Shown here one piece after another: positions 1 to 61,328 of a stretch of DNA of 61,328 nt. The DNA is from Bacteroidales bacterium. Lineage in GTDB: Bacteria > Bacteroidota > Bacteroidia > Bacteroidales > UBA12170. The stretch covers positions 1 to 61,328 of the forward strand of contig JAGGUP010000118.1 of NCBI GenBank assembly GCA_021158405.1. The letters are read 5' to 3'. Within the stretch, counting starts at the first letter, position 1, and the number at the start of each line of letters is the position of its first letter. The translations under genes and the position numbers were made by a program. The notes beneath the pieces were generated by a model. That model ran no database searches. It saw only the letters and a program-made list of their open reading frames with translations, and was not told the DNA's origin.

Positions 1-335
1 ATACCATTAATGGAATTATAATTATTCGAACTTTTACTGATAATTTTGGTGGTATGGTTATGCCTCAATCTTCCACATTTTTTGAATATCAAACATTGAG
101 TCCAAGTTATATATTCAAAGCTCAAACTTATGAAAAGAAAGATGAAAAGAATTCGAGAAAAGGCGATTTCAGAACCCTTTTATATTGGAATTCCTCTATT
201 CAAATGAGTACTCAATCACCAATCAAATTTTACACTTCCGATCAAACAGGTGAGTTTGAAACTTATATTTTTGGTACACTTAAAAATGGACAATCAACTC
301 AATTAAAGCTATTTAATCTTAACGTAGTCGAATAA
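1..335 (+). CDS. C-terminal end of a large surface/TonB-associated protein (partial)
   Basis: The reading frame is open from the left edge (frame 3) to the TAA at 333-335, so about 110 C-terminal residues of a longer protein are visible. The tail contains RTLLYWNSSI followed by FYTSDQTGEFET. A basic residue, then LYW-N, then a beta strand and an N/TSDQTG turn is typical of the last Ig-like domain of Bacteroidota proteins that combine alpha-2-macroglobulin-like (MG2-type) domains with a TonB plug domain. This assignment is from memory of the family and only the tail can be judged. The ATG at 54 is internal and should not be used as a start. Confidence 0.55.
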   Translation, partial: TINGIIIIRTFTDNFGGMVMPQSSTFFEYQTLSPSYIFKAQTYEKKDEKNSRKGDFRTLLYWNSSIQMSTQSPIKFYTSDQTGEFETYIFGTLKNGQSTQLKLFNLNVVE

Positions 336-390
336 ATCGGCTATAGATAAATTAGAATTCACTGCCGCTATTTTTACCAGACTTATTGCT

Positions 391-398
391 TACTTTTG
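391..398 (+). promoter_or_regulatory. -7 promoter element (TACTTTTG)
   Basis: Matches the Bacteroidota sigma-A -7 consensus TAnnTTTG. It lies 15 bases before the ATG at 414 and overlaps an upstream in-frame TTG (396), so that TTG cannot be the start codon. Confidence 0.6.
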
Positions 399-413
399 CA
401 CAAATTTAAAATT

Positions 414-1049
414 ATGCAAGAATTATCACTTATTGAAATCATAGGATATCTAGGTTCTTTTTTTATCGCATTTGCGATGACTTTTAGCTCTATCATTCGC
501 TTACGTTGGTTTAGTTTGGTTGGAACTATTCTTTTCACTACTTATGGTTTTGCTATTGGGGCTTATCCAGTAGGGATTGTTAATGCCTTTATTATGATGA
601 CAAATATTGTTTTTCTCATAAGACAATATTCTAAAAAAGAACTCTTTAGAACGCTCGAAGTTAGAAACGATAATAAATACCTTTTGGATTTTATTCAATT
701 TCATAAAGACGATATTGCCAAATTTTATCCTAAATTTTCGATTCAAAATAAAGAGACTAATCTAAGTTTTTTGGTGCTTCGTAATATGCAAGTGGCTGGG
801 ATTTTTATTGGTAATCTCTTAGCCGAGAATAAGCTCTGTGTTGAATTGGATTATGTGACACCCGAATATCGTGACTATAAATTAGGTCGTTTTATTTACA
901 ATCCAAAACAGCCATTATTGCAAGAAAAAAATATCACAACTATCATCAGCGGAAGTTACAGTTCTAAAAACGATGCTTATCTTAAGCGTCTCGGTTTTGA
1001 AGAAAGTTCCGAAAATGGAACAACTGTTTTTCTTAAACATTTTGTCTAA
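414..1049 (+). CDS. YgjV-like membrane protein with C-terminal GNAT-like domain
   Basis: A 211-residue protein. Residues 1-80 form three or four hydrophobic helices with the glycine-rich pattern IGYLGSFFIAFAM and ALGAYPVGIVNAF-type segments of the YgjV/Imp-YgjV inner-membrane family. Residues 95-211 are soluble and resemble a GNAT acyltransferase (VAGIFIGNLL strand, YVTPEYRDYKLG pyrophosphate-loop-like region, YLKRLGFE near the end). The substrate is unknown. I start it at the ATG at 414 because a TTG at 396 is part of the -7 box. It is a single gene with its own promoter, 45 bases upstream of the hydantoinase gene, which also has its own box. Confidence 0.65.
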   Translation: MQELSLIEIIGYLGSFFIAFAMTFSSIIRLRWFSLVGTILFTTYGFAIGAYPVGIVNAFIMMTNIVFLIRQYSKKELFRTLEVRNDNKYLLDFIQFHKDDIAKFYPKFSIQNKETNLSFLVLRNMQVAGIFIGNLLAENKLCVELDYVTPEYRDYKLGRFIYNPKQPLLQEKNITTIISGSYSSKNDAYLKRLGFEESSENGTTVFLKHFV

Positions 1050-1069
1050 GGATTAAAACGGCTTTTTCG

Positions 1070-1077
1070 TACCTTTG
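1070..1077 (+). promoter_or_regulatory. -7 promoter element (TACCTTTG)
   Basis: TAnnTTTG match 17 bases before the ATG at 1095. It probably drives the hydantoinase-murB pair. Confidence 0.6.
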
Positions 1078-1094
1078 ATTCGCAAAACAAACAG

Positions 1095-2450
1095 ATGAGC
1101 TTGCTAATTAAAAACGGAAAACTAGTTTTACCTTCCCATATTGTGGAAGCCGATTTACTGATCAAAAATGGTAAAATAAATCGAATTGATTCTTGCATTG
1201 AAATTTCGAATATTCCAATTCTGGATGCTAAAGGAGCTTATGTTTTACCTGCCGGAATAGATCCTCATGTTCATCTTTTGCTTTCAACGGCTAACGGGCT
1301 TTCAGCTGATGACTTTGAAACAGGTAGCAAAGCCGCTTTAGCAGGTGGGACAACCACTATTATAGACTTCATCACTCCTACTAAAGGTCAACATCTATTA
1401 GAAGCATATCAGCAACGTTTATCTGAAGTAAAAAATTGTTATTGCGATTTTGCTTTCCATATGAGTATTATTGAGTGGAGAGAAAGTATTCCTGAAGAAA
1501 TGGAAGCTTGTATAAAAGAGTTTGGCATTACTTCTTTTAAAACTTATTTGGCTTACCAAAAAACGATTGGGATCAGTTTCGTAACCTTAGAAAAAGTGAT
1601 GATTGCCGCAAAAAATTTAAATGCAATGGTTACCATACATTCCGAAATGGGCGACCTGATTGACAAACTTCGAGAAGAAGCAATTGGCCTTAATCAAATT
1701 GATTTGAATTTTCATCCGAAAACAAGGCCTGACTATACGGAATATCAAGCTGTTGATAAAATAATTGAATTGGTTCGAAAAACAAATTGCAAAACGTATA
1801 TTGTTCATGTTTCAACAGCCGAATCATTAAATAAAATAAAACAAGCGCAAAAAGAATACTTGCCCATTTTTGCAGAATCCTGCCCTCAATATTTTACATT
1901 TAACGAATCGGTTTATACTAAAATAAGGAATGAAGCTTTAGGTTTTATGATGAGTCCTCCCCTTCGTAGCGAAGAAAATAGAAAAGGAATTGAAAATGCT
2001 ATCATCCAAGGAACAGTAAGTACTTTGGGAACCGATCACTGTCCTTTTACTCTCAATCAAAAACAAAAAGCTAAAAATTTTGCTGAAGTGCCTAATGGAG
2101 CGGGCGGAGTTCAACACCGTTTAAGTCTCTTTTATAGCCGATTTGTACATACGAAGAAACTGCTAACTACTGATATGGCAAAATTAACATCAAGTAATCC
2201 AGCTCAATTTTTTCGTTTACCGCAAAAAGGGGAAATTAAAGTAGATTATGATGCCGATTTAATCATCTGGAAAGAGCAATCAATAACCATTAAAGATCAA
2301 TTACTTTATTCGCAAAGCGATATTGATATTTATGCAAATGAACAAATTAAAGGCAAAGTCGATATTGTTATAAAAGCAGGAGAAATTGTTTATCAAAATG
2401 GAAAACTTGAAGATACTTTGCCTCTTGGCCATTACCTTTACCGAAAATAA
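1095..2450 (+). CDS. D-hydantoinase / dihydropyrimidinase-like cyclic amidohydrolase
   Basis: A 451-residue amidohydrolase that should open cyclic amide rings such as dihydropyrimidines or hydantoins. The binuclear metal site is complete: H58 and H60 in DPHVH, carboxylatable K149 in SFKTYLAYQ, H182, H238 and D314 in GTDHCPF. SFKTYLAYQ and PNGAGGVQHR fit the hydantoinase/dihydropyrimidinase branch better than true dihydroorotases, and the length is usual for it. No other pyrimidine-degradation gene is visible, so the physiological substrate is open. The stop codon is only five bases before murB, suggesting co-transcription. Confidence 0.85.
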   Translation: MSLLIKNGKLVLPSHIVEADLLIKNGKINRIDSCIEISNIPILDAKGAYVLPAGIDPHVHLLLSTANGLSADDFETGSKAALAGGTTTIIDFITPTKGQHLLEAYQQRLSEVKNCYCDFAFHMSIIEWRESIPEEMEACIKEFGITSFKTYLAYQKTIGISFVTLEKVMIAAKNLNAMVTIHSEMGDLIDKLREEAIGLNQIDLNFHPKTRPDYTEYQAVDKIIELVRKTNCKTYIVHVSTAESLNKIKQAQKEYLPIFAESCPQYFTFNESVYTKIRNEALGFMMSPPLRSEENRKGIENAIIQGTVSTLGTDHCPFTLNQKQKAKNFAEVPNGAGGVQHRLSLFYSRFVHTKKLLTTDMAKLTSSNPAQFFRLPQKGEIKVDYDADLIIWKEQSITIKDQLLYSQSDIDIYANEQIKGKVDIVIKAGEIVYQNGKLEDTLPLGHYLYRK

Positions 2451-2455
2451 AATCA

Positions 2456-3472
2456 ATGGAAATTAAATATAACTATTCGCTTAAAAATCACAATACTTTT
2501 GGAGTGCAGGTAAATTGCAAAACTTTTGTACGGCTAAATAGCCAACAAGAAGCAAGCAATTATGTTCAAAATCAACTTGACAAAACCCTACCTTATTTAT
2601 TGATTGGAGAAGGAAGCAATTTATTATTTACCAAAAACTTTGAAGGCACCATTATTCAAATGCAAAATAAAGGTTTTGAGCTAATTGACGAAACCAATAA
2701 AAACGTTTGGATTAAAGCCGCAGCCGGTGAAATTTGGGATGATTTTGTAGTCTGGAGTGTAGAAAAAAATTATGCCGGAGCAGAAAATCTTTCGAAAATT
2801 CCAGGAACTATGGGCGCTGCTCCTATTCAAAATATTGGCGCTTATGGTGTTGAGTTAGCCGAAATTTTTAATGGTTTAGAAGCTATTGAAATTGAGACCG
2901 GAGAGCTACGACGTTTTTATCTTAGAGAACTCCAATTTGGCTATCGTGATAGTATTTTTAAACAAAAATTTAAAAACAAATACATCATTACTGCTGTAAT
3001 TCTAAAACTCAATAAATTTCCGTTCTTCAAAATTGAATATGGAAATATTAAAGCCGAATTGGAAACTTTGACTTATGAGAATCTAAACATCGGGGTTATA
3101 CGTCAAGCAATAATCAATATTAGAAGTCGTAAATTACCCGATCCAAGTGAATTAGGTAACGCTGGTAGTTTCTTTAAAAATCCTTTTATTGATGTTAAAA
3201 AACATAATGATTTAAAGAAATTATTCCCTGACCTGGTTTCCTATGATTTAGAAAATGATAAATATAAACTGGCTGCCGGTTGGTTAATAGATAAAGCAGG
3301 ATTAAAAGGCTATAGCAAAGGAAAAGTTGCTGTTCATAAAGATCAGGCATTGATAATTGTTAATATGGGTGATGCTGGCGGACAAGAGATTTTGGATTTC
3401 TCGGAAGAAATTCGGAATAAGGTTTATGAAATATTTGGGGTAATGTTTGAGCTTGAAGTGAATGTTATTTAA
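2456..3472 (+). CDS. murB: UDP-N-acetylenolpyruvoylglucosamine reductase (MurB)
   Basis: A 338-residue FAD enzyme that reduces UDP-GlcNAc-enolpyruvate to UDP-MurNAc in the cytoplasm, the committed step of peptidoglycan precursor synthesis. The N-terminus has NYSLKNHNTFGV and the FAD-binding LLIGEGSNLL and IPGTMGAAPIQNIGAYG motifs. The type I signature YRDSIFK is present, followed by the proton-donor serine motif NAGSFFKNP and AAGWLIDKAGLKG. A glutamate near the C-terminus (FELEVNVI) fits the second catalytic acid. It follows the hydantoinase gene after five bases and converges on menE across a palindromic repeat. Confidence 0.95.
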   Translation: MEIKYNYSLKNHNTFGVQVNCKTFVRLNSQQEASNYVQNQLDKTLPYLLIGEGSNLLFTKNFEGTIIQMQNKGFELIDETNKNVWIKAAAGEIWDDFVVWSVEKNYAGAENLSKIPGTMGAAPIQNIGAYGVELAEIFNGLEAIEIETGELRRFYLRELQFGYRDSIFKQKFKNKYIITAVILKLNKFPFFKIEYGNIKAELETLTYENLNIGVIRQAIINIRSRKLPDPSELGNAGSFFKNPFIDVKKHNDLKKLFPDLVSYDLENDKYKLAAGWLIDKAGLKGYSKGKVAVHKDQALIIVNMGDAGGQEILDFSEEIRNKVYEIFGVMFELEVNVI

Positions 3473-3494
3473 AATCAGATAATTGTATTACATT

Positions 3495-3555
3495 CTTCGT
3501 GCCTTAGTGTCTCTGTGATAAAAATAATTAGCCACGAAGGCACGGAGACACAGAG
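3495..3555. repeat. palindrome with arms of tandem degenerate octamers
   Basis: Left arm 3495-3517 and the reverse complement of right arm 3533-3555 each read as three units of CTYYGTGY (for example CTTCGTGC, CTTAGTGT, CTCTGTG). The arms can fold into a long hairpin between the convergent murB and menE genes. There is no T-tract on either side, so it is not a standard intrinsic terminator, although it may block read-through. Related copies lie at 8480-8578 and 43375-43536. Confidence 0.75.
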
Positions 3556-3573
3556 AATCATACACTTATTTTT

Positions 3574-4698
3574 TCAAGCTATCAAATCCTTTAATCGAAT
3601 ACGATCCAATTTACCATTGCTGGTTTTAGGAATTACGGTCATAAAAAGAATTTCTTTTGGTTGCTCAAAACGATCCAAAACAATCTTTATTTGATTATTT
3701 AACTGTTTAAACTTTTCTTTGGAATAAACCACCCCTTCAATAACCAAAATCAACTTTTCGCCCAAGAGCTCATCATCTTTTGAACTAAAAGCAAAATTAT
3801 TTTCAATATAAAGAGCCAGTTTTTGTTCCAGTAGTTCAGGTGAATATTTTATACCACCAGAATTAATTACAAAATCGACTCGACCTAAAAATCGAAATCG
3901 TTTAGCATCTAATAAATCAACTCTATCATTAGTTTGTACAGGATATAAATTCACTAAAGGAGCTTGAATTCGTAAGCAACTTCTATCATCTACTGCAAAT
4001 TCAACATTTGGAAGTCCTAGAAAATAATCTGTTTTAAGTTTCCCGTTTAATCTCTGCAATGCAATGTGAGTAAGGGTTTCTGTCATTCCATAAGTGGCCC
4101 AAACTTCTGTTTTGATATTTTCTAATTGTTGAACCAAATTTTGTCGCATAGCAGCTCCTCCCACAATTATTTTCTTTATTCTTTTCATCGACTGAATGGC
4201 ATTCGCTTTAAAAACAGATTCTAATTGCAAAGGAACTACGGCTGTAAAATCAAAATCTTGATTTATCAGCAAAAGCGCATCGCTTTTAGGTTCAACATAA
4301 TGCAAATCAAAACCACCTACAAAAGCTCTAACGATCATCATTTTACCGGCAATATATTCTGCTGAAAGACAAAGCAAAGCTTTTTTATTTTCATCTAAAC
4401 TAAAAAAAGAATTCGAGGCTTTTGCACTAGCTACCATTCTATCTTTTTCAATCTCTATATTTTTTGGTTTCCCTGTTGATCCTGACGTTTTTACTGAAAC
4501 AAATTCCTTTAAATCCAACCATTCAATAATAAAATAATAGATGGCTTTTTCCCAATCTGGAATATTTGAATCTTTAATTTTTAAATCGGCTAATGCCAGC
4601 AATTCCACACGAGAATAGAATTGTCCGTTTAGTTTCAATGTTTTATATATTGTCCAATTCTGATTCACTATTAAAATTTTAGCTTTTTCAACTCCCAT
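3574..4698 (-). CDS. menE: o-succinylbenzoate-CoA ligase (MenE)
   Basis: A 374-residue ANL-superfamily adenylating enzyme that activates o-succinylbenzoate to its CoA ester in menaquinone synthesis. The P-loop TSGSTGKPK is at residues 71-79, the adenine motif YGMTET at 203-208, and the hinge region GRVDFVINSGG near 272-282. The catalytic lysine is K363 in NGKLDR. It is shorter than typical MenE (about 450-490), with a compact N-terminal domain, which is common in Bacteroidota. The first 28 bases overlap the end of menC, so the two are translated from one message. Confidence 0.9.
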   Translation of the reverse strand: MGVEKAKILIVNQNWTIYKTLKLNGQFYSRVELLALADLKIKDSNIPDWEKAIYYFIIEWLDLKEFVSVKTSGSTGKPKNIEIEKDRMVASAKASNSFFSLDENKKALLCLSAEYIAGKMMIVRAFVGGFDLHYVEPKSDALLLINQDFDFTAVVPLQLESVFKANAIQSMKRIKKIIVGGAAMRQNLVQQLENIKTEVWATYGMTETLTHIALQRLNGKLKTDYFLGLPNVEFAVDDRSCLRIQAPLVNLYPVQTNDRVDLLDAKRFRFLGRVDFVINSGGIKYSPELLEQKLALYIENNFAFSSKDDELLGEKLILVIEGVVYSKEKFKQLNNQIKIVLDRFEQPKEILFMTVIPKTSNGKLDRIRLKDLIA

Positions 4699-5726
4699 TT
4701 TTGTTCAGGCAAATGCCAAATCATGGCTTCTTTAATCTGTAGAGGACTATCCAGATTATTTGTAAAAAGTTGTCCTGTTCCCAAACCCTGATAATTTGGA
4801 TTTTTTAGCGAATAAGTCCATTGTGCAATAGCATTCAGACCTACATTACTTTCTAAAGCCGAAGTAATCCACCACGGAATATTTCGCTTTTCAGCTAGTT
4901 GAATCCATTCATCTGAAGCAGCAAATCCACCAAGCAAAGCAGGCTTTAAAATAATATATTGAGGGCGAATTTCATCTAGCAATTTTGCCTTTAAATCGGC
5001 ATTTAAAACGCCGATCAATTCTTCATCAAGTGCTATTGGAACAGGTGTTTTAGAGCAAAGTTGAGCCATTTCCGCAATCTGACCTTGTCGAATAGGTTGT
5101 TCGATAGAATGAATATGAAATTTTTCCAAAACCTCCAATTTTGCTAAAGCATCTTCAGGTTTAAAGGCTCCATTGGCATCCACACGAAGTTCTAAAACAG
5201 CACTCGAAAACTCTAAACGAATGGCTTTTATCAAATCCATTTCATCTTCAAAATCGATTGCACCAATCTTTAATTTCAGACATTGAAACCCTTGTTCTAT
5301 CTTGGTTCTAATCTGTTCTTTCATAAAAGACTTTTCTCCCATCCAAATCAATCCATTGATAGGAATTCCGTCTGTTCCTTGTACAAATTTGGAAGAAAAA
5401 AGCGAGCGTTTTCCGCCTCTAATAAAATCAAGAAAAGCCATTTCTAAACCAAAGCGGATACTTGGCCATTCCAGTAATTCACTTGTGATGTTTCTCAAAT
5501 AGTATTTTGGACTTTCAACAAGCTTATCCAGAATAGATTCATAATTTGGTTTATCATCAAAACTCAAACCTCGAAATAAATTACATTCACCAATTCCAAA
5601 AACATTGGGAACAACATCATCCCAAACCTTTAAAAAATAGGTGTTTTTTGATTTCATCACTCCGCGTGATGTTCCGACAGCTTGCTTAAAATTTAATTTA
5701 TATTTTTGCCACTCAATTTTTAACAT
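4671..5726 (-). CDS. menC: o-succinylbenzoate synthase (MenC)
   Basis: An enolase-superfamily dehydratase of about 351 residues that converts SHCHC to o-succinylbenzoate. Numbering from a TTG two codons upstream, the signature residues are K153 and K155 in KLKIG, metal ligands D185 (RVDANG), E211 (EQP) and D236 (ALDEE), and K263 (ILKPAL). The ATG at 5726 is preferred to the upstream TTG because a -7 box ends the leader only a few bases before it. It overlaps menE. With menE it supplies menaquinone, consistent with the quinol-oxidising NrfH in this window. Confidence 0.92.
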   Translation of the reverse strand: MLKIEWQKYKLNFKQAVGTSRGVMKSKNTYFLKVWDDVVPNVFGIGECNLFRGLSFDDKPNYESILDKLVESPKYYLRNITSELLEWPSIRFGLEMAFLDFIRGGKRSLFSSKFVQGTDGIPINGLIWMGEKSFMKEQIRTKIEQGFQCLKLKIGAIDFEDEMDLIKAIRLEFSSAVLELRVDANGAFKPEDALAKLEVLEKFHIHSIEQPIRQGQIAEMAQLCSKTPVPIALDEELIGVLNADLKAKLLDEIRPQYIILKPALLGGFAASDEWIQLAEKRNIPWWITSALESNVGLNAIAQWTYSLKNPNYQGLGTGQLFTNNLDSPLQIKEAMIWHLPEQKWELKKLKF

Positions 5727-5742
5727 CAACAAGTATTTTATT

Positions 5743-5750
5743 CAAAAATA
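5743..5750 (-). promoter_or_regulatory. -7 promoter element (TATTTTTG on minus strand)
   Basis: CAAAAATA on the plus strand is the reverse complement of TAnnTTTG. It lies 16 bases upstream of the menC ATG and gives a very short leader. Confidence 0.6.
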
Positions 5751-5871
5751 GGATCTTTCTGGCAGAAAGTAACAATAATATCAAAATTCAATTTTAAAAA
5801 GTGCTTTAGTAAAAGCCTTGAAAAATTGTTTTTAGAATAAGACTCCCAATCAAAAATTCCTAAAAATTTCG

Positions 5872-5879
5872 TATTTTTG
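5872..5879 (+). promoter_or_regulatory. -7 promoter element (TATTTTTG)
   Basis: TAnnTTTG match 31 bases before the ilvE ATG, in the divergent menC/ilvE intergenic region. Confidence 0.6.
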
Positions 5880-5910
5880 CAAATATAAAACTAACCTAAC
5901 AAATAACGAT

Positions 5911-6930
5911 ATGGAAAATATAGCTTGGGGCGAATTACCCTTTGGATATTTTAAAACAGATTATAATGTTCGCACTTATTTCCGTAATGGAAAATGGGGC
6001 GAAATGGAAATTTCTTCTTCCGAAACCATAAATATTCATATGGCTGCAACAGCCTTGCATTATGGTCAGGAAGCCTTTGAAGGTTTAAAAGCTTTTCGTG
6101 GAAAAGATGGTAAAATTCGCCTATTCCGCTGGAAAGAAAATGCAAAACGTATGCGACGTTCGGCTCAAGGAATTATGATGGCAGAAGTTCCCGATGATGT
6201 CTTTTTCAAATCAATTACAACCGTCATTAAAATGAACGAGCGCTTTGTTCCTCCTTATGGAACGGGAGCAAGTTTATATCTCCGTCCTTTACTTTTTGGT
6301 TCAGGGCCACAAGTGGGTGTTAAACCTGCTGAAGAATATATGTTCTTGGTTTTTGTTGCTCCCGTTGGACCTTATTTTAAAGAAGGATTTAAACCAGTAG
6401 ATATTCAGTTAGTTAGGGATTACGATCGCGCTGCTCCCTTAGGAACGGGACATATTAAAGTTGGCGGAAATTATGCTGCTTCTTTGCGTCCTGCCGACCG
6501 TGCTCACAAAGAAGGCTTTGCTTCTGTTCTTTTCCTCGATGCAAAAGAAAAAAAATATATTGACGAAGCCGGACCTGCTAATTTCTTTGGAATAAAAGGA
6601 AATACTTATGTTACTCCCGAAAGTAACACAATCCTTCCTTCGATTACCAATATGAGTTTACGGCAGATTGCAAAGGATATTGGTTTAGATGTTGATTTAC
6701 GACGAGTTTCTGTTGATGAACTCAACACTTTTGATGAAGCTGGAGCTTGTGGAACTGCAGCTATTATTTCTCCAATCAGAAAAATAGTTGACCGCGAGAA
6801 AAATAAAACCTATCAATTTTCAAAAGATGGTCAGGTTGGACCTATCTCCCAAAAGCTCTACGATACTCTTTTAGGTATTCAATTGGGCGAAATAGAAGAC
6901 AAGTACAATTGGAATACTATTGTTGAGTAA
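5911..6930 (+). CDS. ilvE: branched-chain amino acid aminotransferase (IlvE)
   Basis: A 339-residue fold-type IV PLP enzyme interconverting leucine, isoleucine and valine with their 2-oxo acids in the cytoplasm. LHYGQEAFEGLKAFRG marks the N-terminal substrate loop. The PLP lysine is K183 in GHIKVGGNYAAS, with E219 in the KYIDEAGPANFF motif binding the cofactor pyridine nitrogen. Length and motifs fit the larger (type II) BCAT group. It has its own promoter and a strong intrinsic terminator. The E2 acyltransferase gene follows, a plausible metabolic partner for branched-chain 2-oxo acids. Confidence 0.95.
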   Translation: MENIAWGELPFGYFKTDYNVRTYFRNGKWGEMEISSSETINIHMAATALHYGQEAFEGLKAFRGKDGKIRLFRWKENAKRMRRSAQGIMMAEVPDDVFFKSITTVIKMNERFVPPYGTGASLYLRPLLFGSGPQVGVKPAEEYMFLVFVAPVGPYFKEGFKPVDIQLVRDYDRAAPLGTGHIKVGGNYAASLRPADRAHKEGFASVLFLDAKEKKYIDEAGPANFFGIKGNTYVTPESNTILPSITNMSLRQIAKDIGLDVDLRRVSVDELNTFDEAGACGTAAIISPIRKIVDREKNKTYQFSKDGQVGPISQKLYDTLLGIQLGEIEDKYNWNTIVE

Positions 6931-6954
6931 AATACTATTGAATATAAATTTAAG

Positions 6955-6987
6955 CTGTTGGTGGAAATCTGCCAACAGTTTTTTTTT
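6955..6987 (+). terminator. intrinsic terminator after ilvE
   Basis: Stem CTGTTGG (6955-6961) pairs with CCAACAG (6972-6978), followed by a run of T to 6987. Confidence 0.85.
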
Positions 6988-7033
6988 ACAATTTAAAGTC
7001 TATTTAGAATAATTCCATATTGTATATTTTTTG

Positions 7034-7041
7034 TATATTTG
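7034..7041 (+). promoter_or_regulatory. -7 promoter element (TATATTTG)
   Basis: TAnnTTTG match upstream of the E2 gene, giving a leader of about 55 bases. Confidence 0.55.
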
Positions 7042-7105
7042 CACTTGTAAAGAAATGAATTTAACATATTCAGTAACTAACTGATAATAAGACAAAATAA
7101 TAAAG

Positions 7106-8422
7106 ATGGCGAAATTTAAAGTTGTCATGCCCAAATTGGGTGAAAGTATAATTGAGGCTACTATAACAAAATGGTTAAAAGGTGTTGGCGATACTATTGA
7201 AGAAGATGATGCAATTCTTGAAATTGCTACTGATAAAGTAGACTCAGAAATCCCTTCTCCGGTTGATGGAGTTTTAGTCGAAACATTTTTTGAAGAAGGC
7301 GAAGTAGTAGCTGTCGGTGTTGTAATAGCAGTTATAGAAACAGAGGATGATGCCGAAGTTAAGGAAAGTTCTGATGAAAATTCTGTAGCAACCAAGGGAA
7401 AAACCGATCAAATCAATAAAGAGATTGAGGAATCTGCTAATCAATTGGCTACTGAAATCGAAGAAACTATTGAGCAAGGTGATTTTAAAACTTCTAACCG
7501 TTTCTATTCTCCTTTGGTAAAAAGTATTGCTAAAGAAGAAAATATCGCTTTTGAAGATTTGGAAAAAATTGCTGGCAGCGGAAAAGCAGGTCGATTAACG
7601 AAGCAAGATATTCTAAATTATCTGGAAAACAGAGGAAAAGAAAAAACGGCCATCACAAAAGTGCCACCAACTAAACCCGTTAAAGCACCTGGTGTAAATG
7701 TTGCGGTTGGAACGGGCGACCGTATTGAAGAAATGGGTCGTATGCGCAAGCTAATTGCCGATCATATGGTAATGTCGAAGCAAGTTTCTCCTCACGTAAC
7801 ATCCTTTATTGAAGCCGATGTAACAAAAATTGTCAATTGGAGAAATAAAGTAAAAGACAGTTTCCTAAAACGTGAAGGCGAAAAAATTACCTATACTCCT
7901 ATTTTTATTGATGCGGCGGCAAAAGCATTACGCGATTATCCTGGACTAAATATTTCTGTTGATGGAAATAATATTATCTATCGAAAAAATATCCATATCG
8001 GCATGGCAGCTGCTTTACCTAATGGAAATTTAATTGTTCCCGTAATTAAAAATGCGGATCAAAGAAATCTGATTGGAATGGCTAAAACAGTAAACGATTT
8101 AGCCACTCGTGCGCGTTCAAACAAATTAATGCCTGATGAAATTAGTGGAGGAACATTTACCATTACCAATTTTGGTAGTTTCGATAGTTTAACAGGAACG
8201 CCTATTATCAATCAGCCACAAGTAGCGATATTAGGTTTAGGAGCCATTGTTAAACGTCCAGTTGTTATTGAAACCCCCGAAGGTGATACTATCGGCATCC
8301 GAAGCATTATGATACTTTCTTTAGCTTACGATCATCGTGTAGTTGACGGTGCTCTTGGCGGACTATACTTGAAACGCTTACGCGAATACCTAGAGGATTT
8401 CGATAGCAACCAAAGTATCTAA
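7106..8422 (+). CDS. 2-oxo acid dehydrogenase E2 (dihydrolipoamide acyltransferase)
   Basis: A 438-residue E2 core subunit. An N-terminal lipoyl domain carries the lipoylated lysine K44 in ATDKVDSE, followed by an acidic linker (about 80-120). The peripheral subunit-binding domain is near 130-168 (SPLVKSIAKEENI, GRLTKQDIL). The C-terminal catalytic domain has the active-site H410 in DHRVVDG. It transfers acyl groups from lipoamide to CoA. No E1 or E3 gene is nearby. Its place after ilvE hints at branched-chain 2-oxo acids, but pyruvate or 2-oxoglutarate cannot be excluded. Confidence 0.88.
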   Translation: MAKFKVVMPKLGESIIEATITKWLKGVGDTIEEDDAILEIATDKVDSEIPSPVDGVLVETFFEEGEVVAVGVVIAVIETEDDAEVKESSDENSVATKGKTDQINKEIEESANQLATEIEETIEQGDFKTSNRFYSPLVKSIAKEENIAFEDLEKIAGSGKAGRLTKQDILNYLENRGKEKTAITKVPPTKPVKAPGVNVAVGTGDRIEEMGRMRKLIADHMVMSKQVSPHVTSFIEADVTKIVNWRNKVKDSFLKREGEKITYTPIFIDAAAKALRDYPGLNISVDGNNIIYRKNIHIGMAAALPNGNLIVPVIKNADQRNLIGMAKTVNDLATRARSNKLMPDEISGGTFTITNFGSFDSLTGTPIINQPQVAILGLGAIVKRPVVIETPEGDTIGIRSIMILSLAYDHRVVDGALGGLYLKRLREYLEDFDSNQSI

Positions 8423-8479
8423 TAAAAGATATTCTCATAAACAAAAGATTGTTTTATAAAACAAAAAGATCCTGTTTTT

Positions 8480-8578
8480 TCACTTCGTGACCCATCGTGC
8501 GAACTTCGTAATACTTTGTGATTCAGCAATTATACTATACCACAAAGGAGTACCAAGGCAACACAAAGGAACTCAAAG
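8480..8578. repeat. imperfect palindrome of the cttcgtg/cacaaagg family
   Basis: The left part (about 8480-8522, with CTTCGTG, ATCGTGC, CTTCGTA and CTTTGTG) is approximately complementary to the right part (about 8540-8578, with CACAAAGGAG, CCAAGGC and CACAAAGG). It is a more diverged relative of the octamer palindrome at 3495-3555. It fills most of the 232-base gap between the E2 gene and the exonuclease gene. Confidence 0.6.
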
Positions 8579-8627
8579 ATTTTTTAAGAAGATATTTTTT
8601 TCACTGTAGCAAAAAGCGAAAAATCCA

Positions 8628-8635
8628 TACCTTTG
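8628..8635 (+). promoter_or_regulatory. -7 promoter element (TACCTTTG)
   Basis: TAnnTTTG match 19 bases before the exonuclease ATG at 8655. Confidence 0.6.
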
Positions 8636-8654
8636 TCACGCTAAAAATAGAATA

Positions 8655-9479
8655 ATGGAACTAAAATTAAAACGACCAATCGCCTTTTTCGATCTGGAAA
8701 CGACAGGAATAAAAGTGGCCACAGATCGTATCGTGGAAATCAGTATTGTAAAAATTCATCCTGATGGAAAAAAAGAGATCAAAACCAGACGCGTAAATCC
8801 GGGAATACATATTCCGGCCGAAACTTCTGCTATTCACGGAATCTTTGATGAGGATGTAAAAGACGAACCTACTTTTAAACAATTGGCTAACGGATTACAT
8901 CAATTTTTAATTAATTGTGATCTAGCAGGATATAATTCTAATAGATTTGATATTCCACTTATCGTGGAAGAATTTTTGCGTGCCGATATTGATTTTGATA
9001 TTGAAGGCAGACAACTCGTAGATGTCCAAAACATTTTTCACAAAATGGAGCAAAGAACTTTGGTAGCTGCTTACAAATACTATTGCGGAAAAAGTCTAGA
9101 AAATGCGCACAGTGCAGAAGCTGATACGCTTGCTACTTACGAAGTACTTCTAGCCCAACTTGATCGTTATAAAGGTGTTGATTTTAAAGATAAAGCCGGA
9201 AATATTAGTCAGCCTGTTGTAAACGACGTAAAAGCTTTAGCGAAATTTTCTCAAGTAAATAGAAATGTAGATTTGATTGGTTTTATTATTTATAATGATA
9301 AAGACCAAGAAATAATAAATTTTGGAAAACATAAAGGTAAATTAGTTAGTGAAGTATTTAAAAAAGAATCATCTTATTACGACTGGATGATGAAAGGCGA
9401 TTTTCCACTTTCAACCAAAAAAGTAATAACTAAATTAAAATTAAAAAGCAGTAATTTAGGTAATATGAAGTTGTTCTAA
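8655..9479 (+). CDS. DnaQ-like 3'-5' exonuclease (DEDDh)
   Basis: A 274-residue protein with an N-terminal DnaQ/RNase T fold: D13 and E15 in FFDLETTG, D99 in NSNRFD, and H152 and D157 in AHSAEADT, the complete DEDDh set for two-metal 3'-5' hydrolysis. The C-terminal 70 residues (INFGKHKGKLVSEV, YYDWMMKGDFP) resemble a small domain often attached to DnaQ-like proteins in Bacteroidota. Full polymerase motifs are absent. It could be the Pol III epsilon proofreading subunit or a stand-alone exonuclease. It has its own promoter. Confidence 0.85.
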   Translation: MELKLKRPIAFFDLETTGIKVATDRIVEISIVKIHPDGKKEIKTRRVNPGIHIPAETSAIHGIFDEDVKDEPTFKQLANGLHQFLINCDLAGYNSNRFDIPLIVEEFLRADIDFDIEGRQLVDVQNIFHKMEQRTLVAAYKYYCGKSLENAHSAEADTLATYEVLLAQLDRYKGVDFKDKAGNISQPVVNDVKALAKFSQVNRNVDLIGFIIYNDKDQEIINFGKHKGKLVSEVFKKESSYYDWMMKGDFPLSTKKVITKLKLKSSNLGNMKLF

Positions 9480-9486
9480 AACATGT

Positions 9487-9558
9487 TCCAAGTTTTAAGT
9501 TCAAGGTTTAAAGCTAGAAAAAAACAAATCTTTGAACTTTAAATATCAAACCTTAAAT
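9487..9558. repeat. AT-rich palindrome (AAGTTCAAGGTTTAAAG type)
   Basis: A left half with CCAAGTTTTAAGTTCAAGG and a right half with CTTTGAACTTTAAATATC form an imperfect inverted repeat in the 86-base gap between the exonuclease and FAH-family genes. The arms are again built from a short degenerate repeat (TTTAAGTTCAAGG-like). Confidence 0.5.
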
Positions 9559-9565
9559 CCAAATA

Positions 9566-10177
9566 ATGAAAATCATCTGTATAGGTCGTAATTACGTTGA
9601 CCACGCCAAAGAATTAAGCAATCCTGTTCCAAAGCAACCTGTTTTTTTTATGAAACCCGAAACGGCTTTATTGATAAAGAACAGACCATTTTTTTATCCC
9701 GATTTTTCAGAAGACATACAACACGAACTGGAAGTAGTGGTAAAGATTAGTAAAGTAGGCAAGCATATTAAAAAAGAATTTGCTTCTAACTATTACGAAG
9801 AAATTGGTTTAGGCATTGACTTTACAGCACGCGATTTACAAGCTGCTGCCAAAGCCAAAGGCTTGCCTTGGGAAATAGCCAAAGCTTTTGATCATGCCGC
9901 TCCTATTGGTAAATTTCTACCCAAATCTCATTTCACTGATGTGCAAAATTTCGATTTCGAACTGAAAATAAATAATGAAATTCGGCAGACCGGCAATACA
10001 AAAGATATGATTTTCAGTTTTGATGAAATCATTGCTTATATTTCCCAGTTTGTGAGCTTAAAAATGGGTGATTTAATTTATACCGGAACACCAGCAGGTG
10101 TTGGCCCTGTTTCTATTGGCGACCGTCTCCAAGGGTTTATTAGGGATAAAGAAATGTTTAATTTTGAGGTGAAATAA
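9566..10177 (+). CDS. fumarylacetoacetate hydrolase (FAH) family protein
   Basis: A 203-residue compact FAH-domain enzyme of the FAHD1/acylpyruvase type. IICIGRNYVDHAKEL opens the fold. Likely metal ligands are in HELEVVVKI and GLGIDFTARDLQ, with KAFDHAAPIG in the substrate loop and YTGTPAGVGPV near the C-terminus. Members hydrolyse acylpyruvates or decarboxylate oxaloacetate, and the exact substrate cannot be read. It converges on the large T9SS gene. A decayed second copy of residues about 92-200 lies in the pseudogene cluster at 16121-16409. Confidence 0.85.
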   Translation: MKIICIGRNYVDHAKELSNPVPKQPVFFMKPETALLIKNRPFFYPDFSEDIQHELEVVVKISKVGKHIKKEFASNYYEEIGLGIDFTARDLQAAAKAKGLPWEIAKAFDHAAPIGKFLPKSHFTDVQNFDFELKINNEIRQTGNTKDMIFSFDEIIAYISQFVSLKMGDLIYTGTPAGVGPVSIGDRLQGFIRDKEMFNFEVK

Positions 10178-10311
10178 ACCACCTCCAAAAAATTATCTGC
10201 TTTCAGCTTTTTATTATTATTCTCAAACTTCCATTATATCTCATCCAAACATAAATTTACGTTTAAAATATTCTTTCCAACCTTTTTATAGACTGCTCTA
10301 TAAGGCAAACT

Positions 10312-10395
10312 CTAAACCCCCAATTTTTTCACTTCTTCTTCACTAAGATGATCCTCACCCATCAGAAGATAGATTAGATTAGGCTCACACCACCA
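10312..10395 (-). other. 28-codon open fragment, possible gene remnant
   Basis: Between two in-frame stops the minus strand encodes a protein-like segment containing LIYLLMGEDHLSEEEV and ending KKLGV. There is no start codon. The composition (GEDHLSEEEV) looks like the tail of a real protein, but I do not recognise the family. Otherwise the 262-base convergent gap 10178-10439 shows nothing. Confidence 0.2.
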
Positions 10396-10439
10396 CTAAC
10401 AATGCAAAGACAAAACTATTTTCCGAAAAAAAACAAAAA

Positions 10440-13400
10440 TTAATGCCGGATAATTATTTTTCTCATAATTTCCATCGATTTGCTTTTTGCCAATAGAATA
10501 TAAATTCCATTTTGCAATTGATTCACATCGATTTGGATTTTATTATGATAAGTATATACAGCAAAATCGTTTGTTGACATCACCTTCTTCGAGCTCAAAT
10601 CATAAATGACAACATTATAATTCTCATCCGTTGAAAAATCTTCAATGGTAATAAATGAATTAGACGGAATTGGATAAATATTTAATGGTTTCTGTTCGAG
10701 CGCATCAATTCCAACACCCGATTCTACTTTTATTATAAAGTCATCGGAAGCTTTTGAATCAAAGGGATCACTCGCTTCCACCTGAATGTTAAACTCTCCA
10801 ATATCTATTATGGTAGGGGTTCCGTAGAAAGATAGCTCATCATTATCAAACAACAACCAAGCTGGCAATGATAATTTCCCAGCTTCAAAAGCATTGTAAG
10901 TCAAGACATCCTGATCAGGGTCAACAAATGAATTTTCAGCAATATTATAAATGAAACTTGTGCCGACAGTGGTTTCCTGATCCACCAAGGCGATAATCAA
11001 TTCAGGAGTATTATTGGAATCAGAAACTCCTACAGGCCCAGCTGTTGGATAATTTTCTGTTTCATAATCATCATAATTCACCACGGTAACGGCATAATAA
11101 TACAATTCTCCATATTCAACCTCAGTATCCAGATAAATTAGCGTATCAGCCCCTATAATTTCCCGAATGGGAATTAAAGTGGATACATCATCGATTTCAT
11201 CTTTGCTTCTGTAAATTTTAAACTTTTTAAAATTCTCTGCAATATCGGTAAATTGCCAATTTAGTTGAATCTCTTCTCCTCGCGGAACGGCTTTCAACTC
11301 CTGAGCTGAAAGAATTGGAAGCAATAAAGAACGAAATACTCCTGTTCCTGCGGTTCCATAATAAAGCACCGAATTATCATCTGATAAAACAAGTGTATTG
11401 GTCACATTATTTCCATTGGTGCCTGGATTCATATCCACCAGCCCGCTGTTAAATGCTTCCCAACTATTACCACTATCTGATGAACGGAAAAGCCCATCGT
11501 GTTGACTTGATAAATAAAGCACGCCCGAATGAAAATGATCACAGATAATCTGATAAAATTCCTGGCCTTGATCCAAACCGTTAGTGATGGAAGACCATGA
11601 TTTCCCTGCATTGGTCGACTTCATTACGGTACCATAAAAATCTTCCACTCCACGCCCTTCATTCTCTCCATTTTTTGAACAGGCATACATGATATCAGGA
11701 TTTGAAGGATCAAAATCGATGGAAAAAACCCATTGCTCTTCTGGCCAACCTTCATTCGACATTTGCCAGCTGTGACCAAAATCATAGGATATATTCAGTC
11801 CGTTATAAGTGCCTGCATATACAATCTCAGGATTTTCAGGGTGACAAACCAATCGAAATACTCCGTCATTGGTCCATCCTATATTGCTTTCGTGCCATGA
11901 CACTCCTCCATCATTACTAAGGTATATCCCTTGAGGGAAAGTCCCCAGCATCATCCTTTGATTATCTTCAGGATGAATCAATAAAGAAGTATATTGGTAC
12001 ATTGGTCTGCCATCCCACATAGGCCAAGAAGTTCCCCAATTACCAAAACCCTCATTGGCAATCCATTTATTTTCGAATAAAGTATACAATCCATGTCCTT
12101 TTGTACCCACATTTAGATTTCCTCTGGTGTTCATACTGATCGAACGAATCTCTTTCTTTCCCATGCCTTCATTAAACTCTGTCCAAGAAGTACCTCCATC
12201 AGTTGTTTTATAAAGTCCGTTGAGTGTCCCCACGTATACTGTATTCTCATCCGTATTATCGGACACCAGACAGGTGATAGCTGCTATACTCATTTCCCAT
12301 TGTTTTCCATTTACAGGATACCAGGTATCTCCACCATTGAAAGAACGATAAACTCCTCTTTTATAGAGACCTAAATACATGATATCTGGATTATCTGCAT
12401 TGATATCCAAGGCATAATAACCTTCTCTCAAAGGATCATCGACTTTAAAACTTGGTATACCAAAATTTCTTTCGTGCCAGGTTTCTCCATAATCGAAAGA
12501 TTTGAATATTCCTCCAGGATAAGCACTCGCATAAAGAATAGAGGCTTCGGTTGGATGTTTTATAAGCTGCGCAAAATCAATTTTATTTTTGAACCCTGCC
12601 TTGCTATTCCAGGCTATGCTATGATCGGCATTTATAGTTCCGGAAATAACGCCAGCTCCCATTGTATATACCTGAATTACATCATTAAAGACGGATAATC
12701 CGCCCAGTGTTTTATAGGGTAAATCAACTTCTTCCACCCAATTTACTCCGCCATCCAAAGAATAAAACACTCCATTTTCGGCAGATAAATATATTTGCTG
12801 GGAGGAATTATTGACAAAAGTCATGCTTTTAATACTACCGCTATTTGTGCCCAACACACCATGATTGATATTCTCCCATGTTTCGCCTCCATTGGTACTT
12901 TTATAAACACCAAATACGATATCAGCATCCATGCCTGCCGAAGCAATGGTCGAAAACCTCACATCGCTGCCACCCAATAAATAAAGGGTGTTTGAATTGT
13001 TTGGATCGATCACAATATCGTTAAAGCCTGAATTCGGTAATCCACTAGAAGTATCAGATAGATCGCTCCATGAGCTACCTCCATCTTCTGATTTATATAC
13101 GCCGCTCTCATGCAAAACTGTATAAAGAACTAATGGATTTGTGGGTGAGGCTTTCACCTTTAATACGAGACGGGATAAGCCATTGGTAATAACTTCCATC
13201 TGTTCATTCTCTACCTTGAACAAATCACCTGTCATACCAGAACCTTGTGCATCCATTGCTGTAACATAAAACTGATCATTATTATGAGGATCCAACTCTA
13301 AATTCATGATTCTTCTATAATCAGAGCCAGCATTAAAAACAGTATCCCAGGTGCTTCCGCCATCCGTACTTTTAAAAACTAATGGGTGTGTCCGATCGGC

Positions 13401-15407
13401 TATCCAAACAAGATCAGCATTGTCATTTTGTATGACAACGGTGGCTGCAGAATTGCATTCTTCACTTTCCAATTTCACCCAATCTAGGCCATTATTGGAA
13501 GTTTTATACATCCCTCCTCCCCAAGTGGCAGCATAAGCTGTATTTCCATTTGTGGCATAAGAATGTATGGTTGTGAAATTAAACCATTGATTTAATACAT
13601 TCCAATTTTGTCCTTTGTCTTCACTTTTCCATAGGATTCCTTCCTTACCAACAGAGGTTGCCATCACATTGTTTTTATTAAGAGGATCAATCTCAACAGA
13701 TGTGATGCCCTCGGCATTAGGAACAATCAAGGAAGTAAACCACTCTTCGCCAGCATTATAAGAAGCCCTTATCATAGCAGTATCTTCGAAAGGTTTTTTA
13801 TTATAGCCCGAGTATAAAATATTCTCATTATCAGGCTCAACCTCCAAGGTATAGGTATAATCGATATCAGAAGTATTCAAAAACTCCCAGTGATAGGATT
13901 CATCAGGCCATTGTTTTGTTCCTTTAAAAATACCAAAACCATTGTTGACCGCATAAATAATATTATTATCGTCTGACTGAGCAACTGCATACACCGATGA
14001 AAAACTAAAATTATCCGCTTCATAGGGGTTGTTCACCAAATTCCAATCATCGCCGGCATTCTCCGATTTATGAATATAAGGCACATCAGAAATATACCAG
14101 ACATTTTCTGAATTGGTAGGATCGACCAACAACTCATCTGCCCACTGATGTACAATTCCATTTTTGTTTAATATTTCCCAATGCTCTCCATAATCACTCG
14201 ATTTAAAGAGACCTTCGCCCTTAGAAGAGGACGCAAAAACCACTCCTGAATTATTTGGATCAACGCTTAAAAGATTGATAGAAGTATTGAGGATGCCATT
14301 ATTAATGACTCTCCATGAACTTCCTGAATCAGGTGAATAAGCAATGCCATTAGCTCCTGTTGGCAGGAAGATTTTATCAGAATTGGATACCTGTTCATAG
14401 ACGTGAAATAAATCAAAACGTAAAATTTCTTGAGGGCAAGTGATTTCTTCCAAACTAGCACCGCTATCACGACTAACATACAAATTACCTCCACTAGCAA
14501 TATAGAGATTACCGCTATTTGCTGATGAGCCTATAATCCGCATTTGCGAAGTATCAAAATTAGATATCCCAAAGGTTTTGGCATTCCAAGTAGTACCACT
14601 ATTGTCTGATACATACAAATAAGGAGGATCTAATAAAGTATTGTAAATAGGCCCTTCGGAGATCCAAATCTGGGTTAAGTCATGAGCATTTGCATGTATA
14701 CTTTTAACAAAGCGATTTTCAGATTGCCCAAAATCAACTTCAGACCAGGATACACCCTCATTCATTGTATAGAAAACTTTTCCTTTGCCCCAAAGCTCAA
14801 GTGTTTCATCATTTACACCTATATATATTTTACCGTTTCCAAGAGAACAAATTGAACTTACATGAACACCATAAGGTAGTGTAAGATTGCTTGCGATATC
14901 GGTCCAGTTTTCACCGTTATTAGTTGACATATAAACTGTTGGACTGAACTCAGGAGCATGCGATCCTCCACCAAAATATAGTTTATCAGCTTCAATAGGA
15001 TCATTGATTAATACATCTATAAATTTAGTTTCAGCATTAATCCCATTATTTAATTGTTTCCAACTTAGTCCTGCATCCGACGATTTAAGCAAATCATTGT
15101 AAGAGGAACAAATCAATATATTTGGGTTATCTGAATTTATCAGAATATTACTAATCGATTGTTCGACTTCTATATTAAAAGGCAAGAAATTCCAGAACGC
15201 ACCGTAGCTGTTTGTCTTAAAAAGGCCATCTTTTCTCCCTACTGCGTACATGATGGTAGAATCGGTAGGATGAAGTGCCATACTTGGAATATCGCCTCCT
15301 GCAGGACCTGCAGTTGCTTGCCATATTTGAGCCTGAAGCTGGATTAAACTAAAAAAAAATAATGTGGAAAAAAGGAATACTTGTCTAAGTTTATTTGGTT
15401 TCTTCAT
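10440..15407 (-). CDS. very large T9SS-secreted beta-propeller (BNR/sortilin-type) protein
   Basis: A 1655-residue exported protein. A signal peptide (about residues 1-27, ending LQLQAQ-like) precedes more than 20 copies of a BNR/Asp-box-like blade unit such as VYKSTNGGETWENI and MYKTSNNGLDWVKL (S-x-D/N-x-G-x-x-W), up to about residue 1370. They should build one or more large propellers like those of sialidase/Vps10 folds. Next come a fibronectin type III-like domain (about 1385-1480), a cadherin-like DPDQDVLTYNA domain (about 1490-1580) and a T9SS type A sorting tail (NIYPIPSNSF, LQNGIYILL). No catalytic residues are obvious, so adhesion or surface binding is as likely as hydrolysis. No close promoter is evident; CAAATTTA at 15630 is 223 bases away. 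Confidence 0.85.
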   Translation of the reverse strand: MKKPNKLRQVFLFSTLFFFSLIQLQAQIWQATAGPAGGDIPSMALHPTDSTIMYAVGRKDGLFKTNSYGAFWNFLPFNIEVEQSISNILINSDNPNILICSSYNDLLKSSDAGLSWKQLNNGINAETKFIDVLINDPIEADKLYFGGGSHAPEFSPTVYMSTNNGENWTDIASNLTLPYGVHVSSICSLGNGKIYIGVNDETLELWGKGKVFYTMNEGVSWSEVDFGQSENRFVKSIHANAHDLTQIWISEGPIYNTLLDPPYLYVSDNSGTTWNAKTFGISNFDTSQMRIIGSSANSGNLYIASGGNLYVSRDSGASLEEITCPQEILRFDLFHVYEQVSNSDKIFLPTGANGIAYSPDSGSSWRVINNGILNTSINLLSVDPNNSGVVFASSSKGEGLFKSSDYGEHWEILNKNGIVHQWADELLVDPTNSENVWYISDVPYIHKSENAGDDWNLVNNPYEADNFSFSSVYAVAQSDDNNIIYAVNNGFGIFKGTKQWPDESYHWEFLNTSDIDYTYTLEVEPDNENILYSGYNKKPFEDTAMIRASYNAGEEWFTSLIVPNAEGITSVEIDPLNKNNVMATSVGKEGILWKSEDKGQNWNVLNQWFNFTTIHSYATNGNTAYAATWGGGMYKTSNNGLDWVKLESEECNSAATVVIQNDNADLVWIADRTHPLVFKSTDGGSTWDTVFNAGSDYRRIMNLELDPHNNDQFYVTAMDAQGSGMTGDLFKVENEQMEVITNGLSRLVLKVKASPTNPLVLYTVLHESGVYKSEDGGSSWSDLSDTSSGLPNSGFNDIVIDPNNSNTLYLLGGSDVRFSTIASAGMDADIVFGVYKSTNGGETWENINHGVLGTNSGSIKSMTFVNNSSQQIYLSAENGVFYSLDGGVNWVEEVDLPYKTLGGLSVFNDVIQVYTMGAGVISGTINADHSIAWNSKAGFKNKIDFAQLIKHPTEASILYASAYPGGIFKSFDYGETWHERNFGIPSFKVDDPLREGYYALDINADNPDIMYLGLYKRGVYRSFNGGDTWYPVNGKQWEMSIAAITCLVSDNTDENTVYVGTLNGLYKTTDGGTSWTEFNEGMGKKEIRSISMNTRGNLNVGTKGHGLYTLFENKWIANEGFGNWGTSWPMWDGRPMYQYTSLLIHPEDNQRMMLGTFPQGIYLSNDGGVSWHESNIGWTNDGVFRLVCHPENPEIVYAGTYNGLNISYDFGHSWQMSNEGWPEEQWVFSIDFDPSNPDIMYACSKNGENEGRGVEDFYGTVMKSTNAGKSWSSITNGLDQGQEFYQIICDHFHSGVLYLSSQHDGLFRSSDSGNSWEAFNSGLVDMNPGTNGNNVTNTLVLSDDNSVLYYGTAGTGVFRSLLLPILSAQELKAVPRGEEIQLNWQFTDIAENFKKFKIYRSKDEIDDVSTLIPIREIIGADTLIYLDTEVEYGELYYYAVTVVNYDDYETENYPTAGPVGVSDSNNTPELIIALVDQETTVGTSFIYNIAENSFVDPDQDVLTYNAFEAGKLSLPAWLLFDNDELSFYGTPTIIDIGEFNIQVEASDPFDSKASDDFIIKVESGVGIDALEQKPLNIYPIPSNSFITIEDFSTDENYNVVIYDLSSKKVMSTNDFAVYTYHNKIQIDVNQLQNGIYILLAKSKSMEIMRKIIIRH

Positions 15408-15953
15408 AGTTAAAGTACTGAATTAAAACTCTAATTTTTGAAAGAGCCGAAAAAGGGTGACTACAATTCTTTACTAATCATTTTTCATTTTCACTAACCC
15501 TCCACTTTTAGGGCATATCAATACCTTCCTAAGCACATGCTCATAAAGATTTCTCTTCAATGACAAACAAAAAACGGATTCAGCTTGTTTTTGTTCATTA
15601 TCCAAGTTAGAAATCGTATCAATTAGGCTCAAATTTAGAGAAAAAAACGACAATAAATAATAAGTATTTTTGCTTTTGCGCTAATCTATCATAAGGCGCT
15701 CTGAATACCAGATACATAAACTTTAAAAACAAGTCTATTCTTAAACAGAATTTACAAATATTGGTCTTTTTTAATAAAACAGGATAAGTTTGCATTAGTA
15801 TAGATTGATTTCAATAGTACAGACTGGCCCGTGAGTCTGGATAACTTTAATTTTCATCGTATTACAAAATATTTTCATTCCTTTTGTATTAAAGACAAAG
15901 AAGCCTTTGATACTTATTATCTTGTTTAAACTAAAAAAAAGAGAGCAATTTGA
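15408..15953. other. non-coding stretch, no recognised gene
   Basis: These 546 bases lie upstream of the large minus-strand T9SS gene and before the pseudogene cluster. No reading frame with recognisable protein character was found. Two promoter-like matches occur: TATTTTTG at 15665-15672 (plus) and CAAATTTA at 15630-15637 (minus). A short hairpin (CAGACT...AGTCTG) lies near 15826-15840. Confidence 0.4.
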
Positions 15954-16120
15954 ATGAATAGAACTCACTCCATTATTTCGCTTAGTAGCGTATATATTTT
16001 GTTTCTTACTCCTTCTGTTAATGCACAGAAGGAGGTCAGTAATGAGTTAAAGCGACCAAAAAAAGAGGCTTAGTTCTAAGTGGTGGCGGTGCAAAAGGAT
16101 TAGCCACTGTAGGCGTATTA
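15954..16120 (+). pseudogene. 5' remnant of a patatin-like phospholipase gene
   Basis: An ATG at 15954 opens a signal peptide-like start (MNRTHSIISLSSVYILF, then NAQKEVSNELKRPK). After a stop (TAG near 16071) the +1 frame continues with RGLVLSGGGAKGLATVG and VLKLL. KRPK-x-GLVLSGGGAKGLA is the oxyanion-loop start of patatin-like lipid acyl hydrolases. A frameshift in the A-run near 16058-16065 and loss of everything before the GxSxG nucleophile make it non-functional. It runs directly into a remnant of an unrelated FAH gene. Confidence 0.8.
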
Positions 16121-16409
16121 AAGCTGCTGACAAAGCCAAAGGCTTGCCTTGGGAAAATTGCCAAAGCGTTTGATCATGCTGCTCCTATCGGGAAATTCCT
16201 TGATAAATCTCATTTTACAGATATACAAAATTTCGATTTCGAATTGAAGATCAATAATTAAGTTCGTCAGACGGGAAATACCAAGAATATTATTTTTAGC
16301 ATTGACGAAATCATTGTCTATATCTCTCTCAGTTTGTGAGTCTAAAGTATACAGGAACTCTAGTAGGTCTTGGCCCGTTTCTATTGGCGACCGACTTCAA
16401 GGGTTTATT
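16121..16409 (+). pseudogene. degenerate internal/3' copy of an FAH-family gene
   Basis: Highly similar at DNA level to 9840-10137 of the intact FAH gene in this window, for example CCAAAGGCTTGCCTTGGGAA, the KAFDHAAPIGKFL region, and CTATTGGCGACCG near the end. An in-frame TAA (about 16258-16260), small indels and a missing segment in the TGTGAG...TATACAGG region break the frame. Homology begins at AAGCTGCTG (16121-16129) and ends near GGGTTTATT (16401-16409). Confidence 0.85.
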
Positions 16410-16647
16410 GTTAATAGTATAATCTTCTATATTTTCCGCTATTGTTACGGGCGCGATACTTACCAAAAAATGATAGGCATCAATTATTTGTCGACTTTTT
16501 ATTTTAGCTTCCGTAGCCACCATCTCCTTCTTGGAATTTATCAGTATGCCAATCTTTTACAAAATTCCTATAGATAGTTTTAAGTTTCTTAAGATCAGAG
16601 TCTTTTTTGACATTAAATAATTTCTTGTACTCATTAATCCGTTTCAT
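16410..16647 (-). pseudogene. remnant of a J-domain (KTSC-type) protein gene
   Basis: Read from an ATG at 16647 on the minus strand, the frame gives MKRINEYKKLFNV, then DLKKLKTIYRNFVKDWHTDKF. After a frameshift near 16525 it continues as ATEAKIKSRQIIDAYHFLV and SIAPVTIAENIEDY. This matches the N-terminal J-like region of Bacteroidota DnaJ-KTSC proteins. The HPD motif is changed to HTD, and the C-terminal KTSC domain is missing. It abuts the FAH remnant of opposite orientation at about 16410. The family name is from memory. Confidence 0.65.
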
Positions 16648-17072
16648 AGATGATTTCTGCTAATATTCTAATAAAAAAACACTTAACCGTAATTCAGAAT
16701 AAAATACACCCTATTTTTCAAATAAGCGGCGAAAGTACCTCTTTTTACGATATGAGAAGCCAACTATTAGGGCAAATCATAATTTACGTCACTTATTTTT
16801 CTTATTTAATCGTGAATTAACTGCTAATCGGCAAGTTTTGAATTAAGAAAAATACAACATATAGAATTTATTTTTTTAACCGCAAGGTAGCAAAGTAAGC
16901 GCAAAGGACGCTAGTTGTATACACAATTGATATTTAACACTTTGCGTTCATTGCGATTTTCTTTTGCCATTGGAGTCCCTTCGGGAGCGTCCATTGCGTT
17001 TAATTTAGATTTGCCCTGAGCCAACTACGTTTTTTGTGCTTGAATTTAATTTCCACGATGAGAAAAAATTCT
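16648..17072. other. intergenic region with a GCAAAG-type inverted repeat
   Basis: No gene was recognised in these 425 bases. From about 16879 a plus-strand run (ACCGCAAGGTAGCAAAG, then GCGCAAAGGA) faces an inverted counterpart at about 16938-16975 (CACTTTGCGTTCATTGCG), and a further copy near 16990-17003 (GTCCATTGCGTTTAATT). These form an imperfect palindrome of the same general architecture as the other intergenic repeats. Confidence 0.5.
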
Positions 17073-17294
17073 TTATTTTCTAATTGTTCGCAAATACAAT
17101 TGCTCTACTTTTTCCCTTGCCCAAGGCGTTTTTCTCAGGAATTTAAGACAAGATTTAATAGAAGGATTACTTTGGAAACAGTTGATATGGATTCTATTAC
17201 CCAACTCTTCCCAACCATATTCAGATACGAGATAATCCAAAATATCAATCAGCCTGATACCATGCAAAGGATTGTTTATCTGCTCTTCGCTCAT
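17073..17294 (-). CDS. VF530-family (DUF2132) DNA-binding protein
   Basis: A small protein of 73 residues from the ATG at 17294. It shows the family pattern [43 protein letters not shown] and [14 protein letters not shown]530-type proteins are small helical proteins described as DNA-binding; the role is unknown. A GTG nine codons upstream is also open but overlaps a -7 box at 17321, so I prefer the ATG. It lies 22 bases or more downstream of the methyltransferase-like gene on the same strand. Confidence 0.8.
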
Positions 17295-17320
17295 GTTTTC
17301 TTTTTGATTAGTTTCATACA

Positions 17321-17328
17321 CAAATTTA
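17321..17328 (-). promoter_or_regulatory. -7 promoter element (TAAATTTG on minus strand)
   Basis: CAAATTTA on the plus strand, 27 bases upstream of the VF530 ATG. It supports independent transcription and the downstream start. Confidence 0.5.
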
Positions 17329-17343
17329 TATTATTTTCATTTT

Positions 17344-17892
17344 TCAAAAGAGAAAAGGAATGAACATTTTGCTTCGTTTTCTATATTCCCTATACTTTTT
17401 ACCAAAAAAAATAATACATTCTTTCTCATCGATTTTTGCAGTAATATAAAGAAAAATAGACGAGAGAATAACAAGGATAAATAATAAAACTGTCGGATGT
17501 TTTAAAAATATCCCCCAACTTAAAAACAGCAAGGAAGAATAAAGCGGATGCCTTATATAGTGAAAAATTCCATTGTCAATCAACACGGAAGTTTTTTCAA
17601 ATTGATAAAGCACTTTCTTATCTCGAATCTTTTCAGGTTTTCCCTTTTTCTTTAAAAGAACGAAACCGGCAAAGACTAAATACAAAGAAAACACTAAAAA
17701 TAGCCAAGAAAACAGCTGTGCAATGCTCCATGGATTATCAAACCAATACTTATAATTATTTACTAAAAGCCAAAGTATGCACTCCCAGCTGAAGAATCGA
17801 TAAAAGCCATGACTCCTGATATTAAATAAAGTTCGCCACGATATAAGAATGAGCGGACTACTCAGCAATCCGAAAACAATCAAACGTTCCAT
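17344..17892 (-). CDS. isoprenylcysteine carboxyl methyltransferase (ICMT)-like membrane protein
   Basis: A 182-residue protein with about four or five hydrophobic segments. The C-terminal half has the ICMT/PEMT-type pattern: GIFHYIRHPLYSSLLF (SAM-site RHP), then DEKECIIFFGKKYREYRKR near the end. Bacterial members methylate unknown small molecules or lipids at the inner membrane and their substrates are mostly undefined. A -7 box lies 23 bases upstream. The VF530 gene follows on the same strand. Confidence 0.8.
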   Translation of the reverse strand: MERLIVFGLLSSPLILISWRTLFNIRSHGFYRFFSWECILWLLVNNYKYWFDNPWSIAQLFSWLFLVFSLYLVFAGFVLLKKKGKPEKIRDKKVLYQFEKTSVLIDNGIFHYIRHPLYSSLLFLSWGIFLKHPTVLLFILVILSSIFLYITAKIDEKECIIFFGKKYREYRKRSKMFIPFLF

Positions 17893-17914
17893 CTCATATT
17901 AAAATTAGCGTGTT

Positions 17915-17922
17915 CAAATTTA
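17915..17922 (-). promoter_or_regulatory. -7 promoter element (TAAATTTG on minus strand)
   Basis: CAAATTTA on the plus strand, 23 bases upstream of the ICMT-like ATG at 17892. Confidence 0.55.
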
Positions 17923-17964
17923 GCTAAATTTGGATAAGAAATTATGCTTTTTATACTTCCAACC

Positions 17965-20900
17965 TTAATCCGTTATAGACAACTTCAAAGTTTCGCGAAC
18001 AGTTGCCGACTCAAAATTAATTAAGTAGATACCACGACTATAAGAAGCTAAATCAATTCGCTGAATTGCAGATCCTTCTTCTGCAATTCCAGAATAAGTA
18101 GTTATCAAACGGCCATTCATATCTGTAATACGAATTTTATATTCTTCTTTCAATGCCATATCAAAAAGCAGATTAACAAATCCTTTTGCCGGATTTGGAA
18201 ATAAGTTGAATTGCGATTCCTCCACTAAAGCCTCGACATCTATTTTCGCAGTGTTTTTCTCACGAATCGTTTGTGATGGTTGTCCGAATGAAATCAATAT
18301 ATCATCAGTATTCCAGCTCTTTACAGAGAATGGAACACTTTGTCCCAAGGAATTTATTACAATAAATTGACTAATTTTTGTGCCATTAACAATCACTAGA
18401 CTTAAATCTTCTGCAGGAGCTAAATCTGATTTTATCTTGATAGTTAAAATACTTTCGTTTAAAGTATAATCAAAATCTAGCGCTTTTCTATCTAACCAAT
18501 AATCACCAAAATCTTCAAAATTATAAGTTATAACACCTTCAGGAGCACTTGCTAATAAACCTTGCAAAGCTTGCAGTTTCCATTCACGATTAGGAGAAAT
18601 CAATAGTGTAGTAGGAGCATTATTTCTATTATTACCAGAAAGCACATCTGCCCAAATGGCAACAACTTCATCAATGTTTGTTTCAACCAATTTATTGGTC
18701 GAACTAATATCAGTAAGGGTTAAAGGTAATTCTAAAACATTTGTTTGACTTCCACTAAACGCTTTATTAGTTCTTTGGAAATACGGAAAGTTTGTTAAAA
18801 CATTATTTGCACTTTGTGAAGAGTTAAAAGAATAACCTAATTCTTGCATTACATTTGCTATGCGTGGATTGAAAGCTAAAGCTCCCGCTCTAAATGAACG
18901 TACATTAGCATTAATATCATCATTCAAAACATCGCGCGAAACTTCCAACTCTCCGTAAACAGTACCACCAACCGTATTAGAACCATTATAATAAGGTTGA
19001 TAACTAAATCGAGTATTTCCTTGCTGTCCAATTGGGAAAACGGAGGTTTTATAAAAATCAGGTGCATGAGTTACAGAATGACTGCCAATAGTATGATTGC
19101 GTTCGAGTAATTCTCTTATTTTATCAAAATTTGCTTCTTCGTAATATGCACTCATATAAGCATCTTTAAAATAATGAGTAGCTACAAAATAATGGGCGCT
19201 AATTCCTTGAATAAATTCCCAGTTTGAAAAATAATTCATTGTCGCAATAATCTTTCTGCTTTCGACATCATGCGTAATTAATAAAGCCGATGTTGACTCA
19301 CCAGGTGAAGTGTGTTTATATACAGCTACTTCCTGATTTTCAGTAAAAATAGCTCTTAGAACAAGCATAAACACATCAGAAGTCGGTTCAAAGCCATTGG
19401 AATAAGTACGTTGTGCTTTGTAATCTTTATCCAGAAGATTGCGTAAAATAACGTCTTTCCATTCCACTCCAAAAGCATAGGCTCTTCCTTTTTCATAATC
19501 GTTCCGACATACAGCGACATTATTGTCTTCAAAATAAGCCATGGGTAATGCTGTGCTTACGGTATATCCGCGAGTATAAATAGATTTATAATAAGTTGGA
19601 TCGGCGAGCGGAATACTTTTCTCAAGAGGATCGTCAAGCCATTTTAATTCGCTAAACGCAGGTTCATCTATCCAGTTTAAGGTATAACGATATTTATCAA
19701 GTTTAGTAGTTTCAATACCAAATAGATTAAAAAGTTCTGTGTTTTTAATAAATGGAGCAATCAAAATTCCGCCTTCAGAAACCCAAGTTTTCAATTCTGA
19801 AAGTTCACTGCTGTTAAGTGTTTCATCATTAATTTCCGATGTGACCAGCATAAACTTCATTTCACTTGCTTCTTCTAAGGAAGTGGTTACAAAATAAGGA
19901 ATGCCTGCAACATCTGCCATTTGCACAACACTTGCTAGGTTCTCTTTATCTGTTTCTCCATTTCTATCCGTCAGATCGAGAATAGCAACACGACTATTTA
20001 GTATTTCTGTAGGAATAGGTTCCGGATCTGGATCAACTACCTCCACTTTTATTAGAGAGCTTGTTAACTCATAAACTTGGCTCTCGATAATGTGAATACT
20101 TATTGAGTCTGATGAAATATAACCGTTTCTACCAATGATTACTTGTAAGTCTAAGGAATGTCCTGCTTGATTTGTTTCTAAACTTGCGATTGTATTTTCC
20201 AGACTTTCGCCTTCCATTAATAAATCTCCGAATAGAAATGCCTTTGCTGTTATATTATCAAGCTCTGCTCCTGTTTCATCTTTAGCTGTAACATCTAATT
20301 GAAAGAAATAAGTTAGCAAGCTGTTTGTAGTTATTTTTACTATTTCTTGCTCCGCAGAAATAGTTGTAACTACCCTATAATCTGTATATTCCGATTTGTT
20401 TGTCTTTAGGATAATTTCCAGATTAGAATTTATATTTACAAATTGCAAAGTATCTAAAGCATTCGATCCTGTGTTTCCCGAACCTATTAATGTTGAGTCT
20501 GCACTTAATAGTTCCCAATTAACATCGTTAAGATTCTGTGAATTTTCATCTTGTGAATTTATTATTAAACTATATTGTTTTGGCGTTGGTTCAATTATAC
20601 CCAAACCAATTTGTGTAATAATAATATCATTTTCTTTCCAATTTTCACTTTGAAAAAAAAGAGATTCACCAGAAAGATTAAACAATTCAATTTTATCCAA
20701 ATTTCTACCATTACTTATTACAATACTTTGCGCTTCGCCAATAGAATTATCATTTGCAAAATTTATACTTAAACTATTTTCATTCAATGTATAGTCAAAA
20801 TCCAATGCTCCACGTTCTAACCAAAAATCACCAAAAGCATCAAACTCATAAGTAATAACAGACGCAGGTTTTTGCGCTATAAGACGTTGTAAAGCCTCCA

Positions 20901-22383
20901 GTTTCCAACCTCTATTCGGATGAATGAGCAATATTGTGGGTGCATTATTATCATTATTCTTCTTTAAAATATTCACCCAGTTTGGAACAACAATATCCAT
21001 TGTCTCTTCTGTAAGTTTAAGGCTTTTAGATGCATCGGAGATAGTCATTGGCATTTCGAGTACATTTGTTTGAACACCACTAAACGCTTCGTTTGTTCTT
21101 TGAAAATAAGGGAAATTTGTTAAAACATCGTTTGCACTATTTGTTGAATTAAACTCAAAATTCAAATCTGACATTACATTTGTCAGACGTAAATTAAATG
21201 CTAGATAACCAGATCTAAATGAACGAACATTAGCTCCAATATCTGCATTCAAAAGATCTCTTGAAACCTCTAATTCTCCTGTCACGGTTCCTCCGGTAGT
21301 AATGCCATCTGCATAAACAGGGCGATAACTTTCTTCCGTATTTCCCGAGCTTCCAATTGGAAAGATGGATAAACTGCCAAAATCAGAAAAGTGACCAACC
21401 GAATGGCTTCCAATACCATGACCATTATCGAATAATTTTTTTATTTTAGGGATAGATTCAGAATTATAATATGCGCTCATATGTTCATCACGAAGGTAGT
21501 GTGTTGTTACAAAATAATGTGCTTTTATATTGTTATTTGCTTCCCATTCTGAAAAATAATACATCGAATCCATTCCTGTCCTACTATCAATATCATGAGT
21601 TATTAGTAATGCTGAAGTTGACAATCCGGGTGAAGTATGTTTATAAATACTTACTGCCTGATTACTGGTATAAATAGCACGCAGAAAAAGGAAAAACACA
21701 TCTGTAGTCGGCTCAAAACCATTTGACCATGTTCTTTGAGCACTGTAATCTTTATTTAATAAATTCCTTAGTATTACATCTTGTAATTTAAATCCAAAAG
21801 CATATGCTTTTCCACTTCCAAAATTATTTACTGTAACAGCTGCCGTTTGATCATCAAATGAAGCTAACTTAATAGCAGAAGAATTTGTATAACCTCTGCT
21901 ATAAATAGAACGAGCATAATCTGTTCTGGCGAAAGGTAATTCTTTCTCAAGATCATCATTTATCCAGCTAAGCTCCGGGTGATTAGAATCAGCATCCCAA
22001 ATCATTTTATATCGATTCGTATTGTATGATGAATTAGAAATACCAAAGAGCTCAAAATATGCCGAATTACTTATATATGAGGCAACTAAAACACCTCCAT
22101 TAGCAACAAAATTGCTTAGTTGTAAAATTTCACCAGCCTCTAATGTACCCTCTTTCAAAGGGGAAGTTGCCAAAATAAAAGGATTTGCTATAGCTTCTCC
22201 AACATTTGTTGTAATCAAATATGGCATTCCAGCCACTTCGGCCATCTGAATCGCACTTGCAAGATTTTCTTTATTGATTTCGCTATTACGTTCACATAAA
22301 TCAAGAATAGCCAAGCGATGATTTTGGCCAAAACTATTTAATACAAAAAATAAAAAAATGGCTTGAAGGATGAACCGTTTCAT
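17965..22383 (-). CDS. T9SS-secreted protein with two tandem polysaccharide-deacetylase modules
   Basis: A 1472-residue exported protein. After a signal peptide (residues 1-20) a module of about 580 residues occurs twice, at about 23-600 and 797-1380. Each has a GATase-like front part (RLAILDLCERN; SRVAILDLTDRN) and a NodB-type deacetylase part with ITHD (261-264 in copy 1) and GSHSVGH (H327 and H331; GSHSVTH in copy 2). A spacer (600-795) with beta-rich sequence and a proline-rich end (VDPDPEPIPTE) separates them. A T9SS type A sorting tail (FNLFPNPAKGF, YSRGIYLINF) closes the protein. NodB enzymes remove N-acetyl groups from glycans; the target is unknown. Confidence 0.85.
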   Translation of the reverse strand: MKRFILQAIFLFFVLNSFGQNHRLAILDLCERNSEINKENLASAIQMAEVAGMPYLITTNVGEAIANPFILATSPLKEGTLEAGEILQLSNFVANGGVLVASYISNSAYFELFGISNSSYNTNRYKMIWDADSNHPELSWINDDLEKELPFARTDYARSIYSRGYTNSSAIKLASFDDQTAAVTVNNFGSGKAYAFGFKLQDVILRNLLNKDYSAQRTWSNGFEPTTDVFFLFLRAIYTSNQAVSIYKHTSPGLSTSALLITHDIDSRTGMDSMYYFSEWEANNNIKAHYFVTTHYLRDEHMSAYYNSESIPKIKKLFDNGHGIGSHSVGHFSDFGSLSIFPIGSSGNTEESYRPVYADGITTGGTVTGELEVSRDLLNADIGANVRSFRSGYLAFNLRLTNVMSDLNFEFNSTNSANDVLTNFPYFQRTNEAFSGVQTNVLEMPMTISDASKSLKLTEETMDIVVPNWVNILKKNNDNNAPTILLIHPNRGWKLEALQRLIAQKPASVITYEFDAFGDFWLERGALDFDYTLNENSLSINFANDNSIGEAQSIVISNGRNLDKIELFNLSGESLFFQSENWKENDIIITQIGLGIIEPTPKQYSLIINSQDENSQNLNDVNWELLSADSTLIGSGNTGSNALDTLQFVNINSNLEIILKTNKSEYTDYRVVTTISAEQEIVKITTNSLLTYFFQLDVTAKDETGAELDNITAKAFLFGDLLMEGESLENTIASLETNQAGHSLDLQVIIGRNGYISSDSISIHIIESQVYELTSSLIKVEVVDPDPEPIPTEILNSRVAILDLTDRNGETDKENLASVVQMADVAGIPYFVTTSLEEASEMKFMLVTSEINDETLNSSELSELKTWVSEGGILIAPFIKNTELFNLFGIETTKLDKYRYTLNWIDEPAFSELKWLDDPLEKSIPLADPTYYKSIYTRGYTVSTALPMAYFEDNNVAVCRNDYEKGRAYAFGVEWKDVILRNLLDKDYKAQRTYSNGFEPTSDVFMLVLRAIFTENQEVAVYKHTSPGESTSALLITHDVESRKIIATMNYFSNWEFIQGISAHYFVATHYFKDAYMSAYYEEANFDKIRELLERNHTIGSHSVTHAPDFYKTSVFPIGQQGNTRFSYQPYYNGSNTVGGTVYGELEVSRDVLNDDINANVRSFRAGALAFNPRIANVMQELGYSFNSSQSANNVLTNFPYFQRTNKAFSGSQTNVLELPLTLTDISSTNKLVETNIDEVVAIWADVLSGNNRNNAPTTLLISPNREWKLQALQGLLASAPEGVITYNFEDFGDYWLDRKALDFDYTLNESILTIKIKSDLAPAEDLSLVIVNGTKISQFIVINSLGQSVPFSVKSWNTDDILISFGQPSQTIREKNTAKIDVEALVEESQFNLFPNPAKGFVNLLFDMALKEEYKIRITDMNGRLITTYSGIAEEGSAIQRIDLASYSRGIYLINFESATVRETLKLSITD

Positions 22384-22408
22384 ATATTATTGATTATTAA
22401 TTATGAAA

Positions 22409-22416
22409 CAAATCTA
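22409..22416 (-). promoter_or_regulatory. -7 promoter element (TAGATTTG on minus strand)
   Basis: CAAATCTA on the plus strand, 26 bases upstream of the ATG of the duplicated deacetylase. The rest of the 333-base gap 22384-22716 holds only the palindrome at 22678-22710. Confidence 0.6.
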
Positions 22417-22677
22417 ACTCACTTAGAAACAAGTATCAAACTTCAATCTTTAAGAGATGACTATGAGTTTGTAAGTGTGAAGAAAAAGTGATGTATTGTA
22501 TAAATAAGTATTTTTTACCTTCCTATATTTGATGGAATTATTTGTAGTTCATGTATTTACTAACATTATTGATATAAAAACAATTCTATAGGAAGAATTA
22601 TGCAAAATATCCTAAATTTTATGGAATTTTCAAATCCCTGTAAGTGGGAATTTGTTAACTACTGATCTGGAATTGCT

Positions 22678-22710
22678 AACTCTACGAAGGTTCCAAACCC
22701 TCGTAGAGTT
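22678..22710. repeat. perfect 10-bp-arm palindrome (AACTCTACGA...TCGTAGAGTT)
   Basis: AACTCTACGA (22678-22687) pairs with TCGTAGAGTT (22701-22710), and the inner GG/CC pairs extend the stem. It lies a few bases past the acylase stop codon. No T-run follows on the minus strand, so it looks like a dispersed repeat that may still act as a transcript end. Confidence 0.65.
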
Positions 22711-22716
22711 CTGTGT

Positions 22717-24897
22717 TTAATTCCCAGGATGATATTTTTGCTCGGCATTTCTTTCAACGTCCTCTTTATAAAATAAAACATCTTTAAACTGACCTTTGGT
22801 ATACATGAGTGCCTGATCATCAAAATGTGGAGAATCAGGATTCCCACTTTGTCCACCGGCTAAGCTACTTTTAGCAATAATTTTATCGCCAAATTCAACC
22901 ATAGCAACAAAACTATTGCCACTGGTTCCATACATTCGTTTAGTATTAGGATAAGCCCGACTACCAAAAGAAGCCAAGGAGCCCCATCTGGAAGATGCAA
23001 ATCCAACGGGAAGACTAGGCAGATCATCATTAAATGGCTGGACAATTTCGCCATTTACACGTTGATATCTGTTTATTTCTCCCCAAGCTGTTTTCCAGCT
23101 TCCAAAATCCAAATTTAATTTATCTACAGCCAGTAGTAGAGCTGCTAATCTGTTTTCGCTACTCATTCCATCAGCTAAATAATCATAAACTGAAATTTTT
23201 GGATTTATTTCTAAATTTCTGGTCATCTTCAACATTTCCTGTCCCCAATAAACAGCGAGAGAAGTTTCGACAGATTCTTCAGAAAAACGCAAATCCCAAT
23301 TTCTTAATAATTCGATGGGTTCGTGTAAGCGATTGTATAACTTTTTATCAGCGTGCTTTAGCTTTTGATAATCATCTAAAAGTATAGGAATATAAATTTC
23401 AAATGCAGGCAGATAAGAATCGTAAGCCGCATCGTGCAATTTATCCAAAGTAAAATCCTTAACATGATCCAATACCTTAACGGCATGAATTCCCCTAAAA
23501 TTTTGAAAATCGGGAGCCATATAGTTCGGAAAATCTTCTTTCTTCGGACTAAATTCTCCGGAAACGGTAAAGGGAGTTGAATTACAATTTTGTATCCAAC
23601 CATTTTCAGGATTAAGCACATGAATCATTTCATTCAGGACATGTAAACCTTTCCAATCGGTTTCCGGATTGCTTCCATCTACCATACCAGACCAATCAAA
23701 TTTCTCATTTCTAATGGGCATAAAATTGCCATGGAAATAGGCAATATTTCCATCTGCATCTGCATAAACCGTATTATTAGATGAATTTGTTCTTATCTCC
23801 ATCGTCTGATAAAATTCCTTATAGGAGTTTGCTTTTGTACGCAAATACGATTGAGTGAGCGCTTTTTCATGCTCAACCATTAAACGGATAGAAACCCATT
23901 TACCATCTTGTTCGCCGATAATAGGTCCGTGATGTGTGTAAAAAGCGGTCACCACTTTTTCTAGCATCTCCTCACCTTTTTTGTATTTTAGAGTAATTTC
24001 TTTTTCGATAATCGGCTTCAACTCATCACCATATTTATAGAAATACTTCCCCTCTTTTTCTTCAATAGTTTCAAGATAATAATCGATAACATCTGCTTTG
24101 CTTGAGGTGTGCATCCAACCACAATTATCATTAAATCCTTGATAAACAAAAAACTGCCCCCAGGTAACTGCACCATAAGCATTCAAACCTTCTTCACTAA
24201 TCATATGAACTTCAGGTCTGAAGAAAAACGAAGTGTGAGGATTAATAAGAAATAGAGCATTTCCATTCAAAGTGTTTTTTGGAGAAATAGCAAATCCATT
24301 AGAGCCTCTTGGTTCTTCATCTTGATCCAAGATAACTTCTGCAATTTCATTTGATTTTTCTTTTCCATAAAAAGAAGCCAAATCGCGTGTCGAAATTCTT
24401 TCTATATCACCACCAATACTTCCTTCGCTAAAAGCAAGCGCCATCCAAGGTTCAAAATGAGTAATCACTTTGGGCTTTACCTCCTGATGAGTGTACAAAT
24501 AATAATTAGCTCCGTCAGCAAATGCATCCATCAATTTCTTAAGCCATTTAGGACTATTCTCGTACTCTTCTTTTACCGATTCAGGATCGATATATAATTT
24601 CATTCTGAGATCAGAATAAATATCAGATTCTCCTTCAAATTCAGCCATTCGTCCCATAGCCATTGCATAATTTACTTCTACACGATTGAAATCATCTTCG
24701 CACTGTGCATAAATTAAACCGAAAACAGCATTCGCATCTGTTTTTCCATACACATGAGGAATTCCCCAGTTATCGCGAATAATTGTTGTATTTTCTGCTT
24801 GATCTTGCCATCTGGCCAAATCGGTATTTGCAGCTGGATTACAAGCTGTAATGAAAAATAAGAGTAGGAATAAACTGGAGATAAGTTTTCTTTTCAT
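22717..24897 (-). CDS. penicillin acylase-family lipoprotein (N-terminal nucleophile amidase)
   Basis: A 726-residue S45-family Ntn hydrolase. A lipoprotein signal (FFITAC, C19) suggests membrane anchoring in the periplasm or at the surface. NWGIPHVYGKTDANAVFGL opens the alpha chain. Autoprocessing should occur before S199 in EPRGSNGFAIS, freeing the nucleophile. Later motifs include YQGFNDNCGWMHTSS, HHGPIIGEQDG and NSSNNTVYADADGNIAYFHG. Related enzymes hydrolyse acyl-homoserine lactones, aculeacin or penicillins; the substrate here is not deducible. It stands alone between two repeats. Confidence 0.88.
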   Translation of the reverse strand: MKRKLISSLFLLLFFITACNPAANTDLARWQDQAENTTIIRDNWGIPHVYGKTDANAVFGLIYAQCEDDFNRVEVNYAMAMGRMAEFEGESDIYSDLRMKLYIDPESVKEEYENSPKWLKKLMDAFADGANYYLYTHQEVKPKVITHFEPWMALAFSEGSIGGDIERISTRDLASFYGKEKSNEIAEVILDQDEEPRGSNGFAISPKNTLNGNALFLINPHTSFFFRPEVHMISEEGLNAYGAVTWGQFFVYQGFNDNCGWMHTSSKADVIDYYLETIEEKEGKYFYKYGDELKPIIEKEITLKYKKGEEMLEKVVTAFYTHHGPIIGEQDGKWVSIRLMVEHEKALTQSYLRTKANSYKEFYQTMEIRTNSSNNTVYADADGNIAYFHGNFMPIRNEKFDWSGMVDGSNPETDWKGLHVLNEMIHVLNPENGWIQNCNSTPFTVSGEFSPKKEDFPNYMAPDFQNFRGIHAVKVLDHVKDFTLDKLHDAAYDSYLPAFEIYIPILLDDYQKLKHADKKLYNRLHEPIELLRNWDLRFSEESVETSLAVYWGQEMLKMTRNLEINPKISVYDYLADGMSSENRLAALLLAVDKLNLDFGSWKTAWGEINRYQRVNGEIVQPFNDDLPSLPVGFASSRWGSLASFGSRAYPNTKRMYGTSGNSFVAMVEFGDKIIAKSSLAGGQSGNPDSPHFDDQALMYTKGQFKDVLFYKEDVERNAEQKYHPGN

Positions 24898-25122
24898 GAT
24901 TTTATATTTAGTGTTTATGGTTTCGTTTGTATTTTATTCCGAAAGTAGATTCATAAAATACTTACTAATCGAAGACCTAAAATTACAAAAAATTAGACAT
25001 CTAAAAATCGAATTTCTTTAACTATGAATTCAAATGAAATTATTTCAAGAAATCTCCACTATAATAACAGGAATACAATTCCTCAATGCCATTAAAAAAA
25101 TCGAGTCTTTCTATATCAAATA

Positions 25123-25488
25123 ATCGAGTAGGAAGATAGGGATTAATTCCCTATCTGTCCTCTCACACCACCGTGCATACCGTTCGGTCGGCGGTTCCTT
25201 AATTAATACCATTGACTAACCGGAAATAATCCGAAAGGAAAATATAGCCGGCTTGTCTAAGACAGTCGTTGGTAACACTTCTGGATAAGATAAAGCTCTT
25301 AGCCGTGTGCCAGTAGCCCAGCAATCTTAAGCCTTTTATGCAGTTTCTGTTCGTCAGACCAGGATTTTGCCGCCGGCTTCCTTCAGATTCCACCTCACAA
25401 TGGACACCCTTGCCTTTGGCTAACGTTTCCCACTGTCAAGGCACGTTCAGGACTTTCACCCTATAGTTATCGCCCATGCCGGGCGCAC
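25123..25488 (-). mobile_element. internally deleted group II intron (366 nt) behind the yidC terminator
   Basis: On the minus strand the element starts GTGCGCCCGGC at 25488, immediately after the T-tract of the yidC terminator, and shows domain I-type sequence (GTGAAAGTCCTGAACG, GTGGGAAACGTTAGCC). It then jumps to the tail of an intron-encoded reverse transcriptase/maturase (GYWHTAKSFILSRSVTNDCL, ending FRLVNGIN near 25199). It ends with a domain V-like hairpin (about 25166-25198, AACCGCCGACCGAACGG) and a domain VI-like hairpin (GATAGGGA...) finishing CTACTCGAT at about 25123. Nearly all of the RT gene is missing. Insertion right after an intrinsic terminator is the known habit of bacterial class C introns. 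The flank 24898-25122 shows nothing else. Confidence 0.8.
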
Positions 25489-25490
25489 AA

Positions 25491-25526
25491 AAAAACCGCT
25501 ATTGAAAAATCAATAGCGGTTTTTTT
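25491..25526 (-). terminator. intrinsic terminator of yidC
   Basis: A perfect 11-bp stem, ACCGCTATTGA (25495-25505) with TCAATAGCGGT (25510-25520), and a four-base loop. On the minus strand it is followed by seven T (25495-25489). It is also the apparent target of the group II intron. Confidence 0.9.
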
Positions 25527-25539
25527 CGGATAAATCAGT

Positions 25540-27483
25540 TTATTTCTTCTTTCCTTGCTGTTGTTGTTTAGACATTTCTTCTAAACGCTTCTGAAAACCA
25601 GATTTTTTCTTTGCTGGTTTTAGCTTATTGGCTTGTAGCTGCGCATGAATTTTTTTCTCATCAATCGTCTTGCGAATCAAAAACATTTGACCGAAAGTAA
25701 TAATATTCGCCAAGAAGTAATAATAGCTCAATCCAGCAGCATAATTATTGAAAATTCCGAGGAACATAACCGGCATCAAATACATCATATATTTCATTCC
25801 GGGCATTTGCTGCGTACTGCTACCCATCATATCGTTATTCACTTTGGTATACATAATGGTAGAAACCGTCATTAAAAGTGTAAACAAACTAATATGATCA
25901 CCATAGAATGGAATATCAAATCCATTCGGGAATGTCCAAATTGAATCGTAGGTTGATAGATCGTGTGCCCATAAAAAGGCTTTCTGGCGAAGCTCAATAG
26001 AAGCCGGAAAAAAGCGGAACATAGCAAACAATATGGGCATTTGCAACAGCATCGGAAGACAACCTGCCATAGGATTAACACCTGCTTTTTTATACAGATC
26101 CATGGTTGCTTGTTGCTTTTTAACTGCGTCTTTGTCTTTAAACTTCTCGTTGATCACATCAATTTCAGGTTTTAACACCCTCATTTTCGCACTTGACAGG
26201 TAGGTTTTGTAAGCAATAGGGAATAAGAACAATTTCAATAATATCGTAAGCACCAAAATTACAATTCCATAATTCCAACCCAATCCGCCTAAAATATGGA
26301 AGACATTAATTACAATATATTTGTTTATCCAAGCCAAAAGGAAAAATCCCCATCCAATTGGAATTTGGTGATCCAAATCCATATTGTAACTCTCTAATCG
26401 TCTAAACTCATTAGGACCTAAATACATTTGCATCCCAACGGTATAGTCTTTCATGTTGTCAACGATCAAGCCAACATCCGTCGACATAGTAATTTGATAT
26501 TTTGGATCCTTCGATTGCAAATGAATTTGTTCAACATTTGCACTTAAAAACTGACTTTTAGAAATCAAGGTAGAAGTAAAAAACCTTTGTTTAAACGAAA
26601 TCCAAGCTAATCTTCCCTTGAGTGATTCCTTCCCATCTTTATTTTCCGAAAGGTTATCCACCTTATCCTGAGAGTATTTATAATAGATGCCAGATCCATT
26701 ATATTTGTCCACGATCTGTTCCTGTGTTCTTAGGTTTTGCATCCAATTAAACTCAACAGAACCGGTTCGATTATCAATTATATTTTCTAATCCTTGAAAA
26801 TGAATATCAAAATCGAACATATAATCATTGGCCGTTAAAGTATAACTAAATTCGATGTATTCATCCAGATTGAAACCTTCTGCACTATCAGCATAAAGCC
26901 GATAAGCAATATTTACATTCTCATCACCACTAATAGTTATTTTTGTTTGAGAGCCAAGTTCATGCCCATTTACAAAAGCTTTATAATAATGATCTTGTGT
27001 GTTTATTAAACGATTGGCCGCATTAAAAACAAAACCAAAACGAGCCGTATCCCCTTTAAATAATACCAAAGGCAATGAATCATTGGTCACAAAATTCTTT
27101 AATTCAGCCTCATAAATTCGCCCTCCTTTATTGCTAAATTTAAGTTTTAGCACATCACTTTCAATCTCAATAAATTTTTGTTCCCCAATAGTAGAGTTAG
27201 CAAAAACACCATATTTGTCTTTAATATCTTGTGTGGTTTCCGTTAATGCTTCCTCTTGATTATTTTCAGCAACTTCGATTTTTTGCTCTTGAAAATTATT
27301 CGAATTCATTTGTACGGTATTCCGAATAGAATCTGTAATACGCTGTATTTGTATTACTTGAGCTATAGAATCACGTTTGTGATCCATATTCATTTGTTCT
27401 TCTTCCGAAGGAGAATTCCACCAACTAAAAAAGATGAAGATGATGAAAATAAGTGCAATTCCCGATATAGTATTCTTATCCAT
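25540..27483 (-). CDS. yidC: membrane protein insertase YidC
   Basis: About 647 residues from the ATG at 27483 (MDKNTISGIALIFII). YidC/Oxa1 inserts and folds inner-membrane proteins. It has an N-terminal transmembrane helix, a large periplasmic beta domain (about residues 90-370) and the conserved Oxa1 core: YKTYLSSAKMRVLKPEID, then NPMAGCLPMLLQMPILFAMF. The tail is lysine- and glutamine-rich (KKKSGFQKRLEEMSKQQQQ), as usual for ribosome contact. A longer in-frame reading up to 27543 is rejected because a -7 box sits at 27505-27512. It ends in a strong terminator. Confidence 0.95.
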   Translation of the reverse strand: MDKNTISGIALIFIIFIFFSWWNSPSEEEQMNMDHKRDSIAQVIQIQRITDSIRNTVQMNSNNFQEQKIEVAENNQEEALTETTQDIKDKYGVFANSTIGEQKFIEIESDVLKLKFSNKGGRIYEAELKNFVTNDSLPLVLFKGDTARFGFVFNAANRLINTQDHYYKAFVNGHELGSQTKITISGDENVNIAYRLYADSAEGFNLDEYIEFSYTLTANDYMFDFDIHFQGLENIIDNRTGSVEFNWMQNLRTQEQIVDKYNGSGIYYKYSQDKVDNLSENKDGKESLKGRLAWISFKQRFFTSTLISKSQFLSANVEQIHLQSKDPKYQITMSTDVGLIVDNMKDYTVGMQMYLGPNEFRRLESYNMDLDHQIPIGWGFFLLAWINKYIVINVFHILGGLGWNYGIVILVLTILLKLFLFPIAYKTYLSSAKMRVLKPEIDVINEKFKDKDAVKKQQATMDLYKKAGVNPMAGCLPMLLQMPILFAMFRFFPASIELRQKAFLWAHDLSTYDSIWTFPNGFDIPFYGDHISLFTLLMTVSTIMYTKVNNDMMGSSTQQMPGMKYMMYLMPVMFLGIFNNYAAGLSYYYFLANIITFGQMFLIRKTIDEKKIHAQLQANKLKPAKKKSGFQKRLEEMSKQQQQGKKK

Positions 27484-27504
27484 GTATTCTCGATTTTTAA
27501 GGGG

Positions 27505-27512
27505 CAAAGGTA
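27505..27512 (-). promoter_or_regulatory. -7 promoter element (TACCTTTG on minus strand)
   Basis: CAAAGGTA on the plus strand, 22 bases upstream of the yidC ATG at 27483. Confidence 0.6.
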
Positions 27513-27544
27513 ATAGAAATAGTTCGAATTGAAAACGCTTCAAG

Positions 27545-27572
27545 AAAAAAACACAGTCTAATATTGACTGTG
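27545..27572 (-). terminator. intrinsic terminator after the BACON lipoprotein gene
   Basis: CACAGTC (27552-27558) pairs with GACTGTG (27566-27572). On the minus strand a run of T follows (27551-27545, broken by one A or G). Confidence 0.75.
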
Positions 27573-27595
27573 CTTGCTCTATTTTATAGAATGCT

Positions 27596-28909
27596 CTATT
27601 TTTTATTATACAGATCTATTGATCCTTTGGATTTTTCAGCAGATTTATTAAAAGCTTTCACTTTCAATTGTTGAGCTGAAGTAGATTTCATACCCGTTCT
27701 TATGACTGCCGATTTTTTAAAATTATTGCTTAATAAAATGTATTGATTCTCTGTCCAAGGAAAAACAAATTCTACTCCCTGACTCCATTTTACATCGTCT
27801 GATGTACCTGATAACCGAGCATAAATATCGGTGTCTTCAAAAGCTTCGTAATAAGCAACTCCATATTCAATGCCATCGTTGGGAATATTAAAATCATCAT
27901 CAATCTGAAAATCATTTCCGTAGTTTACACTCCACATTTCTAAATTATAATTCCCTGTATTTTTCACTGCCATAAAGAAATAATCTGAACTAACGTTTAA
28001 ATTAAATGTTGGCGAATCAAAGTCTGAAACATCGATAGTCTCTTCCCAGTTAATCCTAACTCCCAAAGGATTTCCTTCAGCGGTCTCTCCTATTGTATTT
28101 GCAGAATAACGAAAGGAGGATGGGTTATTATTAAAGACAAAACTATATCGCTCTCCAGGATCAACAACTATCGGATCGTATCTTGAAGTCTTAATTTCAA
28201 TGGCCGTATACACCGGATTAAAAAAGGTAATACTATAGACCTCAACATCCATATCCACATCTAATATTGCATTTCCACCGCTTGTTGTAATATTAATTTC
28301 TGCGGAATAAATACCCGGCAATAAAGCTGTTCTATCCACATTTACATATATCTTTTGTTCATTATTAATTGCAATCGTTCCAATTTCCTGCGAAAACTGA
28401 ATCCATGAAGCCTCAGTTTGCAACAAAAAGTTTAAATCTTCAGAGCCATCATTATACAGCGTAAAATAATTTTGCAAGCTATTTGTTGAAAATTTTAAAT
28501 AATCCAAATCAAGCGCTAATATTGCGGATGCCGATTGAGAATAATAAACAACAAGGGGAACAATAAAATTTCCTCCATTTGAATTAACGTATAAATCAGC
28601 AGTGTATACGCCATATTCCTGAAAAAATTCCGGATGGATTTGTACGTTTATTAAACTTGTAGCAGCATTCGACAGACTAACTTTGCCTCCTATTACGCTA
28701 ACCCAATTTTCATCTGAATAGGCCTCTACTACTAAAAGATCATCACCGATATTTACTACATTGAAACTTCTACTTAAAACCGAACTATCGAATTCTAAAG
28801 TTTGTGCATCAATAGAAAGCTCTGCCGGCCGATTGGGTTTTGTACATGATGAAAGAAGTCCAAGAGTAAGAAGAAATATAAGTCCGGGGATTATTTTTAA
28901 AGTTTTCAT
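27596..28909 (-). CDS. lipoprotein with BACON-like repeats
   Basis: About 437 residues from the ATG at 28909 (MKTLKIIPGLIFLL). The signal ends in a lipobox, LLSSC. At least two BACON/choice-of-anchor-like Ig domains follow: FDSSVLSRSFNVVNIGDDLL with ENWVSV, and KFSTNSLQNYFTLYNDGSEDL with ASWIQF. Segments such as GTIAINNEQKIYVNVDR and GIYSAEINITTSGG repeat the pattern. The C-terminal half (about 230-437) is beta-rich and unassigned. BACON domains are thought to bind carbohydrate or mucin. An in-frame ATG seven codons upstream is a less likely start. Confidence 0.75.
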   Translation of the reverse strand: MKTLKIIPGLIFLLTLGLLSSCTKPNRPAELSIDAQTLEFDSSVLSRSFNVVNIGDDLLVVEAYSDENWVSVIGGKVSLSNAATSLINVQIHPEFFQEYGVYTADLYVNSNGGNFIVPLVVYYSQSASAILALDLDYLKFSTNSLQNYFTLYNDGSEDLNFLLQTEASWIQFSQEIGTIAINNEQKIYVNVDRTALLPGIYSAEINITTSGGNAILDVDMDVEVYSITFFNPVYTAIEIKTSRYDPIVVDPGERYSFVFNNNPSSFRYSANTIGETAEGNPLGVRINWEETIDVSDFDSPTFNLNVSSDYFFMAVKNTGNYNLEMWSVNYGNDFQIDDDFNIPNDGIEYGVAYYEAFEDTDIYARLSGTSDDVKWSQGVEFVFPWTENQYILLSNNFKKSAVIRTGMKSTSAQQLKVKAFNKSAEKSKGSIDLYNKK

Positions 28910-29032
28910 AACGTTTATTTTTAAATTCAAGTTTCAAAATACCATAATCGTACCAAGAATTTAATTTGGATCTTTTTTTTGAAAATATAGATCCTAATTT
29001 AAAAATCAAAGTGCAGATACAATGAATAATCC

Positions 29033-29040
29033 TATTTTTG
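29033..29040 (+). promoter_or_regulatory. -7 promoter element (TATTTTTG)
   Basis: TAnnTTTG match 17 bases before the ATG at 29058. Confidence 0.6.
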
Positions 29041-29057
29041 TATAAGATTTAAAAAAT

Positions 29058-31997
29058 ATGAACAAGCTACTCACTCTCCTATTTATATCATTTTTCACAT
29101 TTGCAAATGCTCAACAAAAAGCCGATTCTTTAATTCAACTTCCTCTTACAGAAACTGAATGGGTAGATTCTGTATATCAATCGCTTAGTCGGACAGAACG
29201 TATTGGACAATTGCTTATTGTTCGTGCCAATAATGCAAGAGAAAACTATTTTCCTAAAATTAAACATTATATCCAAAAATACGGTATTGGAGGCCTTTGT
29301 TATTTTGGTTCTGGCGCCATGCGACAAGCAAAACAAAACAATGAATGGCAGACTATTAGTCGAATTCCTTTGCTCACTTCCATTGATGGAGAATGGGGCT
29401 TGGGAATGCGTTTAGATTCAACCATATCCTTTCCTTATCAAATGACCTTAGGAGCCATTGAAAGTGATAGTCTGATCTTTGAAATGGGAAAAGAAATTGG
29501 TCGCCAATGTTCACGCATAGGAATTCATATGAATTTTGCACCTGTTGTTGATATCAATGTGAATCCAAAAAATCCTGTTATTAATAGTCGTTCATTTGGT
29601 GATAATCCTGAAAAAGTTGGGGAAAAAGCCCTTGCGTATCTGGACGGATTGCAAAGTCAAAATATACTTGCCAGCGCAAAGCATTTTCCGGGTCATGGAG
29701 ATACCGAATTTGATTCGCATAAGACACTCCCTATTATCAACCATTCATACGAACGTCTAAATTCAGTTGAATTAGTTCCTTTTAAAAAACTAATAAACAG
29801 CGGATTGAGTGGCATTATGGTGGCTCATTTATATATTCCTGCTTTGGAAAATGAAGAAAATCTGGCTTCTACTCTCTCTCCTAAAATTATCAAGGGTCTT
29901 CTTCGCGATTCTTTACAATTTAAAGGCTTGGTAATTACTGATGCTTTGGATATGGAAGGCGTAACCAAATATGTAAAACCCGGTGAAATTGAAGTTCGAG
30001 CTTTATTGGCAGGAAACGATTTGTTATTATTGCCAAAAGATGTGCCTAGAGCTATTTCCAGCATTTCAAAGGCTTTAAAGAATGGAAGAATTAGTGAAAC
30101 CTATTTTGAAGAAAAAGTTAAAAAAATACTCAAATATAAATACCGTGCAGGATTATCGAAAAAGCAAACCGTGGTTTTGGAAAATCTAATTGATGATCTT
30201 AACAATCCATATGCTTTAGCCTTGAACCGGAGCCTGTATGAAGAAGCAACTATTTTATTAAAAAATGAGAATGAATTTCTTCCATTAACTCCTCAGCACA
30301 GGGAAAACACTGCTATTCTGACAATTAACTTAAGTAGTGAAGAGCCATTTATTGAGATGATTAATAATTTCACAACGCTGGATCATTTTTCAATATCCAA
30401 GACTTTTACACGTGAACAAGCAAATATAATTGAAAGTCAACTAGCCAATTATAAAAATATAATCATTGCTCTTGGAGGTGTCTCTATATTTCCCAACAAA
30501 AATTTTAAGGTTACTTGGGGAACAAAACAACTCCTCGAGCGACTGGCAAAAACGCATAAAATTGCGTTTAATTTTTTCGGAAGTCCTTTGGCCTATTATC
30601 AATTTTTGACACTAGACTCCTTGTTTACAAGCAGTTTAATTGCCCATCAAGACAATCTATTTGCTGCTCAAAGCATTGCTCAACAGCTTTTTGGAGCTAT
30701 TCCTATTCAGGGAAGTTTACCCGTTACGCTTTCTAATGCTTATCCCAATGGCTTTGGAATCAAAACGAAAGCCATTGAGCGATTAGGCTTTGCTCTTCCA
30801 GAACAAATTGGTGTTGACAGTAAAAAATTACAAGCCATTGACAGTCTTGTGAAAGAAGGCATTGACATGGGTGCTTTTCCCGGATGTCAAATTGTTGTAG
30901 CCAAAAATGGGCGTATTGTTTATTCAAAATCTTTTGGGTATAAAACCTATAAAAATAAAGATGCCATTAACAATCAATCGATATACGATCTAGCAAGCAT
31001 CACAAAAATAGCGGCCACAACAGCTTCTTTGATAAAATTACAAGGTGAAAATAAATTCAATCCAAATGCTTTAATTTCTGACTATTTGCCCAGTTTAAAA
31101 AATACGAACAAAGCCAATATGAATATTGATCTAATTCTTACACATCAAGCGCAATTGTGGCCATGGATTCCTTTTTATTTAACAGAAATTGATAGCATAG
31201 GCGAATTAAACCCGGAAGTTTTTTCCAATAAAATGGATGAAGGACATTCCGTTCGAGTGGCTGAAAATATTTTTATCGATAAAAACTATGCTACTCATAT
31301 GTACGATACGATGGCTACTTCTGATTTATGGAAAAAGAATGAGTACAAATACAGCGATATTGGATTTTATTGGTTTCGAAAACTGATAGAGAAACAAACT
31401 CATCGTCCACTCGAAGACTATGTACAAGAGGACTTTTATCAGCCTATGGGATTAAGAAATATTGGTTTTTTACCTCGACAAAGGTTTGCTTTGGACAGGA
31501 TAGTCCCTACTGAATATGATAGCATTTTCCGAAAACAACTTATCCGTGGAGATGTTCACGATCCGGGAGCTGCTATGTTGGGAGGTGTTAGCGGTCATGC
31601 CGGTTTATTCTCTAATGCAGAAGATTTAGCAGCGGTTTTTCAACTCTTTCTTCAAAATGGTTATTATGCCGGGCAACAGCTTTTAGATTCCGCTATTATT
31701 CAACAATATACTTCCTATCAGAGTGATTTTGAAATAACAGAAAATAGACGTGGACTTGGATTTGACAAACCCTACCCTGTATACGATTCCTTAGGTCCTG
31801 TCTGTGAGAGCGCTTCTTTAAGAAGTTATGGACATTCAGGATTTACAGGTACTTATGCCTGGGTAGATCCTGAATATGATTTGGTTTATATTTTCTTATC
31901 CAACAGAGTCTATCCCGATGCAAAAAATAATAAGATAAGTAAATTCAATATTCGCACACGGATACAGCAGGCTATTTATGATGCGATTCATAAGTGA
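29058..31997 (+). CDS. GH3 beta-N-acetylhexosaminidase fused to a serine beta-lactamase-like hydrolase
   Basis: A 979-residue exported protein (signal peptide 1-19, FTFANAQ). Residues about 35-560 are a NagZ-like GH3 unit: SIDGEWGLGMRLDS, then KHFPGHGDTEFDSH with the general acid/base H209, and VITDALDMEGV with the aspartate nucleophile. Residues about 580-979 form a class C beta-lactamase/DD-peptidase-like domain with S647-x-x-K650 (ASITK) and Y765-S-D. The fusion suggests cleavage of peptidoglycan glycan and peptide or ester bonds in the periplasm. Similar fusions are known in Bacteroidota. It converges on a FucP-like sugar transporter. Confidence 0.9.
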   Translation: MNKLLTLLFISFFTFANAQQKADSLIQLPLTETEWVDSVYQSLSRTERIGQLLIVRANNARENYFPKIKHYIQKYGIGGLCYFGSGAMRQAKQNNEWQTISRIPLLTSIDGEWGLGMRLDSTISFPYQMTLGAIESDSLIFEMGKEIGRQCSRIGIHMNFAPVVDINVNPKNPVINSRSFGDNPEKVGEKALAYLDGLQSQNILASAKHFPGHGDTEFDSHKTLPIINHSYERLNSVELVPFKKLINSGLSGIMVAHLYIPALENEENLASTLSPKIIKGLLRDSLQFKGLVITDALDMEGVTKYVKPGEIEVRALLAGNDLLLLPKDVPRAISSISKALKNGRISETYFEEKVKKILKYKYRAGLSKKQTVVLENLIDDLNNPYALALNRSLYEEATILLKNENEFLPLTPQHRENTAILTINLSSEEPFIEMINNFTTLDHFSISKTFTREQANIIESQLANYKNIIIALGGVSIFPNKNFKVTWGTKQLLERLAKTHKIAFNFFGSPLAYYQFLTLDSLFTSSLIAHQDNLFAAQSIAQQLFGAIPIQGSLPVTLSNAYPNGFGIKTKAIERLGFALPEQIGVDSKKLQAIDSLVKEGIDMGAFPGCQIVVAKNGRIVYSKSFGYKTYKNKDAINNQSIYDLASITKIAATTASLIKLQGENKFNPNALISDYLPSLKNTNKANMNIDLILTHQAQLWPWIPFYLTEIDSIGELNPEVFSNKMDEGHSVRVAENIFIDKNYATHMYDTMATSDLWKKNEYKYSDIGFYWFRKLIEKQTHRPLEDYVQEDFYQPMGLRNIGFLPRQRFALDRIVPTEYDSIFRKQLIRGDVHDPGAAMLGGVSGHAGLFSNAEDLAAVFQLFLQNGYYAGQQLLDSAIIQQYTSYQSDFEITENRRGLGFDKPYPVYDSLGPVCESASLRSYGHSGFTGTYAWVDPEYDLVYIFLSNRVYPDAKNNKISKFNIRTRIQQAIYDAIHK

Positions 31998-32360
31998 TGT
32001 GGTAATTTGCTAATGTGCTGATTTGATAGGACGAGTCAATGAAATTTCATTCGTGCATTCTGCCAAAGGCATTCCTTTGGATGTGGCAATAAAAAAACGC
32101 CACAAACGGCGAAGCCCTCACTGAAAGTAATGCACGAATAAAATAAGCTTCTATTATCTGGTAGATTAATACTTTTTAATGTCAGAAAATGATTGCAGAA
32201 TTAAATATTAACAATAAAATTGTAAACAAAATTCAGGACAAGACAGTTTTCATAATCCTATTTTTAGTTTACTTTTACTGTAAACTTATTTCAGGACAAA
32301 ACACAAGACAATTTATTTTTAAGTGATCACCACATTAGCACATTAGCACATCACCAAATT
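31995..32360. repeat. gap flanked by inverted GATGTG-GCTAATGTGC arms with a possible relic ORF
   Basis: The left arm (31995-32026: GTGATGTGGTAATTTGCTAA, then TGTGCTGATTTG) is inverted at 32326-32360 (CACCACATTAGCACATTAGC, then ACATCACCAAATT). The right arm contains the tandem unit TTAGCACA. Between them a 45-codon frame (32189-32326) reads KTVFIILFLVYFYCKLISGQ and then stops, resembling an orphaned signal peptide. A second inverted pair (CGTGCATT near 32053; AATGCACG near 32130) lies inside. Confidence 0.5.
32189..32326 (+). pseudogene. possible remnant: signal-peptide-like 45-codon ORF
   Basis: It runs from an ATG at 32189 to a TGA at 32324-32326. The peptide has a hydrophilic start, then a hydrophobic helix followed by SGQNTRQF, typical of the beginning of an exported Bacteroidota protein. 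No mature protein follows. It could be a genuine small membrane peptide, but it has no recognised promoter. Confidence 0.25.
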
Positions 32361-33732
32361 ACTTCGCCAGATGTCCTCTCCAACCATAATACGCTAAATA
32401 AACATAACTAAGCATAGGCACAAAAAACGAAAGTTGAACACCTACAAGATCAGCTACAGCGCCTTGAATTGGAGGCAAAATTGCACCTCCAACAATAAAC
32501 ATAACCAAGATGGAAGAACCCTGACTGGTGAAATTTCCTAATCCTTTTATCGCCATTGTAAAAATATTTGACCACATAATAGAATTGAAAATTCCAATCC
32601 CTAAAATTGCCCACATAGCCCATAAATTACTTCCAAAAATACCAATGAGAAGAAGAACTATGGGAGCCAAAGCAAAAATGGACAGGGTACGTCCAGGTAA
32701 TGAACGACCGATGATAAAAGCAAAATAATTTAACAATAAAAAGATAATGTAAGGGGAAATTTGCTCAAAACTAATGCCCGTTTTCATGTATACCGCAAAA
32801 TAAACCACACTAAAAGCCAAGACAGAAACAAATAGCATTGAAATATATTTTTTCTTCTTATCAATAGCGCTAAGTGAAATAGCTCCCAAAAAACGGCCTA
32901 TCATCGCGCCGCCCCAATAAAAAGAAACAAATGGACTTGCTTGAGCTTCGCTGAATCCAGCTATTTTCTCTAATCCTAAAAACATAATTAAAAAACTTCC
33001 AATAGCTACTTCGGCACCAACATAAAGGAAAATGGCTATTGCTCCCAAACGCAATTGTCTATATTTCAGAGCTCCCGCTCCTTTAATTGCATGCGTTACA
33101 TTTACAAATCGGGGGAGTTTTACTCCTTTAATAGCTATTGCCAAAAGCAATAGCATAATAGTTAAAACCATATAGGGAATAACCACAGAATCGGCGCCAT
33201 TATCCGCATTTTTAAAATACTCAAAGATAAAATAGCCTCCTAATATTGGACCAATCGTTGTTCCAAAGGAATTAAATCCTTGCGACAGATTCAAACGAGA
33301 AGAAGCACTTGATTCTGGACCTAAAATCGCTACGTAAGGATTAGCGGCTATTTGTAACATAGCAAATCCCAAGCCTAGAATGAATAAAGCACCTAAGAAA
33401 AACCCGTAAAATTGAAAATGTGCCGCCGGATAAAACAAAATAGTTCCAAGAGCAGACATCAATAAACCGATGATAATACCATTTTTATACCCAATCTTGC
33501 TGATGGGATCTCCGTAAAACATGGAGATTAAAAAGTAGATCAGTCCACCAATAAAATAGGCTCCAAAAAAAGCAAATTGCACCAACATAGCTTCGAGATA
33601 ACTTAAATCGAAAACTGCTTTAAGGTGGGGAATTAAAATATCATTTAATACAGTAATAAATCCCCACATAAAAAAAAGTGAGGTGAGCAGAACTAGTGAA
33701 AAACGGCTCGATTTTGAAGTATCTGAAGACAT
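32359..33732 (-). CDS. FucP/GluP-type sugar:H+ symporter (MFS)
   Basis: About 457 residues, 12 hydrophobic segments. LLTSLFFMWGFITVLNDILI in helix 1, QFAFFGAYFIGGL in helix 2 and LQIAANPYVAILG with SRLNLSQGFNSFGTTIGP are hallmarks of the fucose/glucose-galactose permease family. It should import a monosaccharide such as fucose, glucose, galactose or an amino sugar. Start is placed at the ATG at 33732 (MSSDTSK), because a TTG seven codons upstream lies inside the -7 box. Facing the GH3-hydrolase gene, it may take up sugars released by that enzyme (inference). Confidence 0.88.
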   Translation of the reverse strand: MSSDTSKSSRFSLVLLTSLFFMWGFITVLNDILIPHLKAVFDLSYLEAMLVQFAFFGAYFIGGLIYFLISMFYGDPISKIGYKNGIIIGLLMSALGTILFYPAAHFQFYGFFLGALFILGLGFAMLQIAANPYVAILGPESSASSRLNLSQGFNSFGTTIGPILGGYFIFEYFKNADNGADSVVIPYMVLTIMLLLLAIAIKGVKLPRFVNVTHAIKGAGALKYRQLRLGAIAIFLYVGAEVAIGSFLIMFLGLEKIAGFSEAQASPFVSFYWGGAMIGRFLGAISLSAIDKKKKYISMLFVSVLAFSVVYFAVYMKTGISFEQISPYIIFLLLNYFAFIIGRSLPGRTLSIFALAPIVLLLIGIFGSNLWAMWAILGIGIFNSIMWSNIFTMAIKGLGNFTSQGSSILVMFIVGGAILPPIQGAVADLVGVQLSFFVPMLSYVYLAYYGWRGHLAK

Positions 33733-33750
33733 ATCTTTATTTTTTTCAGA

Positions 33751-33758
33751 CAAATGTA
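33751..33758 (-). promoter_or_regulatory. -7 promoter element (TACATTTG on minus strand)
   Basis: CAAATGTA on the plus strand, 19 bases upstream of the transporter ATG at 33732. Confidence 0.6.
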
Positions 33759-33857
33759 GAAATTAATCTCAATTTCAAAAGTAATTCTATCTAATTCGGA
33801 ACTACACTTACTATTTGGAATTATTCTTCATTAAGTGAATTTATATTTAGAATTTTC

Positions 33858-33865
33858 TATTTTTG
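33858..33865 (+). promoter_or_regulatory. -7 promoter element (TATTTTTG)
   Basis: TAnnTTTG match 16 bases before the ATG at 33882. Confidence 0.6.
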
Positions 33866-33881
33866 CACCAAAAATAAAGCT

Positions 33882-34706
33882 ATGATCACAAAAAGAAATT
33901 CAATTTTACTCTGGATATTTACTATTATTTTTACTTTAGGCATTGCTGTTTATCAGCGTGCTACAGGGCCTACCTATCCAAAGAAAGCAGACGTTACGCT
34001 AGGAACTCAGACTTATAATTTCAAATTACTTACAACCTTTGGTGGAGAATTAGATGCTCCCATTAGTCTAAAAGTTCCATCCAATGTAAAAGGGATGGTT
34101 AAATATCGTCATTACAGAAGCCAGGAAGAATGGACAGGATTGAAGATGAAATACGATGGAGCAAGCTTGAATGCATTTTTGCCCAATCAGCCACCGGCAG
34201 GAAAACTTGAATACGTAGTTTCACTGGAATTAGAAGGTAAAAATTATACTGTAAATGAAGACCCTGTTGTCATCCGATTTAAAGGAGCTGTTCCCTTATT
34301 TATATTGATTCCTCATGTAATCCTTATGTTTTTGGCGATGCTTTTTTCTACACGTACAGGATTAGAAGCTTTAGGTAAAGGTCATCGGACTTTTAAATAT
34401 ACTAAAATCACATTAATAACTTTAGGATTAGGCGGGATGATTTTAGGCCCTCTTGTTCAATTGTATGCTTTTGGTGATTTATGGACTGGATGGCCTTTTG
34501 GTGGAGACTGGACAGATAATAAAACACTTTTTGCTTTTATTTTTTGGGTGATCGCTTTCTTCGTTTTACGGAAGAATAGAAACAATCGCTTGTGGCCAAT
34601 AATTGCATTTGTCGCCTTACTTGCAATCTATTTGATACCACATTCAATGGGGGGCTCCGAACTTGATTTAGAAACAGGTGCTGTAACTACGGGTTTAAAA
34701 AAATAA
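33882..34706 (+). CDS. conserved membrane protein of unknown function
   Basis: I do not recognise the family. The 274 residues show an N-terminal helix (about 7-25), a periplasmic domain of about 105 residues rich in beta strands (YNFKLLTTFGGELDAPISLK, AGKLEYVVSLELEG), then four hydrophobic helices (about 137-160, 172-196, 212-228, 235-256). A conserved-looking loop, GDLWTGWPFGGDWTDNKT, lies between helices 3 and 4. The beta domain plus helices suggests an inner-membrane sensor or complex subunit rather than a transporter. It has its own promoter and is followed after 167 bases by L28. Confidence 0.6.
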   Translation: MITKRNSILLWIFTIIFTLGIAVYQRATGPTYPKKADVTLGTQTYNFKLLTTFGGELDAPISLKVPSNVKGMVKYRHYRSQEEWTGLKMKYDGASLNAFLPNQPPAGKLEYVVSLELEGKNYTVNEDPVVIRFKGAVPLFILIPHVILMFLAMLFSTRTGLEALGKGHRTFKYTKITLITLGLGGMILGPLVQLYAFGDLWTGWPFGGDWTDNKTLFAFIFWVIAFFVLRKNRNNRLWPIIAFVALLAIYLIPHSMGGSELDLETGAVTTGLKK

Positions 34707-34873
34707 TAGAGCATTTAAAGCATACATAAATAACTGAATATAGGCTCTTTATTTAGGTGTACAATGGAGTCTATTAATTTCAGGAATAATTTTAAAAAAG
34801 GGTTGCTTTTTCGGAAAAAAATCACGTATTTTGCAATCCGTTTTTCAAAACAAGAATTTAAATACATAGGAAG

Positions 34874-35113
34874 ATGTCAAGAATTTGCGAAATTACAGGA
34901 ATGAAGGTGGTCTCAGGAAACAGCGTTTCCCATTCTCACCATAAAACGAAAAGAAAGTTTTATCCTAATCTACATACAAAGAAATTTTTTATCCCGGAAG
35001 AGGATAGGTTTATAACTTTAAAAGTATCAGCTAAAGGCATGCGCATTATTAACAAGAAAGGCATTGCAATTGCTTTGAAAGATGCTAAAGCTGCCGGATT
35101 TTATACCAATTAA
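34874..35113 (+). CDS. rpmB: 50S ribosomal protein L28
   Basis: 79 residues. MSRICEITGMKVVSGNSVSH followed by KTKRKFYPN and FFIPEEDRFITLKVSAKGMR matches bL28. It has only one cysteine (C5), so it is a zinc-independent form. In most Bacteroidota rpmB is followed by rpmG (L33); here a terminator and a TonB receptor follow, so it may be a relocated or additional copy. Confidence 0.92.
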   Translation: MSRICEITGMKVVSGNSVSHSHHKTKRKFYPNLHTKKFFIPEEDRFITLKVSAKGMRIINKKGIAIALKDAKAAGFYTN

Positions 35114-35130
35114 TATCCCTAAAAGATAAA

Positions 35131-35164
35131 AAAATGCTGTTTGAAATCAAACAGCATTTTTTTT
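35131..35164 (+). terminator. intrinsic terminator after rpmB
   Basis: ATGCTGTTTGA (35134-35144) pairs with TCAAACAGCAT (35147-35157), followed by eight T. Confidence 0.9.
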
Positions 35165-35222
35165 GCCTTCTTTTTTCTGATAAAAGAATAATAGCTTCAA
35201 AAGGGCGTTTCAACTAATTAAG

Positions 35223-35230
35223 TATATTTG
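35223..35230 (+). promoter_or_regulatory. -7 promoter element (TATATTTG)
   Basis: TAnnTTTG match 19 bases before the TonB receptor ATG at 35250. Confidence 0.6.
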
Positions 35231-35249
35231 TTTCTCAGTTGAAAAGAAC

Positions 35250-37778
35250 ATGCCAACACTACTAAGTTTTCAAGTCTTTACCTATTCGAAAAAAACAATC
35301 CTAGCGCTTAGTCTGCTTCTTTCTCTGCTCTCAATTTCATATGGCCAACAATCAGAAACAGCTATGGTTTATGGCAAGATATCGGATGAAAACGGTTTTG
35401 CCATTCCACTCACCAATATTTTTATTTTAGACGAATCTTTAGGAAGTGTTGCCGATGAAAATGGGAATTACCAATTGAAGATTCTGGCTGATAAATTACA
35501 TACGCTGCAATTTTCATTTATTGGTTTTCAAACCGAAGAAGTAAAAATTCAATTAAAATCCGGTCAAAAAAGAAATCTAAACATCACCCTTTTTCAAGCC
35601 ACCAAGCAATTAGCTGATGTGCTTGTAGAAGACAAAGAAATTAGAAAAACAACACTTACACGAATCGATCCTCAAAGTGTTCAAGTAATTCCGGGAGTGA
35701 GCGGAAATGTTGAATCCTTAATAAAAACTTTACCCGGCGTTTCTTCTAATAATGAGTTAAGTTCACAATATTCCGTACGTGGAGGTAGTTTTGATGAAAA
35801 CTTGATTTATGTGAATGGAATAGAAGTATATAGACCACTTCTAACACGTTCAGGAGAGCAAGAAGGACTCAGTTTTATCAATTCCGATTTGGTGTCCTCC
35901 ATCCTATTTTCGGCTGGTGGTTTTGAAGCCAAATACGGCGATAAAATGGCTTCTGTTCTCGATATCAAATACCGTCGTCCTACACAATTAAAAGGTTCTG
36001 TAAAACTCAGTTTACTCGACGCTTCTCTTCATTTAGAAGATGCTTTTTTTAATAATAAGCTGACTTATTTAATCGGTTTCCGTCAAAAAACGAATCAATA
36101 TCTATTGAGCAGCTTAGATACCAAAGGTGAATATCAGCCTTCTTTTAACGATATTCAAACACTGATTGGATTTCAAGCAAATGAGAAATGGAAGTTTTCA
36201 TTCTTAGGCAATTATAGCCGGAACAATTACAAACTAATTCCGCAAAATAGAGAAACTGCTTTCGGCCATATAAAAGAGGCTTATCAATTAAAAATTTATT
36301 TCGATGGACAGGAAGCGGATCGGTTCAATACCACTTTTGGAGCATTTACATCCACCTATTCTCCCAGCAAAAACTTAAGCTTAAAATTGATTGCCAGCGC
36401 CTTTCAATCAGTAGAGGAAGAGAACTATGATATTCAAGGGCAATATTGGATAGGACAGCTTGAAACCGATTTAGGACAAGAAGATTTTGGCGAAGTAATT
36501 GAAACGCAAGGTGTAGGAACTTATCTGAACCATGCCCGAAACCAACTCAATGCCAAAGTGTGGAATATAGAACACCAGGGAATTTTCGAACATAAATCGG
36601 GTTTATTGCAATGGGGAATAAAACTTCAGCACGAATTAATCGAAGACCATTTGAGTCAATGGGTGATGATTGATTCTGCCGGATATTCTAAACCCTATCC
36701 ACACGATTCTTTAGGTTATGTTGATCCTTTGGCACAAACCTTTTTCCCATTTATCCTCAACGATACTTTATTTGCCAACAACACCTTAAATTCCAATCGA
36801 TGGAGTGCTTTTATCCAAAATTCGTGGGAAATTAACTCCGGCGAAAATCAACTCTTTATAACCGCTGGTACACGTTTTAATTATTGGGATTTTAACAAAC
36901 AACTTCTAATCAGTCCGCGTGTGGCTATTGCTATTAAACCCGATTGGCAAAAAGATATTCTGCTTCGTTTTTCAAGCGGATTTTATTATCAATCACCTTT
37001 TTATCGTGAACTACGTCGGCCGGATGGGAGTTTAAATTCCGGAATTCAAGCGCAATCCTCCTTGCATTTTGTGCTGGGGAGCGATTATAATTTCGATGCT
37101 TGGGGGAGACCTTTTAAAATGGTGACCGAATTATACTTTAAACATTTCGATCATCTTATTCCTTTTATAGTAGATAATGTTCGCTTGATTTACAGCGGAG
37201 AAAACAGTTCGAAAGGATTTGCTACTGGGATTGATATGAAAATAAATGGCGAGTTTGTAGAAGGATTAGAATCCTGGTTAAGCGTCTCTATTATGCAAAC
37301 CAATGAAATGTTGCGCAATAATTTCTATAGCTCCTATTTCAATAGCACTGAAACACCTGTTGAGAATGTTTGGATTCCCAGACCTACCGATCAGCGCGTG
37401 GCCATTTCTCTCTTTTTTCAGGATTATATGCCCATGCTACCCACCTTTAAATTGAATATGAATTTATCGTTTGGGACAGGCTTGCCCGTTTATTATCCGG
37501 GCAGAGATTTTCAAACTGTCATTACACGCACTCCACCCTACCGCAGAGTTGATATCGGCTTTGCCTACGAATTAATTGGACCAAATAGTAAAAGGATAAA
37601 CAATAAAATAGCGAAGCAATTTACCAATGTGAATATTACTTTGGAAATCCTAAATATGCTTGACATTAAAAATGTAGTGTCTTATCTTTGGGTGAAAGAC
37701 AATTCGAATTATGTTTATTTAGTTCCTAATTACCTTACTCCAAGAAGAGTAAATCTTAAATTGGCGCTTAAGTTTTAG
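35250..37778 (+). CDS. TonB-dependent outer-membrane receptor with carboxypeptidase-like N-domain
   Basis: 842 residues. A hydrophobic leader (about 14-33, SLLLSLLSISYGQ) precedes a carboxypeptidase-like regulatory domain (VYGKISDENGFAIPLTNIFI, ADENGNYQLKI; about 40-118). The plug domain (about 135-240) has GNVESLIKTLPGVSSNNELS and YSVRGGSFDENLIYVNGIEV. A beta-barrel runs to the C-terminal LKLALKF. It should take up a ligand across the outer membrane with TonB energy. No SusD partner is adjacent, so the substrate is not indicated. Confidence 0.9.
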   Translation: MPTLLSFQVFTYSKKTILALSLLLSLLSISYGQQSETAMVYGKISDENGFAIPLTNIFILDESLGSVADENGNYQLKILADKLHTLQFSFIGFQTEEVKIQLKSGQKRNLNITLFQATKQLADVLVEDKEIRKTTLTRIDPQSVQVIPGVSGNVESLIKTLPGVSSNNELSSQYSVRGGSFDENLIYVNGIEVYRPLLTRSGEQEGLSFINSDLVSSILFSAGGFEAKYGDKMASVLDIKYRRPTQLKGSVKLSLLDASLHLEDAFFNNKLTYLIGFRQKTNQYLLSSLDTKGEYQPSFNDIQTLIGFQANEKWKFSFLGNYSRNNYKLIPQNRETAFGHIKEAYQLKIYFDGQEADRFNTTFGAFTSTYSPSKNLSLKLIASAFQSVEEENYDIQGQYWIGQLETDLGQEDFGEVIETQGVGTYLNHARNQLNAKVWNIEHQGIFEHKSGLLQWGIKLQHELIEDHLSQWVMIDSAGYSKPYPHDSLGYVDPLAQTFFPFILNDTLFANNTLNSNRWSAFIQNSWEINSGENQLFITAGTRFNYWDFNKQLLISPRVAIAIKPDWQKDILLRFSSGFYYQSPFYRELRRPDGSLNSGIQAQSSLHFVLGSDYNFDAWGRPFKMVTELYFKHFDHLIPFIVDNVRLIYSGENSSKGFATGIDMKINGEFVEGLESWLSVSIMQTNEMLRNNFYSSYFNSTETPVENVWIPRPTDQRVAISLFFQDYMPMLPTFKLNMNLSFGTGLPVYYPGRDFQTVITRTPPYRRVDIGFAYELIGPNSKRINNKIAKQFTNVNITLEILNMLDIKNVVSYLWVKDNSNYVYLVPNYLTPRRVNLKLALKF

Positions 37779-37787
37779 ATAGAAAAT

Positions 37788-37851
37788 AGTTTAGTAGTTA
37801 AGTAGGGTAAGTAGGTGAGTTACTCAACCATTTAACCACTTAACTCTTAAC
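37788..37851. repeat. palindrome of GTTAAGTAGG-type units overlapping the end of purE
   Basis: The left arm reads TTAGTAGTTAAGTAGGGTAA, then GTAGGTGAG. The right arm (about 37822-37851), read on the minus strand, is GGGTTAAGAGTTAAGTGG, then TTAAATGGTTGAG. Both arms are short degenerate tandem repeats. The right arm contains the last codons and stop of purE. Confidence 0.55.
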
Positions 37852-38349
37852 CCGAAACTTAAAAGAAATCTCAGACAAATCCTGATTGGCTTTTACAATT
37901 TTCTGCTTCAAGCCTTCTTTATAGATAATAGTTTTAGCCATCATTTTATCATTTCCAAGAGCCAACATCTGCGCAGCCAAAACACCCGCATTTAAAGCAC
38001 CATTAATCCCAACAGTCGCTACAGGAATACCGGGAGGCATTTGAACTATTGCCAAAAGGGCATCCATTCCATCTAAAGTAGCATTAATTGGAACACCAAT
38101 AACAGGGATTGGAGTCATAGCCGCAATTACACCAGGTAAATGAGCCGCCATTCCTGCTCCTGCGATAATCACTTTAATTCCTCGATCTTTTGCACTTTTA
38201 GCAAATTTCTCCACCTCATCAGGAGTACGGTGAGCCGACAAAGCATTGATTTCGAAGGGAATTTCCATTTCATCAAAAAATTGAGCAGCTTTTTCCATTA
38301 CACTAAAATCGGAGGTGCTTCCCATAATAATACTTACTAAAGCTTTCAT
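37840..38349 (-). CDS. purE: N5-carboxyaminoimidazole ribonucleotide mutase (PurE)
   Basis: 169 residues from the ATG at 38349 (MKALVSIIMGSTSDF). Class I PurE converts N5-CAIR to CAIR in purine synthesis. The signature SSDFSVM-type loop (GSTSDFSVM), then NALSAHRTPDEV with the catalytic histidine, AGAGMAAHLPGVIAAMT and GVPINATLDGMDALLAI are present. The in-frame extension up to 38442 is rejected because a -7 box lies at 38376-38383. The last codons (RVKS and stop) fall inside a palindromic repeat. Confidence 0.94.
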   Translation of the reverse strand: MKALVSIIMGSTSDFSVMEKAAQFFDEMEIPFEINALSAHRTPDEVEKFAKSAKDRGIKVIIAGAGMAAHLPGVIAAMTPIPVIGVPINATLDGMDALLAIVQMPPGIPVATVGINGALNAGVLAAQMLALGNDKMMAKTIIYKEGLKQKIVKANQDLSEISFKFRVKS

Positions 38350-38375
38350 ACAGCTACTTTTTTTATAAATTAATG

Positions 38376-38383
38376 CAAAAATA
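38376..38383 (-). promoter_or_regulatory. -7 promoter element (TATTTTTG on minus strand)
   Basis: CAAAAATA on the plus strand, 27 bases upstream of the purE ATG. A weaker plus-strand box (TATATTTA, 38416-38423) faces the other way before the amidohydrolase gene. Confidence 0.6.
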
Positions 38384-38444
38384 TTAGTTTTAAGCGGGCA
38401 AAACAATTTATTGGGTATATTTATGGGCTCCAAAATATACAATT

Positions 38445-39716
38445 ATGATCTTACTGGAAAATATTCAATATATCGACTTTCAGACTTTTAAGCTAAGGGA
38501 AGGAAATCTTTTGATTGAAGAAGGCGCTAATAAATCGATTCGGTTTATTAATAATGCTGAAAATTTTCGATTACCAAAGGATTGTCAACGCATTCCGTCC
38601 AAAGGAAAATTTGCTATAAAATCCTTTGTGAATGCTCATCATCACGCTTATTCTGCTTTAGTCACGGGAATGCCACAACCAAAAATATCGCCTCAAAATT
38701 TTCTTGAAATATTACAAAAAGTTTGGTGGAAATTAGACAAAGCTTTAACGAAAGAAATGGTTGAGATCTCGGCTGCGACAACAGCTATCAACAGTGCCAG
38801 AAATGGAGTAAGTTTTGTAATCGACCACCACGCTTCGCCCTATTCATTGAGTGGATCATTAAATACAATGGCAAAGCAATTTGAACAAGTCGGCTTAAAC
38901 CATTTGCTTTGTTATGAGATTTCCGATAGAGATGGCGAAAAGATACGCGATGAAGGATTAGCCGAAACCGAAGATTACCTTCAGCAACATCAAGGATTAG
39001 TGGGTTTACATGCTGCTTTCACTTTGTCTGATGATAGCTTAGCAAAGGCACAAAAACTGGCAGAAAAATACAGGAGTGGTATTCATATTCATGTTGCAGA
39101 AGATGCTTATGATCAGCACTATAATCTGGAAAAACATGGAAAACGTGTAATTAATCGCTTGGCCGATTTTGGACTGCTCGATTTTGATAAAACGATATTG
39201 GTGCATTGCATCCATATCGATGAAAACGAAAGAAAACGTATTGCCGATTCCAAAGCCTGGGTCGTGCAAAATCCTGAAAGCAATTTAAACAATCAGGTAG
39301 GATATTTTAATTCCGACTTACTCCAAACAAAAAGTATGTTAGGAACGGATGGCATGCACAGCAATATGATCCGCTCTGCACAATGGGCATTTTTTGCCGG
39401 GCTGGGAAGAGATAACATAGATAGTCCACTAGCTTATAATCGTTTAAGAATGGCACATAACTATTTGGCATCAAATAATTTTAGTGGCGACGGAGAAAAT
39501 AATCTGACTATTTTCGATTACAATACTCCTACTCCATTAATAGCATCCAATTTTCTTGGTCATTTCTTTTATGCTTTTGAAAATAGGCAAATCGATAGTC
39601 TAATCGTAAATGGAAAATTTGTTATGAAAGAGAATATAATGGTGAATATTGATGAAGATTCGATAATGAAAGAATCCCGGGAATTGGCAAAAACACTTTG
39701 GAAAAGAATGGGATAA
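38445..39716 (+). CDS. amidohydrolase-family deaminase (SsnA/Atz-Trz type)
   Basis: 423 residues with the mononuclear aminohydrolase pattern: NAHHHAYSAL (metal H-x-H), GIHIHVAED (third histidine), ILVHCIHIDE (catalytic histidine) and MLGTDGMHSN (aspartate). It resembles the putative aminohydrolase SsnA and chlorohydrolase-like enzymes that deaminate purine- or nucleoside-like rings. The exact substrate is unknown. It is divergent from purE with about 95 bases between starts, which makes a purine-related role plausible but unproven. Confidence 0.8.
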   Translation: MILLENIQYIDFQTFKLREGNLLIEEGANKSIRFINNAENFRLPKDCQRIPSKGKFAIKSFVNAHHHAYSALVTGMPQPKISPQNFLEILQKVWWKLDKALTKEMVEISAATTAINSARNGVSFVIDHHASPYSLSGSLNTMAKQFEQVGLNHLLCYEISDRDGEKIRDEGLAETEDYLQQHQGLVGLHAAFTLSDDSLAKAQKLAEKYRSGIHIHVAEDAYDQHYNLEKHGKRVINRLADFGLLDFDKTILVHCIHIDENERKRIADSKAWVVQNPESNLNNQVGYFNSDLLQTKSMLGTDGMHSNMIRSAQWAFFAGLGRDNIDSPLAYNRLRMAHNYLASNNFSGDGENNLTIFDYNTPTPLIASNFLGHFFYAFENRQIDSLIVNGKFVMKENIMVNIDEDSIMKESRELAKTLWKRMG

Positions 39717-39807
39717 TGAGTTTCAAGCAATTACATTTTGGGCTAAAGCCCAAATAGTATAATTTTTATCAGACACTAATGATTACAACTAATCAAACAA
39801 GAAAACA

Positions 39808-40647
39808 ATGCAAAACAACAACTTTAATATCACCAAAAAATCAGGGGAAATTATCCGATTCGATACCGAAAAATTAAGAAAATCTTTCGAGCGTTCGGGA
39901 GCAAATCAAGAAGATATAAACGATGTAATCGCGCAATTATCAGAGCATGTCTACGATGGCATTAGCACTCGAAAACTGTTTCAGTTAGCTTATTCTTTGC
40001 TCAAGAAAAAATCACTGGAAGTAGCCGGTCGTTATCGCCTAAAAAATGCCATTATGGAATTGGGTCCCACCGGTTTTCCCTTTGAAAAATTTGTTGCTGA
40101 ATTGTTAAATTATCAAGGATACGAAACAGAAGTGGGGACGATTGTAGAAGGCCATTGCGTATCCCACGAAGTAGATGTAATTGCACAAAAAGACAATCAA
40201 AAGATAATGATAGAGTGTAAATTTCATAGTGCCACACATACAAAATCGGATGTAAAAGTGGCTTTGTATATTCACTCACGTTATAACGATGTATTAACAG
40301 CCTGGAAAAAAACCGATGCTCAAACAATACAAAATTACCAGGGATGGGTAGTTACCAATACACGTTTTACAGAGGATGCTGTACAATATGCTAAATGTGC
40401 CGGGTTACATCTCGTTTCCTGGGATTATCCATCTCAAGGCAGCTTGCGAGAACGTATTGATATTTCGGGATTACATCCAATAACTGTTCTGCAATCTATA
40501 AGTAAGCGTGAAAAACAATTGCTCTTAGACAAAGGAATTGTTTTGTGTCGTTCACTCACGGCAGAGAATTTAAAAGATTTTAATATTATCGGCAATCGAA
40601 CCAGAAGAGTATTACAAGAAGCTTATAATTTAACCTCTCCAAGATAA
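39808..40647 (+). CDS. ATP-cone domain fused to an Mrr-like endonuclease domain
   Basis: 279 residues. Residues about 5-88 form an ATP-cone (NITKKSGEIIRFDTEKLRKS, SARKLFQLAYSLLKK-like), the regulatory nucleotide sensor of ribonucleotide reductases and NrdR. Residues about 90-210 are a PD-(D/E)xK restriction-type core: FEKFVAELLNYQGYETEV, D123 in SHEVDVIA and E136-x-K138 in IMIECKFH, followed by GWVVTNTRFTEDA. The C-terminus (NIIGNRTRRVLQEA) is helical and might bind DNA. No methylase is adjacent, so it is unlikely to be a classic restriction system. Nucleotide-sensing nuclease is an inference. Confidence 0.8.
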   Translation: MQNNNFNITKKSGEIIRFDTEKLRKSFERSGANQEDINDVIAQLSEHVYDGISTRKLFQLAYSLLKKKSLEVAGRYRLKNAIMELGPTGFPFEKFVAELLNYQGYETEVGTIVEGHCVSHEVDVIAQKDNQKIMIECKFHSATHTKSDVKVALYIHSRYNDVLTAWKKTDAQTIQNYQGWVVTNTRFTEDAVQYAKCAGLHLVSWDYPSQGSLRERIDISGLHPITVLQSISKREKQLLLDKGIVLCRSLTAENLKDFNIIGNRTRRVLQEAYNLTSPR

Positions 40648-40717
40648 AAAAAAGCTTAGCGAAATTGACTATTTCAAAATTTATGTATCTTCACCTGAAA
40701 AGTGAAACATCAAAATC

Positions 40718-42058
40718 ATGCTGGAATTTCTAAAACCTAAATCTGCGCAAGAATTACTTCCTGAAAATCAAATAGATCCAACGTATAAAAAATTACGTTT
40801 TCAGGTATTTATGGGGATTTTTATTGGCTACGCTTCTTATTATCTCGTTCGAAAAAATTTCTCTCTGATAATGCCCAACCTGTTAGAAGAAGGCTATACA
40901 AAATCGGAATTGGGTTGGGTTTTAAGTGCCATTTCCATCGCCTATGGATTGAGTAAATTTTTAATGGGGAATGTCTCCGACCGATCCAACTCTAAAATTT
41001 TTTTAACCTTAGGTTTGGTGCTAACCGCTTCCACAATGATGCTGATGGGTTTTATTCCACTATTTACTTCTTCGGTTACCATTATGTTTATTGTTCTGTT
41101 TATCAACGGCTGGTTTCAAGGAATGGGCTGGCCTGCATGCGGAAGAACGATGGTTCATTGGTATTCTATCAATGAACGGGGAACAAAAATGTCTATCTGG
41201 AATGTAGCTCATAATGTGGGTGGTGGATTGATTGGTCCTCTTGCAATTCTTGGTTTAGCCATATTTAACGATTGGCACAGCGCCTTGTATTTTCCGGCTC
41301 TAGTTGCTTTAGTAATTGCCGTTTTGGTTTATTTTCTAATGAGGGACACACCTCAATCTTGTGGTTTACCTCCCATCGAAAAATGGAGAAATGATTATCC
41401 TGAAGAATACAACGAAAATACTTTCGAAAAAGAACTTAGCGGAAGAGATATCTTTTTTAAATATGTGTTTAAAAATAAGTTTTTATGGTATATCGCTTTT
41501 GCGAATGCGTTTATCTATTTAATCCGATATGGTGTTTTAGATTGGGCACCAACTTATTTAAAAGAAGTTCGGCATTTTGATTTAAGCGAATCGGGCTGGG
41601 CTTACTTTTTATACGAATACGCAGGAATACCGGGAACACTTTTAGCCGGATGGATTAGCGATAAAGTATTTGGTGGAAGAAGAGCTCCCACAAGCATTCT
41701 TTATATGATTTTTGTCACGCTCGCGATTGTATTCTATTGGAAATCTGAAAGTTTATTGGTTATTAATATCTCTTTAATTGCCTTAGGATTTTTAATTTAT
41801 GGTCCGGTAATGCTTATCGGTGTTCATGCTCTCGATCTTGTTCCAAAAAAAGCCGCAGGAACCGCCGCAGGATTGACCGGCTTGTTTGGCTATATGGGAG
41901 GAGCGCTCTTTGCCAATATTGCTATGGGCTATATTGTCCAACATTATAGTTGGAATGCAGGATTTAAAATTCTGATTGGAGCATCCATCATTTCAATTTT
42001 ACTTTTAACACTCACGTGGCGCAGTAAAAAAACAAGCAGCAATGGAGAAAATATTTAA
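40718..42058 (+). CDS. glpT: glycerol-3-phosphate transporter (OPA family, GlpT-like)
   Basis: 446 residues, 12 predicted helices. [20 protein letters not shown] in helix 1, [15 protein letters not shown] after helix 2 and [20 protein letters not shown] are the organophosphate:phosphate antiporter signature, including the arginines that bind phosphate. GlpT exchanges glycerol 3-phosphate for phosphate across the inner membrane. Hexose-phosphate transport (UhpT-like) is the alternative. Overlap by 17 bases with a glycerophosphodiesterase gene supports GlpT. Confidence 0.88.
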
Positions 42059-43361
42059 TCATTTAATTTTCAGTTTCGTAATTATTATTTTCGGATGTCA
42101 AAATAAAAGCAATACTATGCAAAGCTTACAATTAGATGATAACAGCAAAAGAGTGCGCGATTATGTAGTTGAGAATGCGGTAATTGCGCATCGTGGAACA
42201 ACTTTTTGGGCTCCGGAAGAAACAGAAGCCGCTTACCGTTGGGCTAGAAATATCGGTGTCGATTATTTAGAAGTAGATATTCAAAGAAGTAAAGACGGCG
42301 TATTATTGGCTTTGCACGATAACAATTTAAATCGCACAACCGATTGCGAAACTATTTTTACTAAGGATAGTGTTTTCAAAGCAGGAAATTACACCTATGA
42401 ACAGTTGATGAAATTAGATGCCGGAAGCTGGTTCAATACTGCAAATCCCGATAGAAAAAGAAAAAATTATTCAAAGGAAGCTTTAGTTACCAGAGTCAAT
42501 CAAAAAGCATATTCATTTAGCAGTCGAAATATTTCAGGCGAACTAGATATCAATCAGGGTATTCCACATTATGCTGATGATTGCTTTATTGGAGGCAAAC
42601 AGTATATCTCCACGCTCGAAGATGTGCTCATGATTGCCAAAGGCTGGCGCATTGCCAGAAATGATAAAGGAGATCGTTTATTTAATCTTTTCGTTATAAA
42701 TGGGGAGTCTCAATATCAGTTCTTCTATGTCAAAGATGAAAACGATAATGGCCACCGACCCGGTATTTATATAGAAACAAAAGAGCCTGAACTTTATCCG
42801 GGAGTGGAAATGGATTTATATTCTATGCTAAAAATAAGTGGCTGGAATGTAGCTGAAAAACTAGCAAAAGCTAATGAACCTTATTATAAAAATGACCTTG
42901 TAAATACAGGAAATACCAATGGAAAAATTGTGTTGCAAACATTCTCTCCCAAAAGTTTAGAAAACTTGAATTCTTTATTTAATGGAAAAGTCCCTGTTTG
43001 TTTTTTACTATGGTTAGGCGATGATAATCTACAAAAGGCTGACTCCAACACTTATCTAGAGAATATCAATTTTGCTATCCAAAATAAGGCACATTATATT
43101 GGACCTTCCATTGCTGGAGAACCTAATAATTATTCCGACTTATTAGAAGAATGGCAAGCAGATTTGATTCACCAAAGTGGATTAAAAGTACATGCCTATT
43201 CCTTTGATACCAAAGAACAAACGGAATTGTATTCAAAACGTACGGATGCTATGTTTACCAATCGATCCGAATTAACCATTCAATTTTATACAAATCAGGG
43301 ATTAAAGAAAAATCTACAGGACATTAGCGCATTGAAAACTTTGAAAGAATTGGGTTATTAA
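42042..43361 (+). CDS. glpQ: glycerophosphodiester phosphodiesterase lipoprotein (GlpQ-like)
   Basis: 439 residues. A lipobox (IIIFGC, C19) anchors it to a membrane. The GDPD fold begins [20 protein letters not shown], with metal residues in [12 protein letters not shown] and the catalytic HD in [13 protein letters not shown]. An insert of about 120 residues follows. The later barrel strands include [24 protein letters not shown] and KVHAYSFDT. It releases glycerol 3-phosphate from deacylated phospholipids for import by the preceding transporter. Confidence 0.9.
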
Positions 43362-43374
43362 AAATGAACCATTT

Positions 43375-43536
43375 CCTTAGTGTTACTTTGCCGAACTTCG
43401 TGTTACTTTGTGATTTAGTAGAGCTAGAGATTGAAAACAATAAATTTTACCACGAAGGCACAGAGACACAAAGAAAAAACAGAGCTTTTAATCCTAAAAT
43501 TAAATACAAACTTCGTGACTTATTGTCTCTGTGGTG
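43375..43536. repeat. three-armed cluster of octamer-type repeats
   Basis: Arm 1 (43375-43412: CCTTAGTGTTACTTTGCCG, ACTTCGTGTTACTTTGTG), arm 2 in inverse orientation (43451-43473: CACGAAGGCACAGAGACACA) and arm 3 (43511-43536: CTTCGTGACTTATTGTCTCT). Arms 2 and 3 form the same CTYYGTGY-based hairpin as 3495-3555. It fills the gap between glpQ and the symporter gene. Confidence 0.7.
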
Positions 43537-43572
43537 CAACTATTTTTTATATTCGCAAAAAAAAACACAAAC

Positions 43573-45243
43573 ATGCAAGAATTAAACTCCTTTTTAGCTA
43601 ATATCGACTCGTATATTGGAGGATCAACCTGGTTTGTATTCGCACTTTTAGGAACCGGACTCTTCTTTTCTATCTATCTAAAATTCCCTCAAATTCGTTA
43701 TTTCAATCATGCCATTCGCATAGTAAAAGGAAAATACGATAAGGACACCGACAAAGGAGATGCAACACATTTTCAAGCCTTAGCAACCGCGCTTTCAGGA
43801 ACTGTTGGAACAGGTAATATTGCCGGAGTGGCATTGGCTATTCACCTTGGAGGACCAGCAGCCTTATTTTGGATGATAGTGACCGCCTTTTTGGGTATGA
43901 CAACAAAATTTGTTGAAGTAACCTTGTCGCATAAATATCGTGAAATTGCAGCCGATGGAACAGTAAGTGGAGGCCCAATGTATTATATGAAAAATCGATT
44001 GAATATGAAATGGTTAGCAGCCATATTTGCCTTTGGTACAATTGTTTCCTCTTTTGGAACAGGAAATATGCCTCAAATCAATAGTATTTCCAATTCAGTT
44101 TTTTCAAGTTTTGGAATTAGCCCTTGGATTACAGGTCTGGTTTTATCCATTCTATTAGGAACAGTAATTATAGGAGGAATAAAACGAATCGTAAAAGTGA
44201 CTGACAAACTGGTTCCCGGTATGGCTTTGATTTATATTGTCGGCGTTTTATCTGTTATTCTATTCAATTGGGAAAATATAATTCCTTCGCTCGGACTCAT
44301 CTTTGGCGATGTAATTAATGGCACTGCCGCAACAGGTGGATTTCTTGGTGCTTCTTTTGCTTTTGCATTTAATCGTGGTGTGAATCGCGGATTGTTTTCG
44401 AACGAAGCCGGACAAGGCTCTGCTCCTATTGCTCACGCTGCAGCGAAAGCCCACGAACCTGTTTCGGAAGGTATGGTTTCTATTTTAGAACCTTTTATTG
44501 ATACTGTAGTTATTTGTACTTTAACCGGCCTTGCATTGGTCTCTTCAGGTGTTTGGAATGAGAAACATCAAACAAATTTCCAGTATGCCGAAATGAAAGT
44601 CCTTAACCAATCATACGATGAAAATAATGCTGCTGATAAAAAAGCACTTAAAACCTATATTTTAGGTCAAGATACAGATGTTAAGGTTTTTTCAGGTGAT
44701 CTAAATGTTGTAGATGGCAAAATTCAAAATGATTTAAGCATATTTCATTCACGCTCAATAGCCGAAAATGTGGAAGTTTTCGATAATGGAGAAGCCTATA
44801 ATGGAAAGGTTTTGGTTAAAGATGGAGATGTTCAAAATACAGATTTAGTCTTTAGTGGAAAATCACTATTGAACTCCGCACCACTAACTATCGTCGCTTT
44901 TCGAAGAGGCTATTTTGGAGATTACGGAGAGTATATCGTCACCATTGGATTACTATTGTTTGCATTCTCAACAGCTATTGCCTGGTCCTATTATGGTGAT
45001 AGAGCCGTCACCTATTTATTTGGCTCAAAATGGGTTGTGACCTATAGGGCAATTTATGTTTTAGGCTTTTTTGTAGCCAGCTTTACGGACACCACCATCA
45101 TTTGGACTTTTTCAGGAATTGCTATTGCTATGATGACTTTACCTAACCTCTTTGGAATATTGATGCTGCGGAAAGAGATGAAAAATTCTGTTAAAGAATA
45201 TTGGAAAGATTTTAAGAAGTCGCAAGAACAAATCTCGAAATAA
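43573..45243 (+). CDS. AGCS-family sodium:amino acid (alanine) symporter
   Basis: About 557 residues from the ATG at about 43573 ([17 protein letters not shown]). The family hallmarks are [40 protein letters not shown] and [20 protein letters not shown]. It should import alanine or glycine with sodium. A soluble insert of about 100 residues (about 340-440, including [18 protein letters not shown]) splits the transmembrane core before [20 protein letters not shown]. An upstream GTG extension lies in the repeat region and is unlikely. A weak -7-like TATATTCG is at 43549-43556. Confidence 0.88.
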
Positions 45244-45320
45244 ATTCCTTTCATTTTCATTTCTGCACAAGCATTATTTGTTTACTTTTATAGGGCTTTT
45301 TATAAAGCTTAATACTACTC

Positions 45321-45926
45321 ATGAATAAAGGACAACAAAAGACAACTAATCTCAAAAGTGAACATATTCTACTCAAGAATATGTTATGTAGTTGTTGTAT
45401 CCAAATGCTCAAGAATAGCCTCATTCAATTGGGTATTGAAGTTTTAAGTATCAAATTAGGCGAAGCCCAAATTGCCTACGACCCAAAGATCACCACGCGA
45501 AAACAAATCGTAGAGGCGGTTGAAAAGATTGGTCTAGAATTGATTACCGACAAAAACCAAGCTGTTGTTGAAGAAATAAAGCAGACTGTCATCGAGCTTA
45601 TCCATTATATGAACAATGTGAATTCCGTGGTTAGAAAATCTGAATATTTGGTTGAGAAAATGGGAAAAAGCTATCAAACTTTATCTAAATTGTTTTCCAA
45701 ATATGAACCCATCACCCTTGAAAAATTCATCCTTTTACAGAAGATAGAAAGGGTAAAGGAATTAGCTTTAGATGATAAGTATACACTCAGTGAGATTGCT
45801 TGGATGATGGATTATAGCAGCCCACATCATCTTTCTAATCAATTTAAGCAGCTGGTTGGCGTATCACTTTCCGATTATAAAAAGAATCCCGCAGTATATA
45901 AAAAACCTATCAATCAGATCTATTAA
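45321..45926 (+). CDS. AraC-family regulator with N-terminal HMA-like domain
   Basis: 201 residues. Residues about 14-75 resemble a heavy-metal-associated (HMA) fold: KNMLCSCCIQMLKNSL has M21-x-C23-x-C25-C26, followed by GEAQIAYDPKITTRKQIVEA. A helical linker leads to the AraC DNA-binding domain (about 115-195): IERVKELALDDKYTLSEIAW, MMDYSSPHHLSNQFKQ. Such proteins are common in Bacteroidota and probably sense a soft metal. It lies 77 bases after the AGCS gene; the target is unknown. Confidence 0.8.
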   Translation: MNKGQQKTTNLKSEHILLKNMLCSCCIQMLKNSLIQLGIEVLSIKLGEAQIAYDPKITTRKQIVEAVEKIGLELITDKNQAVVEEIKQTVIELIHYMNNVNSVVRKSEYLVEKMGKSYQTLSKLFSKYEPITLEKFILLQKIERVKELALDDKYTLSEIAWMMDYSSPHHLSNQFKQLVGVSLSDYKKNPAVYKKPINQIY

Positions 45927-46085
45927 CCTGAGTTCGTTAAAGCCCTATGGAAAAGCATCTAGCAGGCAATATTTTGAATAAAAAGCATCGGAAATAATCC
46001 ATTATTAATCAGCTTTATTATTCAAAATCTCATCCTTTATCATGCTTTCTGTAAGGCATCCCTTATACCGAACTCAGATTATTAA
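45924..46085. repeat. long imperfect inverted repeat (arms about 70 bases)
   Basis: The left arm starts AACCTGAGTTCG at 45926 and contains AAAGCATC and ATATTTTGAATAA. The right arm, read inverted from about 46083, starts AATCTGAGTTCGG and contains AAAGCATG and AGATTTTGAATAA in the same order. The element starts at the stop codon of the AraC-type gene. It has no coding capacity and looks like a MITE or IS relic. Confidence 0.6.
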
Positions 46086-46128
46086 TCAAAGTCATTCCTT
46101 CTATTCCTACCGTTTTTTGTATAAGAAT

Positions 46129-46175
46129 TACAAAATTATGTAATAGCTAATTAAACCTTCTGCTATAATTTTGTA
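46129..46175. promoter_or_regulatory. -7 box (46166-46173) within an 11-bp inverted repeat; possible operator
   Basis: TACAAAATTAT (46129-46139) is repeated in inverse as ATAATTTTGTA (46165-46175). The second copy contains TAATTTTG, a -7 element 20 bases before the ATG at 46193. The symmetrical copy would be a -7 box for the opposite strand. It probably drives the eight-gene operon, and the symmetry could bind a dimeric regulator. Confidence 0.5.
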
Positions 46176-46192
46176 TCAAACAAAAAAATAGC

Positions 46193-46456
46193 ATGATTAT
46201 TACAGAAGAAATAAAAATAAGTGATAACGGATTTGTTTTCAATTCGCGCACTGGAGATTCTTTTAACCTGAATCCATTTGGCTTAAATATCATAAAATTA
46301 ATTGCCGAAAAAAAAGAATTTGAACAAATTAAAGAAAAGGTTCTTGATGAATATGATATCAGCGATCTCACATTCGAGAAAGATTTTTATGAGTTTTGTG
46401 CTCTATTAAAACATCATCAAATTATACTGCAAGACAATCCTCTTGAATTCAAATAA
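46193..46456 (+). CDS. PqqD-family protein
   Basis: 87 residues with the PqqD/RiPP-recognition-element-like pattern: a beta-hairpin start (IKISDNGFVFNSRTGDSFNL), the NPFGLNIIKLIAEKKEFEQI helix, and a winged-helix-like C-terminal half (LDEYDISDLTFEKDFYEFCA, LLKHHQIIL). PqqD-type proteins bind leader peptides and present them to a modifying enzyme. It is first in a tight operon, 12 bases before an ATP-grasp gene. No PqqA, PqqE or radical-SAM gene is adjacent, so this is not PQQ synthesis. Confidence 0.8.
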   Translation: MIITEEIKISDNGFVFNSRTGDSFNLNPFGLNIIKLIAEKKEFEQIKEKVLDEYDISDLTFEKDFYEFCALLKHHQIILQDNPLEFK

Positions 46457-46468
46457 AATTTTTGAGCT

Positions 46469-47515
46469 ATGCAAAAAATGAAAATTACTATCGCAGTAAC
46501 TGGCCTTAATAATACAGATAACCCAGGTCCAGGAGTTCCTGTTATTCGATCACTCAAAGAATCTTCCGCTTTTGAACCCATAATTATTGGGCTTGTCTAC
46601 GAAAATCTTGAGCCCGGTATTTATATGGAAGATTTATGCGATAAAATCTTTCAAATCCCATATCCTTCTACTGGTTCTGAAGAATTACTTGAGCGAATTG
46701 AAGATATCCATCAAAGAGAAAAAATTGATGTCTTAATTCCCAATTTTGATGCTGAATTATTTTCATTTATGAAAAATGAAAAACGATTGCTCGAAAAAGG
46801 CATCCATACTTTCCTTCCCACACTCAAACAATTTCAGGAAAGAGATAAAGACAGACTCCCCGATTATGGGAAGAAGTACGGCATAAAAGTTCCGGGGAGC
46901 ATAAATATGGGGAGCATGAATCAAATTTCGGAAATTAAAGAGAAATTTGATTATCCCGTCATGGTAAAGGGTAAATTTTACGATGCTTATTTGGCCTACA
47001 ATCCAGAACAAGTAAAACAAGCCTTCAATAAAATATCATCCAAATGGGGTCTGCCAGTAATTGCTCAAGAATTTATTAAAGGTACAGAAGTGAATGTTGT
47101 AGCCCTTGGCGATGGCCAAGGAAATACGATTGCCGCTGTTCCCATGAGAAAACAATACATAACGGATAAAGGAAAAGCTTGGGGTGGAATAACGCTGTCA
47201 GACGAAAAAATGCTGAACCTCACACGACAGCTTATACGGAAAACAAAATGGAAAGGGGGCATGGAATTAGAAATGATAAAAACTATGCAAAACGAATACT
47301 ATCTAATTGAGATTAATCCCCGTATTCCGGCCTGGGTTTATTTGGCTGTAGGCGCCGGGCAAAACATCCCTGAAGCCCTGGTAAAACTGGCTTTAGAACA
47401 AGAAGTTGCTCCTATGGAAGATTATGAATCGGGTAAAATGTTTGTTCGTTATTCCTACGATATGATCGTCGACCTAGAAAAATTTGAAAAAATATCAATG
47501 AATAGAGAAATTTAA
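46469..47515 (+). CDS. ATP-grasp family ligase
   Basis: 348 residues. The N-terminal domain begins KITIAVTGLNNTDNPGPGVP, a glycine-rich Rossmann-like start similar to carbamoyl-phosphate synthase and carboxylate-amine ligases. The ATP-grasp fold follows: FDYPVMVKGKFYDAYLAY (ATP lysine), VIAQEFIKGTEVNVVALGDG and the Mg-binding YLIEINPRIPAWVYLA. It should join a carboxylate to an amine or thiol through an acyl phosphate. The partner substrate is unknown. It lies between a PqqD-like gene and a PLP-decarboxylase gene with gaps of 12 and 4 bases. Confidence 0.82.
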   Translation: MQKMKITIAVTGLNNTDNPGPGVPVIRSLKESSAFEPIIIGLVYENLEPGIYMEDLCDKIFQIPYPSTGSEELLERIEDIHQREKIDVLIPNFDAELFSFMKNEKRLLEKGIHTFLPTLKQFQERDKDRLPDYGKKYGIKVPGSINMGSMNQISEIKEKFDYPVMVKGKFYDAYLAYNPEQVKQAFNKISSKWGLPVIAQEFIKGTEVNVVALGDGQGNTIAAVPMRKQYITDKGKAWGGITLSDEKMLNLTRQLIRKTKWKGGMELEMIKTMQNEYYLIEINPRIPAWVYLAVGAGQNIPEALVKLALEQEVAPMEDYESGKMFVRYSYDMIVDLEKFEKISMNREI

Positions 47516-47519
47516 AGTT

Positions 47520-48860
47520 ATGGAAAAATTAATATATGAAAAGCCGGTCATAAGTAAGATCAACGCTGGAATGCCAAGCAAATTCGGATTACCTGTTAAA
47601 CAAAAAATTATTTCAGAGATAGATGGTCTGGCCATTTCCGATTTGATGGAGAAATTTGGATCACCCGTTTTTGTATTCTCCGAAAAAACCATTCGGGAAA
47701 CCTATTCGGAAGCCAAAAGAGCTTTTGAAACACGCTATCCCAAAGTACAATTTGCTTGGTCGTATAAAACCAATTACCTAGATGCCATTTGTAGTATTTT
47801 TCATGAAGAAGGTTCATGGGCCGAAGTTGTTTCGGGTTTCGAGTTTAACAAAGCTTTATCTCTAGGTGTAAACGGCTCTCAAATCTTATTCAACGGACCC
47901 GAAAAATCTGAAGCCGATCTTACCTTAGCCATCGAAAACAATGCCAGTATCCATATCGACCATTTTGATGAGCTCTATCTTCTAATTGAGACTGCACGTA
48001 AATTAAATAAAAAAGCCAGAGTCTCTATCCGTATCAATCTGGATGCCGGTATTTATCCCATCTGGGATCGTTTTGGATTCAATTATGAAAATGGCGAAGC
48101 ATGGAATGCAATCAATCGAATTATGCTTGCCGACAACCTGGAACTCATAGGCTTACATACGCATATTGGCACTTATATTATGGTTGGCTCTGCCTATGCT
48201 ATAGCCGCATCAAAACTTGCAAATCTCTATGTTGCCATTCATCGAAAGTTCGATTATTGGTTAAAATATATTGATTTAGGAGGAGGATTTGCTTCTAAGA
48301 ACACACTCAAAGGGGCTTATATGCCCGGCACAGAAACTTGTCCCTCCTTCGATGATTATGCAGAAGCCATCACCAATGCCTTAATCTCTTCGGAGATTCC
48401 ACACGAAAACCTACCTCTTCTTTTCCTTGAAACAGGAAGAGCAATGATAGACGATGCCGGTTATTTGTTAACTACAACTTTAGCCAATAAACGTTTGAAT
48501 AATGGAAAGAACTCTTTGGTAATCGATGCCGGAGTAAATTTATTATTCACATCCTTTTGGTATAATTTAGGTATTTTCCCTTCTAAAGAAACTTCTAGTT
48601 TCACGGAAGAAACTACCATTTATGGTCCATTGTGCATGAATATAGACGTCATTCGTGACACCATTGTATTCCCACAAATCAAAGTTGGTGATCAACTTGT
48701 TATTGAGCGTGTTGGAGCTTATAATGTAAGTCAATGGATGCAGTTTATAAATTACAGACCCAATGTTGTTTTAATCGATTTAGAAGGGAAAACGCACATC
48801 ATTCGCAAGCGTGAGAATCTGGAAACTTTTAAATCATTAGAATTTAATCCAAAGCTATAG
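47520..48860 (+). CDS. fold-type III PLP decarboxylase (LysA-like) with leader-like N-terminus
   Basis: 446 residues. The alanine-racemase-type barrel has PLP lysine K83 in AWSYKTNYLDA, H213 and H215 in GLHTHIGTY, a phosphate-binding GGG at 254-256, ETGR at 304-307 and a C-terminal C372-x3-D376 motif (YGPLCMNID), as in diaminopimelate and ornithine decarboxylases. The substrate loop is not that of a standard LysA. About 35 residues precede the fold and begin EKLIYEKPVISKINAGMPSK. Y6-x-x-P9 followed by a hydrophobic and G17 resembles leader motifs bound by RiPP recognition elements. Co-occurrence with PqqD makes this noteworthy, though it may be an ordinary extension. Confidence 0.82.
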   Translation: MEKLIYEKPVISKINAGMPSKFGLPVKQKIISEIDGLAISDLMEKFGSPVFVFSEKTIRETYSEAKRAFETRYPKVQFAWSYKTNYLDAICSIFHEEGSWAEVVSGFEFNKALSLGVNGSQILFNGPEKSEADLTLAIENNASIHIDHFDELYLLIETARKLNKKARVSIRINLDAGIYPIWDRFGFNYENGEAWNAINRIMLADNLELIGLHTHIGTYIMVGSAYAIAASKLANLYVAIHRKFDYWLKYIDLGGGFASKNTLKGAYMPGTETCPSFDDYAEAITNALISSEIPHENLPLLFLETGRAMIDDAGYLLTTTLANKRLNNGKNSLVIDAGVNLLFTSFWYNLGIFPSKETSSFTEETTIYGPLCMNIDVIRDTIVFPQIKVGDQLVIERVGAYNVSQWMQFINYRPNVVLIDLEGKTHIIRKRENLETFKSLEFNPKL

Positions 48861-48869
48861 TAAAACAAT

Positions 48870-51092
48870 ATGGGGGAAAATTTAAAAATAAAGATTCACG
48901 ATGTTATCTCTTCAATAATAAACAGCTATTCTCAAGTCTTTTTTTCCAAAGATAAAGTCTTGGCTATCTTGTTAGTCATTATTAGTTTCTTTGATTTTGG
49001 AGCGGGTATTGGAGGTTTAATTGCTGTTATTATTGCCAATCTTCTGGCTTATTATTTAGGCTATAATTCCTATCTTTTAAAATCGGGACTGTATGGATTT
49101 AACAGTCTTTTGGTAGGCTTAGGAATTGGATTGATTTATCAACCCTCTATAGAATTATACGTACTCATTGCGATTGCAGCGGTAAGTACTTTTTTCCTGA
49201 CCATTGTTTTTCAGGGTGTCTTAGGGAAATATGGTTTACCCTTTTTAAGTGTTCCTTTCTTATTGAGTATTTGGATAGTGAGTCTGGCGGGCAGCCAATT
49301 AACCGCATTAAACATCAGCGAAAGAGGTATCTATACTTATAATGAGCTTTATGCCTTAGGTGGAAATAATCTCATAAACCTATACAATTGGCTCGATTCA
49401 TTTATCAGTTCATCTTTTCTTCGTACTTATTTTTATTCGCTGGGGGCTATCTTCTTTCAGAAAGGACTCTTGGCTGGAATAATCATTTCACTCGGATTAC
49501 TCATCTACTCCAGAATAACCTTTGTACTTTCCTTTTTGGGTTTTACGGTAGCTTATTTGTTTTATGCACTTGTTGGCATTGGCTTCGACTCCCTCAGTTA
49601 CACCTTTATAGGATTCAATTATATCTTAACAGCTATTGCTTTAGGAGGTTATTATTTAATCCCGGGAAAAGTGAGCTATTTGTGGATTATTCTGCTTTTA
49701 CCCACTGTGGTTTTAATTACCATAAGTACACAACAAGTCTTTCTTTTATTGAATATTTCTCCCTATTCGCTTCCTTTTAACATCGTGGTATTAAGCTTTC
49801 TTTACGCTTTAAAATTAAGAGAAAAGAGACCAAATAAACTTATTGAAACACCAGTACAATTGGGAAACCCGGAAAAAAATCTTTATCTGCAATCAGGTAA
49901 TTTAAAGCGTTTTCCTGTCAACTTTCCTGTTTCAGCTTCACTACCTTTTTATGGCGAGTGGAAAGTAAGTCAGGCACAAGATGGTAAAATAACCCATCAA
50001 GGAGCATGGCGACATGCCTGGGATTTTATTATCACCGATAAAAACGATAAACAATATAAAGGCCAGGGAGATTATCCCAAAGATTATTTTTGTTTTGGAA
50101 AAGCGATAGTGGCACCTTACGAAGGAAAAGTAATCGAAGTCATTGATTCCATTCCCGACAATACTATTGGAGATATAAACACCAAAAATAATTGGGGAAA
50201 TACGGTAATTATCGAACATTTTTCCAATATTTACACACAATTGAGTCATTTAAAATACCATTCCATTGAAGTAAAACAAGGAGATTATGTAAAACAAGGT
50301 CAATCTCTGGGAAAATGCGGAAACTCTGGACGTTCGCCCTACCCTCATTTACATTTTCAATTCCAAAGCACACCTTTTATTGGTTCTCCAACTTTGGAAT
50401 ATCCAATCGGAAATTACCTTTTGAAAACAGACAAAATCGCTCTCAAAACCTTTTCGTTTCCAGAAAATAATCAACATCTTGTCAATCCAACGATAAACGA
50501 TTTATTGGCCAAGGCATTGCATTTTATTCCCGGCCAAAGGATTAGCGGTAACATCAGAATTGAATCTATAGAAAAAAAAGAAATCCTGCATAAAAGTGAT
50601 TTTCATTGGGAAGTCAATACCGACGTTTACAATACGACTTACATCTCCAGTAAAGAGGATAAATCGCTAGCCTATCTTTATAACGACGGGAAACTACACT
50701 ATTTTACAAATTTTACCGGTAAGAAAGAAAGTCCACTGTATTGGTTTTTCCTAGCCTTATTCAAAATCCCTCTTGGATTTCTTCCTCAAAGTACAATTCA
50801 GGATCAGATTCCTGCCAATTTACTCTTTAAAGGCCCCATAAAACTACTTCAGGATTTTATTGCGCCTCTTTATCTTTTCTTAAAAGTAGACTATCATTTA
50901 GAAATAAAAAATACCGGCGATATACTCTCGGCTGATGATATAAAAATGCATTCGGTTCTCAAGAAGAAAATTGCAGGAAAAGAAAGTTCGAAATACAATT
51001 TCAGCCTCAATATTGGGCAAGAAGGCTCTTTTGAAATCGAAATAATCCATAAAGACATCAAAATACAACTGTTATGTGGAAACGCTATCTAA
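48870..51092 (+). CDS. urea transporter-like membrane domain fused to M23 peptidase domain
   Basis: 740 residues. Residues about 20-310 hold about ten hydrophobic helices with SLC14-type urea-transporter features (FDFGAGIGGLIAVIIANLLA, GLYGFNSLLVGLGIG, and a second half beginning GLLAGIIISLGLLIYSR). Residues about 350-510 are M23/LytM-like: WRHAWDF (H382, D385), VIIEHFSNIYTQLSHLKYHS, GDYVKQGQSLGKCGNSGRSP and H493-L-H495. The C-terminal 230 residues are beta-rich and unassigned. The peptidase part should face the periplasm if active. The last 19 bases overlap the next gene. Confidence 0.82.
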   Translation: MGENLKIKIHDVISSIINSYSQVFFSKDKVLAILLVIISFFDFGAGIGGLIAVIIANLLAYYLGYNSYLLKSGLYGFNSLLVGLGIGLIYQPSIELYVLIAIAAVSTFFLTIVFQGVLGKYGLPFLSVPFLLSIWIVSLAGSQLTALNISERGIYTYNELYALGGNNLINLYNWLDSFISSSFLRTYFYSLGAIFFQKGLLAGIIISLGLLIYSRITFVLSFLGFTVAYLFYALVGIGFDSLSYTFIGFNYILTAIALGGYYLIPGKVSYLWIILLLPTVVLITISTQQVFLLLNISPYSLPFNIVVLSFLYALKLREKRPNKLIETPVQLGNPEKNLYLQSGNLKRFPVNFPVSASLPFYGEWKVSQAQDGKITHQGAWRHAWDFIITDKNDKQYKGQGDYPKDYFCFGKAIVAPYEGKVIEVIDSIPDNTIGDINTKNNWGNTVIIEHFSNIYTQLSHLKYHSIEVKQGDYVKQGQSLGKCGNSGRSPYPHLHFQFQSTPFIGSPTLEYPIGNYLLKTDKIALKTFSFPENNQHLVNPTINDLLAKALHFIPGQRISGNIRIESIEKKEILHKSDFHWEVNTDVYNTTYISSKEDKSLAYLYNDGKLHYFTNFTGKKESPLYWFFLALFKIPLGFLPQSTIQDQIPANLLFKGPIKLLQDFIAPLYLFLKVDYHLEIKNTGDILSADDIKMHSVLKKKIAGKESSKYNFSLNIGQEGSFEIEIIHKDIKIQLLCGNAI

Positions 51093-52411
51093 TTCTCAAT
51101 TTAATACTGATTTTTGCATCTGGTGTGTTTGCTCAAAACAAACTGAATTACACCCAGATAGAAACAAAATCCTATGCGCTTTATCAAGCCAAAAATTGGA
51201 AAGAATTAATCCGGTTTTCATCGAAAGCACGAAAACAAGGAGTCGATTTCTTCTATTTACAAGCCCGTACCGGAATTGCACTTTATAATCTTGAGAAATA
51301 CCGCCAAGCGGATAAATGGTTTTTAAAAGCTTATGAAGCAGATCAGTCTTTCGATTGGTTGCAAGAATACCTTTATTATAGTTTATTTTTTAGCGCACGC
51401 TATACTGAAGCTTCAAAATATGCCGCTCTTTTTCCGAGAGCAATGCAAAAGAAACTAAATTATTCAGCCTCGGGTGTTCTACGTGTATCCTATGAAACCG
51501 GTTTTAGTTTTAATCCTGACTTCGAAGAATTAAAGAACCGTCAATTCAAAGATGAAATCAATTTAGGCAGTGATTACGGAGAAGGTTATTTCTTGAAAAA
51601 CTACAACTTTCATTCTTTTACACTCAGTCATCGGCTATCGCCTAAAGTGGTCTTAAATCATAATCTGACTTACATCAGTGTGAATAGAGAAACTCTTGTC
51701 GATTGGGAAGGTGACCACAGCAATTACCCAACAAAAGTGCATCAATACCAATACTATATCAATCCGGTATTAAGTTTAGGGAAGAAATTAAATGTTTCCT
51801 CTGCCTTGAATATTATTTTTGGAAATAATGAAGTGTATACAGGCTGGAAACCAAGTGAAACAACAAAATCGTATAGCCTAACAAAATCCAATTATAGCAA
51901 CATTGTTTTCGCCACTTCTGTTTGGTCTGATTTTGGGAATTTTTCTCCCGGTTTTGAAATCGATGCCGCTTCGGTAAATTCATCTCGATTTATTCAACTA
52001 TCGTCATGGCTAACACTGTATCCACTCTCCAACACCAAGTTTTATTTTACACCCAAAGTTTATTTTAAATCCGGTACCGATGATCAAACCGCAGGATGGA
52101 CTGCTTTTAGTTTTTCAGGAGAGGCACAGTTAGGATCCATTCATCTCACCGGAGAATATTTGTTTGGAAATATGAACAATTTTATAGGAGCAAACGGCTA
52201 TATCGTCAATAATTTTCTGGGCAAATCGGATCATAAATTAACGGCAAGTCTGTTTTTTCCCATTGGAAAGAATCATATTCTTTTTATGCGTTATTTAAAT
52301 CAAAATATCAACGAAGATTATCGGGTTTATGTTAATACGGAAATTTCTAACACTCTAGAATACAATTATACAAAACAAACATTAACAATTGGAATAACAT
52401 GGAATTTATAA
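51074..52411 (+). CDS. YaiO-like outer-membrane beta-barrel with N-terminal TPR
   Basis: 445 residues. A signal peptide (about 1-20, LIFASGVFAQ) is followed by TPR-like helices (about 28-130: YALYQAKNWKELIRFSSKAR, GIALYNLEKYRQADKWFLKA). From about 140 to the end are alternating strands of a barrel (HSFTLSHRLSPKVVLNHNLT, FSFSGEAQLGSIHLTGEYLF) ending QTLTIGITWNL with a terminal aromatic-hydrophobic pattern. It resembles the YaiO family of barrel proteins. The role is unknown. It overlaps its neighbours on both sides (19 and 13 bases). Confidence 0.75.
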   Translation: MWKRYLILNLILIFASGVFAQNKLNYTQIETKSYALYQAKNWKELIRFSSKARKQGVDFFYLQARTGIALYNLEKYRQADKWFLKAYEADQSFDWLQEYLYYSLFFSARYTEASKYAALFPRAMQKKLNYSASGVLRVSYETGFSFNPDFEELKNRQFKDEINLGSDYGEGYFLKNYNFHSFTLSHRLSPKVVLNHNLTYISVNRETLVDWEGDHSNYPTKVHQYQYYINPVLSLGKKLNVSSALNIIFGNNEVYTGWKPSETTKSYSLTKSNYSNIVFATSVWSDFGNFSPGFEIDAASVNSSRFIQLSSWLTLYPLSNTKFYFTPKVYFKSGTDDQTAGWTAFSFSGEAQLGSIHLTGEYLFGNMNNFIGANGYIVNNFLGKSDHKLTASLFFPIGKNHILFMRYLNQNINEDYRVYVNTEISNTLEYNYTKQTLTIGITWNL

Positions 52412-53022
52412 GAAAATTTATCGGTATCATTGCTCTAATACTCATGGCAAATATCAGTTTCTCACAAAGCAATCAAGCCGCCTTGGAATCTGCTTTTACA
52501 AAAAGCTATGTTGCCGAGAAAAACGGTGATTTCTCACCTGCAATGGATGCCTTAAAAAAAGTATACGACGAATCATCTTACGAATTAAACTTACGACTGG
52601 GTTGGCTCAACTACAATGCCGGTTTATTTGATGAAGCCATTATATTTTATAGCAATTCGCTGAAGCTAAAACCCTATTCAGAAGAGGCTCGCTTTGGTTT
52701 AATTCTTCCTTTGTCGGCCTTAGGAAAATGGGATAAGGTCATTAAAACATATAACAATATTTTGGAACTCAGTCCAAACAATTCCGTAGCATTGTACCGT
52801 CTTGGGCTAGTATACTATGGTCGTAAGGATTATAACAAAGCCTATGCTCTTTTCAATAAAGTAGTAGATTTATACCCCTTTGGCTATGATGGTTTATTAA
52901 TGTTAGGCTGGACATCTTATTTCTTGGGAAACAATAATCAGGCAAAGGTGCTTTTCAATAAAGTGAACCTATACAATCCCGGCGATAAGTCAGCAAACGA
53001 AGGTCTTAATTTAATCAAATAA
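52399..53022 (+). CDS. exported TPR-repeat protein
   Basis: 207 residues with a signal peptide (about 1-22, MANISFSQ) and about five TPR units from residue 28: YVAEKNGDFSPAMDALKKVY, LGWLNYNAGLFDEAIIFYSN, GLVYYGRKDYNKAYALFNKV, LGWTSYFLGNNNQAKVLFNK. It probably scaffolds periplasmic interactions. Its start overlaps the barrel gene by 13 bases, and its repeats resemble the barrel's TPR half, suggesting the pair acts together. Confidence 0.8.
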   Translation: MEFIRKFIGIIALILMANISFSQSNQAALESAFTKSYVAEKNGDFSPAMDALKKVYDESSYELNLRLGWLNYNAGLFDEAIIFYSNSLKLKPYSEEARFGLILPLSALGKWDKVIKTYNNILELSPNNSVALYRLGLVYYGRKDYNKAYALFNKVVDLYPFGYDGLLMLGWTSYFLGNNNQAKVLFNKVNLYNPGDKSANEGLNLIK

Positions 53023-53030
53023 AAAAAGCT

Positions 53031-53828
53031 ATGAAACGGATTATTTTATCAGGTTGGTTTATTTTTTTAGTAACTGTTCTTTATGGTCAAATTACGCTCC
53101 AAAAAACCTACGACTATTCTGCTTCGGTGGTGAAGCTCGAAACGCTTGGCTATAAATATTATCTGATGGATGTTCCGAATAGCCAGTGCAGGATATACAA
53201 CATGGATCATTCCATATTTAAAACGATAAATTGCGATGTTCCAAACGGATATTACCTTTCTGATATCAAGTATATTTCGGAAAACCTGTTTAATACAGAC
53301 TCTAAAATTGAATTAGCCTACACTTATTACAAATATATAGAAACTACAACTTCATATTATTACATCTATGGTTCTCGAATAACTAACGAAAGCGGCACTA
53401 CAATTCTATCAATTGATAATGCTCAATATATTTATGTCAATCAAACAGATGTGAATGAGTTTAAATTGTTTGCATATTGTTTAGATTATTCTGTTTTCCC
53501 TGAAAGTGTTTGGACCAATATTTACAGTCTACCTGGCTCTTTAGTTTCAGCAATTGATTTCTCCGATAACAAACCAAACCTTTCTTTAAATGCTTATCCA
53601 AATCCCACCAATAAATCCGTTAGGGTTGAATATAAACTTCCGGCTGACGTAAAAAATGCCAGCTTATATCTTATTGATTCGAATGGAAGAGAGGTTAGGA
53701 ACTTTTTAGTTGATGGGCATTCTAATTTTCTGGCACTCAATGTCGATAACCTTTCAAAAGGAGTTTACTTCTATTTTATTGAATACGAAAGCCTTCGCTC
53801 AGAATCGAAGAAGATTATTGTTCAATAA
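53031..53828 (+). CDS. small T9SS-secreted protein of unknown function
   Basis: 265 residues. A signal peptide (about 1-20, TVLYGQ) is followed by a Tyr-rich beta domain (about 22-175, with TYDYSASVVKLETLGYKYYL and YYIYGSRITNESG) that I do not recognise. A T9SS type A sorting domain follows (LNAYPNPTNKSVRVEYKLP to YFYFIEYESLRSESKKIIVQ). It is the exported member of the operon, 8 bases after the TPR gene and 8 before the next. Candidate surface product or scaffold. Confidence 0.75.
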   Translation: MKRIILSGWFIFLVTVLYGQITLQKTYDYSASVVKLETLGYKYYLMDVPNSQCRIYNMDHSIFKTINCDVPNGYYLSDIKYISENLFNTDSKIELAYTYYKYIETTTSYYYIYGSRITNESGTTILSIDNAQYIYVNQTDVNEFKLFAYCLDYSVFPESVWTNIYSLPGSLVSAIDFSDNKPNLSLNAYPNPTNKSVRVEYKLPADVKNASLYLIDSNGREVRNFLVDGHSNFLALNVDNLSKGVYFYFIEYESLRSESKKIIVQ

Positions 53829-53836
53829 CTTAAATT

Positions 53837-54868
53837 ATGCAACGAAACCCCTTGCCCGATTTACTAAAAGGATTTGCCGTATTCCTTATTATTCCTGTTC
53901 ATATTCTGGAAACATTTATCGATTATCCTGGTAGGGAAAGCTTATTCGGTAAAACCCTTTTATTACTCGGCGGTCCCATTGCAGTGCCCATTTTTATGGT
54001 GGTAATGGGTTATTTTGTTGCAATAAGCAAAAAAAACACGGCACAGAATATTTTCAGGGGAATGCTTATTTTTTTGCTCGGTTTTTTATTAAACATAGGA
54101 TTGAATTTTCATTTGCTCTTAAAAATTAAGTTTGAAGGTTGGCAACTTGATCCGCTACAATATATTTTTGGCGTTGATATTTTTTATTTGGCAGGATTAA
54201 GTATCATTCTCCTTTCTGTTTTAAAAAACATTAAAAAAGGTCAACAATGGATTACTCTGGCTCTCATTCTTTTCATTAGTGGGTCAACTGCATATTTAAA
54301 TAATCTATTGATGGTAACCGATAGAAATTATATCCTGCCTTTTATAGGAGGCGAATATTCTTGGTCCTATTTCCCACTATTTCCATGGTTAAGCTATCCA
54401 TTGATTGGTTTTTTATTCCAAAAGACAGAGCTCCAGATAAGACAATTTATTCAAAAGAGGAAAATAGTTTCAATTGCTATTCTATCATCCATACTCATTC
54501 TGGTGGCTTCTTTTTCCGGATATGGTATAAAATCAACAATCAACCTACCAGAATATTACCACCACACTTTTTTGTTTTTCCTATGGACATTGGGAGTAGA
54601 TGTATTATGGTTTCTATTACTCTGGTTTATAGCGCAAAAATTCGCTAAATTCCCACTAATTGTTTTTCTTCGATGGCTTGGGAAAAATATCACGGTTTTT
54701 TATGTTATCCAATGGCTCATTATTGGGAACATTGCAACTGCCATTTATCAAACACAACAACTTTCTACATTTGGATACTGGTTTGGAGCAATATTCCTGA
54801 TTACCATTTTTATAACTTTTCTTTACGAACAAATAAAAGTGAAGTATATCAAATCTGTTTCAAATTGA
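53837..54868 (+). CDS. acyltransferase-like multi-pass membrane protein (HGSNAT/DUF1624-like)
   Basis: 343 residues with about ten hydrophobic helices. NPLPDLLKGFAVFLIIPVHI matches the start of heparan-alpha-glucosaminide acetyltransferase-like and acyltransferase-3-like proteins (D-x-L-R/K-G, then a histidine). FLRWLGKNITVFYVIQWLII near the C-terminus is also typical. Such proteins transfer acyl groups across the membrane to glycans or lipids. Last gene of the operon, before a bidirectional terminator. Confidence 0.7.
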   Translation: MQRNPLPDLLKGFAVFLIIPVHILETFIDYPGRESLFGKTLLLLGGPIAVPIFMVVMGYFVAISKKNTAQNIFRGMLIFLLGFLLNIGLNFHLLLKIKFEGWQLDPLQYIFGVDIFYLAGLSIILLSVLKNIKKGQQWITLALILFISGSTAYLNNLLMVTDRNYILPFIGGEYSWSYFPLFPWLSYPLIGFLFQKTELQIRQFIQKRKIVSIAILSSILILVASFSGYGIKSTINLPEYYHHTFLFFLWTLGVDVLWFLLLWFIAQKFAKFPLIVFLRWLGKNITVFYVIQWLIIGNIATAIYQTQQLSTFGYWFGAIFLITIFITFLYEQIKVKYIKSVSN

Positions 54869-54954
54869 AAAATCTGATCGGATTTTTATCGAAATCGACG
54901 AAAAGTTAAATACAAATTTTAAATATAAACGTGAAAATTAAATTTCTCGAATAA

Positions 54955-54996
54955 AAGAGCCCTGATTCATTATCTATAATGAATCAGGACTCTCTT
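54955..54996. terminator. bidirectional hairpin terminator
   Basis: CCTGATTCATTAT (54961-54973) pairs with ATAATGAATCAGG (54976-54988), with GAG/CTC flanks. On the minus strand a short T-run follows (CTCTTTTATT), and on the plus strand CTCTCTTTCTT. It separates the operon from the convergent sigma-factor pair. Confidence 0.75.
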
Positions 54997-55007
54997 TCTT
55001 CTTAAGC

Positions 55008-55655
55008 CTACTCCTCTTTCCTCAATTCCTCCATATCCGCTATAATATCTTCTAATTTGCCAAATACTCGCCCATAAACCGAATACATATCCAATCGATA
55101 TATAGACCCAGTAAATACTGATAATAAAATAGCTATAAATGCTATAAACCCTAAAAGATATACAGGCATTCCAAAAAGCATTTGTAAATCTGGATACTTG
55201 TCCATAAGCTTTTCCGAGATTATTAGCCCCCAGTTCGAAAACCAAATTCCCACAATTGTCAGAATGAAAAAGGCAGGATATATAAAACGATAAATTTTAG
55301 TGTATCCAGCTATAACAGCTTTCAACCAATTATCCACCGATTTTAAATATTCGTAACTGCTTACATTTTTATCTATCTCACCCATTTTATTCATCTCTAA
55401 TTTACCAAATACTACAAGTATTACGAAGAGTAAAAAAAAGATTGCACCAATAATAGGGACTCCCGAAAAAGATGCAATAAGCCAAAATACAAGGCCTAAA
55501 GCAAGTACTCCCCAAAGGTTTATTTTAAATATTTTCACTAATTTATCGACTATATTTTTCGATTTTTGATTGTATAAATCGTTTAGTTTTGGCGCCACTA
55601 GGGCATCGCTTTGCAAAAAACCTTCTTTCCAAATTGTTTCAATTGACTTTTCCAT
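55008..55655 (-). CDS. membrane protein paired with ECF sigma factor (putative anti-sigma)
   Basis: 215 residues. A soluble N-terminal part (about 1-45, SIETIWKEGFLQSDALVAPK, LNDLYNQKSKNIVDKLVK) is followed by four hydrophobic helices (about 46-65, 68-85, 122-140, 160-185) and an acidic tail. The gene overlaps the sigma factor by 17 bases, the usual place for an anti-sigma factor, but no zinc-type motif is present. Function inferred only from position. Confidence 0.6.
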   Translation of the reverse strand: MEKSIETIWKEGFLQSDALVAPKLNDLYNQKSKNIVDKLVKIFKINLWGVLALGLVFWLIASFSGVPIIGAIFFLLFVILVVFGKLEMNKMGEIDKNVSSYEYLKSVDNWLKAVIAGYTKIYRFIYPAFFILTIVGIWFSNWGLIISEKLMDKYPDLQMLFGMPVYLLGFIAFIAILLSVFTGSIYRLDMYSVYGRVFGKLEDIIADMEELRKEE

Positions 55656-56130
55656 CTAATAATTTTTTTAAGCGTTCTTTTATTCGTTTAATTCGCACAC
55701 CAATATTATTGGAATTGGTGCCAATAATGATGGCGATTTCCTGGTAGGACTTTTCTTCAAGATAAAGCAAGATAACTGCCCTATCTACTTCAGACAGTTG
55801 TCTGATAGCATCATAAAGCAGATTAAGATCTTCATCGGCAAAAACATGACTGTCTTCAATTACATCTGCCGGCAGATAATCAGAAGCGAAATATTGATCC
55901 TTGTTTTTCTTTTTCTTGAGTAAAGTCAAACTCACATTTAAAGATATCCTATATACCCAAGTAGACCACTCCGACTGTTCCTTGAAGTTGTCTTTACTTT
56001 TCCAAATTTGTAAGGATACTTCTTGATAATAGTCCTCGAAATCTTCTTGGGTACTGGTATATGCCCTGCAAATCTTTATGATTATTCCGGCATAGGGTAA
56101 AATAAATGTTGTATAAAAATCGCTACTCAA
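55639..56130 (-). CDS. ECF-type RNA polymerase sigma factor
   Basis: 163 residues. Region 2 is at about 10-75 (EDFEDYYQEVSLQIWKSKD, EWSTWVYRISLNVSLTLLKK) and region 4 at about 105-155 (LSEVDRAVILLYLEEKSYQE, IAIIIGTNSNNIGVRIKRIK). It directs polymerase to an unknown regulon. The frame appears to start with TTG at 56130; no ATG is available before an upstream in-frame stop, so the start is uncertain. It overlaps the membrane protein gene downstream. Confidence 0.85.
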   Translation of the reverse strand: MSSDFYTTFILPYAGIIIKICRAYTSTQEDFEDYYQEVSLQIWKSKDNFKEQSEWSTWVYRISLNVSLTLLKKKKNKDQYFASDYLPADVIEDSHVFADEDLNLLYDAIRQLSEVDRAVILLYLEEKSYQEIAIIIGTNSNNIGVRIKRIKERLKKLLDGKVN

Positions 56131-56210
56131 TTTGTTTTTTCTTAATTAGTGGCTACAACAAAGAATTATTACACCATCATGAATATTTTATTATTAATCT
56201 GGCTTTCTAG

Positions 56211-57325
56211 TAATATGATTTTAAGCTGCCGCATATTTAATTGATTTATGATAAAAGAATCGGGTAACTCTCTTTGCGTTTTTTTTGCAAAAAAATCATA
56301 TGAGATTTTACATTTGATTTCATCTGTTTTTCATTCTTAGGTGATTGTTTTAGCCCTATCCCACTTTTTAAATCATTATTCAAATACTTATCTGGATTTA
56401 TTTCAGGAGAGTACGATGGAAGATAAAACAGCTCTATTCTATTTGTATTTTTCTCAACCCACTGTTTAACAAGCATACTGTGGTGCACTTTTAGATTATC
56501 CAATATTAGATAGATTTTTTTATTAGCACCTTTTATTAATCGCTTTAGAAATATTATAAGTCTTTGAGCATTCATAGTTCCATTATATGTCATAAACCTT
56601 ACCTTTCCTTGATTTGTTACTGTAGAAATCATATTAAGGGATATCCGTTTTGCCATTGTTGTTTTTGTAGGTGTTTGACCTATTTGAGCGTATGACCGCC
56701 CATAATGGCTTGTGTTTCGGATTCCTGTTTCATCTCCCCAATGTATTTCTGCATTTTCAACCTTTGCTTTCTTTACTATAGCTGGATACTCTTCAATTAA
56801 CCATTTTTGAACACTTTTAGCATTCTGCTCATAAGCTTTCTTTTTTGGTTTTTGTGGAGAAAAGCCCCATCGTTTAAGGTAAGTTCCCATTGTGCGTATT
56901 GCTATTTTGATATTGTATTGACGTTTTATAAGCTCAACAATAGCCTTCCTTGTCCATAATCCAAATGGTAACTTTAGCTGATCTGGCATTTTGTCAATTA
57001 TTATATTCTGAATCTCTTTTTCTTGCTTAGCACTCAATAATCGTCCTATACCTTCATCATGTCCTTGCTTTTGGTCTTTTAACCCCTTTATCCCATTATG
57101 ATTGTATCTTTTAACCCACTGATAAATTGTGTTCTTATGAATGTTTAATAAAATAGCTATCTCTTTTTGACTCTTCCTTTGTTTGTAAAGTTTTATTGCG
57201 ACAAGCCTTAATGCTTCTTTTTTCTCTTTTTTCGCATTGCGTAAATCATGTTTTTCCATGATACAAAGATTAGAAAAATATATTAATTAATCATATTATA
57301 AATAAACCGACTTAATATAATATTT
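56211..57325 (-). mobile_element. IS630-family insertion sequence (approximate ends)
   Basis: The transposase gene is flanked by weak inverted ends: TAATATGATTTTAAG (56211-56225) on the left and, inverted, AAATATTATATTAAG (57311-57325) on the right, matching at about 12 of 15 positions. A clear TA target duplication is not visible, so boundaries are provisional. It lies between the ECF sigma genes and the nrf cluster and could influence the latter's promoter region. Confidence 0.55.
56221..57259 (-). pseudogene. IS630-family transposase, probably inactive
   Basis: The frame encodes a helix-turn-helix front (IAILLNIHKNTIYQWVKRYN) and a DDE domain with D176 (HWGDETGIR) and D254 (LILDNLKVHH). 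The expected third acid in SPEINPD-E is K291 (codon AAG at 56389-56387), which should abolish catalysis. A frame change in an eight-A run (56279-56286) makes the frame end in KESYPILLS. In the other frame the family-typical tail VTRFFYHKSIKYAAA continues to a stop at 56221. Confidence 0.75.
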
Positions 57326-57608
57326 CGGAAAAAATTATTTTCTCAGGAATTTCATTTATTTTAGACTATCTTTTTCTGGATATAATCCTCAACTTTTATA
57401 TCAAAAGCACTCTTTATTTAGAATAATTATAAATTACATTTTTAAATGTTAAAAATATAACACTGTTACTTTTTTAACGCTATTTTCGCGGTATAAAGGT
57501 ATTTATGTACCTATTTACGTATCTGTCTATTTTATGAGTAAATAATAGGCATCATAAATAGTTTTAAAGCAAACTAAATTAGAAAGTCAATAAATAAAAC
57601 TTAAGCTT
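57260..57608 (+). promoter_or_regulatory. nrf upstream region with TGTTA-N6-TAACA palindrome and weak -7 box
   Basis: No gene is present in these 349 bases. TGTTA and TAACA form an inverted repeat at 57447-57462, the size of a CRP/FNR-family operator. A near -7 element, TATTTTCG (57481-57488), follows 18 bases later. GGTATTTATGTACC at about 57499-57513 is a further small palindrome. Control by a nitrosative-stress or anaerobic CRP/FNR-type regulator is an inference from position before nrf genes. Confidence 0.4.
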
Positions 57609-58943
57609 ATGAGATTAAAATCGTTCTTGTTTACAATGAGTTTCCTGATCCTTTCCACTTGGGCAATCAGTCAAACGGTGAACGTTGATGGGGAAATCCG
57701 TCCCCGCGCAGAATTTAGAAACGGATATAAGATATTACCCCTCGAAGATGCAAATTCTGCATTTGCGATTTCACAGCGGACACGCTTCAATGCATTCTAC
57801 GGCTCTACAACATTTAAAGCCTACATCAGTATGCAGGATATACGTGTTTGGGGAAATGTAAATCAGTTGGATGTTGGTGCTTATAATCAATTTGGTATCC
57901 ATCAAGCTTGGGGCGAATATTTTTTCAATGAAAGTTTCTCTTTTAAAGTGGGTCGACAAGAATTAGTCTACGACGATTCTCGAATCTTCGGTAATGTGGG
58001 TTGGGCTCAACAAGCCAGAGCACATGATTTAGGATTGTTGAAATACGAGAAGGATAATCTTAAACTTCACTTTGGTTTGGCTTTCAGTCAGAAAAACGAA
58101 GCTTTATTTGGTACAAACTATTACGCCTCTTATGTGGGTGAAGTCTATACTATGAATAAGAATTACAAAGCGATGCAGTTTGTATGGTTGCACACAAAAT
58201 TAGGTGATACTGGCCTAAGTTTCTTATTCTTAAATAATGGAATGGAATCTGTAACGACTACGGGTGCAACAGATGAGTTTAAAACTTTGTATAGTCAAAC
58301 TATTGGAGCTCGTTTAACACCAGCATTAGGACCTGTTAAACTAGCAACAGCATTTTACTATCAAATGGGTAAAGTTGGAAACGACAACTCTTCATTATCT
58401 GCACTCTACTTTGCACTCCAAGGTTCGATAAAAGCAGCTGAAAGTTCAACTATGATTGCAGGTTTTGAATATCTATCAGGAACCAGTTTAAAAGATAAAA
58501 CGGAGAATCCTAACGATTTAAAATCCTTCACTCCTCTTTACGGAACCAATCATAAATTTAATGGTCATATGGATTATTTCTTTGTGGGAAATCACGGAAA
58601 TAATGTGGGTTTAATTGATATTTATGCAACACTAAAGCACAAAATGAATAAGTGGTCGTTTTTTGCCACTCCTCATTACTTTATTGCTGCTGCCGATGTT
58701 ACTCAACCTTTAACTGGTGGCGGTTACGATAATTTGGATAAAGGATTAGGCTTAGAGGTCGACTTAGGTCTTAGTTATGCTCCACAAAAGGGCGTTGCCA
58801 TAAATTTCGGTCTCTCTCAAATGTTTGGAACAGAAACCCTTGCGTATATCCAAGGTTATTCAGCTACAAGTAATTATTCAAAAAGTGGAACTTGGGCCTA
58901 TCTTATGTTTACCTTCAAGCCAATTTTTTATACCAGCAAATAA
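57609..58943 (+). CDS. outer-membrane porin (alginate-export-like)
   Basis: 444 residues. A signal peptide (about 1-22, LILSTWAISQ) is followed by strands typical of alginate-export/OprD-like barrels: VNVDGEIRPRAEFRNGYKIL, ISQRTRFNAFYGSTTFKAYI, FSFKVGRQELVYDDSRIFGN. The C-terminus ends in a strand with aromatic residues (WAYLMFTFKPIFY). Twenty-six bases before nrfH, it may admit nitrite or formate to the periplasm (inference). Confidence 0.78.
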   Translation: MRLKSFLFTMSFLILSTWAISQTVNVDGEIRPRAEFRNGYKILPLEDANSAFAISQRTRFNAFYGSTTFKAYISMQDIRVWGNVNQLDVGAYNQFGIHQAWGEYFFNESFSFKVGRQELVYDDSRIFGNVGWAQQARAHDLGLLKYEKDNLKLHFGLAFSQKNEALFGTNYYASYVGEVYTMNKNYKAMQFVWLHTKLGDTGLSFLFLNNGMESVTTTGATDEFKTLYSQTIGARLTPALGPVKLATAFYYQMGKVGNDNSSLSALYFALQGSIKAAESSTMIAGFEYLSGTSLKDKTENPNDLKSFTPLYGTNHKFNGHMDYFFVGNHGNNVGLIDIYATLKHKMNKWSFFATPHYFIAAADVTQPLTGGGYDNLDKGLGLEVDLGLSYAPQKGVAINFGLSQMFGTETLAYIQGYSATSNYSKSGTWAYLMFTFKPIFYTSK

Positions 58944-58969
58944 ACGTTTACTAATCTAAATAAAACAGT

Positions 58970-59551
58970 ATGTCAAGCATTTTAAAAGCAATTTTACCTC
59001 CTCCCGGATGGCAGTTTACAGTGGCCATTGTAGCTGGTGTGCTTTTTGGTTTGGCGGTATATGTGCTTTACATTTCCAACGCGGGTTCCTATCTATCTAA
59101 CGACCCTAAAACCTGTATCAATTGTCATGTTATGAATCATGAATACGCCTCATGGTTCCATAGTTCGCATAGAGAAAATGCAAGCTGTAACGATTGCCAT
59201 GTTCCTCAAGACAACATCTTTAACACTTATTTCTTTAAAGCAAAAGATGGTTTAAGGCATGCTACCGTTTTTACATTACGACAAGAGCCTCAGGTAATTA
59301 GGATTAAAGAAGAAGGTGCCAAAGTGGTACAAAACAATTGTATTCGTTGTCATAACGAATTAATTACCGACCGCAAGATGTTATCCTATAACAAGTCTTT
59401 CGATCATTTCAGAACCAAAGGTCGCCAATGTTGGGAATGTCATAGAGAAGTGCCACACGGAAGGCTAAATAGTCTTTCTGCCGCGCCAGATGCACTAATA
59501 CCGGAAACTAAAAATCCTATTCCGGAATGGATTAAAAATATGGTTAAATAA
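58970..59551 (+). CDS. nrfH: cytochrome c nitrite reductase small subunit, quinol dehydrogenase (NrfH)
   Basis: 193 residues. An N-terminal membrane anchor (about 16-38, TVAIVAGVLFGLAVYVLYI) is followed by four CxxCH haem sites: CINCH, CNDCH, CIRCH and CWECH. NrfH of the NapC/NirT family oxidises menaquinol in the inner membrane and passes electrons to NrfA. It follows the porin gene after 26 bases and precedes nrfA by 22. The menC-menE genes here supply the quinone. Confidence 0.94.
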   Translation: MSSILKAILPPPGWQFTVAIVAGVLFGLAVYVLYISNAGSYLSNDPKTCINCHVMNHEYASWFHSSHRENASCNDCHVPQDNIFNTYFFKAKDGLRHATVFTLRQEPQVIRIKEEGAKVVQNNCIRCHNELITDRKMLSYNKSFDHFRTKGRQCWECHREVPHGRLNSLSAAPDALIPETKNPIPEWIKNMVK

Positions 59552-59573
59552 AAAAACTAAAAAATAATATATT

Positions 59574-61085
59574 ATGAGTACTCAAAGAAAACCAATAGTA
59601 AATTGGATAATATTTTTCGCCACAATAGTGGTGGTATTCTTTCTTGGTTTGTTGGCCTCGTCCATCACCGAAAGAAGATCAGAAGAGCCTGTTGCTTTAA
59701 AACCTCAGGTTGAAATAGCTCAGTTCGATCCCCGTAACGATGTTTGGGGAAAGAACTACCCAACACAACATGAATCTTGGGAAAAAACCGAAGAAGGTGA
59801 TTTCAGATCCAAGTACAATGGCAATGCCATGATTGATATGTTGGAAGTTGATCCAAGATTAGTCGTGATGTGGGCAGGATATGGCTTTTCTAAAGGCTAT
59901 AATCAAGGGAGAGGTCATCTTCATGCCATAGAAGATATTAGAAATATCTTAAGAACAGGCGGCCCAACAGGCGATAACGATGGGCCAATGCCTTCAACTT
60001 GTTGGACTTGTAAATCTCCCGACGTTCCTCGTATAATGAACGAAGGCGGTGTAACGGAATTTTATACAGGAAAATGGGCCAGATTAGGTGCTGAGATTGT
60101 GAATCCTATCGGTTGTGGCGATTGTCATAATAGCGAAACTATGGAACTTCAAATTTCTCGCCCAGCATTGGTAGAAGCCTTTGATAGACAAGGAAAAGAC
60201 ATTCAGGATGCTACACATAACGAAATGCGTTCTTTAGTATGCGCTCAGTGTCATGTGGAATATTATTTCGATAAGAAAAGAGAAGGTAGCGAAGGTGCTG
60301 CATATCTCACTTTCCCTTGGGACAACGGTACAAAAGTGGAAGAAATGGAATCGTATTACGATGCAAAACAATTTAAAGATTGGACGCATAAATTAAGTAA
60401 AGCACCAATGCTTAAAGCTCAGCATCCAGGATACGAAGTTTTTTCAATGGGAATCCATGGCGAAAGAGGTGTTAGTTGTGCCGATTGTCATATGCCTTAT
60501 ATGACTGAAGGTGGACGTAAATATACCGATCATCATATTCAATCACCATTGAATAACATTGAAAACTCTTGTATGGTTTGTCATAAAGAGAAAACTGAAA
60601 CTTTACTCAAAAACGTATACGATCGACAAGACAAGATTATTGAAAATCGCGATGAGCTAGAGAAATTATGTGTTCGCTTACATGTTGAAGCTAAAACAGC
60701 TTGGGATTTAGGTGCTACTGAAGATCAAATGAAAGACATCTTAATGGATATCCGTCATGCACAATGGCGCTGGGATTATGCTGCCGCTTCTCACGGAGGT
60801 TCTTTCCACGCTCCTGTTGAAATTTCTAGAGTTATTGCCACAGGTATTAACATTGCTCAAGAAGGCAGAATTAAACTTGCAAGACTACTTATGACCCTTG
60901 GTTATTCAGGAGAAGTTCCTTATCCAGATATTTCTACTAAAGCTAAAGCTCAGGAATTTATCGGAATGCCAATAGAAAAACTTATCAAGGAGAAAGAAGA
61001 GTTTAAGAAGAACTTGATACCAAAATGGGATAAAGAAGCACAAGAAAGAGAATCAAAAATGACAACAACTTACGTTAATAAATAA
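59574..61085 (+). CDS. nrfA: ammonia-forming cytochrome c nitrite reductase (NrfA)
   Basis: 503 residues with an N-terminal hydrophobic signal or anchor (about 10-28). The catalytic haem is bound by C143-W-T-C-K147, with lysine as axial ligand, and four CxxCH sites follow (CGDCH, CAQCH, CADCH, CMVCH). Active-site residues fit the family: QCHVEYYF (Tyr) and HPGYEVFSMGIHGERGVSCA. It reduces nitrite to ammonium with six electrons in the periplasm. Length is usual for the pentahaem enzyme. A hairpin follows it before the cytochrome c maturation gene. Confidence 0.96.
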   Translation: MSTQRKPIVNWIIFFATIVVVFFLGLLASSITERRSEEPVALKPQVEIAQFDPRNDVWGKNYPTQHESWEKTEEGDFRSKYNGNAMIDMLEVDPRLVVMWAGYGFSKGYNQGRGHLHAIEDIRNILRTGGPTGDNDGPMPSTCWTCKSPDVPRIMNEGGVTEFYTGKWARLGAEIVNPIGCGDCHNSETMELQISRPALVEAFDRQGKDIQDATHNEMRSLVCAQCHVEYYFDKKREGSEGAAYLTFPWDNGTKVEEMESYYDAKQFKDWTHKLSKAPMLKAQHPGYEVFSMGIHGERGVSCADCHMPYMTEGGRKYTDHHIQSPLNNIENSCMVCHKEKTETLLKNVYDRQDKIIENRDELEKLCVRLHVEAKTAWDLGATEDQMKDILMDIRHAQWRWDYAAASHGGSFHAPVEISRVIATGINIAQEGRIKLARLLMTLGYSGEVPYPDISTKAKAQEFIGMPIEKLIKEKEEFKKNLIPKWDKEAQERESKMTTTYVNK

Positions 61086-61109
61086 ATGTAAGCATTGATA
61101 ATCAAATGA

Positions 61110-61159
61110 AAAGCTATCCGTCAGGCTTTGACGAGAGTCGAACGCTAACGGATAGCTTT
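61110..61159 (+). terminator. 12-bp perfect stem-loop between nrfA and the maturation gene
   Basis: AAAGCTATCCGT (61110-61121) pairs with ACGGATAGCTTT (61148-61159) across a 26-base loop. No T-run follows. It may stop or attenuate transcription or stabilise the nrfA end of the message. Confidence 0.5.
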
Positions 61160-61179
61160 GTTAAAGAGGTAGTACACGT

Positions 61180-61328
61180 ATGACTAAAAGAAGATTATGG
61201 GAAAATAAATGGTCTTATAAAGAAGGTTTTATAATTGCTCTTGGCTTATTTCTAGCAGGGATTGCTATTGAATGGGCAAATGGCAACGCTCCTCTACCTG
61301 TATTAAATTATCCACAGAACCTAATCAC
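61180..61328 (+). CDS. cytochrome c biogenesis protein, CcsA/ResB-like (partial, runs off the end)
   Basis: From the ATG at 61180 the frame stays open to the window edge (49 codons). It shows a hydrophilic start (TKRRLWENKWSYKEGF) then a transmembrane helix (IIALGLFLAGIAIEWANGN). This and the place after nrfHA fit the first helix of a CcsB/ResB-type haem-handling protein needed for the haem sites of NrfH and NrfA. Only the start is seen. Confidence 0.55.
   Translation, partial: MTKRRLWENKWSYKEGFIIALGLFLAGIAIEWANGNAPLPVLNYPQNLI

Follow-up and report, generated by a model that had tools for sequence, protein, structure and literature searches.

Positions 46193–53022 of the window (the whole analyzed stretch of 61,328 nucleotides from a bacterium of the order Bacteroidales) harbor a conserved cassette of six genes, which encode a PqqD-like protein, an ATP-grasp ligase, a PLP decarboxylase, a fusion of a urea-transporter (UT) domain with an M23 peptidase domain, an outer-membrane-type protein and a TPR protein. 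The PqqD-like protein is a predicted RiPP recognition element (RRE) of the lasso B1 type, and it very probably docks on the N-terminal tail of the neighboring decarboxylase: the two proteins co-evolve, and from this we infer that they bind. Our literature searches returned no description of an RRE that grips a tag on a neighboring enzyme rather than a separate peptide. The features of the region are:

45321–45926, + strand, HMA-AraC regulator (Pfam HTH_18 1.7e-12; HMA 0.003, below cut-off)
46166–46173, + strand, candidate promoter motif TAATTTTG of the Bacteroidota -7 type, shortly 5' of the PqqD-like ATG (read from the sequence)
46193–46456, + strand, PqqD-like protein, predicted discrete RRE, 87 aa (PF05402 2.1e-7)
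46382–46384, + strand, codon of D64 of the PqqD-like protein (sequence position)
46469–47515, + strand, CPSase-like ATP-grasp ligase, PRK12767 group (NF009405 2.6e-30, under its cut-off)
47520–48860, + strand, alanine-racemase-fold PLP decarboxylase, FslC/FigC-like but distinct (profile searches, alignments)
47535–47552, + strand, predicted docking motif of the decarboxylase's N-terminal tail, Y6-E-K-P9-V-I11, similar to a lasso leader (173/173 readable tails)
47580–47588, + strand, K21-F22-G23 of the same tail, past the docking motif (K21 invariant)
48870–51092, + strand, UT fold (aa 13–314), M23 zinc peptidase domain (aa 410–499) and an unclassified C-terminal region (Pfam)
51074–52411, + strand, probable outer-membrane beta-barrel with an N-terminal TPR-like region (signal-like start read from the sequence)
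52399–53022, + strand, TPR protein with a signal-like N-terminus, probably periplasmic (TPR_2 3e-20)
53031–53828, + strand, accessory protein with a T9SS sorting tail (Por_Secre_tail 9.5e-12)
53837–54868, + strand, accessory Acyl_transf_3/HGSNAT-like membrane acyltransferase (9.1e-17)
54961–54988, + strand, terminator-like hairpin past the last gene (weak: 9 found vs 7.1 expected in the region)

The first-pass annotation had described the first four ORFs as a packed unit, and they are indeed present, all on the + strand and separated by gaps of 12, 4 and 9 bases. The conserved cassette, however, comprises six genes according to the counts of neighbor families, not four: the outer-membrane-type gene overlaps the UT-M23 gene by 19 bases and is itself overlapped by the TPR gene by 13, with homologs at 60/70 and 65/70 loci with room, respectively (27/30 phylum loci for the TPR gene). 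Two further genes follow with 8-base gaps and extend the unit to 54868; homologs of the T9SS-tail and acyltransferase genes were found within the fetched region at only 13 and 12 of 124 loci. Among 198 sampled genomes of the order the ATP-grasp enzyme is encoded in 83, the decarboxylase in 82 (~40%) and the transporter in 85, with all three in 77 and a union of 88; the decarboxylase occurs also in other classes of Bacteroidota. The UT-M23 fusion served to locate 84 loci (80 from the order and 4 from named genomes), 65 of which have at least 4.5 kb upstream; 57 of these 65 hold the PqqD, ATP-grasp and decarboxylase genes, and the genomes of the remaining 8 encode an ATP-grasp or decarboxylase homolog elsewhere. 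In the phylum sample (further Bacteroidota genomes, other classes included) loci were fetched from 30 of 33 further genomes with the decarboxylase, and in all 30 the first four genes follow one another in the same order. By these counts (57/65 loci, 30/30 phylum loci, 77/198 genomes) the four-gene neighborhood co-occurs beyond chance; its genes are not rarely adjacent, nor does the PqqD-like protein belong to an unrelated family. Literature searches returned no description of the gene set, in agreement with the earlier statement that no described pathway with this set was known, and the accessible parts of PMC8503589 and PMC10352776 hold nothing on it.

The assignment to the true PqqD family, which had been made from the sequence, is upheld by Pfam (31.6 bits, cut-off 23.4), and the best matches of the family profile among solved proteins are the lasso B1 proteins TbiB1 (5.6e-12) and TfuB1 (1.4e-8). 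TbiB1, TfuB1 and PbaB1 are RREs of lasso peptides, while LppB is the RRE of a linear polyphosphorylated peptide; the cassette protein is similar in size to these discrete RREs, belongs like them to the PqqD family, and shares their cleft residues and the YxxPx[LVI] motif of the ligand. According to the available part of PMC13381572, in the crystal structure of LppB with LppA D70 hydrogen-bonds the leader Tyr, with F74 at the side of the cleft and N33 holding the kink at Pro in place, and D64, F68 and N27 of the PqqD-like protein in the window are spaced alike. In the family N27 is conserved in 168/168 sequences and F68 in 163/168, and among the 122 sets with a Tyr tail 120 have D or N at residue 64 (His in the other 2). 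Unlike in the lasso and Lpp systems, here it is a PLP decarboxylase that bears the motif, at its N-terminus, and the cassette is without a conserved nearby precursor: among 124 loci no family of ORFs of 20–110 aa recurs at 3 or more, a search that very short, divergent or unlinked ones may escape. Also unlike these systems, no leader peptidase, cyclase or kinase was found among the neighbor families of the 84 loci, bar one sensor-kinase-like family (7 loci). Same-strand families present at 4 or more of the 84 loci, read by eye, include no lasso cyclase or leader peptidase, and neither do the 9 window proteins scanned with Pfam; a radical SAM enzyme, reported absent by the first-pass annotation, is likewise missing from these families. 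The first-pass annotation had pointed out that PqqD-like proteins normally present peptides to modifying enzymes; here no precursor is conserved at the 124 loci, and the most probable ligand is the decarboxylase tail. Membership in the lasso or graspetide classes was rejected, with neither cyclase nor precursor seen at the surveyed loci, and so was the role of a carrier protein (as in BtrI or LysW), since the C-terminus is unconserved in 64 sequences. The graspetide survey PMC8939145 nowhere uses the word "decarboxylase" in its main text.

The decarboxylase tail carries the motif of lasso leaders, [YF]xxPx[ILV], with [YF]6, P9 and [ILV]11 present in all 173 readable tails (177 rows), followed by K21 (173), F22 (150) and G23 (170). 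A somewhat wider pattern, [YFW]xxPx[ILVFA], was sought within residues 1–40 of the proteins of four further families of the cassette and occurs there in 1/66, 5/85, 2/72 and 3/70 sequences. Residue 6 of the decarboxylase and residue 64 of the RRE rank first among 36,125 column pairs (APC-MI 0.443, next 0.148): in 165 sequence sets, window included, Tyr in the tail is accompanied by D (104), N (16) or H (2), and Phe by Y (25), S (13), A (4) or H (1), so that His alone is seen with both. The pairing rule, fixed before new loci were fetched, was correct in 65 of 66 held-out pairs. On the tree both traits change 8 times each, and supported branches carry 5 independent pairs. Of these, on average 3.9 changed in the same way, 0 in the opposite way and 1.1 showed no difference, and because there are only 5 such pairs (sign test median p 0.125) phylogeny may, formally, still account for the covariation. 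Taken as a whole, the tail shows no enrichment in the top 1% of pairs (23 of 361 vs 19.4 expected), and therefore the covariation signal amounts to one residue pair. No coupling of the RRE with the ATP-grasp enzyme stands out (best of 28,188 pairs 0.217), for which reason we only infer that the RRE bridges the two enzymes.

The ATP-grasp protein matches ATPgrasp_Ter (PF15632, 3.1e-11), and E207, N209 (99%), E266, E268, E281, N283 and R285 are conserved in 102 sequences. The decarboxylase (Orn_Arg_deC_N PF02784 1.6e-29; Orn_DAP_Arg_deC 2.2e-12) had been called LysA-like, but among solved sequences it is nearer to the N-citrylornithine decarboxylase FslC (297 bits) than to the best DAP decarboxylase (220) or BtrK (144). 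It resembles FslC/FigC also in the Met beside the catalytic Cys and in the GAYN.S segment; unlike in these enzymes of rhizoferrin synthesis, Ile and Gln replace the citrate-binding His and Arg (FigC M355 is kept, while H357 and R387, modeled on citrate, correspond to I375, present in 109 of 110 sequences, and Q405, present in 108), and the alignment does not extend to the leader-like tail. Identity with either enzyme was rejected: the score is 220.3 bits against a cut-off of 297.9 for LysA (TIGR01048) and 244.3 against 500 for FslC/FigC (NF041039), where the citrate-binding residues are replaced. The pocket suggests a larger neutral substrate. In butirosin synthesis BtrI is the carrier protein, BtrJ the ATP-grasp enzyme and BtrK the decarboxylase; the cassette likewise combines a small protein, an ATP-grasp enzyme and an alanine-racemase-fold decarboxylase, but its small protein is a predicted RRE, not an acyl carrier protein, and its decarboxylase is closer to FslC than to BtrK.

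The transporter contains a whole UT domain, like the SLC14/UT urea channels (PF03253 1.2e-54, 185.9 bits, cut-off 25), but unlike them it is fused in the same chain to an M23 domain (PF01551 4.8e-16) and a C-terminal region, and it scores below the urea transporter equivalog (TIGR03441, 116.9 bits vs 274.6). The candidate zinc and catalytic residues of the M23 part, H376, D385, H460, H493 and H495, are each conserved in 115/115 sequences, with the first His nine residues before the Asp; in LytM it is four residues before. Structure models were of low quality both for the fusion (5 sequences, pLDDT 51) and for its M23 domain alone (pLDDT 48). TPR_2 was found in 9 of 12 scanned members of the outer-membrane-type family and is absent from the window's own, which none of the Pfam barrel models matched; "YaiO" is our own label for it.

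On balance we favor, with some reservation, a biosynthesis-and-export cassette that combines RRE-tail docking, ligation, decarboxylation and passage through the envelope. The ligand of the RRE would be the [YF]xxPx[ILV] tail, not a ribosomal precursor, and the docked decarboxylase would probably be placed beside the ATP-grasp enzyme. As judged from its family, the latter may join two small molecules through an amide bond, and the decarboxylase, by its family and pocket, may strip the alpha-carboxylate from the neutral product; ligation and decarboxylation had also been proposed by the first-pass annotation, and we give these two steps on a neutral amide an even chance. The UT channel, M23 domain, TPR protein and outer-membrane protein would move the small amide or its fragment across the envelope, with an amide- or urea-like product presumably passing the UT domain. 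A charged or large product would not be expected to pass a UT pore, which counts against this reading, and export and import are to us equally credible directions.

Or perhaps the tail is itself the substrate, presented by the RRE to the ATP-grasp enzyme, which would modify it and thereby mature the decarboxylase or charge it as a swinging-arm carrier? K21 would be the obvious site, invariant where tail positions outside the motif mostly vary, and it lies 15 residues past Y6, which is roughly the distance from the leader Tyr at which a lasso core begins. In RiPP clusters discrete RREs not only bind the leader but also recruit modifying enzymes (available part of PMC7470986). Yet K21-F22-G23 may simply belong to a docking surface, no precedent was found in the literature and the family models of this ATP-grasp group carry no assigned substrate, and we consider such maturation unlikely; slightly more doubtful again is the picture of an enzyme that serves as precursor, carrier and catalyst at once, handed by its leader-like tag to the ATP-grasp protein for modification of the invariant Lys, phylum-wide and with a trans-envelope exporter of its own. 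An ordinary RiPP pathway with the precursor encoded elsewhere, in which the tail would bind the RRE only to unite enzyme and precursor, is quite improbable: the cleft is intact and a PqqD-like protein encoded close to enzymes and transporters is regarded as a strong sign of a RiPP cluster (PMC7470986, in part), but the 124 loci hold no conserved small ORF, the typical enzymes (cyclase, leader peptidase, radical SAM) are absent from the families read by eye, and of the two enzyme families tested the strongest coupling with the RRE is that of the decarboxylase tail.

The relationship to N-citrylornithine decarboxylase, together with a dedicated HMA-AraC subfamily, might point to a metallophore pathway, of the kind that yields rhizoferrin or staphyloferrin B, controlled by a metal-sensing regulator. 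We find this distinctly improbable: the citrate-facing residues are replaced, the neighbor families of the 84 loci include neither a siderophore synthetase nor a TonB receptor, and 8 of the 18 aligned regulators lack a complete CxxC. Least credible of all, and very unlikely, is a role in cell-wall or lysine metabolism, with a DAP-decarboxylase-like enzyme and an M23 endopeptidase acting on peptidoglycan fragments; it would accommodate the LysA-like fold and the invariant M23 residues, but the host encodes its true LysA elsewhere (395 bits, above the cut-off that the cassette enzyme misses), and the cassette enzyme has CMNID where aligned DAP decarboxylases have CES or CET.

Docking of the RRE on the decarboxylase tail can be tested directly with one short peptide. 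RRE and PqqD proteins serve to find clusters of ribosomal peptides, and of almost 8,000 hits to the discrete lasso RRE model of RRE-Finder only ~4,000 co-occur with lasso machinery (PMC7470986, in part); the cassette offers one reason for such orphan RREs, namely that the ligand may be an enzyme-borne tag. Beyond this, the cassette suggests an undescribed pathway in ~40% of the sampled order genomes and in other classes of the phylum.

The Rfam scan of the region gave no matches, and scans for promoters and terminators were near chance level; the motif TAATTTTG at 46166–46173 matches TAnnTTTG, which we take to be the Bacteroidota -7 promoter consensus. The incomplete CxxC speaks against the HMA-AraC protein as a simple metal sensor. 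Its subfamily (at least 151 bits) follows the cassette closely: all 37 genomes that have it carry cassette genes, and it occurs in 0 of 110 cassette-less genomes.

The gene block that the first-pass annotation had described is confirmed and extended. Its coordinates and intergenic gaps are borne out, and Pfam supports the identities PqqD, ATP-grasp, PLP decarboxylase (alanine-racemase fold) and urea-transporter/M23 fusion (UT-M23), in which the UT domain (13–314) and the M23 domain (410–499) belong to one polypeptide chain. The run is longer than four genes and extends to 54868. Listed by position, with the separate HMA-AraC gene that precedes it:

45321-45926, HMA-AraC gene, ending 266 bases 5' of the PqqD-like gene
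46193-51092, plus strand, genes for the PqqD-like protein, ATP-grasp, decarboxylase and UT-M23, with gaps of 12, 4 and 9 bases
53031-54868, gene for a T9SS-tailed protein, then an acyltransferase gene, 3' of the TPR gene

The UT-M23 gene overlaps by 19 bases with a gene whose 445-aa product has a signal-like N-terminus; this gene in turn overlaps by 13 bases with the TPR protein gene. The 445-aa protein (working label 'YaiO') may be an outer-membrane barrel; Pfam barrel models gave no match at E 0.1 for it or for 11 relatives.

Among 198 genomes of the order Bacteroidales, homologues of UT-M23 occur in 85 (the window's own included; E 1e-90 or better), of the decarboxylase in 82 (E 1e-100) and of ATP-grasp in 83 (E 1e-80), all three being present in 77 and at least one in 88; the genes thus co-occur beyond chance (pairwise Fisher p ~1e-45, relatedness ignored). 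Adjacency was followed at 84 fetched loci (80 regions from the order and four named loci, from Flavobacteriaceae, Dysgonamonadaceae, Ignavibacteriae and Paludibacteraceae MAGs). The three upstream genes are present at 57 of the 65 loci with at least 4.5 kb 5' of UT-M23, while the barrel-type gene is found at 60 and the TPR gene at 65 of the 70 with at least 2.5 kb 3'. In each of the 8 upstream exceptions the genome carries an ATP-grasp or decarboxylase homologue at another site, which for locus L104 is on the same contig but the other strand. Of 395 genomes in a phylum sample, 34 encode the decarboxylase, the window's own included, and at all 30 loci fetched from the 33 others the order PqqD, ATP-grasp, decarboxylase, UT-M23 is kept on one strand, with an extra ORF between the first two genes at L153 and a TPR gene at 27 of the 30. 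In some genomes (L154-L163), some of them drafts in many pieces, PqqD/ATP-grasp/decarboxylase and UT-M23/TPR/barrel lie on separate contigs, which sets them apart as two modules.

The PqqD-like assignment held on profile comparison: a profile of 18 members matched best the lasso B1 proteins (TbiB1, 5.6e-12; TfuB1, 1.4e-8), followed by the lasso chaperone PbaB1 (9x90; 6.7e-6) and PqqD (0.003), hence the protein is, by sequence, a predicted RiPP recognition element (RRE). A search of 860 candidate small ORFs, taken from 1.2 kb 5' to 0.8 kb 3' of the cassette genes, revealed no family of 20–110 aa recurring at 3 or more of 124 loci, so the usual precursor is missing at the cassette. The decarboxylase carries an N-terminal tail, preceding the start of its alignment with both FslC (residue 27) and DAP decarboxylases (residue 34), with the pattern [YF]-E-[RK]-P-x-[ILV]; deviations at positions 7 and 8 are rare. 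Among 177 rows, near-copies retained, the tail is missing in 4; in the 173 readable tails residue 6 is Y in 129 and F in 44, and P9, I/L/V at residue 11 and K21 are each found in all 173, while positions 10, 12, 14–16 and 24–29 vary widely. This pattern is that of the leader motif recognised by discrete lasso RREs, given as [Y/W]xxPx[L/V/I/F/A] in two reports (PMC13381572; PMC12710340). Within the first 40 residues of the other families, [YFW]xxPx[ILVFA] occurs in 1/66 ATP-grasp, 5/85 UT-M23, 2/72 TPR and 3/70 barrel-type sequences.

The best-supported new statement is that a tag on the decarboxylase is probably the counterpart of this orphan RRE. The 99 sequence sets that contain all three genes come from the window and from 98 of the 124 loci; when each PqqD column was scored against each decarboxylase column in these sets, PqqD 64 and decarboxylase 6 ranked top (0.449; runner-up 0.232). 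With Y at decarboxylase 6, PqqD 64 was D in 66 sets, N in 8 and H in 1; with F it was Y in 13, S in 8, A in 2 and H in 1. A pairing rule was written down ahead of the new loci; 393 genomes of the order were then drawn, 150 of them with the gene. The 74 new loci comprise 66 of the 68 newly drawn gene-bearing genomes (the two excluded have fewer than 140 bases upstream), plus 8 from first-draw genomes whose genes had previously been unfetched (L230-L237). Both genes are present at 67, one of them without a readable tail, and the rule fits 65 of the 66 pairs tested (Y with D 38, N 8, H 1; F with Y 12, S 5, A 2). PqqD is absent at seven new loci: five have just 251 to 954 bases of contig 5' of the decarboxylase, L237 has 1,752 bases, mostly taken by the ATP-grasp gene, and L166, with 1,531 bases, is the only one without a clear explanation. 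With all 165 sets pooled, PqqD 64 and decarboxylase 6 reach 0.443, with the next of 36,125 pairs at 0.148 and the best of 28,188 PqqD/ATP-grasp pairs at 0.217.

On a tree of ATP-grasp and the decarboxylase with the tail removed, each trait changes 8 times; the 5 independent pairs on supported branches give means of 3.9 changing the same way, none opposite and 1.1 without difference, too few for significance by this test alone (p 0.125). The strength of the case is that one predicted contact was matched among tens of thousands and replicated, largely among related genomes and hence, strictly, not independently.

Identity with LysA was not upheld, as the decarboxylase scores 244 bits with FslC vs 220 with LysA, each under its cut-off, and the host's true LysA is encoded elsewhere in the genome. 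Against solved structures its profile gives 297 bits for FslC, 220 for the best DAP decarboxylase and 144 for BtrK. Active-site residues K83, H213, E304, R307 and C372 are retained, and the distal pocket (T344, W347, Y348, M373, N374, I375, Q405, W406, Q408) is conserved in 106 to 110 of 110 sequences. H357 and R387 of FigC, modelled on citrate in PMC7857480, align with I375 and Q405. A segment and a loop that supply an acidic residue in ornithine enzymes and an Arg in DAP enzymes supply neither in the cassette decarboxylase, so we infer a larger, neutral substrate, probably the same throughout the phylum. In ATP-grasp, residues of a type required for catalysis show complete or almost complete conservation; its nearest solved relatives, carbamoyl-phosphate synthase large chains and 2pn1, give no hint of the substrate.

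In the UT domain N78, F130 and N250 are conserved in 112–114 of 115 sequences, and in M23 H376, D385, H460, H493 and H495 in 115/115. Which way the transporter works, and what the peptidase does, are matters of interpretation: M23 might release a small amide, which would enter via UT, but synthesis is the better fit to a unit that includes an ATP-using ligase. At L124 (10923-13195, a one-contig genome) UT and M23 are two overlapping ORFs in different frames, either a natural split or a frameshift. In 7 of 12 gene maps (L135, L138, L141, L147, L149, L151, L152) a protein of ~290–320 aa beside the TPR or UT-M23 gene takes the place of the barrel-type gene; that of L149 shows a weak likeness to OmpG-type porins (5e-4, below cut-off). 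The T9SS-tailed protein has homologues within the fetched region of 13 of 124 loci and the HGSNAT-like acyltransferase within that of 12, and at L035 and L053 the acyltransferase gene stands between the decarboxylase and UT-M23 genes.

HMA-AraC matches in the order form two groups, one of at least 151 bits (37 genomes; two matches contain internal stops) vs paralogues of at most 140. All 37 genomes of the former carry cassette genes (Fisher 4.6e-16, relatedness ignored), while genomes with paralogues are independent of the cassette (36/71); as the regulator lies on another contig in several genomes, the association exceeds mere neighbourhood. This dedicated subfamily was found only in genomes carrying cassette genes. 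Of 18 members aligned, 8 lack a complete CxxC motif, and the ligand sensed by the HMA fold may be other than a metal.

In full-text, open-licence literature no description of the gene set, the UT-M23 fusion or an RRE binding an enzyme tail was found among the matches listed, in line, for the gene set, with the first-pass remark that no described pathway with it was known. Elsewhere in the window, reading of the translations revealed a 1472-aa secreted protein (17965-22383) with two similar halves, each with an apparent polysaccharide-deacetylase-like segment, and a T9SS-like end. An IS630-type transposase-like ORF (56246-57259) was read ~1.3 kb 3' of a terminator-like hairpin, and the multihaem cytochromes at 58970-61085 resemble the NrfH/NrfA pair of nitrite reductase.
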